A DNA stretch of 35,041 nucleotides from Salinivirgaceae bacterium (GTDB lineage Bacteria; Bacteroidota; Bacteroidia; Bacteroidales; SZUA-534): NCBI GenBank assembly GCA_027858735.1, contig JAQICC010000099.1, forward strand, positions 1 to 35,041. The letters are read 5' to 3'. Every line of letters begins with the position of its first letter. Within the stretch, counting starts at the first letter, position 1. The notes below the pieces were generated by a model that saw nothing but the letters and a program-made list of their open reading frames with translations, did not search any database and was not told where the DNA came from. Below, one piece after another: positions 1 to 35,041 of the stretch. Both the position numbers and the translations under genes were made by a program.

Positions 1-456
1 ATATTTAGGTCCCCAGTAAAAATTAGCTTTCCCTTTATGCCATTTTTCATCTTCTATAATTTCATTGGAGCTATGGGCAGATGGCAAAATAAAATTATGT
101 GAATAATATGCCCCATCACATAAATTATGAAACATATTTATAATAAAAGACTTACGTATCGATAGAATAAAGTTTTTTGAATAGTTGAATATTTTATCAA
201 TGAAAATTTTTTCTGGATTATTTGAACTTAAAAAATCCAAAAATTCACTCTGCTCATTTTCAATTAATTTTGAATTATTTACAAATTCAATGTTTTCATT
301 TTGAAGAAATACAATGGCTGACTCATCATACACACCAAAAAAAACAAGTTCAATATTTTCATTTTGAACCTGTAAATTTTTTGCAATAGAAATGCTTCTA
401 ACAATGTGCCCCATTCCTACTGCAGGATATGAATCAACACGAAATACTATTTTCAT
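1..456 (-). CDS. pseG: PseG-like UDP-sugar hydrolase, partial (3' end beyond window)
   Basis: The first 152 codons of a protein that runs off the left edge. In pseudaminic acid synthesis PseG removes UDP from UDP-2,4-diacetamido-2,4,6-trideoxy-altrose to free the sugar for the NeuB/PseI condensation. The N-terminus reads MKIVFRVDSYPAVGMGHIVR. It has the family's Arg-x-Asp-Ser start and GxGH motif, with His17 in the place of the catalytic His17 of Campylobacter PseG. A GPKY motif near the visible end fits the family's conserved GPxY segment. The ATG (454-456) overlaps the TAA of the upstream acyltransferase gene by one base, so the two are translationally coupled. A GT-B glycosyltransferase of related fold is the main alternative, but the flanking pseB, pseC, pseI and pseF homologues favour PseG. 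Confidence 0.8.
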   Translation of the reverse strand, partial: MKIVFRVDSYPAVGMGHIVRSISIAKNLQVQNENIELVFFGVYDESAIVFLQNENIEFVNNSKLIENEQSEFLDFLSSNNPEKIFIDKIFNYSKNFILSIRKSFIINMFHNLCDGAYYSHNFILPSAHSSNEIIEDEKWHKGKANFYWGPKY

Positions 457-1118
457 TATTCTACTTTACCAATAACCCTAGTTGGGTTTCCTACAACCTT
501 TGTAAAATCTTCAACAGATTTAATAACAACGGACCCAATTCCTACTAATGCCCATTTTCCAATTGTTACATTTTCAAGAGTACTGCAATTAGTTCCTAAG
601 TATGCACCTTCCTCAAGTACTACACTTGCTCCAATACATGCATTATTTGCAACATAACTATAATCTTTTAAAGTTGAGTTATGTCCAATTAATGATTGCG
701 CATAAATTTGCACATGATTTCCAATTTCAACATTAGGTCCAACTGACACAAATGGCTGAATACAAACTCCATAACCAATTTTTGCAAATTTTGAAACAAC
801 CGATGTAGGATGAATAATAGTTGCAAATCTTTCTATAGGAATTTTTAAATCGTGCAGTTTATGTAAAAACTTAAAATTTAATTTTGTTGAAATTAGGGTA
901 TAAATAAAAAACACATCCGGCTGATCTAAATACTTTGCTACAGCTTCATAATCGACTTTCCCAATAACAGGAAATCCATTAATGGGTTCTGTTTCTCTGT
1001 CGTTTAAAAAACCAATGATTTCATATTCTTTCTCTTTACTAGCTATATTTACATCTTCAATTGTAGAAGCTACTACTGTGCCATTCCCATATCCTCCAAC
1101 AATAACTATTTTCTTCAT
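456..1118 (-). CDS. NeuD/PglD-family sugar O- or N-acyltransferase
   Basis: A 220-residue protein of the NeuD/PglD family. It has a short Rossmann-like sugar-nucleotide-binding N-terminus (IVIVGGYGNG, residues 4-13), then a left-handed beta-helix built from hexapeptide repeats from about residue 100 to the end. His146, in GHNSTL, sits where the catalytic base of PglD lies. It ends with the VVGNPTRVIG signature typical of hexapeptide transferases. Relatives transfer acetyl groups from acetyl-CoA to amino sugars or to sialic acid hydroxyls. It lies 3 bases downstream of the first CitE-like gene and overlaps pseG by one base. That position between an acyl-CoA module and the nonulosonic acid genes makes it a candidate for transferring an unusual acyl group; this is inference. 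The donor cannot be read from the sequence. Confidence 0.85.
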   Translation of the reverse strand: MKKIVIVGGYGNGTVVASTIEDVNIASKEKEYEIIGFLNDRETEPINGFPVIGKVDYEAVAKYLDQPDVFFIYTLISTKLNFKFLHKLHDLKIPIERFATIIHPTSVVSKFAKIGYGVCIQPFVSVGPNVEIGNHVQIYAQSLIGHNSTLKDYSYVANNACIGASVVLEEGAYLGTNCSTLENVTIGKWALVGIGSVVIKSVEDFTKVVGNPTRVIGKVE

Positions 1119-1121
1119 AAA

Positions 1122-2006
1122 TTATTTATTTTCTATAAGTTGTGCTTTCTGTAGTATTTTTTTTGCAGTTGCAACCATTGGTGGTCCTATGAATTTACCA
1201 TTCATTATGGCTACACCTTTATTATCTTTTTCAGCTTCATCCTTCATTCGAAGCATTTCCTTAGCCTCCTTAATATCTTCTTCTGATGGACTAAAATATT
1301 TATGAGCCAGATCTATTTCTTTCGGATGTAGAATCAACATACCTTCAAATCCAAGGTCTTTTGCAATAATTAGATTCTTTTCTAAATCTACTAAATTATG
1401 AACATCTATATGAACTGTATCAATAGGTATTACATTATTTGCTCTTGCAGCCATAGCAATTATTGATCTTGGTGTAAAAATACTTCTCTCTTCCTTGTCA
1501 TGAATTCCTTGCAAATCAGTAATAAAATCTTCACATCCAAATGCAATAGCTACAACTCTTTCTGACGCTTGAATTATTTCTTGAGCATTTAACACTGCAG
1601 CTGCAGTTTCAATTAGAGGAATAATTTTGAATGTACCTACAGGTATATTTTTTTCATATTCAAGGGTTTCAAGAAGTTTTGCAAAAAAGTAGATATCTTT
1701 ACCTGTTTGAGATTTGGGATACATAAATCCATCTATTCCATCAATTGTTAGCGCTTGAATATCTTTAAGCAATTGACCACTTTCACGATCATTTACTCTA
1801 GGAAATACAAGATGATTCTTAAAAAATCCATCATTTATCTTTTCTATAATATTATTTCGGGCAACTTCTTTATTAGATACTGGTTGAACTGAATCTTCTA
1901 TATCTAATAATAATACATCAGCTTCTGATTTATTTGCACTAATTAATAATCGCTCATTATGGGCAGGAACAAATAATAATGTTCTGAGTAATTTAGTTGA
2001 TTTCAT
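1122..2006 (-). CDS. HpcH/HpaI (CitE/malyl-CoA lyase) family protein, copy 1
   Basis: A 294-residue CitE-like protein. Family members cleave or form C-C bonds between an acyl-CoA and a keto acid or aldehyde, for example malyl-CoA, beta-methylmalyl-CoA or citramalyl-CoA. Visible landmarks are LLFVPAHNER near the start, the LLDIEDSV segment (residues 33-40), Arg70 in FPRVND, PKSQ at 97-100, Glu133 in IPLIET, Asp160 in FGCEDF and LHPKEI near residue 235. Arg, Glu and Asp at these places bind substrate and Mg2+ in characterised lyases, so the enzyme looks active. It is 4 bases downstream of a MaoC hydratase gene and just upstream of the NeuD-like gene. A citrate-lyase subunit is ruled out because no citD, citF or citC is nearby. 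The actual substrate is unknown. Confidence 0.85.
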   Translation of the reverse strand: MKSTKLLRTLLFVPAHNERLLISANKSEADVLLLDIEDSVQPVSNKEVARNNIIEKINDGFFKNHLVFPRVNDRESGQLLKDIQALTIDGIDGFMYPKSQTGKDIYFFAKLLETLEYEKNIPVGTFKIIPLIETAAAVLNAQEIIQASERVVAIAFGCEDFITDLQGIHDKEERSIFTPRSIIAMAARANNVIPIDTVHIDVHNLVDLEKNLIIAKDLGFEGMLILHPKEIDLAHKYFSPSEEDIKEAKEMLRMKDEAEKDNKGVAIMNGKFIGPPMVATAKKILQKAQLIENK

Positions 2007-2010
2007 TTTT

Positions 2011-2466
2011 TTAGTTTTTTTTTGAAATTAACACGTGTCGTCTAAAAGATAACACCTTTTCACCTTTCTGGTTTTGGGCAATTGTTTCAACATATATTAC
2101 CCCCCTATCAGGTTTTGATTTAGATTCTTTAACTTCAAGCACTTCAGTTTTTGCATGCAAAGTGTCACCTATAAATACTGGTTTAAGATGTTTTACTGAT
2201 TCATATTCTAGATTTGCTATAGCCTTACCACTAATATCAGCAACTGTAAAACCAACCACCAAACTAAATACTAGAGTCCCAACAACTAGTATTTGTCCAT
2301 GCTGATGAGTTTTACAAAACTCCAAATCCAGATGTACTGGATGATGGTTCATTGTCAGCAACGAAAATAAATTATTGTCGCTTTCCGTAATTGTTTTACC
2401 TACAGAATGATTAAATACTTGTCCTTCAAAAAACTCTTCTAAGTAATTCCCAAATTGACTACTCAT
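2011..2466 (-). CDS. MaoC-like dehydratase, mesaconyl-CoA hydratase type
   Basis: A 151-residue single hot-dog-fold protein of the MaoC family, which hydrates enoyl-CoA thioesters. It resembles the mesaconyl-CoA/beta-methylmalyl-CoA hydratase branch: a SDNNLFSLLTMNHHPVHLD segment at residues 29-47, then IANLEYESVKHLKPVFIGDT. The usual hydratase-2 motif D-x-N-P-x-H appears as N-H-H-P-V-H (residues 40-45). His45 is kept but the Asp position is Asn; I cannot tell whether that is normal for this branch. It sits between two CitE-like lyase genes with gaps of 4 and 12 bases. A hydratase next to a malyl-CoA-type lyase mirrors the Mcl/Mch pair of the ethylmalonyl-CoA pathway, but here it lies in a sugar cluster. 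It probably takes part in building or trimming a hydroxy-acyl-CoA. Confidence 0.85.
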   Translation of the reverse strand: MSSQFGNYLEEFFEGQVFNHSVGKTITESDNNLFSLLTMNHHPVHLDLEFCKTHQHGQILVVGTLVFSLVVGFTVADISGKAIANLEYESVKHLKPVFIGDTLHAKTEVLEVKESKSKPDRGVIYVETIAQNQKGEKVLSFRRHVLISKKN

Positions 2467-2478
2467 AGTATATCTTTA

Positions 2479-3327
2479 TTAATTATGCTTATTATTAAAT
2501 CTAGAATTCCAATTGATTATATTAATAATTCTCTTTATATGAGGTTTTTCATATACTTTACCATTAACTTTTATTAAAGGTATTAATTCATTATCAATAT
2601 CTAATATTTGTGAATAAACCAATTTTGCCTCTTTGATCTCTTCATCTGAATAAAACTGAATTTCCTTAAGGAGTGCAATTTGTAATGGATGGATTACAAA
2701 TTTCCCATCAAACCCCAATGAAAAACCGTTTAAAGATTCTTCTTGAAATTCTTTATTGCTGGCTAAATTTAATGAAACAATATCAATTGCCTCTAATTCA
2801 TGAGCCTTAGCTATATTCAGAATTACATTTCGAGCATAAGTTAAATTTTCTAGCGTATGCCTCATTCCCATAACACTACAATAATCATAATTACCAAGTC
2901 CAACAGAAGTTATATTCAGTAAATTACTTCTAATTATATCCGTCAGGTTTATTAACCCAGCAGGATGTTCAACTAATAAAATAAATTTAAAATTTTTAAA
3001 ATTATCAGAAGTAATTTTAAAAATACCCTTAAGAGCCTCTATTTGAGACAAATTTGACACTTTAGGAATTAAATAGTTTTTAAATCCAATTTTTATAAGT
3101 TGTGAAAATAAATCTGAATTAATAGTATCATCCTCATTATATAACTTTGGTCGAACATAAGAATTTTCTGTAATTGTGATCGATCGTAGATTTCCAATAG
3201 CAGCACTCATTTCATTTTTCGAAACTGAATCTTCTAAATCATATATGAAATAATCAGCACCAATTAAGGGAACATTTTTAAGAAATTTGGTATTATTAGA
3301 TGGTACAAAAAAATAAGTTTTTAACAT
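2479..3327 (-). CDS. HpcH/HpaI (CitE-like) family protein, copy 2, divergent
   Basis: A 282-residue second CitE-like protein, clearly more diverged than the neighbour at 1122-2006. It keeps FFVPSNNTKF at the start, YDLEDSV (residues 29-35), IPKVS (87-91), a Glu in LLVEHPAGL (Glu120), an Asp in LGNYDYCSV (Asp148) and FVIHPLQI near residue 211. The Arg of the usual RVN motif appears as VRPKLYN (Arg59). The metal-binding acidic pair is therefore present, while the substrate pocket differs. Two unlike lyase paralogues around one hydratase suggest two successive or two different C-C bond steps; this is inference. A 77-base AT-rich gap separates it from the upstream pseF gene. I found no convincing promoter there, so co-transcription is likely. 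Confidence 0.8.
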   Translation of the reverse strand: MLKTYFFVPSNNTKFLKNVPLIGADYFIYDLEDSVSKNEMSAAIGNLRSITITENSYVRPKLYNEDDTINSDLFSQLIKIGFKNYLIPKVSNLSQIEALKGIFKITSDNFKNFKFILLVEHPAGLINLTDIIRSNLLNITSVGLGNYDYCSVMGMRHTLENLTYARNVILNIAKAHELEAIDIVSLNLASNKEFQEESLNGFSLGFDGKFVIHPLQIALLKEIQFYSDEEIKEAKLVYSQILDIDNELIPLIKVNGKVYEKPHIKRIINIINWNSRFNNKHN

Positions 3328-3404
3328 TTATTTTATCACTTTAAATTAAGTAATATTCGCAAAAAAATATTTTATCAACAAACTATAAAAATTTCTACAT
3401 CAAA

Positions 3405-4094
3405 CTATTTATTTAATAATTTATATTTTAACTCTGCCAATTTCCAATCATCTAATGTATCAATATCCTGCATTTCCATCTCACCTAATACAATAGCACC
3501 TGTATTATCGCAAAGAATTCTTCTATTATCTATAACCGATTGAACTTTCATCCAATAAAACATTCCGACATCAAAATAACTTTTACTAATATCCTGAGAT
3601 CTTACTTTTAAAAATTTTTCATTATATGGGCTTACTTTTCCTTCTTCATTTTTTTGCAATGCCCACTCTAATGGAACAAGATATTCAGCAACAGGAATAA
3701 CAGAATTATAATTCTTCTCTACCATAAGATTGTAGGCCGATTTTAATTTTTCCGTTTTTATTAAAGGAGCTACAGGAAAAATACAACAAATATGATCAAA
3801 ATTTGTGTTGTGTTGTTTGTAAGAATCTATTACTTCAATTAAAACATCTGCAATTGTAGCAAAATCATTAGCATTATCTTCTGATCTCATAAAAGGAACA
3901 CTGGCACCATATTTTTGTGCAATCTCGGCAATTTCTATAGAATCGGTTGAAACCATTACTTCTTCAAATAAACCTGAATCAAATGCAGTTTCAATTGAAT
4001 AAGCAATAACAGACTTCCCACAAAAGTTCTTTATGTTTTTTTTTGGAATCCGCTTACTTCCCCCTCGTGCTGGGATTATTGCTATGTTTTTCAT
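3405..4094 (-). CDS. pseF: CMP-pseudaminic acid cytidylyltransferase (PseF-like)
   Basis: A 229-residue cytidylyltransferase that activates a nonulosonic acid with CTP to give the CMP-sugar. The nucleotide-binding signature PARGGSKRIPKKN is at residues 8-20. VSTDS and a CIFPVAPL segment follow; the latter matches the YPTAP region of PseF. Near the C-terminus YFDVGMFYW and MQDIDTLDDW are characteristic of the PseF branch rather than NeuA. Its length is typical. It is two bases from the GNAT acetyltransferase gene and shares a transcription unit with pseB, pseC, pseI and pseG homologues. A legionaminic or other nonulosonic cytidylyltransferase cannot be excluded, because the sugar's stereochemistry is not visible here. 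Confidence 0.87.
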   Translation of the reverse strand: MKNIAIIPARGGSKRIPKKNIKNFCGKSVIAYSIETAFDSGLFEEVMVSTDSIEIAEIAQKYGASVPFMRSEDNANDFATIADVLIEVIDSYKQHNTNFDHICCIFPVAPLIKTEKLKSAYNLMVEKNYNSVIPVAEYLVPLEWALQKNEEGKVSPYNEKFLKVRSQDISKSYFDVGMFYWMKVQSVIDNRRILCDNTGAIVLGEMEMQDIDTLDDWKLAELKYKLLNK

Positions 4095-4096
4095 AA

Positions 4097-4636
4097 TTAT
4101 TTATTCTTATAATACTCTTGTTTTGTAATATCAACCATTATTGAATCAACAAAGCTACCTTCAAAACAAGCATGATTTCTTAATTGTGCTACCTTTTCAT
4201 ATCCAGCCTTTATAAAAGCTTTATATGATCCAACATTAGTCGAATACATACCTGCATAAAGCTTATTTAATTCCAGTTTTTCAAAAGCAAATTTTGTAAC
4301 AAGACCAATAGCTTCTGTAGCAATTCCTTTTCCCCAAAATAACTTTTCCCCAATTATTAAGCCAACATCAGCTCTCTTATGTACATCACTAATACTACCA
4401 ATTTTTATATTACCAATATGCTTAGATTTTGATACATCAAATATTCCAAATAGATAATCCTTTTTACTATTTAGCATTGTATCCACGAAGTGTTCAATAT
4501 CCTTCAAAGTAAAGTTTTTTGAACGCGATTCAAGATATTTATTTATTTCAGTATCGTTCATCCAACCTAAATAATCATTACTAACATGATCTAACCTAAG
4601 CTCTTCAATAAATATTTGTTGCCCTATAATTTTCAT
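4097..4636 (-). CDS. GNAT (RimJ/RimL-like) N-acetyltransferase, candidate PseH
   Basis: A 179-residue GNAT-fold acetyltransferase. The acetyl-CoA loop is around LFWGKGIATEAIG (residues 99-111), and the NVGSYKAFIKAGYEK segment fits beta-strand/helix motif B. PseH acetylates the 4-amino group of the UDP-sugar made by PseC, using acetyl-CoA. This protein is the only GNAT in the cluster and lies directly next to pseF (2 bases away). It is also one base from the aminotransferase gene, so PseH is the natural role. RimL-type sequences are not very diagnostic. It could instead acylate an amino group created by the adjacent class III aminotransferase, so no symbol is given. Confidence 0.8.
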   Translation of the reverse strand: MKIIGQQIFIEELRLDHVSNDYLGWMNDTEINKYLESRSKNFTLKDIEHFVDTMLNSKKDYLFGIFDVSKSKHIGNIKIGSISDVHKRADVGLIIGEKLFWGKGIATEAIGLVTKFAFEKLELNKLYAGMYSTNVGSYKAFIKAGYEKVAQLRNHACFEGSFVDSIMVDITKQEYYKNK

Positions 4637-4637
4637 A

Positions 4638-5948
4638 CTAATTCAATCTTTTGAACCCAGCATGACAAACTGGTCCCTTTAATAATTTATTTATTGATTT
4701 TTCATTTATTGCTTTAGATATTTCTTTGAAACATTCATCTGTAGCTCTTAGATAAGAATCGACATGCTTATCCTTATGTGCGTATGACACATAAAACCCT
4801 GTTGTTGCCAAAAAACCCTTTTCAAGCATTAGTTGTGTAAAAATAGTCTTCAATTCAAGAGCTTGTTCATGCTTAAATCCAAAATGCCCAACCGGGTAGA
4901 AACCACTTGTATTTATTTCCAAACCATGTTTTAATGCCAATTTATCCCATCCTTCCATTACCTTCTTACCTATTTTCATTATATGGTCTTGGACATTAAA
5001 TTCTTTCATTTTTTTTATGGTTGCTAAGGCTGCTGTCGGTCCAATACTTTCCGTCCAATAAGTACTACTAATAAAAGTATCCTCTGCTATATTCATCACT
5101 TCATCAGTGCCTATAATTGCACCCATTGGATAACCATTACTAATTCCTTTTGCAAAAACTGCAATATTCGGTTCTATTCCAAGTCTTAAATGAGCTCCAC
5201 CAAGATTCATCCTCCATCCATAGCTTACTTCATCTAAAACAAGAATAATATCTTTCCTTTTCGAAATTTTAGATAATACCTCTAAAAATTCTTTTGTTGG
5301 TTCCATATTTCTTAATGGTTCAGTAACAACAGCTGCTATTTCGTCTTCATTTTCTATTAAAAGTTTTTCTAAACCTTCAACATCATTATATAAAAAAGGA
5401 ATAACGGTTCCCTCAAGCTGACTAGGTAAACCAGCAGTAGATAATCCTGTTATTAAATGCTTCCCTAAAGAATCGTCTCCGGACAAGTTTGCGGACAAAT
5501 ACCAATCATGCCATCCATGATAACCACATACTAAAACCTTATCTTTCTTAGTAGCTGCCCTTGCTATTCTAACAGCAATACTCATTGATTCTCCACCGGT
5601 TCTTGCATATCTAACCTTGCCAGCCCAAGGATGCAAATCAAGTAAACATTCAGCTAACTCAACTTCAACAGGTGAATTTAATGTACACATGCTACCTGCT
5701 GTAATTGTTTCAGATACAGCCTTGTTTATATCTTCATCAGCATACCCTATTGTACAACTGCCAACTCCCATTAAGCTAGTATCAATATATTTATTCCCAT
5801 CCATGTCCCATACTTCACACCCTTTTGCTTTGGTATAATAGGGTGGCCAAATATCTGGAGCAAACATTTCTGGCCTTTTTGACAACAACTGTGTTCCTCC
5901 TGGAATAATTTCTTTTGCTCTTTTATATAAATCTTGTCCTTTGCTCAT
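4638..5948 (-). CDS. Class III PLP aminotransferase, glutamate-1-semialdehyde aminomutase-like
   Basis: A 436-residue fold-type I aminotransferase of class III. VLDEVSYGWR (residues 237-246, Asp239) gives the PLP-ring Asp and FAKGISNGYPMG has the Schiff-base Lys267. A GGES motif at 118-121 and the HGWHDWY segment fit the glutamate-1-semialdehyde aminomutase subfamily. A role in tetrapyrrole synthesis is unlikely, as there are no hem genes and it lies inside the nonulosonic acid operon. Such paralogues occur in flagellin or O-antigen sugar clusters, where they are thought to add an amino group to a keto-sugar or keto-acid. With the downstream GNAT and the upstream AKR and SDR, it could form an oxidise-aminate-acylate route on the sugar or its side chain; this is inference. 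Confidence 0.85.
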   Translation of the reverse strand: MSKGQDLYKRAKEIIPGGTQLLSKRPEMFAPDIWPPYYTKAKGCEVWDMDGNKYIDTSLMGVGSCTIGYADEDINKAVSETITAGSMCTLNSPVEVELAECLLDLHPWAGKVRYARTGGESMSIAVRIARAATKKDKVLVCGYHGWHDWYLSANLSGDDSLGKHLITGLSTAGLPSQLEGTVIPFLYNDVEGLEKLLIENEDEIAAVVTEPLRNMEPTKEFLEVLSKISKRKDIILVLDEVSYGWRMNLGGAHLRLGIEPNIAVFAKGISNGYPMGAIIGTDEVMNIAEDTFISSTYWTESIGPTAALATIKKMKEFNVQDHIMKIGKKVMEGWDKLALKHGLEINTSGFYPVGHFGFKHEQALELKTIFTQLMLEKGFLATTGFYVSYAHKDKHVDSYLRATDECFKEISKAINEKSINKLLKGPVCHAGFKRLN

Positions 5949-5956
5949 AATTAGGT

Positions 5957-6814
5957 CTATTTAATCCATTTATACGGTAATAAAATATCTTCATTAACTA
6001 CCTCAAATTTAGATAATTTTTTTTGCAACAGTTTCACTTGTTTTATATAATTAACTGAATTTAAGTTTTGTATAAGGTTTTCAACATTATCAAGCCCAAT
6101 TACAATTTTATCAATATACGGATGTAAAAATGCATCATTCAAACATAATGTTGAAACTTCAATATTACTATTCATTGCTAATTCTTGTATCTCCAATATC
6201 TTACCTTTTACGGAATCAAAAAATGGAGGTAAATCTTTTTTAAAAAACAAACCTTGCAGAAAAACACTTCTTACATGAATTTCTACACCTTTTTCCTTTA
6301 GCTGTGGTAAATAACTATTAAATCTCTTGTCAAATAAGTTATAAGGTATTTGTACAATATCAAAACTAATCTTCTTTTCAAATAAATAATCAATCTGTTT
6401 AGGAAAATAAATTGAGAATCCAATTTTCTTAAATTGACCTCTATCTTTTAAATTCAAAAGATTATTATAAAAAGATTGATTTTCTAAAAAATTATCAAAA
6501 TTGTGTACTAGCCCTCCATAACATTCTGATTGTTTTAAATTATCAAAGCTATTTTTTACCTGATCATCAATAAATTCATTTGTACTAAACTTTGTAATAA
6601 TTCTAAACTTTTTATCCTTATTTTTCTCTAAATAAGAACCAATAACATCTTCACTATCACCATATAATGCAGCCGTATCAATGAAATTCACATCATTATT
6701 CCATGCAAAATCTAATAATTCAGTAATTATTTTGGGGTTCAACTTTCCATTTATATTAGTATACCCATAATCCAAACCAAAATTAGCCGAACCAATAACT
6801 AGTTTATTATTCAT
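5957..6814 (-). CDS. Aldo/keto reductase family protein
   Basis: A 285-residue aldo/keto reductase. All four catalytic residues are visible: Asp46 and Tyr51 in FIDTAALYGDSE, Lys75 in IITKFS and His104 in LVHNFDNF. The (beta/alpha)8 layout and length are typical, and IVIGLDNVENL near the C-terminus matches the NADP-binding strand of the family. It lies between an SDR gene (6 bases upstream) and the class III aminotransferase (8 bases downstream), so all three are co-expressed. Its role is probably reduction or oxidation of a carbonyl on the sugar or on its acyl substituent. No specific substrate can be named. Confidence 0.83.
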   Translation of the reverse strand: MNNKLVIGSANFGLDYGYTNINGKLNPKIITELLDFAWNNDVNFIDTAALYGDSEDVIGSYLEKNKDKKFRIITKFSTNEFIDDQVKNSFDNLKQSECYGGLVHNFDNFLENQSFYNNLLNLKDRGQFKKIGFSIYFPKQIDYLFEKKISFDIVQIPYNLFDKRFNSYLPQLKEKGVEIHVRSVFLQGLFFKKDLPPFFDSVKGKILEIQELAMNSNIEVSTLCLNDAFLHPYIDKIVIGLDNVENLIQNLNSVNYIKQVKLLQKKLSKFEVVNEDILLPYKWIK

Positions 6815-6820
6815 AAAATA

Positions 6821-7615
6821 CTATAATAACCCGTTTGAAATTCCTCCGTCAATCTGAATAGTTGTGCCTGTTATACTTCTTGCTAAATCAGATGTCAAAT
6901 AAGCTACCAAATCACCAAATTCATCTGGTGTTTGATACCTGCCCATTGGCAAATTTGCCACAGCTTCTTTTTCAACTTGGTCAACAGTAATTCCTAAACT
7001 ATCAGCTTTTGATTGCATCAATTCAATAGCACGATCTGTTTTAAAAGCACCAGGACATATATTGTTAATTGTGATATTAGATTTAATCAAATCCTTAGAC
7101 ATTGTTTTTGCCAAGCTTACAACACCAGTTCTAAACACATTTGATAACATCATTGTTTCTGCAGGCTGCTTAACTGTTAGAGAAGTGTTATTAATAATTC
7201 TTCCCCACCCGTTTTCCTTCATATATGGAATTACTAATCTGTATAATTCAATTACATATAGTAAAACTGAATCAAATGCATTTCTCCAATCTTCTTCTTT
7301 TAATGAAAAAAATGCTCCAGGTTTTGGACCCCCAGAATTGGTAACAAGAATATCTATTCTTCCAAATTTATCAATCACTTTTCCAATAACTTTCTTTTCA
7401 ATCTCCTTTACCTGTGAAAGATCAACCAAAATAGGTAAAACTTCAACATTAAAATTTGAACTTATATAATCCGTAGTTTCTACAAGTGAATCGTTATCAT
7501 TTGAACAAATCGCAAGGTTTACACCTTCTTTAGCTAAACTAATTGCACAGGCTTTTCCTAATCCTTTGCTTGCACCACCAATTAGTGCTACTTTATTTAG
7601 TATTCCTAAATCCAT
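6821..7615 (-). CDS. SDR-family oxidoreductase with replaced catalytic Tyr/Lys
   Basis: A 264-residue classical-length short-chain dehydrogenase. The cofactor loop GGASKGLG (residues 13-20) and the NSGGP segment (93-97, the NNAG equivalent) are present, as are the catalytic-region Ser145 and the C-terminal QIDGGISNGLL. The YxxxK active-site pair is missing. Lining up MLSNVFRTGVV with the usual YSASKAGVV puts Ser158 and Arg162 where Tyr and Lys should be. A branch of FabG-like SDRs with an SNxxR pattern is known, so this may be a different catalytic or binding chemistry rather than a dead enzyme. The gene lies between the neuB/pseI homologue and the AKR gene with gaps of 11 and 6 bases. It is superficially like PtmA of Campylobacter sugar clusters. 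Confidence 0.85.
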   Translation of the reverse strand: MDLGILNKVALIGGASKGLGKACAISLAKEGVNLAICSNDNDSLVETTDYISSNFNVEVLPILVDLSQVKEIEKKVIGKVIDKFGRIDILVTNSGGPKPGAFFSLKEEDWRNAFDSVLLYVIELYRLVIPYMKENGWGRIINNTSLTVKQPAETMMLSNVFRTGVVSLAKTMSKDLIKSNITINNICPGAFKTDRAIELMQSKADSLGITVDQVEKEAVANLPMGRYQTPDEFGDLVAYLTSDLARSITGTTIQIDGGISNGLL

Positions 7616-7626
7616 TTTAATAAGTT

Positions 7627-8637
7627 TTATTGAATATCATCAAGTGTGATTAATTGATCCTCTTTTATAGTCTTAAAAACTGTCCTTCCTATTACTGAAT
7701 TAAATTCTATGGAGCTAATACCAGTTCCTGGACGCTTGAAGGCAATATCATTTCGAGTTATAATTTCACCAACCCTTAGTTCTCTAGTCGATACAATACT
7801 TCTGCGCATCACGGACCTATCTATATTTTCGCCGGGAGCTAAGGTCTTTTCTGTTGAACTCAAACTAACATGTATCTCTTTTACCAAGCCAATCGATTTC
7901 TTCATTTCTTCTGGCTCTAAACACACCTGCCAATCTGGGCCCTTTTCTTCCCTTGAAGTAGTTATATGCTTCGTTATTACATCTGCCCCTGCTGCCACAG
8001 CACATGCTGGTGACCAAATATTCGAGGAATGATCGATGAATCCAACTGGAACCCCATACCTTTGTTTTAATGTATTAATAAACCCTAAATTAGTGTGCTT
8101 TAAATCTACCCCATGTCCACCACTTGCCATTGTGTGTTGCCCAAGTAATAATCCAAATTGAATATTTTTCCTTTTTGAAATACGGTTTATAGCCCATTCT
8201 ATTTCTTCTTCTTCTGCTAAAAGTAAACTTAGGAAGAATGGTTTACCAACCTCTGATACCATATCTAACATATCTGGATTGACTAAGTCAGACGCGTTAA
8301 TATTAAAAGCTGCACATCCCTTTTTTGCCATGATATTTATAAGCTTTGAACTTAGCGGAGCAACAACTAAATCAAGTCCCTTTTCATTAGAATAATCTAT
8401 TAATTCACCCAACTGTGTTTCTGAAAATTCTCTTTTTCTATATAATTCATAACCTTTATGAGATTTAATATAGAAATCCGAAGCAATAGCAAGTTGAAAT
8501 TCAATAGCGTCGGCTCCTGTTTCTGAGGCAATATCTATCATTTTAATTGCCTTTTTAAAATCTCCTAAATTGAATTGACCTTCCTCAATAACAAAATAAG
8601 GATTTCCTTTACCAATTTTATGTTTATTAATTTCCAT
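7627..8637 (-). CDS. pseI: NeuB/PseI-family nonulosonic acid synthase, divergent
   Basis: A 336-residue synthase that condenses phosphoenolpyruvate with a six-carbon amino sugar to give a nine-carbon acid. It has the NeuB TIM barrel followed by a C-terminal antifreeze-like (SAF) domain from about residue 275 (GTGISSIEFNSVIGR near the end). Metal-ligand positions seem kept: Glu18/19 in IEEGQ, His203 in GFIDHSS and His224 in ITKHIT. GPDW (233-236) stands for the usual GPDH. Several family hallmarks differ: IEEGQFN instead of AEIGxNH, NINASDLVN instead of the PSGE segment, and GQHTMASGG where a CxSxYP stretch is expected. It therefore belongs to a divergent NeuB branch and may take an unusual hexose. 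It follows pseC after 52 bases. Confidence 0.85.
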   Translation of the reverse strand: MEINKHKIGKGNPYFVIEEGQFNLGDFKKAIKMIDIASETGADAIEFQLAIASDFYIKSHKGYELYRKREFSETQLGELIDYSNEKGLDLVVAPLSSKLINIMAKKGCAAFNINASDLVNPDMLDMVSEVGKPFFLSLLLAEEEEIEWAINRISKRKNIQFGLLLGQHTMASGGHGVDLKHTNLGFINTLKQRYGVPVGFIDHSSNIWSPACAVAAGADVITKHITTSREEKGPDWQVCLEPEEMKKSIGLVKEIHVSLSSTEKTLAPGENIDRSVMRRSIVSTRELRVGEIITRNDIAFKRPGTGISSIEFNSVIGRTVFKTIKEDQLITLDDIQ

Positions 8638-8689
8638 TATAAATTGTTAAGGTTATGTTTAATTATTATTTTATAATTGTTACCATCAC

Positions 8690-9844
8690 CTATTTATTAT
8701 AAAAACTCAAAATTTCATTAATTACAAAATATTGTTCTTTTTCTGTTAATGTAGGATACATAGGTAAACTTAAACACTTTTCATAATATGATTCAGCTAT
8801 GGGAAAATCACCTTTTTTCCAACCTTTTTCTTTGTAATATGGCTGTAAATGAACTGGTATGTAGTGTACTTGAGTGAATATATTATTTTTTCTAAGATGA
8901 TTATATAATCCTAACCTATCTTTAATCTGAATAACATACAAATGAAAAGCGTGCATAATAATACTACTGCGTATAGGTGTAACTATATTTGCTTCAGCAA
9001 ATTCAGCATCATATTTTTGAGCTATTATATTTCGTTTGGCAACACTTGAATCTAGCTTCGCTAATTGAGTAATACCTAATGCTGCTTGCATATCGGTAAG
9101 TCGATAATTGTATCCTAAATCACGCATTTCGTAATACCAACCACCATGATTCTCCTCTAGTATAGTTGGGTCTTTAGTTATGCCGTGGGTTCTTAAATCT
9201 AACAATTTTTGGTATAACGATAAATTATTTGTTGTTATCATTCCGCCTTCACCACAGGCAATATGCTTTACTGGATGAAATGAAAACACAGTTAAATCGG
9301 AATAAATCCCATTTCCACACATCTGCGTATTTCCTTTCGAATCTAAAAAGTTTCCTCCAGGAGCATGGCATGCATCTTCAACTATCTTAAAACCGAATTC
9401 AGCTGATAAGTGACTTAGCATTTCCGTATCACAAGGATATCCAGCAAAGTCAACAGGAATAACAGCTTTATATGTTCCTTTAGGCGATGCTTCTAAAATA
9501 TCTTTTAGCTTTTCTAAATCTAAAGTAAATGTTTCTGCATCAATATCACAAAACACAACCTCAGCTCCACAATACAGTATGCAATTAGCACTTGCAACAA
9601 ATGTAATTGGGGTAGTAATTACCTTATCACCTGGCTTTATTCCTAATGCCATTAAAGAAAGATGTAACGCAGCAGTACCATTAGATACCGCAACGGCATA
9701 TTTAGCTCCTACTTTTTCTGCAAAATCTCTTTCAAATTTTGCAATTTGCGGCCCCTGTGTCATAAAATCGGAACGCAGTGCCTCTAAAACGGCATCCTCA
9801 TCCTGCTTGTCAATATATTGCTTACCGTACGGAATTGGATTCAT
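8690..9844 (-). CDS. pseC: UDP-4-keto-6-deoxy sugar aminotransferase (PseC-like)
   Basis: A 384-residue DegT/DnrJ/EryC1 aminotransferase. PseC converts UDP-2-acetamido-2,6-dideoxy-4-keto-altrose to the 4-amino sugar with glutamate and PLP. The PLP Lys193 lies in SFHPVKHIACGEGG, and VEDACHAPGG (Asp157) supplies the ring Asp. The sequence NPIPYGKQYID at the start and the HYIPVHLQPYYK segment near the end are typical of PseC. It overlaps the upstream pseB by one base, so the two consecutive enzymes are translationally coupled. Confidence is high because the partner dehydratase is a clear PseB. Confidence 0.92.
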   Translation of the reverse strand: MNPIPYGKQYIDKQDEDAVLEALRSDFMTQGPQIAKFERDFAEKVGAKYAVAVSNGTAALHLSLMALGIKPGDKVITTPITFVASANCILYCGAEVVFCDIDAETFTLDLEKLKDILEASPKGTYKAVIPVDFAGYPCDTEMLSHLSAEFGFKIVEDACHAPGGNFLDSKGNTQMCGNGIYSDLTVFSFHPVKHIACGEGGMITTNNLSLYQKLLDLRTHGITKDPTILEENHGGWYYEMRDLGYNYRLTDMQAALGITQLAKLDSSVAKRNIIAQKYDAEFAEANIVTPIRSSIIMHAFHLYVIQIKDRLGLYNHLRKNNIFTQVHYIPVHLQPYYKEKGWKKGDFPIAESYYEKCLSLPMYPTLTEKEQYFVINEILSFYNK

Positions 9845-10857
9845 TACTCTATTGGTTTAAAATTTGGATCAACATATTTTTTTATTAATTCACGCATTTC
9901 TTCCACTGATACCCATTCAGTATTAGTTCCAGAGTTATAAGTAAATCCTCTCTCCACCTCTTTAGCATTATAATGTTTCAAATATTTTTCTTTCTTAGAA
10001 ATTGTTGATAAAATAGCATAATACTTATCAAACTCAATAGTATTATAAGAATCACTATCTGTGATCATCTCCTCATGAAGTTTTTCCCCAGGTCTTATTC
10101 CTACATTAACAAGCTTTGCATTAGGAGCAATTGCTTTTGCAACTGTTTCAATTTTATAAGAAGGGATTTTGGGAACAAATATTTCACCACCAATGGCATT
10201 CTCAATAGCCCATAATACCATCTCTACCCCATCTTCTAAAGAAATATTAAAACGTGTCATTTCTCTATGAGTAACTGGTAATGAAGTTCCTTCCTTTGCT
10301 TTATTAATAAAAAAGGGGATTACTGAGCCTCTTGACCCCATAACGTTACCATATCTCACTGCCGAAAAACGAAGGTCTCTCTTACCTTTTATATTATTTG
10401 CAGCTATAAAAAGCTTATCAGAAACCAACTTTGTTGCTCCATATAAATTTATTGGAGCAGCCGCTTTATCTGTACTCAATGCAACCACAACCTTAACATC
10501 TGTATCTAATGCTGCATCAATTACCGATTGTGCTCCATCAATATTAGTTTTTATAAATTCTTCAGGATTGTACTCTGCTGCAGGCACTTGTTTTAACGCT
10601 GCAGCATGAATAATCACGTCAATTCCTTCACAAGCTCTTTTAAACCTAATCTTATCTCTAATATCACCTATAAAATATCTTATTGCACTATATTTTTCAG
10701 GAGAATAAACTTGAGCCATATCAAATTGTTTAAGCTCATCTCTTGAATAGATTACTAATCTTTTAATATCAGGATATCTATTTAAAATAATTTCTGTGAA
10801 TTTTTTACCAAAAGACCCGGTTCCACCTGTTATTAATACTGATTTATTATTTAACAT
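9844..10857 (-). CDS. pseB: UDP-N-acetylglucosamine 4,6-dehydratase (inverting), PseB
   Basis: A 337-residue NAD(P)-dependent extended SDR. PseB carries out the first step of pseudaminic acid synthesis: C4 oxidation, 4,6-dehydration and C5 inversion of UDP-GlcNAc. GGTGSFG (residues 11-17) binds the cofactor. The active site STDKAAAPINLYGATK (residues 128-143) has Asp130, Lys131, Tyr139 and Lys143, as in FlaA1/PseB, where TDK replaces the usual SSA. The length matches the family. It follows wecB after 11 bases and overlaps pseC. The inverting-type signature supports a pseudaminic rather than a legionaminic pathway at this step. Confidence 0.93.
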   Translation of the reverse strand: MLNNKSVLITGGTGSFGKKFTEIILNRYPDIKRLVIYSRDELKQFDMAQVYSPEKYSAIRYFIGDIRDKIRFKRACEGIDVIIHAAALKQVPAAEYNPEEFIKTNIDGAQSVIDAALDTDVKVVVALSTDKAAAPINLYGATKLVSDKLFIAANNIKGKRDLRFSAVRYGNVMGSRGSVIPFFINKAKEGTSLPVTHREMTRFNISLEDGVEMVLWAIENAIGGEIFVPKIPSYKIETVAKAIAPNAKLVNVGIRPGEKLHEEMITDSDSYNTIEFDKYYAILSTISKKEKYLKHYNAKEVERGFTYNSGTNTEWVSVEEMRELIKKYVDPNFKPIE

Positions 10858-10868
10858 TTTATTATGAT

Positions 10869-12008
10869 TTAATCAATTAGTGCTTTTATAATTTTTTCAC
10901 TGGCCTTTCCATCACCATAAGGGTTATGTGCTTTTGACATTTTTTGATAAGCATCTTTATTATCAATAAGTTCAGTTACCTCTTTTACAATCAAATCTTT
11001 ATCTGTACCAACAAGCCTTACAGTACCGGCATCCATAGCTTCCGGTCTTTCTGTTGTATCCCTCATAACTAAAACAGGCTTCCCTAAACCAGGAGCTTCC
11101 TCTTGAATACCTCCACTATCAGTAAGAACAATATATGATTTGCTCATTAAATAAACAAAAGGTAGATACTGCTGAGGTTCTATGAGGTGTACATTTTTAT
11201 ACTCCCCTAATAATTCATAAACCGGTTTTTGAACATTTGGATTTAAATGCACAGGGTAAATTAGATGAACATCAGGGTATTTATTTGCGATCTCTCCAAT
11301 GGCTTCACAAATATTTAAAAAGCCTTGGCCAAAATTCTCTCGGCTATGTCCCGTTATAAGCAAAAATTTATCAGATTCAATATTTATTTCATTTTTAAAT
11401 TCTGCATCTAAAGTAGTTTGAATTTCTGCCTTTAGAGATTTGTCAGAATCAAGTTTTTCACTTACAATCTGCAAAGCATCAATAACAGTATTTCCTGTAA
11501 CATAAATGCTATCTTCTTCGATGTTCTCCTTCAATAAATTTTCTTTCGAAAGTGAAGTTGGGGCAAAGTTATAGGTAGCAATTCGCCCTGTCATTTGACG
11601 ATTTATCTCCTCAGGCCATGGCGAATAAATATTATGAGTGCGTAAGCCGGCCTCCACATGTGCTACAGGAATTTGCTGATAATAGGCTGCAAGAGCAGTC
11701 ATGCTTGATGTAGTTGTATCACCATGAACAAACACTATATCTGGTTTAAATTCAGAAAGCACATCTCGCATTCCAAGTACTACTCGACTGGTAACATCAT
11801 ATAAATCTTGACCTGCTTTCATAATATTAAGATCATATTCAGGCTTAATATCAAATATTTCCAATACTTGATCTAACATTTCCCTATGTTGACCAGTAAC
11901 ACAAACTTTGGTGTCAAAATTAACTTTATCCTTTTGAAATTCCTTAACAACCGGAGCCATTTTTATGGCTTCAGGTCTGGTACCAAATACTAATAATATT
12001 TTCTTCAT
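10869..12008 (-). CDS. wecB: UDP-N-acetylglucosamine 2-epimerase (non-hydrolysing)
   Basis: A 379-residue WecB-type epimerase that interconverts UDP-GlcNAc and UDP-ManNAc. The start [18 protein letters not shown] is the family signature. [16 protein letters not shown] and the [17 protein letters not shown] segment hold the UDP and catalytic residues. The length is normal. It is 4 bases downstream of wecC, so the pair gives UDP-ManNAcA. The N-terminus is of the WecB rather than the WbpI type (WbpI proteins usually start with a GARPQFIK-like motif). It is therefore probably not the epimerase of the diacetamido-uronic acid branch at 22.7-28.5 kb. Confidence 0.93.
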
Positions 12009-12012
12009 CTAT

Positions 12013-13233
12013 TTATTTCTTAAAAACACCACAAAAGTCTAAAATTACTTTATCATTATTATATTCTAAAGCTTTAAACTCTTTGTGAGCCACTAAAAAA
12101 GCAATAATATCTGCACCTTTATATGCTTCCTGGTAATTAGTAAGTTTAAAAACTCCATGGTCCTCGATATTCGGCTCAACTACCATAATATTTCCGTCAT
12201 TTTCACTCTGCATCACTTTTTGCGCTATGTATTTTGCAGGTGATTCTCTTAAATCATCAATATCAGGTTTAAAAGCTAAACCCATAATAGCAACCTTAGG
12301 TTTTCTTCCATGCTTAAGTTCAAATTTCAATTTCTCATTCTCAATTTTCTCAGCACACCAAAATGATTTATGATTATTTATTTCTCTAGCCTTACCAATC
12401 AATCGAGCTTCCATAGGATAATCCGATACTATAAACCAAGGATCAACAGCTATACAATGCCCACCAACACCACAGCCTGGTTGCAGTATATTAACTCTTG
12501 GGTGCTTATTTGCCAACTCAATTAATTCCCAAACATTAATATCAGCTTTATCACATATCAATGACAATTCGTTGGCAAAAGCAATCTGTGCATCACGAGA
12601 AGCATTCTCAGTCAACTTACACATTTCTGCAGTTCTTGCATTAGTTGAATGTAATTCTGACTTGCAAAAATTTCTATAAAAGCTAATCGCTTTTTCTGTA
12701 GATTCAGGATCAACTCCTCCAAGAACTCTATCATTGTGTTCTAATTCATACATTACATTGCCAGGTAAAACTCTTTCAGGACAATATGCTATATATACTT
12801 TTCCTTTTAACTCTGGTCTTTCAGAATAAATTAAAGATTGCATTTTTTCTGTTGTACCAATAGGTGAAGTTGATTCAATTATATATAAATCACCTTCTTT
12901 AAGCAAAGGAATAATACCTTTGGTTGCGGCTTCAACATAAGAAATATCTGGCTCATGCTCTCCTTTAAAAGGAGTTGGAACAACAATAACATAAACATCT
13001 GATTCGGCAGCCTTAGTTGATGCCTTTAAAAAACCTCTTTTTACGGCATCCGCTACATATTCATTTAATTCGGGTTCTACAATGTGTATTTCTCCTCGAT
13101 TGATTGTATCAACAACAGTTTGATTTATATCCACTCCATGAACATGAATATTATTTTTTGCTAATAAGGCCGCTGTAGGCAGGCCTATATATCCCAAACC
13201 AATCATGGTTACTTTTGAAAAATCTTGTGCCAT
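12013..13233 (-). CDS. wecC: UDP-N-acetyl-D-mannosamine dehydrogenase (WecC)
   Basis: A 406-residue nucleotide-sugar dehydrogenase that oxidises UDP-ManNAc at C6 twice to UDP-ManNAcA with NAD+. GLGYIGLPTA near residue 12 is the NAD loop, and GVGGHCIAVDPWF holds the catalytic Cys typical of WecC. GLAFKPDIDDLRESPA marks the C-terminal UDP-binding domain. It heads the left-hand block of the locus and sits only 12 bases from a truncated ugd tail, so its upstream region has been rebuilt by recombination. It is one of three different UDP-sugar dehydrogenases in the window. Confidence 0.93.
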   Translation of the reverse strand: MAQDFSKVTMIGLGYIGLPTAALLAKNNIHVHGVDINQTVVDTINRGEIHIVEPELNEYVADAVKRGFLKASTKAAESDVYVIVVPTPFKGEHEPDISYVEAATKGIIPLLKEGDLYIIESTSPIGTTEKMQSLIYSERPELKGKVYIAYCPERVLPGNVMYELEHNDRVLGGVDPESTEKAISFYRNFCKSELHSTNARTAEMCKLTENASRDAQIAFANELSLICDKADINVWELIELANKHPRVNILQPGCGVGGHCIAVDPWFIVSDYPMEARLIGKAREINNHKSFWCAEKIENEKLKFELKHGRKPKVAIMGLAFKPDIDDLRESPAKYIAQKVMQSENDGNIMVVEPNIEDHGVFKLTNYQEAYKGADIIAFLVAHKEFKALEYNNDKVILDFCGVFKK

Positions 13234-13245
13234 AATAATTATTAA

Positions 13246-13356
13246 TTACTTTCCTATTCCATAATATTTAAATCCGATTTCTTCTAGCTTGTGCTTGTCC
13301 ATTATGTTTCGACCATCAAATATGAACGCTGGTTTCATCATATTATAATAAATTCC
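13246..13356 (-). pseudogene. Truncated 3' end of a UDP-glucose 6-dehydrogenase gene
   Basis: Read on the minus strand, this stretch codes for [15 protein letters not shown] followed by a KHKLEEIGFKYYGIGK end and a TAA stop (13246-13248). It matches the last 31 residues of the intact dehydrogenase at 19107-20498 at 26 of 31 positions, and the similarity continues a few codons upstream (IYYN versus IYNN). Beyond about 13356 it stops abruptly. It is therefore a gene tail left by recombination and not a functional gene. Its differences from the intact copy mean it came from a diverged allele rather than from a recent duplication. Confidence 0.88.
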
Positions 13357-13483
13357 TTATTGAACAAGAATCTTTATCTTCAAGATAAATACTATTTGAA
13401 CAATTTCTTCATCTATATTGCATATTTGCATTCCTTGAATAATATATTTATAAATCAATATTATCTCTATATATTAACTTTTA

Positions 13484-13665
13484 TTAGTGAACTATTTTAA
13501 TATACTTTAAATATACTAATTCTATCCCCTCATCCAAACTAACTTTCTCTTTCCACCCCAAACTATTTATTTTACTCACATTCATTAGTTTGCGGGGTGT
13601 TCCATCAGGTTTAGATGAGTCCCATACTAATTCGCCTTCAAAGTTAACAATTTGCTTCACTTCTT
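13484..13665 (-). pseudogene. Truncated 3' end of a GDP-L-fucose synthase gene
   Basis: The minus strand reads EVKQIVNFEGELVWD, then SSKPDGTPRKLMNVSKINSL and GWKEKVSLDEGIELVY, ending at a TAA (13484-13486). This matches the C-terminal residues of the intact fucose synthase at 15767-16879, including the unbroken KPDGTPRKLMNVSKIN block. Upstream of about 13665 the homology ends next to a degenerate palindromic repeat. Like the ugd tail next to it, this is a remnant of a diverged copy and marks an old recombination junction. Confidence 0.88.
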
Positions 13666-13674
13666 TTTATTTTA

Positions 13675-13708
13675 AGCCACCAATACACACTAATTAACAC
13701 AAATTTAT
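13675..13708. repeat. Degenerate half copy of the ccacgaattacacta palindromic repeat
   Basis: The stretch contains ccaccaatacacactaatta followed by acaca, a decayed left arm of the repeat family seen complete at 16891-16962. It lies exactly between the truncated fcl tail and the broken AlbA_2-type gene, so it may mark the junction. Confidence 0.55.
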
Positions 13709-13738
13709 TACCCGTAATAATAGTTTTCTATGCTTTAT

Positions 13739-14035
13739 TTATTGTATTTGCTTCCCATAAATATAATACCCTCCGGTTTTTTTACTTCCTTTTCGTTCAA
13801 TAATACCTTTACTATTAAATATACGAATATACTTATCAACTGTACTAAATGGTATTTCCAATGTTTCTGATAACTCTCTGGCATTTATTCCTGGATTATT
13901 CCTAATTTCCTTATAAACTAAGGCCTGCCTGTCAGTTAATTCGCCATTTAATTCGCCATTTAATTCGCCACTAATATTGAATTTTACCCAAATTGAGCGA
14001 TTTGCTATCACAAATCTGCTCAATCGACTGAGCAA
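13739..14035 (-). pseudogene. C-terminal winged-helix fragment of a broken AlbA_2-type regulator
   Basis: A 98-residue reading frame. The last 65 residues (LTDRQALVYKEIRNNPGINA onward) form a MarR/ArsR-like winged helix, as found at the C-terminus of AlbA_2 (Schlafen-like, RecG-related) transcriptional regulators. Before it is a perfect tetrapeptide repeat, GELN GELN GELT, coded by a 12-base tandem repeat at about 13936-13971; such linkers are common in this family. The first 20 residues look like random sequence from an inserted palindrome. It is probably the tail of the gene whose N-terminal part is at 14597-15619. Independent expression as a small DNA-binding protein is possible but unsupported. 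Confidence 0.7.
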
Positions 14036-14090
14036 TTCTAAGTTTTCACATTTTTTTTCTTCACTTAAATAGTGAAAACTAAAAATTGCT
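14031..14090. repeat. 60-base inverted repeat inserted in the AlbA_2 pseudogene
   Basis: The left arm agcaattctaagttttcac (14031-14049) pairs with the right arm gtgaaaactaaaaattgct (14072-14090) at 17 of 19 positions. It lies between the conserved middle and winged-helix parts of the broken regulator, where intact relatives have a short linker. It looks like a small palindromic insertion. Confidence 0.6.
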
Positions 14091-14116
14091 ATGTCGGGAT
14101 TATACCTAAGTAAAGC

Positions 14117-14476
14117 AATTTATCATTTCATTCAAATCGCTCAACTTAGGTTTTAATATAACCGAATCAAAATCAATATCATAATCTGGTTTAGTATTGT
14201 TGTATTCAAACCAGTTACTTTCTATTTTTTCAAAACCAAAACCCGCATTTTCCGCAAGCTTTACCATTCTAACCCATCAAATTCAAGAATTTTCGACGAT
14301 TAAGGTATACCAGCATATTTGGGCTTATTGCATAGCCCCAATATGGGTATATCTAAATCGGGGTTTCTCGCTTTGCAGCACACTAACCAACCCTCATTCA
14401 TAGAATTCGCTTCGCTTTTCCATGAATAAAGCGAGCTAAAAAGCTTGGCAATAATTGGATTTCGGGGTAATGAAAC
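14117..14476 (-). pseudogene. Scattered middle fragments of the broken AlbA_2-type regulator
   Basis: Two homologous islands are visible on the minus strand. VSLPRNPIIAKLF at 14438-14476 is the natural continuation of the N-terminal part, which ends in KDISLE. RMVKLAENAGFGFEKIESNW at about 14211-14270 carries on to a YDIDFDSVI segment. Between them (about 14271-14437) is unrelated sequence with strong inverted repeats: ggtatacc...gggctta pairs with tagcccc...ggtatatc around 14305-14355, and gcttcgcttt with aaagcgagc at 14410-14436. About 120 bases of other sequence separate the first island from the stop of the N-terminal part. The gene has been cut by at least three insertions. Confidence 0.75.
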
Positions 14477-14596
14477 CCTCATGCAAACCGCTTGTTCAAA
14501 AGGAGATGAATAATTTGAGGGTTCCACGGTCATTGGAATTGTGATTTTCATTTTTTAGAGACTTATACTATTAAAACACAAATAATTAAGCTAATT

Positions 14597-15619
14597 TTAC
14601 TCTAGTGAAATATCTTTAGTTTTTAATATTTCCAAATCTTTTGGCAATCCCCCAGGATTATAAAACTCTATACTATTTGTAAATATTCTGATCCTAGATT
14701 TTCCCGGAGAAAAATAATCAGCATGCATTAACATATTAACTAATGCTTCACGTATTGCTGTCAGGCCTACAGAAAGTTCCTGTCCAAACCCATATGTAGT
14801 TAAGGTAAATTTAACATCAACCTTGTTTTTAAGCCTCGAAAAACATTCGAAATAATATTCCCAAAGATTTTCATGTTCATCTAGCCTAAATGTATAACGT
14901 AATTTTGCATCAGAATATGAATTGCCAGGGATTTCAAATAAATCTATTCTAAAATCATGAAAATGCTTTTCAATAATATCTCTTTTTCCTAACATTAACA
15001 AACCTCCATAGGTACATTTACCATCTTCAATAATTCGAAGTTTTGTTAAAAATTCCTCTTCATCAAATCTATTGTAGCTCACATCAGGATTAAACCGGGT
15101 CATGTAATCCCGATATCTGCTTAATGATATATTATTCAAAGATTCCCTACTGGTACCCGGTGCTTGTTCTGAAGTTTTTGTGCCAAATGTTTGGTCGCGG
15201 TACATACTATCAATCTCTTCCTTTGTAGCCCGCTGATCGGAACTGCCTCTTCGGATAAATGTATTCGTTTGATTATTGTAGTATATTGGTTTTTTATTCG
15301 ATGGTTTAATATAAAACCCTAAAACAGTCTTATCTGATATTCTAAATAATTGTTGTTTTGTAGAAACAAGGACATTAAACTTTTCACCTCTTAAGGTGTT
15401 TAAAAAATCCTGTTCAATTTTTTCGGTATTTTTTAAGCCTGATATTTCAAAATCCTTCCCTATTTGTTTTATGCCAAAAATTAACCATCCCCCATTGGTA
15501 TTTGAAAAAGCTGAAACAGTTTCCCAAGCAGACTTTGGAATTTCCGACTTGGCCTCTTTTACTTCAAAATCTTCCCATTCAATTTCAGTCAGTCTTTGTA
15601 TAAGTTCTTGTTGCGTCAT
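14597..15619 (-). pseudogene. AlbA_2-domain (Schlafen/RecG-like) regulator, truncated N-terminal part
   Basis: A 340-residue open frame. Residues 1-130 form an AlbA_2 DNA-binding domain (FEVKEAKSEIPKSAWETVSA, then FSNTNGGWLIFGIK). The C-terminal half is the ATPase-like HATPase_c_4 region, with LTAIREALVNMLMHADY and SIEFYNPGGLPKDLE. Intact relatives are about 450-500 residues and continue with SLPRNPIIAKLF and a winged helix; here the frame stops after KDISLE. The missing pieces are found further on at 14117-14476 and 13739-14035, out of frame and separated by insertions. Such proteins are predicted accessory regulators, and this one is unrelated to sugar synthesis. The truncated product might still be made. 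Confidence 0.8.
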
Positions 15620-15728
15620 TTGGCTTTAGGTAATACAATGGTATAGGTTTATATCAATAAAATGCTGGGGGGGGTTACACTAAATAAAATACTTCGTTGT
15701 CTTTTGCCATTTATTTTCAATTATTTTT

Positions 15729-15760
15729 TGTCCACTAATTACACTAATTACCACTAAAAA
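15729..15760. repeat. Half copy of the dispersed palindromic repeat
   Basis: tgtccactaattacactaat followed by taccacta matches the left arm of the complete copy at 16891-16962. It lies directly after the end of fcl. The rest of the gap (15620-15728) holds a run of eight G (about 15666) and no gene. Confidence 0.7.
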
Positions 15761-15766
15761 AATAAA

Positions 15767-16879
15767 TCATTTATTGGAGTAATTTCGATAAACCCTCTCA
15801 ATCCCTTCATGCAAGTTCACTTTCTCTTTCCATCCCAATTCATTAATTTTACTCACATTCATCAACTTCCTCGGTGTTCCATCTGGTTTGGTATCGTCCC
15901 AAATTAAATCACCTGTAAAGTTAACAATATGTTTTACTTTTTCGGCCAAGTCCTTAATGGTTAAGTCAACGCCGGTGCCAATATTTATGTGGGTGTTTTT
16001 TATATTGGTTGCTGGTTGCTGATTGCTAGTTGCTAGTTGTTTAAAATCAACATTTTGCAAACAATAGACACAAGCTTCGGCAAGGTCTTCGACGTAAAGG
16101 AATTCGCGGTAGGGAGAACCGGTACCCCACAGAGTAACGGAGACTGGTGACTGGAGACCGGAGACCGAAGATTTCTTATGTATTCCATATTTTGTAAGTT
16201 TCTCAAGTATTTCCTGTTCTGAAGCTTCACCATTTATTCCTTCAATAGGTAATTTATTTAAATCTGAACGTAAGGCATCCCAATCGTTATTCATTAGGCA
16301 TTTGCCTAAATGCATTTTACGAATTAAAGCTGGTAAAACATGTGATTTTTCTAGATCGTAATTGTCATTGGGTCCATACAAGTTGGTAGGCATTACCGAA
16401 ATAAAATTGGTGCCGTATTGCAAATTGTATGATTCGCACATTTTTATTCCAGCAATCTTTGCAATGGCATAGGGTTCATTGGTGTATTCTAAATCGCCTG
16501 TAAGCAATGAATCTTCTGCCATGGGCTGTGGTGCCATTTTGGGGTAAATACATGAGGAACCTAAAAACAATAGTTTTTTCACGCCATTTATATAAGACTG
16601 ATGAATGATATTATTTTGAATCATCAAATTCTCATAGATAAATTGAGCTCTGTAAGTATTGTTAGCCACTATACCGCCTACCTTTGCTGCTGCCAATACC
16701 ACGTAATCTGGTTTTTCAGTTGCAAAGAAGTCTGCTACGGCTTGTTGATTGGTTAAATCGAGCTCATTGAATTCACGGAATACAAAATTAGTGTATCCTT
16801 GCTTTTCTAGTTCACGGGTAATGGCTGAACCAACCATTCCTCGGTGTCCTGCAATGTATATTTTCGAATCTTTTTTCAT
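15767..16879 (-). CDS. fcl: GDP-L-fucose synthase with micro-repeat insertions
   Basis: Makes GDP-L-fucose from GDP-4-keto-6-deoxymannose (epimerisation then NADPH reduction). GHRGMVGS near the start binds NADPH, GSSCIYP carries the catalytic Ser, and EPYAIAKIAG has the Tyr/Lys pair (Tyr137, Lys141). The start used is the ATG at 16877-16879, because the in-frame GTG 18 bases upstream lies inside a palindromic repeat. At 370 residues it is longer than the usual 310-320. Part of the excess (IEGINGEASEQEILEKL) resembles a loop common in Bacteroidota homologues. Two further stretches are simple repeats read in frame: SSVSGLQSPVSV from 16138-16171 and QLATSNQQPATN from 16004-16039, both in likely surface loops. 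It is downstream of gmd across the GxxExxY region. Confidence 0.9.
   Translation of the reverse strand: MKKDSKIYIAGHRGMVGSAITRELEKQGYTNFVFREFNELDLTNQQAVADFFATEKPDYVVLAAAKVGGIVANNTYRAQFIYENLMIQNNIIHQSYINGVKKLLFLGSSCIYPKMAPQPMAEDSLLTGDLEYTNEPYAIAKIAGIKMCESYNLQYGTNFISVMPTNLYGPNDNYDLEKSHVLPALIRKMHLGKCLMNNDWDALRSDLNKLPIEGINGEASEQEILEKLTKYGIHKKSSVSGLQSPVSVTLWGTGSPYREFLYVEDLAEACVYCLQNVDFKQLATSNQQPATNIKNTHINIGTGVDLTIKDLAEKVKHIVNFTGDLIWDDTKPDGTPRKLMNVSKINELGWKEKVNLHEGIERVYRNYSNK
16004..16040. repeat. 7-base tandem repeat inside fcl
   Basis: About five copies of a heptamer (ggttgct, ggttgct, gattgct, agttgct, agttgtt) run in tandem. They are read in frame as QLATSNQQPATN within fcl, between the Rossmann core and the conserved INIGTG segment. 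Such heptamers usually lie between genes, so their presence inside an enzyme gene is unusual. Confidence 0.85.
16138..16171. repeat. Imperfect ctggagaccggagac-type repeat inside fcl
   Basis: The plus strand shows gagactggtgactggagacc followed by ggagaccgaag, a decamer-like simple repeat. It is coded on the minus strand as SSVSGLQSPVSV in the fcl protein, just before the conserved LWGTGSPYREFL segment. Confidence 0.8.
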
Positions 16880-16890
16880 ATTATATTTTT

Positions 16891-16962
16891 TGTCCACGAA
16901 TTACACTAATTAGCACTAATTATTTTTCTTTTTTTCGTGTTAATTCGTGTAATTCGTGGACT
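16891..16962. repeat. Complete ~72-base palindromic repeat
   Basis: The left arm tgtccacgaattacactaat plus tagcactaatta pairs with the right arm cgtgttaattcgtgtaattc plus gtggact, about 26 bp with three mismatches, around a T-rich centre. It separates the fcl start from a truncated GxxExxY fragment. Related copies are at 13675, 15729, 17105, 17563, 17778, 19031 and 35008. Confidence 0.85.
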
Positions 16963-16977
16963 CTCTTTTTTTTATCC

Positions 16978-17094
16978 TAAAAGATTTAATTCCTGATAAA
17001 CTGCCTAAAGAAATCCAAAACCTAATTCTTTATGGACTTCCATAGCTGCGCCAATAATCTTGTAAACCTCTTCTTTATATATTAAATCAATCAT
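16978..17094 (-). pseudogene. Truncated GxxExxY gene, copy 1
   Basis: From the ATG at 17092-17094 the minus strand reads [20 protein letters not shown], then HKELGFGFL, then TAG, then AVYQELNLLG and TAA. This is the N-terminus of a GxxExxY protein like the intact one at 17178-17552, but the Glu codon of the motif has become a stop and the remaining two thirds are missing. It is almost identical to the fragment at 17648-17766. Confidence 0.85.
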
Positions 17095-17104
17095 ATTTTT
17101 CTTT

Positions 17105-17162
17105 TATCCACAAATTACACAAATTAGCACTAATTATTTTTTTATTTTCATTTTGTGTTAAG
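17105..17162. repeat. Degenerate copy of the palindromic repeat
   Basis: atccacaaattacacaaatt plus agcactaatta forms a left arm; the right arm is reduced to tttgtgttaag. It lies immediately downstream of the intact GxxExxY gene. Confidence 0.7.
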
Positions 17163-17177
17163 TTTTGCGAATCTTAT

Positions 17178-17552
17178 TTATAGCACCATTCTTTTATACT
17201 GTAAACTTTTTGTTCCAAAATTAATTAATAAACCCACTTTTTCTTCGGTAGCTTTAAGATAATTTAATAATTGATTCTCGTGATCACTATTTAAAGATGA
17301 AAGTGCTTTAATCTCAATAATGATTTTTCCATAACACAAAAAGTCAGCTTTATATTTTTTATTAAGCAACAAATCCTTATAATAAATTTCAATTACCTTT
17401 TCTTGTTCAAAGGTGATTTTTTGTTCTTCAAATTCCAAGGATAAAGCCTCTTGATACACCGCTTCTAAAAATCCACACCCCAATTCTTTATGTACTTCCA
17501 TAGCTGCGCCAATTATTTTATAAACTTCTTCCTTATATATTAAATCAACCAT
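17178..17552 (-). CDS. GxxExxY family protein
   Basis: A 124-residue intact GxxExxY protein. The name-giving motif is G27-F-L-E30-A-V-Y33. A later stretch, [15 protein letters not shown], has the D...ExK arrangement of PD-(D/E)XK nuclease-like folds. The biological role of the family is not established. It is common in Bacteroidota and is often found next to short palindromic repeats, as here. Truncated relatives lie on both sides (16978-17094 and 17648-17766), and each of the three is preceded by a palindromic repeat. It interrupts the fcl-gmd gene pair, so it arrived independently of the sugar pathway. Confidence 0.88.
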
Positions 17553-17562
17553 ATTTTTCTTT

Positions 17563-17634
17563 TATCCACGAATTACACTAATTAACACTAATTATTTTTC
17601 TTTTTTTCGTGTTAATTCGTGTAATTAATGGACT
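17563..17634. repeat. Complete palindromic repeat upstream of the intact GxxExxY gene
   Basis: tatccacgaattacactaat plus taacactaatta pairs with cgtgttaattcgtgtaatta plus atggact. It starts 10 bases from the start codon of the intact GxxExxY gene and is nearly the same as the copy at 16891-16962. Confidence 0.85.
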
Positions 17635-17647
17635 CTCTTTTTTTTAT

Positions 17648-17766
17648 CCTAAAAGATTTAATTCCTGATAAACTGCCTAAAGAAATCCAAAACCTAATTC
17701 TTTATGGATTTCCATAGCTGCGCCAATAATCTTGTAAACCTCTTCTTTATATATTAAATCTACCAT
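17648..17766 (-). pseudogene. Truncated GxxExxY gene, copy 2
   Basis: From the ATG at 17764-17766 the minus strand reads [20 protein letters not shown], then HKELGFGFL, TAG, AVYQELNLLG and TAA. It has the same internal stop and the same truncation point as copy 1, so the fragment with its flanking palindrome was duplicated about 670 bases apart. Together with copy 1 and the intact gene it forms an alternating palindrome-gene array. Confidence 0.85.
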
Positions 17767-17777
17767 ATTTCCTTTTT

Positions 17778-17850
17778 TGTCCACGAATTACACTAATTAG
17801 CACTAAATTATTATTATTTTTTTCGTGGTAATTAGTGTAATTAGTGGACA
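17778..17850. repeat. Complete palindromic repeat between gmd and the GxxExxY array
   Basis: tgtccacgaattacactaat plus tagcactaaatta pairs with cgtggtaattagtgtaatta plus gtggaca. It lies about 10 bases beyond the gmd stop codon. A large stem here could also stabilise or end the gmd transcript. Confidence 0.82.
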
Positions 17851-17858
17851 ATGCTTTT

Positions 17859-19019
17859 TTATTCAAAATAATTCATGGTTTGAAATCCACCCTTTTTCAA
17901 ATACGCATCTTTCTGCATTAACTTGATATCTGATTGCATCATATCCTTAATCAGTCCATCTAAATCATACTCTGGTATCCATCCTAATTTGGTATTTGAC
18001 TTGGTTGGATCGCCAATTAATAAATCCACCTCGGTAGGTCTGAAATACTGAGGATCAACAGCCACTACAACTTCTTTTTTAGAAATGCGGCTCTTTATTT
18101 TTTCTAAATAATCTGCTCCTACTTTGCTTTTAAACAAGGCCTCATCTACTGAAACCAAATAGCCTTTTTCTTCAGCACCTTCTCCTTCAAAACCAATCTC
18201 TAATCCAACTTCTGCTCCTGCTTTTAAAATAAAATCACGAATAGTGGTAGTTACCCCTGTTGCAATTACATAATCGTCTGGCTCTTCTTGCTGCAATATT
18301 AAATACATTGCTTTTATATAATCTTTTGCATGTCCCCAGTCTCGCTTCGAGGAAAGGTTGCCCAAAAAGACTTGATCTTGCATACCCAATGCAATTCGCG
18401 ATAAGGCTCGGGTAACTTTACGGGTAACAAAAGTTTCGCCTCTTATGGGAGATTCATGATTAAATAAAATACCATTACTGGCATGCAGCTTATAAGCCTC
18501 ACGATAATTTACAGTAATCCAGTAAGCATACATTTTAGCCACCGCATAAGGGGAACGAGGATAAAAAGGTGTTTTTTCGGATTGAGGAACCTCTTGTACC
18601 ATACCGTACAATTCAGATGTTGACGCCTGATAAATTCTGGTTTTTTCAATCAGACCCAACAAACGTATAGCCTCAAGGATACGCAATGTTCCAATACCAT
18701 CGGCATTTGCGACATACTCCGGACTATCAAAACTAACCTTTACGTGACTCATTGCCGCTAGGTTATATATTTCATCAGGTTGAGTTTCCTTAATAATACG
18801 TGTAATGTTCATGGAATCTGTCATATCTCCATAATGCAACATCAGTTTACGGTTTTCCACATGAGGATCCTGATACAGGTGGTCAATTCTATCGGTGTTA
18901 AACAGCGATGAACGACGCTTTATACCGTGTACCATGTAGCCTTTTTTTAGCAAGTATTCAGCAAGGTATGCGCCATCTTGTCCTGTAATTCCTGTTATTA
19001 ATGCAACTTTCTTACTCAT
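17859..19019 (-). CDS. gmd: GDP-mannose 4,6-dehydratase
   Basis: A 386-residue extended SDR that turns GDP-mannose into GDP-4-keto-6-deoxymannose, the substrate of fcl. [19 protein letters not shown] near the start is the family signature. [12 protein letters not shown] holds the catalytic Thr/Ser and [14 protein letters not shown] the Tyr/Lys pair. [15 protein letters not shown] is the conserved GDP-binding part. [20 protein letters not shown] near the end is diagnostic of Gmd. No manA, manB or manC lies in the window, so GDP-mannose must be made by genes elsewhere. It is separated from fcl by the GxxExxY/repeat array. Confidence 0.95.
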
Positions 19020-19030
19020 ACTCTTTTATT

Positions 19031-19063
19031 TATCCACTAATTACACGAATTTTCACGAATTAG
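19031..19063. repeat. Half copy of the palindromic repeat between ugd and gmd
   Basis: tatccactaattacacgaat followed by tttcacgaattag is a left arm only. It lies just upstream of the gmd start in the 87-base gap between ugd and gmd. I see no clear promoter in that gap. Confidence 0.7.
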
Positions 19064-19106
19064 TATTTTTTTAATAAAGCGTTAATTATTTAATTTCCTC
19101 AAAATA

Positions 19107-20498
19107 TTATTTCCCTATTCCGTAATATCTAAACCCAATCGCTTCCAACTTCTTCCCATCCAAAATATTACGACCATCAAAAATAAATGCTGGTTTCATC
19201 ATATTATTATATATTTTTTGCCAATCGTAAGATTTAAATTCATCCCATTCTGTTAATAAAGCAATTGCATGCGCATCTTTACAAGTTTCATAGGGATCAG
19301 ATTGCGCTGAAAGTAATGCTTTATTATCATCTTCAGTACGTGTATTTAGATAATCCACATCAGTCATCATTTTTTCTAATGTAACTTTGGGGTCGTAAAC
19401 TGCTATATTGGCTAAGTCTTCCATTAAAATATCAGCTACATACATGGCTGCCGTTTCACGGGTATCGTTCGTATCTTTCTTAAAAGCCCAACCTAAAAAT
19501 GCTATTTTTTTTCCAGATACCGTATTGTATAATGTTGATATAATTTTTTCCGCGAATCGTCGTTTTTGGTAATCATTCATTATTATTACCTGTTCCCAAT
19601 AGTCGGCTACCTCTTGCAACCCAAGCGTGCGACAAATATAAACCAAGTTTAAAATATCTTTCTGGAAACATGAACCTCCAAAGCCGACTGAAGATTTAAG
19701 GAATTTTGAACCAATTCTGCTATCAGCACCAATGGCACGACCTACCTCTTCAATATTGGCTTCTGTAGCCTCGCATAATGCTGATAATGAATTTATGGAT
19801 GAAACCCGTTGCGCTAAAAATGCATTGGCAGTAAGCTTTGATAATTCTGAAGACCATACATTGGTCTGCAATATCCGTTCTCTGGGCAACCAATGTGCAT
19901 AAATGGCTGTTAGAGATTCAATAGCTTCAAGTCCATCTGGGGTTTGATCACCACCAATAAGCACTCGATCTGCATTTTGCAAATCGGTAACTGCTGTACC
20001 TTCTGCCAGAAATTCGGGATTTGAAAGGATTTGAAACTTTACTCCATTGCCTGTATTATCAAGTATTGCTCTTAGTGTTTCAGCTGTGCGAACCGGTAAG
20101 GTAGATTTTTCAACTATAATTTTATCAGTTGTAGCAACTCTGGCAATTTGACGTGCACAAAGTTCAATATATTTAAGATCAGCAGCCATTCCTTTCCCTT
20201 TCCCATAGGTTTTTGTAGGTGTATTTACCGATATAAAAACAATTTCAGCTTCATCAATGGCTTTATCCACATCCGTAGAAAAAAACAGATTTCTGCCCCG
20301 AGCCTCTGCAACAACTTCAGCTAATCCCGGCTCGTAAATAGGAAGTTTATCAAGATTACTATCGTTCCAATCATCAATTCGTTGTTTGTTAACATCAACA
20401 ACTGTGACTTTAATTTCTGGACACTTCTGGGCAATAACAGCCATGGTTGGGCCTCCAACGTAACCCGCACCTATGCAACATATATTATTTATTTTCAT
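19107..20498 (-). CDS. UDP-glucose 6-dehydrogenase (long, animal-type)
   Basis: A 463-residue dehydrogenase that makes UDP-glucuronate from UDP-glucose with NAD+. [18 protein letters not shown] near the start binds NAD+. [13 protein letters not shown] and [19 protein letters not shown] (catalytic Cys) are hallmarks of the eukaryote-like UGDH branch rather than the 390-residue bacterial type. [18 protein letters not shown] marks the UDP-binding domain. The start overlaps the rmlB stop region by 14 bases, so it is co-translated with rmlB. Its last 31 residues recur in diverged form as a pseudogene at 13246-13356. Confidence 0.93.
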
Positions 20499-21510
20499 TG
20501 CTAAATATTTTCAAATACCATTCAATTGTTTTGATTATACCACTTTCAAAATTCTCATCAGCTTTCCACCCTAATTCCTTTTCAATTCTTGTGGCGTCAA
20601 TTGCATATCTTCTATCGTGGCCAGCTCTATCTTGCACAAAAGTAATTTGATCTTTGTATGAACCTTGAGATTTGGGTTGCCTTTTATCTAAAAATTCACA
20701 AATATGGTTAACAATATCCATATTTGTTTTTTCATTTCTTCCTCCAATATTATAGGTTTCTCCTGATATACCCGAATGATATACCAAATCAATTCCAGTA
20801 CAATGATCCAATACATACAACCAGTCACGGATGTTTTTTCCATCTCCATAAATTGGAATATTATCTCCATTTATGGCCTTTCTAATTATAACTGGAATTA
20901 GCTTTTCGTTATGCTGCTTTGGTCCATAATTATTTGAACAGTTACTCGTGGTAACATCCATTCCATAGGTGTGATAATAAGCTCTTACTAAAAAATCAGA
21001 ACTTGCTTTTGCCGCAGAATAGGGGGAATTAGGTGCGTATGGTGTAGTCTCTTCAAATAAACCTTTTTCTCCAAGAGTTCCGTAAACTTCATCGGTAGAA
21101 ATATGATGGAAACGACAACTTTCATAACCCCTTTTAAATTTAAATGGAGCATTCATCCAATATTTTCTTGCAACATCTAACAATGTAAAAGTTCCATTAA
21201 TATTTGTCTGAATAAAAACTTCAGGTCCAGTAATGGAATTATCGACATGAGATTCGGCCGCAAAATGAATTACACCCCTAATATCATGTGTCTTAAAAAG
21301 GTGCTCCACTAATTCACGATTACAAATATCGCCTTGAACAAAGGTATATCTTTCGCTATTCTCAATTTCTTTTAAATTATCCAAATTGCCGGCATAGGTC
21401 AATTTATCCAAATTAATCAATTGGTATTCAGAATATTTATCAAGAAAATAAGGAACAAAATTAGATCCTATAAAACCAGCCCCACCAGTTACAAATATCG
21501 ATTTAGTCAT
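20485..21510 (-). CDS. rmlB: dTDP-glucose 4,6-dehydratase
   Basis: A 341-residue extended SDR that converts dTDP-glucose to dTDP-4-keto-6-deoxyglucose. [18 protein letters not shown] binds NAD+. [23 protein letters not shown] and [19 protein letters not shown] (Tyr/Lys) are family hallmarks, as is [17 protein letters not shown]. The gene is 2 bases from rmlA and overlaps the dehydrogenase gene downstream. No rmlC or rmlD is in the window, so the ketosugar is either finished by genes elsewhere or used for another deoxysugar. Confidence 0.95.
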
Positions 21511-21512
21511 TT

Positions 21513-22385
21513 TTATTTAACCAAGTTTAGTAAATACTTCCCATAAGCATTCTTACTCAAAGGCTTTGCCAATTCTGCTACCTGTTCTTTTGTAATAAAA
21601 CCATGTTTAAAAGCAATCTCTTCAGGACAAGAGACCATTAAACCCGTACGTTTCTGTAGAGTTTCTATAAAGTTACTTGCTTCAATCAGACTTTCATGCG
21701 TTCCTGTATCAAGCCATGCAAAACCGCGTCCCATTAATTCAACTTTTAGGCCCTCTTTCTTCAGATATTCCTGATTTACTGTGGTTATTTCTAATTCGCC
21801 TCTATGAGACGGTTTTATACTCTTTGCAACTTGAACAACGCTATTAGGGTAGAAATACAAGCCAACTACCGCATAATTTGATTTTGGCTTTTCCGGTTTT
21901 TCTTCAATAGAAGTTACTTTTCCATCCTTATTAAATTCTGCAACACCATAGCGCTCAGGATCATTTACATAGTAACCAAAAACGGTTGCTTGTTTATCTT
22001 CTTCAACATTTTTACGGGCATTGCGTAATAATTCAGGCAATCCATGACCATAAAATATGTTATCTCCCAATACCAGGCAAACATCATCATCACCAATAAA
22101 TTTATCGCCAATAATAAAGGCTTGCGCAAGTCCATCAGGAGATGGTTGTTCTGCATATTCTAAATTGATACCCCAATCTTTTCCTGACCCCATCAACCGC
22201 TTAAATCCGGGTAAATCTTCTGGTGTTGAAATAATTAAAATATCCTTAATGCCCGCTAACATAAGAGTAGTCAACGGATAATAAATCATCGGTTTATCGT
22301 AAATGGGTAACATTTGCTTCGAAGCCCCTTTTGTAATAGGATAAAGTCTGGTTCCACTGCCGCCTGCTAATACTATACCTTTCAT
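21513..22385 (-). CDS. rmlA: Glucose-1-phosphate thymidylyltransferase
   Basis: A 290-residue nucleotidyltransferase that makes dTDP-glucose from dTTP and glucose-1-phosphate. [19 protein letters not shown] is the signature, with [22 protein letters not shown] and [12 protein letters not shown] following. It is the first gene of the second transcription block: a terminator lies upstream at 22525-22559 and a good Bacteroidota promoter at 22436-22466. Its length is typical for the short form of RmlA. Confidence 0.95.
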
Positions 22386-22435
22386 GAGAAATGCTTTTAA
22401 TTCTATAGGATTATTATATACTCCCTATAACGCAG

Positions 22436-22466
22436 CAAAAGTAATAGTATTATTTATAAAGTCAAA
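22436..22466 (-). promoter_or_regulatory. Promoter for rmlA-rmlB-ugd
   Basis: On the minus strand TTTG, 19 bases, then TACTTTTG fits the Bacteroidota -33/-7 pattern (TTTG and TAnnTTTG). Transcription would start about 45 bases before the rmlA ATG. It comes after the terminator of the preceding block. Confidence 0.7.
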
Positions 22467-22524
22467 TGTGTTTTTGGTCATTGCTGGTTTTATTACTTTG
22501 AATCGCTAATATTGATTGAAAGAC

Positions 22525-22559
22525 AAAAAAAAGGCTATCCACAAAACATGAATAGCCCC
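22525..22559 (-). terminator. Rho-independent terminator after the wbpO-like gene
   Basis: On the minus strand GGCTAT and ATAGCC form a stem around a 13-base loop, followed by eight T residues. It ends the block that runs from zapA/rny through wbpP to the dehydrogenase at 22728, about 170 bases past that gene. Confidence 0.75.
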
Positions 22560-22582
22560 TATAGTTTAATAATATCAAGTTG

Positions 22583-22634
22583 CTATCCTGAACTATGCAT
22601 AAATTTGGAAAAATATGCATAAAGGTCAGGATAG
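22583..22634. repeat. Nested inverted repeat downstream of the wbpO-like gene
   Basis: ctatcctga (22583-22591) pairs exactly with tcaggatag (22626-22634). Inside it two copies of the self-complementary octamer tatgcata lie about 12 bases apart. It could form a long hairpin in RNA ahead of the terminator, or be a protein-binding site. No gene is seen in 22386-22727. Confidence 0.6.
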
Positions 22635-22686
22635 TCCCGACTTAAATGCAGTTAAACTTTTTTTTCAAAAGTTTTTACTAAATCTT

Positions 22687-22724
22687 AGTCGCTGTCGGAG
22701 ACAGGGATTATTCATGAATAATCC
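22687..22724. repeat. Cttagtcgctgtcggagac element with palindrome, copy 1
   Basis: cttagtcgctgtcggagac is followed by the perfect 20-base palindrome ggattattcatgaataatcc (22705-22724). The same leader and a related palindrome occur at 34855-34900. It ends four bases before the last codons of the wbpO-like gene. Confidence 0.65.
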
Positions 22725-22727
22725 GGG

Positions 22728-24017
22728 CTATAAGCTCCAATAATCAAGATCTTTAATAGTATCCTTATATATTCCTTTCAAATCAACAAACAAGCCTTTG
22801 CCACCAAGTAGGTCTTTAAAATATTGTTCCGGAATATTTTTATATTGCTCATGTTGGACAGCCACAACAACTGCATCATATATACCCGTTGGCTCTTTTA
22901 TCATTTCATAGTTGTATTCTTCTTTAACTTCTGCAATTGATGCATGCGGATCAATAGCATCAACATTTACGCTATATGATTTTAATTCATTAACAACATC
23001 AACAACTTTTGAGTTTCTAATATCGGATACATCTTCTTTAAAAGTGACTCCCATTACCAGAACTCTAGAATCTTTAACGTTTTTATCAGACGCAATAATT
23101 CTTTTTACAATCTGTTTGGCTACATAACCACCCATACTATCGTTAATAAAACGACCTGAATCAATCATTTTGGTATGGTAGCCTAACTCCCTGGCTTTAT
23201 ATGATAAATAGTATGGATCAACACCGATGCAATGACCTCCAACTAAGCCCGGAAAGAATTTAAGAAAATTCCATTTGGTTCCGGCAGCTTCCAATACATC
23301 GTAAGTATTGATGTCCATTCGGTTAAAGATGATAGAAAGCTCGTTCATGAGCGCAATATTTACATCGCGTTGCGTATTTTCAATTATTTTTGCAGCTTCC
23401 GCTACCTTTATCGATGATGCTCGATGAACACCTGCTGTTATAACCATTTCGTAGATTTGAGCAATGTTTTCAAGTGCTTCAGCATCATTTCCTGATACAA
23501 CCTTGGTAATTGTGGTTAATGTATGAACCTTATCGCCAGGATTAATGCGTTCAGGTGAAAACCCCACTTTAAAATCGCTGCCCATTTTAAGCCCTGATAC
23601 CTCTTCCAAAATTGGCACACAATCTTCTTCCGTACAACCCGGATAAACTGTTGATTCAAAAACCACATAATCTCCTTTTTTCAAGGCTTTACCTACTGTT
23701 TTCGAAGCAGATAAAATTGGTGTTAAATCAGGCTGATTATGATCATCAATAGGAGTTGGAACTGCAACAATGTGAAAATGAGCACTTTTCAAATCTTCTG
23801 AATTAGCGGTAAACTGAATATCACATCCTTCAAATGCTGCTTTTTCAAGCTCTTTGCTAGGATCAATACCTCGTTTCATTAAATCTACCCTATCCGGTTT
23901 AATATCAAAACCTATAACCGTAGCTTTTTTGGCAAACTCCAATGCTATTGGCAATCCTACGTAGCCTAGGCCGATTACTGATATTTTAGCTTTTTTGTTT
24001 TTTATTTGTTTATACAT
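22728..24017 (-). CDS. Nucleotide-sugar dehydrogenase, WbpO/TviB type (UDP-GalNAc/GlcNAc 6-dehydrogenase)
   Basis: A 429-residue UDP-N-acetylhexosamine dehydrogenase. ISVIGLGYVGLPIALEFA binds NAD+, VVAVPTPID and YPGCTEEDC follow, and FPGLVGGHCIGVDPYYLSYK carries the catalytic Cys. The GVDPYYL form is typical of WbpO/TviB, whereas WbpA usually has an IPxDPFYL form. With the WbpP-like epimerase at 27520-28509 it would give UDP-GalNAcA. With the WbpB, WbpE and WbpD homologues just upstream it may feed a 2,3-diamino-uronic acid. It is the last gene before the terminator. The four-helix-bundle gene separates it from wbpB. Confidence 0.9.
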   Translation of the reverse strand: MYKQIKNKKAKISVIGLGYVGLPIALEFAKKATVIGFDIKPDRVDLMKRGIDPSKELEKAAFEGCDIQFTANSEDLKSAHFHIVAVPTPIDDHNQPDLTPILSASKTVGKALKKGDYVVFESTVYPGCTEEDCVPILEEVSGLKMGSDFKVGFSPERINPGDKVHTLTTITKVVSGNDAEALENIAQIYEMVITAGVHRASSIKVAEAAKIIENTQRDVNIALMNELSIIFNRMDINTYDVLEAAGTKWNFLKFFPGLVGGHCIGVDPYYLSYKARELGYHTKMIDSGRFINDSMGGYVAKQIVKRIIASDKNVKDSRVLVMGVTFKEDVSDIRNSKVVDVVNELKSYSVNVDAIDPHASIAEVKEEYNYEMIKEPTGIYDAVVVAVQHEQYKNIPEQYFKDLLGGKGLFVDLKGIYKDTIKDLDYWSL

Positions 24018-24098
24018 GATTTAGACTTTAGACTTTATGATTTAGACTTTAGACTTTAGATACTAGACTATAATATCAAGCTTCTAGTATATAACATC
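24018..24098. repeat. Gatttagactttagacttta simple repeats beside the four-helix-bundle gene
   Basis: tttagacttta occurs several times in tandem (24021-24062), followed by tactagactataatatcaag and similar ctag-rich sequence. The other flank of the four-helix-bundle gene (24505-24562) has similar cttctaatgtctatcttcta words. Such simple repeats commonly border these small genes in Bacteroidota. Confidence 0.65.
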
Positions 24099-24103
24099 TA
24101 GTT

Positions 24104-24463
24104 TCATTTTCTTAAATAATTTTGGAACCCAACAATAAGTTTTTGAGTTTCATTCAATTTAGTGAAGATAGAAACACACTTTTCTTCATTTGTAAGCATC
24201 AAATCACTAGCTACCAATAATTCACTCTCCAATTCAAAAGCTGACCCTAATGCAATATCAAGAAAATGAGCAAAATCATTTGCGGTATTTCTACCACTAC
24301 CTTCAGCTATATTTGAAGAAATAGATACTGCAACACGCTTTATTTGTGAAGTCAATGCATATTTTTCATCACTTGGAAATACTTTTACAATGTTATAAAC
24401 CAACGGTACCAATGCTTTAGCTTTTTGCCAAGCTTTTATTTCTTTAAAATTGTGTTTAGCCAT
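24104..24463 (-). CDS. Four-helix bundle protein (S23/IVP family)
   Basis: A 119-residue all-helical protein of the family first found encoded in 23S rRNA intervening sequences. FKEIKAWQKAKALVPLVYNI opens it and VAVSISSNIAEGSGRN is the family signature, followed by FAHFLDIALGSAFELESEL. The start is set at the ATG 24461-24463 because the codons before it only extend the frame to a TTG. The function is unknown; homologues sit alone between operons, often flanked by short repeats as here. It interrupts the wbpO-wbpB pair and probably has nothing to do with sugar synthesis. The older label ribosomal protein S23 is misleading. Confidence 0.88.
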   Translation of the reverse strand: MAKHNFKEIKAWQKAKALVPLVYNIVKVFPSDEKYALTSQIKRVAVSISSNIAEGSGRNTANDFAHFLDIALGSAFELESELLVASDLMLTNEEKCVSIFTKLNETQKLIVGFQNYLRK

Positions 24464-24563
24464 AATAATCAAAATTATGAATAGTATTATCCCATTCTTT
24501 CATCTACAATTAAGCACCTTGCATCGAGTATCCAGCTTCTAATGTCTATCTTCTAACATCTTG

Positions 24564-25502
24564 CTAGCACTTCAACAAAGGGTGGTAATCTCCAACCAAG
24601 CCAACCGGATCTACATTTCTAATATCATGAGCTGTTACTATAGAATTCATCGCATCATCAAGTCCAAACCCCTTTCCATCAAGAATTCCTTGATATGTTT
24701 GGGTATGCAAATCAGTAAATCCACCGCTAAATTCCAACTCATTTCCTTCAATTTGAATGGAACGATATGTGCGTTGCCCTTTTTCTTTTATTTCTTGAGG
24801 AAGGTCGTTATGATCAACACTTAAAAACCAGCGCACTCGCGCTCTTTTTAAATGAATAAAACCTGCAGCTTTGTTGTCTGTTCGTACGTGTACAATATTT
24901 TCTTTTACATCACCAAAAATCCAGCTAAGCATATCAAAAAAATGGATGCCAATATTGGTGGCTATTCCACCCGATTTTGACACATCTCCCTTCCAAGAGA
25001 AATGATACCATTTACCTCTACTGGTTAGATAAGTTAAATCAACATCATAAATTTTATTCGGATCACCTTCGTCTATTTTTTTCTTTAATTCAATAATTGA
25101 AGGATGTAACCGTAACTGCAATACATTATAAACACGCTTACCAGTTTCTTTTTCATAATCTTTTAATGCTTCAACATTCCACGGATTCAATACCAAAGGC
25201 TTTTCACAAATAGCATCGGCTCCTTGACGTAATGCGAAACGAATATGAGAATCGTGTAAATAATTTGGAGAACATATACTTACATAGTCAACGGCCTTTC
25301 CTTCTCTATTTAATTTATATATATGTCGATCAAATCGCTCAAATTCAGTAAAAAAGTCCGCTTCAGGAAAATAACTATCAATTATACCCACACTATCGAA
25401 CGGATCAAGAGCGGCTACTAAATTATTATTTGTTTCTTGTATCGCTTTTAAATGTCGAACAGCAATATAACCTGCTGCTCCTATTAATCCAAAATTATTC
25501 AT
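24564..25502 (-). CDS. wbpB: Gfo/Idh/MocA oxidoreductase, WbpB-like
   Basis: A 312-residue dehydrogenase like WbpB, which oxidises C3 of UDP-GlcNAcA so that WbpE can aminate it. GLIGAAGYIAVRHLKAI binds NAD. CEKPLVLNPWNVEAL has the catalytic EKP Lys, and GGIATNIGIHFFDMLSW is a WbpB hallmark with the active-site His. The length matches WbpB (about 316). It follows the wbpD-like gene after 44 bases, in the gene order wbpE, wbpD, wbpB. Confidence in the family is high; the exact hexuronic acid isomer is not readable. Confidence 0.9.
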   Translation of the reverse strand: MNNFGLIGAAGYIAVRHLKAIQETNNNLVAALDPFDSVGIIDSYFPEADFFTEFERFDRHIYKLNREGKAVDYVSICSPNYLHDSHIRFALRQGADAICEKPLVLNPWNVEALKDYEKETGKRVYNVLQLRLHPSIIELKKKIDEGDPNKIYDVDLTYLTSRGKWYHFSWKGDVSKSGGIATNIGIHFFDMLSWIFGDVKENIVHVRTDNKAAGFIHLKRARVRWFLSVDHNDLPQEIKEKGQRTYRSIQIEGNELEFSGGFTDLHTQTYQGILDGKGFGLDDAMNSIVTAHDIRNVDPVGLVGDYHPLLKC

Positions 25503-25546
25503 GTATTGTAATTAAAATGTGGGCGAATTTACAAAATGAGTATTAC

Positions 25547-26128
25547 TTAAGCAATTTTTATAACCTGATCGTTATCAAGTTTATATTGTTTACTACTTTC
25601 AGGGCAGGTTGCAATAGCATTTGAATCAAATTCCAAACGATGACCATATTCACTTACCCATCCAATTTGTTTCGCAGGGTTACCAACGACCAAAGCAAAA
25701 GCTTTTACGGGTTTCGTAATTACTGAACCTGCACCAATTAAAGCATACTCTCCAATTTCATTTCCACATATCACTGTTGCATTTGCCCCAATTGAAGCGC
25801 CTTTCCTCACCAAGGTCTTCACATATTGTTCTTTTCTAACAAGAGCACTGCGTGGATTAATTATATTGGTAAATACCATTGAAGGACCAAGAAAAACATC
25901 ATCATCACAAACAACACCTGTATAAATAGATACATTGTTTTGGACTTTAACATTTACTCCTAGCCTTACACCCGGAGAAACTACAACATTTTGTCCGATA
26001 TTACATCTATCTCCAATTACACAATGGGGCATAATATGCGAAAAATGCCAAATTTTTACATCTTTGCCTATTGTACAACCCTTATCAATTACTGCTGTCT
26101 CATGAGCAAAAAAGCTATCTTCCTTCAT
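25547..26128 (-). CDS. wbpD: Hexapeptide N-acetyltransferase, WbpD-like
   Basis: A 193-residue left-handed beta-helix acetyltransferase. WbpD acetylates the 3-amino group of UDP-2-acetamido-3-amino-glucuronate. The run KIWHFSHIMPHCVIGDRCNI, then VVSPGVRLGVNVKVQNNVSI and FTNIINPRSAL are typical of the WbpD/WlbB branch. VVGNPAKQIGWVSEYG follows near the C-terminus. It starts 2 bases after the wbpE-like gene ends. An FdtC-type enzyme from dTDP-sugar routes is a possible alternative, but wbpB and wbpE homologues flank it. Confidence 0.9.
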   Translation of the reverse strand: MKEDSFFAHETAVIDKGCTIGKDVKIWHFSHIMPHCVIGDRCNIGQNVVVSPGVRLGVNVKVQNNVSIYTGVVCDDDVFLGPSMVFTNIINPRSALVRKEQYVKTLVRKGASIGANATVICGNEIGEYALIGAGSVITKPVKAFALVVGNPAKQIGWVSEYGHRLEFDSNAIATCPESSKQYKLDNDQVIKIA

Positions 26129-26130
26129 AT

Positions 26131-27261
26131 TTATTGTTTAAAAAAAGAGATTACAGATTCTGCAATATAATTTAACTGTTCTTCATCTAATTCAGTATGC
26201 ATTGGTAATGAAATTACTTCCTCACAAAGCTGCTCAGTTATTGGATATATTTTTAGATCTTCTTTATAATCCTCAAATGCTTTCTGAAGATGCAGTGGAA
26301 TTGGGTAATAAATCATAGCTGGCACACTTTTTTCATCTAGCCACTTTTTTAAAGCATCTCTTTTCCCATTTTTAATCTTTAGGGTATACTGATGAAATAC
26401 ATGATTGGTAAAAGAAGCTGTAACTGGGGTAGCTACTTCATCTAGTTCAGAAAATGCTTTATTATAAAATTGCGCTACTAACTGTCTCGAATTTATATAA
26501 TTATCCAGCAAGGGAAGTTTAATATTTAATATTGCTGCTTGTATGGTATCCAATCTGGAATTTACTCCTATCCTATCATGATAATATCTTTTCTCCATAC
26601 CATGATTTACAATACACGATATTTTTACTGCTAGTGCATCATCGTTAGTAAACAAAGCTCCACCGTCCCCAAAACAACCTAAATTTTTTGACGGAAAGAA
26701 CGAAGTACAACCTACATGACCAATTGTACCAGCTTTTTGAGTTTTACCATCTTCAAATATATAGTCTCCGCCAATGGCTTGTGCATTATCTTCAATAACA
26801 AATAATCCATACTCATTAGCAATCTCCATAACAGCCTCCATATTAGCACATTGACCAAACAGATGAACGGGAACTATAGCTTTGGTATTTGGTGTAATTG
26901 CTTCTTTAATAGCCTTTATATCAATGTTAAAAGTATTAGGATGCACATCAACTAAGACTGGTTTTAATCCCAATAAGGCTATAACTTCAACCGTAGCAAT
27001 AAAGGTAAAATTCGTGGTAATAACCTCATCCCCCGGTTTTAAACCCAATGCCATCATTGCAATTTGCAAAGCATCAGTACCATTAGCACAGGCTATTGTA
27101 TGTTTACATCCAAGATAATTTGAAAGCTTATCTTGAAACTCCTTTACTTTATCGCCTTTTATAAACTGAGTTGAATCAATTACTTCTTGAATTGCCTGAT
27201 CAACCTCTGGCTTTATTTTTTGATATTGACTTTTTAAGTCAACCATTGCTATTGGCCACAT
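26131..27261 (-). CDS. wbpE: DegT/DnrJ aminotransferase, WbpE-like
   Basis: A 376-residue PLP aminotransferase that would place an amino group at C3 of the keto-uronic sugar made by WbpB. FVIEDNAQAIGGDY has the ring Asp and TSFFPSKNLGCFGDGGA the Schiff-base Lys. KGDKVKEFQDKLSNYLGCKH and the YYPIPLHLQKAFEDY segment are typical of WbpE/WlbC. A second Met six codons in (MVDLKSQY) could be the real start, since most relatives begin with a DLKxQY motif. Upstream, 27262-27519 holds no gene but several repeats. Confidence 0.9.
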   Translation of the reverse strand: MWPIAMVDLKSQYQKIKPEVDQAIQEVIDSTQFIKGDKVKEFQDKLSNYLGCKHTIACANGTDALQIAMMALGLKPGDEVITTNFTFIATVEVIALLGLKPVLVDVHPNTFNIDIKAIKEAITPNTKAIVPVHLFGQCANMEAVMEIANEYGLFVIEDNAQAIGGDYIFEDGKTQKAGTIGHVGCTSFFPSKNLGCFGDGGALFTNDDALAVKISCIVNHGMEKRYYHDRIGVNSRLDTIQAAILNIKLPLLDNYINSRQLVAQFYNKAFSELDEVATPVTASFTNHVFHQYTLKIKNGKRDALKKWLDEKSVPAMIYYPIPLHLQKAFEDYKEDLKIYPITEQLCEEVISLPMHTELDEEQLNYIAESVISFFKQ

Positions 27262-27343
27262 ACTAATAATTATTTACTGAGCTAAGGTATTTTTACCAAC
27301 CATATTTTATTTAATCTTTGCCAAAAAACGCCAAATACTTTAC

Positions 27344-27500
27344 CGAAAATTCGGTACAAGGCTATTATTCTCGTTTTGAAAACAGTCATCTCGAATGCTC
27401 GAATGCTCGGGATCGAAAGCCTCCGAAGCAAGTTCAGAGCAGGCTTGTCTTTGACCTTTTCTTACCTGCCTTGTCGGTAAACAGGTTAAAGCTTTACAAT
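27344..27500. repeat. Repeat-rich spacer between the wbpE- and wbpP-like genes
   Basis: This spacer has the palindrome taccgaaaattcggta (about 27341-27356) and a tandem tcgaatgc-tcgaatgc-tcgg stretch near 27391-27410. A gatcgaaagcctccgaagca word follows, and an acctgcc...caggt inverted pair lies at 27465-27486. There is no credible gene. It may be an inactive repeat element or an RNA processing region within the long operon. Confidence 0.5.
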
Positions 27501-27519
27501 AAAAAGAATTTTCTTGCAT

Positions 27520-28509
27520 TTACTTAAGATTTTCCCAATACCAGCTTATTGCCATTTCCAACCCCTCTTTAATATCGAACCTTGGATTATAATCAAGTTT
27601 TTCTCTCGCCTTTTTTATAGATGCCAACGAATGGGGAATATCTCCCATACGTACAGGACCAAATTGCACTGCTACCTTTTTGATTTGAGCATCAAATACT
27701 GAAAGAGACGTTTTTAGAATTTCTATCAAATCATTCAAATTTGTATTTTCACCATATGCAACATTGTAAACGGTATTCAATGCATCTTTATTTACAACAT
27801 TTGCAGCTAATTCATTAGCTTGAATAACATTATCAACATATGTAAAATCGCGTGAAAAACTTCCATCACCATTTATTACAGGTGACTTGTGTTCAATTAA
27901 AAGCTTAACAAATTTTGGAATAACCGCTGCGTAAGCGCCGTCAGGATCTTGCCTCTTGCCAAATACATTAAAGTACCTTAATCCAATAATTTCCATATCA
28001 TATAATTTACCAAATACGTCGGCGTATAGTTCATTCACATATTTAGTAATAGCATAAGGAGACAAAGGCTTTCCTATATTCTCCTCTAATTTTGGTAAGG
28101 TATAATTATCTCCATAAGTTGATGAGCTTGCAGCATAAACAAAGCGTTTTACTTGTGCATCGCGGGCTGCCGTCAATACATTTAAAAATCCATTGATGTT
28201 AATTTCATTTGTTGTAATCGGATCGTTAATAGATCGAGGTACAGAACCCAAAGCTGCCTGATGGAGTACAATATCAACACCATCAACAGCCTTTTGGCAT
28301 GTTTCAATGTTTCTAATATCACCTTCAATTAATGTAAAAGAGGGATTCGATTTGAATCCCTCAATATTTTCTTTTTTCCCGGTAAGAAAATTATCCAAGC
28401 AAATAATTTGATTGTTTTGCTTTAACAACTTTTCAATAAGGTTTGAGCCAATAAAACCGGCTCCACCTGTTACCAGAACTTTTTTATTTTCAATAAGGCT
28501 TTTGCTCAC
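27520..28509 (-). CDS. wbpP: UDP-N-acetylglucosamine 4-epimerase, WbpP-like
   Basis: A 329-residue extended SDR of the WbpP/TviC branch, which interconverts UDP-GlcNAc and UDP-GalNAc and their uronic acids. [19 protein letters not shown] binds NAD. LHQAALGSVPRSINDPITTN is a hallmark of the branch, and YAASSSTYGD with SPYAITKYVNE provides Ser, Tyr152 and Lys156. The only start near the conserved N-terminus is GTG (28507-28509), which overlaps the TAG stop of rny by one base. A sugar gene is thus translationally coupled to the ribonuclease Y gene and forms the entrance to the whole polysaccharide locus. Confidence 0.92.
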   Translation of the reverse strand: MSKSLIENKKVLVTGGAGFIGSNLIEKLLKQNNQIICLDNFLTGKKENIEGFKSNPSFTLIEGDIRNIETCQKAVDGVDIVLHQAALGSVPRSINDPITTNEININGFLNVLTAARDAQVKRFVYAASSSTYGDNYTLPKLEENIGKPLSPYAITKYVNELYADVFGKLYDMEIIGLRYFNVFGKRQDPDGAYAAVIPKFVKLLIEHKSPVINGDGSFSRDFTYVDNVIQANELAANVVNKDALNTVYNVAYGENTNLNDLIEILKTSLSVFDAQIKKVAVQFGPVRMGDIPHSLASIKKAREKLDYNPRFDIKEGLEMAISWYWENLK

Positions 28510-30047
28510 TATTTTGCGTAATTAATGGCTCTTGTTTCTCTAATTACCGTAATTTTAATTTGACCAGGATAGGTCATGTCATCTTGTATTTTTTTGGAAA
28601 TCTCATAAGACAATGTTTCTGCATCATTATCCGTAACTTTTTCACTTCCTACAATTACTCTAAGCTCACGACCTGCTTGAATTGCATACGTTTTTAAAAC
28701 TCCCGGATAAGAAAGCGCTAACTCTTCTAAATCTTTCAAACGCTTAATATACGATTCAACCACCTCGCGACGTGCACCAGGACGTGCTCCTGAAATAGCA
28801 TCACAAACCTGAATAATTGGAGCTATAAGCGTATTCATTTCTACCTCATCATGATGAGCGCCGATAGCATTACAAATATCTGGTTTCTCTTTATATTTTT
28901 CAGCTAGCTTCATACCTAAAATAGCATGTGGCAATTCTGGTTCATCATCAGGTACTTTACCAATATCATGCAACAGACCGGCACGCTTTGCCAGTTTAGG
29001 ATTTAATCCAAGCTCTGAAGCCATTGTAGCTGCAAGGTTGGCAACTTCTCGTGAGTGTTGCAGTAAGTTTTGACCGTATGATGATCGGTATTTCATTTTC
29101 CCAACTAAACGTATAAGTTCAGGATGTAAGCCATGAATACCTAGATCAATCGCTGTACGTTTACCTGTTTCAATGATTTCTTCTTCAACCATTTTTTGGG
29201 TTTTCGCCACAACTTCTTCAATACGCGCTGGGTGAATTCTACCATCGGTAACCAATTGGTGAAGAGCTAAACGAGCAATTTCTCTACGCACGGGATCAAA
29301 ACCTGAAAGAATAATAGCCTCTGGCGTATCATCTACGATAATTTCAATACCTGTTGCAGCCTCAAGAGCTCGAATATTTCTACCCTCACGACCAATAATA
29401 CGACCTTTAATATCATCATTATCAATGTGAAATACGGTAACAGAATTTTCAACAGCATATTCTGAAGCAACTCTTTGAATAGTTTGAATTACTATTCTTT
29501 TGGCTTCTTTATTGGCAGTCATTTTAGCCTCGTCCATTATTTCGTTAATGAACGACATTGCTTCGGTTCTTGATTCGGCCTTTAACGACTCCATCAATTG
29601 ATTTTTTGCATCTTCAACAGAAAGACCAGAAATAGCAACCAATTGTTCAGCCTGCTGTTTTCTAAACTTCTCTAACTCTTCGCTTTTTTTATCAACTAAA
29701 ACAATCTGATTATTTAAGTTCTCCTTAATTGCATCAACTTCTTTTAATTTACGAATATGTTCTTCAATCTTTTGAGAAATACCGGCTTCTTTTTGCTTTA
29801 ATTTATTTTCGGTTTGAGCAATTCTATTGTTTTTCTCATTTATAAAAATCTCATGTTCCGATTTAAGTTGAAGAAATTTCTCTTTTGCCTGAAGGATCTT
29901 ATCCTTCTTAATCATTTCAGCTTCGGTTTCAGCATCCTGAATTATTTTAGCACTTTTCCTTCCTTGCCCAATTTTCAAGCCAATAAAGGTTAAAATGCCA
30001 CCTGCAACTACTGAAATAATGGCAATTACAATTTGTGTTATATCCAT
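28509..30047 (-). CDS. rny: Ribonuclease Y
   Basis: A 512-residue membrane-anchored endoribonuclease that starts mRNA decay. An N-terminal membrane helix ([19 protein letters not shown], residues 3-21) is followed by a long coiled coil (about 30-190). Then come a KH RNA-binding domain with [19 protein letters not shown] and an HD domain with [26 protein letters not shown] and GAHHDEVE. The length and order are those of intact Rny. It lies downstream of the 6S RNA and zapA, an arrangement common in Bacteroidota. Its stop overlaps the start of wbpP. Confidence 0.96.
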
Positions 30048-30071
30048 ATTTTGTTTTAAGTATATAAAAAT

Positions 30072-30275
30072 AAAAAACCCGCACCAATCTTTGTGTTTGA
30101 GAAAACCCCTGCGAACACGGGTGGAGTCTCCAACTCATTTCTTACTTCCACTGTTCCGTTAAAACGGAATTCCGATAAATCGGACTGAGGCCTGTCTTAC
30201 ATGAATTGAGTTTGACTCCAATGTAATTAATGTTGAGTTTTCCAAACTAGCCAAGAATCGGTACGGGCAATGTCT
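30072..30275 (-). ncRNA. ssrS: 6S RNA
   Basis: Between zapA and rny lies a roughly 200-base RNA candidate. 6S RNA binds RNA polymerase holoenzyme by mimicking an open promoter. The evidence is a long terminal stem: minus-strand cccgtaccgattcttg (30252-30267) pairs with caaagattggtgcggg (30078-30093) at 15 of 16 positions counting G-U pairs. These arms enclose about 160 bases that contain further hairpins, such as ttccgttttaacggaa and ccgatttatcgg. A T-rich tract (30064-30077) follows the 3' arm. The position next to zapA matches known 6S loci. The exact ends are estimated, and a covariance-model search would settle the family. Confidence 0.75.
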
Positions 30276-30299
30276 TGCGTGTTTTTATGTAAAGAACGT

Positions 30300-30590
30300 C
30301 TACTCTATTTCCAATATTTCTGCTAATATTTTATCAAATTGTCTGACTTCTTCCAAAACGGGATGAATTTCATGATGTTCTTCAGCTTCAACTAATCTTG
30401 TTACAAACTGAAGTGCAACCATCGCTAAAAAATCCTGTCCATCTTTATTTTCATACAATTTTTGATATTGTGTAACTGTATCATTAATTCTTTTAGCAGC
30501 TTTTCTTATTTTTTCTTCGTCTTTTCTGTCTATTTTAAGAGGATAAAATCTATCAACAATATTTACACGAATAGTTAATTTATCATCCAT
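30300..30590 (-). CDS. zapA: Cell division protein ZapA
   Basis: A 96-residue ZapA, which binds FtsZ filaments and promotes Z-ring formation at mid-cell. The N-terminal LTIRVNIVDRFYPLKIDRKD is the ZapA globular domain. EEKIRKAAKRINDTVTQY and DFLAMVALQFVTRLVE begin the long helix of its coiled-coil tail. The length is typical. It follows the coiled-coil gene at 30602 after 11 bases and precedes the 6S RNA. Confidence 0.92.
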   Translation of the reverse strand: MDDKLTIRVNIVDRFYPLKIDRKDEEKIRKAAKRINDTVTQYQKLYENKDGQDFLAMVALQFVTRLVEAEEHHEIHPVLEEVRQFDKILAEILEIE

Positions 30591-30601
30591 TTAAAAAATC
30601 A

Positions 30602-30889
30602 TTATCGGTTTAACAGAGCAATACAATTATCAATCTCCCGCACAATTCTGTTTATTTTTGTCTTAGCATCTTTCGAATTCTCTCCTGAAGCTATAAACGT
30701 TTTTGCTAAATCGTTTGTTTCCAGCTTATGTTTTAATTCATTTATTTGACTCTCTTTTCCTGATAGTTTTGATTTAAGTTCGTGAATGTCAGTCTTAAAC
30801 TGATTATTCTCGCTCTTTAATTCTTTATAAAGATACACAAACTTTTCAAATTTTTCTTTAAATCCTCCTATCAGTTGCGGTGTTTCCAT
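30602..30889 (-). CDS. Small coiled-coil protein next to zapA (ZapB-like)
   Basis: A 95-residue, almost entirely coiled-coil protein: FEKFVYLYKELKSENNQFKT and ELKSKLSGKESQINELKHKL show heptad spacing. In Bacteroidota a short coiled-coil protein usually precedes zapA and is considered a functional analogue of ZapB, the partner of ZapA at the division ring. There is no enzymatic motif. It is the first gene after the promoter at 30918-30946. Function is inferred from position and from the coiled-coil nature only. Confidence 0.75.
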   Translation of the reverse strand: METPQLIGGFKEKFEKFVYLYKELKSENNQFKTDIHELKSKLSGKESQINELKHKLETNDLAKTFIASGENSKDAKTKINRIVREIDNCIALLNR

Positions 30890-30917
30890 TAAAAAATTGG
30901 CTAAAACATTTAATTTA

Positions 30918-30946
30918 CAAAATTAGTATAGCATCTGAATTATCAA
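30918..30946 (-). promoter_or_regulatory. Promoter of the zapA-6S-rny block
   Basis: On the minus strand TTG, 18 bases, then TAATTTTG fits the Bacteroidota -33/-7 consensus. Transcription would begin about 20 bases before the coiled-coil gene. The 297-base divergent gap (30890-31186) also holds the dnaX promoter; nothing else is seen in it. Confidence 0.65.
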
Positions 30947-31136
30947 AAATTTTTAATGCTTTCTGTGCTTTATTAAAGATAAAATATTTTTTGGACACAT
31001 CGAAATAAACATTTTAAAAAGACAAAAAAAATTCAACAGCACTTTTAACAATCTTAATCATAGACCAATGGCCTACCAATTACTATTTTCAAAATTAAAT
31101 TTATTTATAATTATATACAGATATTAAATTTTGTTA

Positions 31137-31167
31137 TTGCTTGTTTTATAAAAATCATGTAGGTTTG
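31137..31167 (+). promoter_or_regulatory. Promoter of dnaX
   Basis: TTG at 31137-31139, a 20-base spacer, then TAGGTTTG at 31160-31167 match the Bacteroidota promoter pattern. The start point would be about 14 bases ahead of the dnaX ATG. Confidence 0.6.
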
Positions 31168-31186
31168 CCTCAAATAAATTAATTTC

Positions 31187-32299
31187 ATGGATAATTTTAT
31201 TGTTTCTGCAAGAAAGTACCGTCCATCCACTTTTGCTTCAGTAGTGGGGCAAAAATCGATTACCACAACTTTAAAAAATGCGATTGAGAACAATCATATG
31301 GCTCATTCCTATTTATTTTGTGGTCCTCGGGGAGTGGGAAAAACTACATGTGCTCGTATTTTTGCAAAAACAATAAATTGCCAAAATCTGTCAAGCGAAA
31401 CCGAACCTTGCAATAAATGCGAATCGTGCGTCTCTTTTAACAACGACCGATCATACAATATTCATGAGCTTGATGCTGCATCGAACAATACCGTTGACGA
31501 TATTCGTCACTTGATTGATCAGGTTCGAATACCTCCACAGCTAGGAAAATATAGTGTATATATTATTGATGAGGTTCATATGCTTTCAACCTCAGCTTTT
31601 AATGCCTTTCTTAAAACATTAGAAGAGCCTCCTGAACATGCAATTTTCATTTTAGCTACAACAGAGAAGCATAAAATATTACCAACAATATTATCGCGCT
31701 GCCAAATTTTTAATTTTAGTAGAATTACGGTCGAAGATGCATCAAATCATTTATTATATGTTGCAAAAAATGAAAAAATTAATGTAGAACCTGAAGCTTT
31801 AAATGTAATTGCGCAAAAAGCGGATGGTGCTATGCGAGATGCCTTATCTATTTTCGATCAGATTGTAAGTTTTTCGGGAAATGAAATAACCTACGATAAA
31901 ACTATTGCCAATTTAAATGTATTGGATTACGACTACTTTTTTAAGCTAACTGATTCATTTTTAGCGGAAGATATCGCAATAGCTTTAACTTTATTCGATG
32001 AGATTTTAGACAAAGGCTTTGATGGATTACACTTTCTATCGGGTTTAAACATGCATTTTAGAGATGTGTTGGTTGCTAAAGACGAAAAAACAGTTCAGTT
32101 ACTTGAAGTGGGTGCCAATATAAAACAACAATACATTGAACAAGCAAAAAAATGTACTCCTTGGTTTTTATTCCAGGCTTTGAAAACGGCAAGTGAAGCC
32201 GAATTAAATTATAAAGGAAGCCAAAATAAAAGATTAACAGTTGAATTAGCTTTAATACACTTATGCAATTTGCTTGCTTTAAAAAAAAAAGTGAATTAG
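31187..32299 (+). CDS. dnaX: DNA polymerase III subunit gamma (short dnaX product)
   Basis: The 370-residue zero-frame product of dnaX, the clamp-loader ATPase. GPRGVGKTT (residues 46-54) is Walker A. A zinc module has Cys65, Cys75, Cys78 and Cys81. YIIDEVHMLS is Walker B and ILSRCQIFNF the SRC arginine-finger motif. The third domain follows to about residue 360. The frame then meets a ten-A run (32281-32290) and stops eight bases later with ALKKKVN and TAG. The C-terminal region needed to bind the helicase and polymerase continues in the -1 frame to 32880. This layout equals the gamma/tau split of Escherichia coli and Thermus dnaX. A sequencing error in the A run is the other explanation. 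Confidence 0.93.
   Translation: MDNFIVSARKYRPSTFASVVGQKSITTTLKNAIENNHMAHSYLFCGPRGVGKTTCARIFAKTINCQNLSSETEPCNKCESCVSFNNDRSYNIHELDAASNNTVDDIRHLIDQVRIPPQLGKYSVYIIDEVHMLSTSAFNAFLKTLEEPPEHAIFILATTEKHKILPTILSRCQIFNFSRITVEDASNHLLYVAKNEKINVEPEALNVIAQKADGAMRDALSIFDQIVSFSGNEITYDKTIANLNVLDYDYFFKLTDSFLAEDIAIALTLFDEILDKGFDGLHFLSGLNMHFRDVLVAKDEKTVQLLEVGANIKQQYIEQAKKCTPWFLFQALKTASEAELNYKGSQNKRLTVELALIHLCNLLALKKKVN
32278..32290 (+). other. Candidate frameshift / transcriptional slippage site in dnaX
   Basis: tttaaaaaaaaaa: three T followed by ten A. In the zero frame it is read TTA AAA AAA AAA GTG AAT TAG. Slipping back one base (or one extra A in the mRNA) gives TTT/AAA AAA AAA AGT GAA TTA and opens the tau frame. 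Long A runs act this way in Thermus dnaX by polymerase slippage, and A AAA AAG does so in E. coli by ribosomal shifting. I see no strong downstream hairpin, which favours transcriptional slippage. Confidence 0.7.
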
Positions 32300-32880
32300 A
32301 AGCAAAACAGAAAAAAGAAGAAAAAACCTCTAATGAACCTTCGAAAACTAAATCAAAAACACCAGTAAGTCAAAAGAAAAAGGAAACCCCGGTATATTCT
32401 GAATACCAAAAATCATCCCCTTCATTAAAAAATATTTCAACTAAAAATAATGAGGTTGATAAAAATGATAATCCAAAAGAAACTGAGGCTATTAATGAAA
32501 ATAGACCTTCACAAATTTTTTCGGAGGACGAATTAAAAACAGCTTGGCTTAGATATGCAGAAATAAACAAGGAGAATCTCCCAAGAATGTATCAAGTTTT
32601 TCAAAACCATATTCCAATTAAGATTGATGACAATAAGTTAATGATTCAACTTGATAGCGATAGTCAAAAAAAGGACTTTATTGAAAGGATACATTCTGAT
32701 TTGATGCGCTTTCTTAAAGAAGAATTAAGTAATTATTCCATTGAACTTACAGTTGATTTATTGAAAGAAATTCAAAATGAAAATTTAATATATACTGCTA
32801 CTGATAAATTTAAGTATTTGTCGGAATTGAATCCGGAAATTGAATCTCTAAAGAAAAAATTCAATCTTGATTTTGATTAA
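32290..32880 (+). CDS. dnaX: DnaX tau-specific C-terminal extension (-1 frame)
   Basis: This is the part of dnaX reached only after a -1 shift at the A run. Joined to the first 368 residues it gives a protein of about 564 residues, the normal size for a Bacteroidota DnaX. It begins SELEAKQKKEEKTSNEPSKT, a charged flexible linker (about 70 residues). A folded region follows: FSEDELKTAWLRYAEINKEN and MIQLDSDSQKKDFIERIHSD. It ends with KYLSELNPEIESLKKKFNLD, a typical DnaX C-terminus in this phylum. Translation from the internal ATG at 32263 would give an isolated tail and seems unlikely. Confidence 0.85.
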   Translation, partial: SELEAKQKKEEKTSNEPSKTKSKTPVSQKKKETPVYSEYQKSSPSLKNISTKNNEVDKNDNPKETEAINENRPSQIFSEDELKTAWLRYAEINKENLPRMYQVFQNHIPIKIDDNKLMIQLDSDSQKKDFIERIHSDLMRFLKEELSNYSIELTVDLLKEIQNENLIYTATDKFKYLSELNPEIESLKKKFNLDFD

Positions 32881-32901
32881 ATAATTGTTGAATTTGCTTA
32901 C

Positions 32902-32916
32902 TTTGTGTCACACAAA
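32902..32916. repeat. Small inverted repeat upstream of ferritin
   Basis: tttgtg and cacaaa flank tca, 18 bases before the ferritin ATG. The left arm overlaps a weak -7-like word (TACTTTG). It may be an operator for the ferritin gene or a weak end to the dnaX transcript; the sequence does not decide. Confidence 0.35.
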
Positions 32917-32933
32917 TTTTAAAACGTATTACA

Positions 32934-33443
32934 ATGCTTACAAAAAGAATGGAAAAAGAATTAAATAAGCAAATAAACGCCGAATATTGGTCAGCTTATT
33001 TTTATTTATCTATGTCAGCTTATTTGGGTAGTGAAGGATTAGCCGGAGGTGCAAATTGGATGAGAGTACAATATCAAGAAGAAATTTCACATGCTTTAAA
33101 ATTCTTTGATTACATTGTTGAGCGTGGTGGAAGGGTTAATCTTATGCCAATTTTGGAAGTACCCAAAGCATGGAACGGATTAATAAATATTTTTGAAGAA
33201 ACCTTAAAACATGAACAAAAAGTTACGGGTTTAATATATAACTTAATGGATGTTGCCATTGAAGAAAAAGACCATGCTGCAAAAAGCTTTCTACAATGGT
33301 ATGTTGACGAACAAGTTGAGGAAGAATCAGGTGTTCAAACTATTCTTGATCAATTAAAAATGGTTGAAGGAAAAGGTCATGGCTTATTTCTGATTGATAA
33401 AGATTTGGGTTTACGTGTTTTCGTTGATTCGACAAAAGTTTAA
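32934..33443 (+). CDS. ftnA: Non-haem ferritin
   Basis: A 169-residue ferritin, a 24-subunit iron storage shell that oxidises Fe(II) to Fe(III). The ferroxidase ligands are all present: Glu17, Glu50 and His53 (YQEEISHALKFF), Glu94, and Glu126, Gln127 and Glu130 in DEQVEEE. No haem-binding Met as in bacterioferritin is apparent. The length is standard. It has its own terminator at 33466-33492. It is 53 bases downstream of dnaX but functionally unrelated to it. Confidence 0.95.
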   Translation: MLTKRMEKELNKQINAEYWSAYFYLSMSAYLGSEGLAGGANWMRVQYQEEISHALKFFDYIVERGGRVNLMPILEVPKAWNGLINIFEETLKHEQKVTGLIYNLMDVAIEEKDHAAKSFLQWYVDEQVEEESGVQTILDQLKMVEGKGHGLFLIDKDLGLRVFVDSTKV

Positions 33444-33465
33444 ATAAACTATAATGAAAATTCAG

Positions 33466-33492
33466 GCAGTACAAACAAGTACTGCTTTTTTT
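33466..33492 (+). terminator. Rho-independent terminator of ferritin
   Basis: gcagtac and gtactgc form a perfect 7-bp stem with an aaacaa loop, followed by seven T. It lies 22 bases after the ferritin stop. Confidence 0.92.
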
Positions 33493-33562
33493 AGTTAGAA
33501 TTAGACATAAGTCCCCATTAATAAAACAGGATTTTCCCTATGGTTGCCACTTTAGTTAGCCT

Positions 33563-34561
33563 ATGAAAAAAGCTTTAAACGCGTTAAAATATATTACATT
33601 TCTAGCTATTGGTATATTTCTTTTCACGCTAGTTTACAAAGAGTACAATCTGCAAGAATTTATTAGCACCTTAAAAGAGCTTAAATGGGGATGGGTAATT
33701 CTTTCTTTAGCATTTGCTATATTAAGTCATTTAAGCAGGGCTATTAGATGGAATATGCTTATTCACCCTATGGGATTTCAACCTAAGATTGTAAATACTT
33801 TTTTATCAGTATTAATACTATATGCAACTAATTTGGTAATACCTCGCGGTGGAGAATTAGCCAGATGCACTATATTATCAAAATACGAAAAAATACCTTT
33901 TGGAAAACTTGTAGGAACTGTTTTTACAGAACGAGCAACTGACACCATTCTTCTTCTACTGCTGGTTTTTATTACTGTGTTTTCTCAGATAGGTGTGTTC
34001 AAACAATTTGTTGAAAACAATCCGGATTTTGGCCAAAACTTTGGTTTTATGTTTTCAATATGGTTTTGGATTGCATTGAGCGCATTAGGAATAGGAAGCT
34101 TAATATTAATTTGGAAACTGAGAAATCAGTTAAAAAGAATTAAAATTATCGCAAAGCTTTTCGAGCTTCTTTTTAATTTCATTGATGGCATTAAATCTAT
34201 AAGAAACCTTGAAAGGCCATGGGCTTATGTAGCACATTCAGTATTTATATACATCATGTATTTCTTAATGATGTATGTTGTTTTTTTAGCTTATAAACCT
34301 ACTGAAAATATTGGTATACTAGCCGGATTGACAGCCTTTATTATGGGTGGATTAGCTATGTTAATGCCTGTACAAGGAGGAATTGGAGCATGGCATTTTA
34401 TGGTTTATGAAACTCTTGCTATTTATGGGTTAGATAAACTTTACGGTAGAGAATTTGCTTTAATATCGCATACCTCAATGAATTTAATGTTACTAATTAT
34501 GGGAGGCCTAAGCTTTATTATAATACCGCTTTACAATCGAAAAAGTAAGGTTACCGCCTAA
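33563..34561 (+). CDS. Lysylphosphatidylglycerol synthase/flippase-like membrane protein (UPF0104)
   Basis: A 332-residue integral membrane protein of the YbhN/AglD/MprF-N-terminal family (flippase-like domain). About eight hydrophobic helices are visible, beginning with ALKYITFLAIGIFLFTLVYK. LSRAIRWNMLIHPMGF, NLVIPRGGELARCTILSKYE and LMPVQGGIGAWHFMVYETLA are the family's conserved loops, with the Arg/Glu and PxQGGxG motifs. Relatives are linked to moving or modifying lipid head groups. The MprF synthase domain is absent, so lysyl transfer is not expected. No partner gene is next to it within the window, and the substrate is unknown. Confidence 0.87.
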   Translation: MKKALNALKYITFLAIGIFLFTLVYKEYNLQEFISTLKELKWGWVILSLAFAILSHLSRAIRWNMLIHPMGFQPKIVNTFLSVLILYATNLVIPRGGELARCTILSKYEKIPFGKLVGTVFTERATDTILLLLLVFITVFSQIGVFKQFVENNPDFGQNFGFMFSIWFWIALSALGIGSLILIWKLRNQLKRIKIIAKLFELLFNFIDGIKSIRNLERPWAYVAHSVFIYIMYFLMMYVVFLAYKPTENIGILAGLTAFIMGGLAMLMPVQGGIGAWHFMVYETLAIYGLDKLYGREFALISHTSMNLMLLIMGGLSFIIIPLYNRKSKVTA

Positions 34562-34854
34562 CTAACTCCCAATCATCTTTTTTATTAATTTTGTTTCTAT
34601 CGCTATTGTCTGATTAATTCATACGTTTAATTTAGTGCAAATACAACTCGAAATACCTGCCAATGTAGTTCCCTACTTCAAAGAAATTGCAAGGAAGTAG
34701 ATGTGCTGAAATAAATGCATTTTAGTAAAAATTGACAAAATTAATTTCGACACTTAACTCGCATTATTCATCAAATTCCGTTATGATGAATTAAAATGCG
34801 GGTTACCCCGACATAGCCGAACCCAAATTTTGAGCATCAAATTTGGATGTGAGA

Positions 34855-34900
34855 CTTAGTTGCTGTCGGAGACCCCAATTATTCTCAAGAATAATTGGGG
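34855..34900. repeat. Cttagttgctgtcggagac element with palindrome, copy 2
   Basis: cttagttgctgtcggagac is followed by a 28-base hairpin whose arms ccccaattattct (34873-34885) and agaataattgggg (34888-34900) match perfectly. It shares the leader and the attattc...gaataat core with 22687-22724. A gcgggttaccccgacatagc palindrome-like word lies about 60 bases before it. Confidence 0.7.
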
Positions 34901-34984
34901 TTAAAAATTATAACGTTTAGATAATCCTAATATCCGCAGCAAAAAAATGAAACCATAGATGGGCACAGTCTTACATGAAATATA

Positions 34985-35006
34985 TTTTCACCCAATTGGG
35001 TGAAAA
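34985..35006. repeat. Perfect 22-base palindrome
   Basis: ttttcacccaa and ttgggtgaaaa are exactly self-complementary. It stands directly before the edge copy of the dispersed palindromic repeat. It could be a two-way terminator or a regulator site. The rest of 34562-35041 contains no gene that I can support. Confidence 0.7.
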
Positions 35007-35007
35007 C

Positions 35008-35041
35008 GAAATTAGTGTTAATTCGTGTAATTCGTGGCCTC
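35008..35041. repeat. Dispersed palindromic repeat, right arm, cut by the window edge
   Basis: attagtgttaattcgtgtaa followed by ttcgtgg matches the right arm of the repeat at 16891-16962. It shows that the family also occurs 16 kb away, outside the sugar locus. Confidence 0.8.

Follow-up and report, generated by a model that had tools for sequence, protein, structure and literature searches.

Gene organization of the window

The window, the whole stretch of DNA analyzed, is one entire contig of 35,041 nucleotides. All genes given here with coordinates lie on its minus strand. Three closely spaced genes stand out: CitE2 (2479..3327), encoding a CitE-like (HpcH/HpaI) protein of 282 aa (PF03328, 4.8e-28); MaoC (2011..2466), encoding a RipB/Mch-like, single-domain hot-dog hydratase/dehydratase of 151 aa (PF01575, 3.2e-21; PF19315, 6.5e-17); and CitE1 (1122..2006), encoding a divergent CitE-like protein of 294 aa (PF03328, 2.7e-39). 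The gaps between them are 12 and 4 bases, and the trio is flanked by PseF on one side and by a NeuD-family acyltransferase gene and PseG on the other, as the sequence-only reading had described. PseF (3405..4094) is a CMP-pseudaminic acid synthetase (TIGR03584 equivalog; 274 bits versus a cut-off of 205.7). The NeuD/PglD/VioB-family acyltransferase (456..1118) carries both Pfam domains, PglD_N (PF17836) and hexapeptide (PF00132), above cut-off, and scored 149.5 bits with TIGR03570 (subfamily cut-off, 160.8). PseG (1..456) is cut by the contig end, so that its N-terminal part is present (TIGR03590 residues 1 to 88; 36 of 153.6 bits); no overlap of the first 140 bases with other contigs was found.

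Further along lie PseC, a UDP-4-amino sugar aminotransferase (8690..9844; PF01041, 2.9e-109), and PseB, a 4,6-dehydratase/5-epimerase (9844..10857; PF02719, 5.6e-98), with 49 to 63% and 62 to 65% identity, respectively, to their counterparts in cassette-bearing pseudaminic acid (Pse) loci. A PseH-like GNAT acetyltransferase (4097..4636; PF13302, 1.6e-20) stayed below the cut-off of the PseH model TIGR03585 (39 of 93 bits). It belongs to a second block, overlooked by the sequence-only reading, that occupies the interval from PseC to PseF and also contains NeuB, SDR, AKR, and class-III aminotransferase (AT3) genes. The window NeuB is just 23 to 30% like PseI/NeuB of relatives. Synthesis of an 8-amino nonulosonic acid by the AT3/AKR/SDR block, in the style of Flexibacter maritimus, is no more than an idea, because the genes of the block do not stay together: an AT3 relative was found in locus L051, and an AKR with a weak SDR in L100. 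No RNA element in the window exceeded the Rfam gathering threshold. Plasmid or phage cargo was rejected, as there was no plasmid relative at 1e-40 and the seven phage-collection records were all below 35% identity.

Recurrence of MaoC-CitE1 and its sugar context

The search for relatives, of which 80 of 105 were kept, used two strict peptide patterns and therefore missed divergent members. By ORF calling, MaoC accompanied CitE1 at 76 of 81 loci (directly before it at 75, with an intervening gene at one), and tblastn added three (L049, L080, and L085); of the last two, L048 gave no MaoC match and L056 begins inside CitE1. In a phylum sample chosen regardless of context, CitE1 was present in 7 of 394 other genomes. 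All seven had MaoC adjacent and a NeuD-family gene either adjacent as well or separated by a single gene, and six had DegT. CitE2 was found at 17 of the 81 loci and in 5 of these 7 genomes. It is optional: the core is MaoC-CitE1, with CitE2 as an accessory member.

Within 8 ORFs of CitE1, sugar genes were present at 78 of the 81 loci, NeuD-family genes at 65, and DegT aminotransferase genes at 54, the names of neighboring gene clusters (Wzx, glycosyltransferase, and so on) being assigned from sequence. No clustered sugar gene was nearby in L038, L050, and L085. Eight loci had no clustered NeuD, AAC(3)-, or WbqC-like gene near, four of them (L050, L056, L099, and L113) with a weaker NeuD-like match or a NeuD found by tblastn. 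Of the 56 cassette loci with 15 kb or more of sequence, 48 had NeuD-like, 43 DegT, and 33 PseB-like genes; the corresponding counts in 20 control windows of 19 to 20 kb were 1, 0, and 0, the controls being hand-picked places and not a random draw (one, L198, held a 36% CitE2-like ORF). Thus, the genes do not lie mainly outside sugar clusters, the outcome that the sequence-only reading had held against its own proposal. Its assignment to a sugar cluster was borne out, but the link is not confined to nonulosonic acids: no NeuB-family gene lies within 8 ORFs at 64 of the 81 loci, some of which are on short contigs.

The full order PseB-PseC-PseF-CitE2-MaoC-CitE1-NeuD-PseG-PseI was found again in several genera. 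Since the arrangement recurs in this way, it is not a local accident or chance. A small enzyme set related to central metabolism recurs among genes for unusual surface sugars in distantly related bacteria and probably makes a chemical group that these sugars carry instead of acetyl. A large number of the loci come from MAG contigs, some of them short, and mis-binning may have given a few the wrong phylum label. Apparent duplicate contigs are L071, L077, L088, and L110 (L026 to L029), L046 (L212), and L045 (L215); CitE1 is identical in L040 and L041, and close copies occur in L058/L059, L053/L085, and L106/L109/L112. In the context classes, L079 was counted as "DegT other" despite its Pse genes, and L042 and L061 were assigned to Pse/NulO by a rule requiring NeuB and a CMP-synthetase. 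No paper on such a cassette was among the literature matches listed, and we know of no glycan structure for any of the loci.

The Pse loci differ in their acyltransferases. Besides the window, none of 13 cassette-bearing Pse loci had a GNAT, versus 29 of 33 Pse loci taken from the class for comparison, all of which lack the cassette; the window GNAT was thus the sole one among 14. With the window counted against the contrast, Fisher's test gave 2e-7, a value that, like the counts, overstates independence because of the relatedness of the loci and the many MAG contigs among them. The GNAT profile, an iterative one, also took in tandem-GNAT proteins. A Pfam check confirmed 8 of 8 doubtful GNAT ORFs, including one fusion with a Zeta-toxin domain (L157); it left out L149 (partial, GNAT upstream), L161, L164, L168, L170, L172, and L174. 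L079 and L098 end inside or just past PseG, and L069 (5.8 kb) is without PseC or PseF. Because the window keeps its GNAT, NeuD is perhaps not the only N-acyltransferase there.

A Pse-type NeuD was present in all 14 cassette-bearing Pse loci, the window protein being 65 to 69% identical to the other 13. A search with NeuD alone in 339 genomes gave two matches, both adjoining CitE1, one in a Pse locus (68%) and one outside Pse (39%); no Pse-type NeuD was detected in the class sample, which comprised 394 other genomes with at most 7 candidates scored per genome. In the loci and genome samples compared, the Pse-type clade was seen solely with the cassette; since at most 7 or 8 NeuD candidates were scored per genome, misses are possible. 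Mean identities within Pse loci and between Pse and other loci were 65.2 and 65.0% for CitE1, 66.4 and 66.7% for MaoC, and 71.1 and 33.1% for NeuD (10 of the 14 Pse loci; 20 loci drawn randomly from the 52 others having both MaoC and NeuD). NeuD therefore tracks the sugar type, and CitE1 and MaoC do not. It follows that the cassette most likely makes one acyl-CoA, which different acyltransferases put on different amino sugars. The tree needs four changes of the Pse label, of which the starred branches force just one, and we therefore do not claim repeated capture of the cassette by Pse clusters.

Families and active sites of the cassette proteins

Both CitE proteins belong to the CitE-like superfamily (PF03328; 135 bits for CitE1 and 98 for CitE2, gathering cut-off of 25), but they fall below the citrate lyase beta subunit model TIGR01588 (192 and 97 bits, equivalog cut-off of 443) and the RipC model NF038242 (116 and 73 bits, curated cut-off of 375), which was the second-best NCBIfam match of both. 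Citrate lyase identity was rejected for the window: the neighbors of its CitE genes are sugar genes, not CitD/CitF, and the approximately 30% matches in relatives are separate genes, some adjoining CitD/CitF-like ORFs. The AF2 model of CitE1 (pLDDT, 92.8) matched malyl-CoA lyase 5ugr best (Z, 36.5); the CitE2 model had a pLDDT of 91.8.

As the sequence-only reading had noted, the metal-binding Glu and Asp are retained in both proteins. In CitE1, E37, D38, R70, E133, and D160 are invariant in 83 of 83 aligned rows, including second copies in L108 and L113; E133 and D160 are the metal ligands, E37 and D38 the paired Glu-Asp, and R70 the catalytic Arg. In CitE2, the ligands E120 and D148 as well as R59 and E32 are present in 17 of 17 and D33 in 16 of 17, R59 and the lid position being assigned by alignment to CLYBL. 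What that reading overlooked is that both proteins lack the lid Asp (Asp299 of Rhodobacter sphaeroides malyl-CoA lyase). CitE1 has Gly274 in all 83 rows, within a Gly-Pro-Pro lid sequence, and CitE2 has Glu260 in all 17. All 4 of the 4 CitE-like proteins from relatives used for comparison have the lid Asp; three of them lie in operons that, from their sequence, read as citrate lyase-like. In PMC3832036, this Asp is the proposed base of CitE-like enzymes and malate synthases and is described as conserved throughout the CitE-like family but for one clade; a Glu is otherwise reported there only for the malyl-CoA thioesterase clade. Ordinary malyl-, methylmalyl-, or citramalyl-CoA lyase chemistry, which had been put forward for the pair, is therefore doubtful and should not be assumed. 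His16 and an acid at position 73 of CitE1 are conserved, even in an outlier of 40% identity.

MaoC matches the mesaconyl-CoA hydratase family PF19315 (62 bits, cut-off of 26.5) but has one domain of 151 aa, not the two domains and approximately 350 aa of that enzyme. Its best NCBIfam match was RipB (NF038241; 3.8e-39), at 134 bits versus a curated cut-off of 340. N40 is conserved in 75 and H45 in 76 of 76 aligned proteins. This Asn/His pair resembles that of beta-methylmalyl-CoA dehydratase, while (R)-enoyl-CoA hydratases have an Asp/His pair.

Proposed function and alternatives

We consider it rather probable (roughly 60%) that MaoC-CitE1, in some loci helped by CitE2, is a portable acyl-CoA-making cassette for N-acylation of amino sugars and that, in Pse loci, NeuD replaces PseH and the group ends up at N-7. 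We infer every chemical step from the genes, their order and conservation, the absence of PseH from the compared loci, and the residue changes. CitE1 would bind a Mg-chelated 2-oxo acid (pyruvate or similar) and a short acyl-CoA and join them by a carbon-carbon bond to a carboxylated 3-hydroxyacyl-CoA of the citramalyl or malyl type, its acid-base residue having presumably moved off the lid; His16 and Asp73 are candidates by conservation. MaoC, judging by its family, would interconvert this 3-hydroxyacyl-CoA and its enoyl-CoA. The adjacent NeuD-family enzyme would then move the acyl onto the 4-amino group of the PseC product, the site acetylated by PseH, and PseG, PseI, and PseF would process the acylated sugar further, so that finished pseudaminic acid would carry the acyl at N-7. 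Elsewhere, other acyltransferases would use this acyl-CoA on other amino sugars; that one chemistry serves all loci is an assumption, because CitE2 is missing from 64 of the 81.

Much more tentatively, CitE1 could be the first described member of a CitE-like clade with relocated acid-base chemistry. It would serve biosynthesis by aldol addition to a 2-oxo acid, perhaps with decarboxylation. With a malonyl-type CoA, no lid base would be needed. Together with MaoC, it might provide pseudaminic acid and several further amino sugars, in Bacteroidota and other phyla, with a carboxylated or branched N-acyl group not described before.

With Gly at the lid in 83 of 83 CitE1 rows, aldol chemistry may not run. 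MaoC alone could then make the donor, e.g., 3-hydroxybutyryl-CoA from crotonyl-CoA, for transfer by NeuD, with CitE1 and CitE2 hydrolyzing or editing wrong CoA esters, in keeping with the thioesterase-type Glu of CitE2 (PMC3832036). N-hydroxybutyryl is a known nonulosonic acid substituent (PMC6388019), and F. maritimus, of the same phylum, has a 3-hydroxybutyramido group on an 8-amino nonulosonic acid (PMC3210612; position given once as 7 and once as 5). We nevertheless hold this to be unlikely: apart from the lid, the Mg, Arg, and acid residues in the active site of CitE1 do not vary (83/83), and CitE1 is kept as strictly as MaoC. Moreover, the Asn/His pair of MaoC is not that of (R)-enoyl-CoA hydratases. 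The absent lid Asp would also suit a CitE1 that serves as a noncatalytic scaffold of MaoC or NeuD, with a Mg site for binding only; the retention of His16 and the acid at 73 in the distant outlier argues for changed rather than lost catalysis and makes such a role quite improbable.

The nearest solved relative of the window NeuD by sequence is VioB (7txp), an acetyltransferase that acts with acetyl-CoA, and NeuD could for this reason simply be an ordinary acetyltransferase replacing PseH. The CitE-MaoC product would then be used elsewhere, e.g., in a subsequent N- or O-acylation of a different residue within the same glycan, and the eight loci without a clustered NeuD, AAC(3)-, or WbqC-like gene fit this explanation, although four of them have a weaker or tblastn-found NeuD. 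The restriction of the Pse-type NeuD to the vicinity of the cassette, within the candidates scored, and the GNAT in 29 of the 33 cassette-free Pse loci speak against it, and we judge it improbable. If the genes were left over or carried along from a RipBC-like pathway that breaks down itaconate/citramalyl-CoA, or from citrate lyase, with no tie to the sugar, this could account for RipB, RipC, and citE being the nearest named models and for the resemblance of the set to RipB-RipC. All these scores are below the curated cut-offs, however, no CoA-transferase or citrate lyase alpha subunit was found among the 20 window proteins scanned, and the citrate lyase operons of relatives do contain what read as CitD- and CitF-like ORFs. 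The sugar context at 78 of 81 loci and in 7 of 7 genomes already contradicts a remnant, which is very improbable.

If true, the acyl-CoA cassette would explain non-acetyl decorations on sialic acid-like sugars in some Bacteroidota and provides marker genes by which genome sequences could be used to predict unusual N-acyl groups. It also divides surface-sugar diversity between two roles, a constant acyl-CoA maker and a changing acyltransferase. CitE1 and CitE2 consistently depart from their family at the lid Asp of the active site, which had been described as conserved throughout with the exception of one clade, and MaoC-CitE1 is an enzyme pair open to in vitro testing.

The loci share clustered PseB, PseC, PseF, and PseG (and, in relatives, PseI) with the canonical PseB-PseC-PseH-PseG-PseI-PseF pathway, but in 13 loci PseH is replaced by MaoC-CitE1-NeuD, mostly with CitE2; the window also has a GNAT. 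In the anthrose operon, an enoyl-CoA hydratase-like gene is thought to supply 3-hydroxy-3-methylbutyryl-CoA to an amino sugar. A dedicated hydratase feeding an amino sugar is common to both, but the enzyme families differ and the anthrose set has no CitE-like protein. The ethylmalonyl-CoA pathway uses mesaconyl-CoA hydratase, malyl-CoA lyase Mcl1, and the thioesterase Mcl2. Like that set, ours combines one MaoC-type and two CitE-type proteins, one with a lid Glu as in the thioesterase clade (PMC3832036). That set, however, belongs to central metabolism, its malyl-CoA lyase has retained the lid Asp, and the relatives of its hydratase, 8hgn and 4e3e, have two domains and approximately 355 aa. 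RipB (Ich) and RipC (Ccl) of itaconate degradation likewise pair a MaoC hydratase with a CitE-like lyase; the cassette is far below their curated cut-offs, is without the lid Asp and, among 20 window proteins, a CoA-transferase, and has a sugar context. In the O-antigen R1 cluster of Flavobacterium psychrophilum (PMC6519341), the acyl-making genes wfpC-wfpG are predicted to supply a PglD-family acyltransferase whose target is the 4-amino group of a UDP-sugar, the acyl being 3,5-dihydroxyhexanoyl. That system employs an acyl carrier protein, ketoacyl synthases, and a reductase, with UDP-Qui2NAc4N as the sugar, unlike the CoA-type MaoC and CitE here. Pfam detected no ketoacyl synthase in the 20 window proteins that were scanned, the ORF list covering those of 90 aa or more. 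The two systems have in common the phylum, acyl-making genes within a sugar cluster, and a PglD-family acyltransferase.

Gene order in the window and distribution of the cassette

The window is a complete contig out of a 5.99-Mb assembly (452 contigs), and its start falls within PseG. Its minus-strand operon has the order WecC, WecB, PseB, PseC, NeuB-family, SDR, aldo-keto reductase, class-III aminotransferase, GNAT, PseF, CitE2, MaoC, CitE1, NeuD, PseG. This confirmed the sequence-only reading, which had placed a CitE-MaoC-CitE trio between PseF and NeuD/PseG, with 12 and 4 bases separating the three genes. The extra block between PseC and PseF (4097-8637, minus strand; NeuB-family to GNAT) could act on a second nonulosonic acid by adding or altering an amino group. 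Its NeuB-family protein is only 23 to 30% like PseI/NeuB of relatives, its AT3 has a 50% relative in compared locus L051, and its AKR a 37% relative in L100. The same genome has another nonulosonic-type cluster (C182:11000-30500; L177) and two further NeuB matches on contig C209. Elsewhere in the window, minus-strand positions 13739-14035 and 14597-15619 hold a Schlafen/AlbA_2-domain gene (PF04326) and then a separate small ORF, which, read from the sequence, resembles the C-terminal part of that gene, as if the gene were split.

A CitE1 profile search of GTDB genomes yielded 105 relatives; we kept 80 of them, giving 81 loci with the window. According to record labels, which come mostly from MAGs and may individually be wrong, they belong mostly to Bacteroidota, but also to Delongbacteria, Cloacimonadota, Ignavibacteria, Calditrichota, Balneolota, Verrucomicrobiota, Pseudomonadota, and others. 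ORF calling detected MaoC at 76 of the 81 loci (75 directly before CitE1, one with an intervening gene), and tblastn added three; L048 had no MaoC match, and L056 starts within CitE1. Sugar biosynthesis genes, named from sequence, were present within 8 ORFs of CitE1 at 78/81 loci (none at L038, L050, and L085), including NeuD-family genes at 65, DegT aminotransferases at 54, and FdtA-like cupins at 14. In 20 spot windows placed in other genomes of the class, we found NeuD-like genes once and DegT and PseB-like genes never, versus 48, 43, and 33 times, respectively, in the 56 cassette loci of at least 15 kb. One spot window had a CitE2-like ORF (36%).

In a context-blind phylum sample, CitE1 was detected in 7 of 394 other genomes, always with MaoC as an immediate neighbor and a NeuD-family gene either adjoining or one gene off; DegT accompanied it in six cases and CitE2 in five. 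Among 60 genomes of the window's own order and family, 4 had close CitE1 relatives; in the class sample, none of 394 other genomes did. Thus, the cassette is uncommon and scattered. At L108 and L113, CitE1 is duplicated in tandem beside a single MaoC.

The acyltransferase in pseudaminic acid loci

The cassette lies among pseudaminic acid (Pse) genes at 13 loci besides the window. The whole order PseB, PseC, PseF, CitE2, MaoC, CitE1, NeuD, PseG, NeuB/PseI was found at seven of the 13 (Algoriphagus L058 and L062, Parafilimonas L076, Maribacter L083, Allomuricauda L084, Flagellimonas L090, and Salegentibacter L063, the last with inserted genes). Genome G1011 shows this order again, with PseG and CitE2 reading broken or short: in its locus L222, PseG is in two overlapping frames (8296-9287) and CitE2 is short (11329-11988; 219 aa), while CitE1, MaoC, and NeuD are intact.

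For comparison, we used all 33 other class-sample genomes with PseF above the TIGR03584 cut-off; the cassette was absent from all of their Pse loci. A GNAT domain (by itself, as tandem copies, or as a PseG fusion) was present at 29 of these 33 loci (not at L154, L159, L175, and L176) versus none of the 13 cassette-bearing loci, with eight doubtful ORFs checked with Pfam; the window has one. Pse-type NeuD was present at all 14 cassette-bearing Pse loci, window included. Used as a lone query against 339 genomes of one family, it gave two matches, both beside CitE1: one, at 68% to the window, in the G1011 Pse locus, and the other, at 39%, in a non-Pse locus of G1064. The N-4 of the UDP-sugar becomes N-7. 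This N-4 is described as the target of PseH acetylation (PMC6388019). Therefore, NeuD and the cassette very probably stand in for PseH, and their acyl group should end at N-7 in Pse loci.

Mean NeuD identity was 71.1% within Pse loci and 33.1% between Pse and other loci, whereas the corresponding values were 65.2% and 65.0% for CitE1 and 66.4% and 66.7% for MaoC (10 of 14 Pse and 20 of 52 other loci). Judged by these sequence identities, it is the acyltransferase that tracks the sugar, unlike the CitE1-MaoC pair. On the tree of the 81 CitE1 proteins, the Pse label needs four changes, of which the starred branches force only one.

Other Pse clusters showed further features. In L157, one ORF (11813-13177) fuses a Zeta-toxin domain with a GNAT domain. 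By eye, from sequence starts, L063, L149, L159, L164, and L174 have PIG-L-deacetylase-like ORFs, with formyltransferase-like ORFs beside them in L063, L159, and L174, which suggests a different N-acyl swap, e.g., N-formyl. L160, L162, L172, and L175 have PseA-like, HisH-like, and HisF-like ORFs (by eye; L160 on ORF size only), the set expected for acetamidino groups.

Active sites of CitE1, CitE2, and MaoC

The AF2 model of CitE1 (pLDDT 92.8) matched malyl-CoA lyase 5ugr (Z 36.5, rmsd 2.5, 292 aligned residues), 4l9y (Z 36.3), and human CLYBL 5vxc (Z 34.1), among others. The Mg ligands and the Arg did not vary in the alignment. The lid aspartate (Asp299 in Rhodobacter sphaeroides malyl-CoA lyase) is described by Zarzycki and Kerfeld as conserved superfamily-wide, the one exception being the malyl-CoA thioesterase clade, which has Glu (PMC3832036). 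The aligned CitE1 residue, Gly274, is Gly in 83/83 sequences and also in outliers of 50% and 40% identity, and CitE2 has Glu (Glu260) in 17/17, while four CitE-like comparison proteins of relatives retain the Asp. Furthermore, His16 is conserved in 83/83 CitE1 sequences and 7/7 phylum-sample members, versus Asn in the four comparison proteins; position 73 is Asp in 83/83 and Asp or Glu in the seven, versus His or Gln in the four. MaoC has Asn40 (75/76) and His45 (76/76), as does the second domain of beta-methylmalyl-CoA dehydratase 8hgn at the aligned positions; 1q6w differs in having Asp at the first.

The related enzyme Rv2498c illustrates the loose substrate choice of the CitE-like family, and its authors considered function assignment from bioinformatics alone unreliable (PMC6689899). 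We infer from residue conservation that CitE1 catalysis is altered rather than lost. In summary, the proposed link between the cassette and sugar acylation is backed by several comparative tests, beyond a single gene order, but the chemistry is less settled than the sequence-only reading assumed, because the lid position has changed.

Candidate acyl groups and known acyl cassettes

In malyl-CoA formed from acetyl-CoA and glyoxylate, the CoA sits on the distal carboxyl, an arrangement consistent with 4-malyl amides. Pyruvate in place of glyoxylate would yield the citramalyl product, and MaoC may dehydrate or rehydrate either one. A literature search found no paper on such a cassette among the matches listed. 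N-acyl groups reported in marine Gram-negative glycans include malyl, 2-hydroxyglutaryl, and 3-hydroxybutyryl (PMC3210612). In the Flavobacterium psychrophilum glycan, the N-acyl group is described as 3,5-dihydroxyhexanoyl, with a dedicated ACP-type cassette including a PglD-like transferase as its predicted source (PMC6519341). Among dedicated acyl cassettes for amino sugars, the MaoC-CitE1 set would be a new form.
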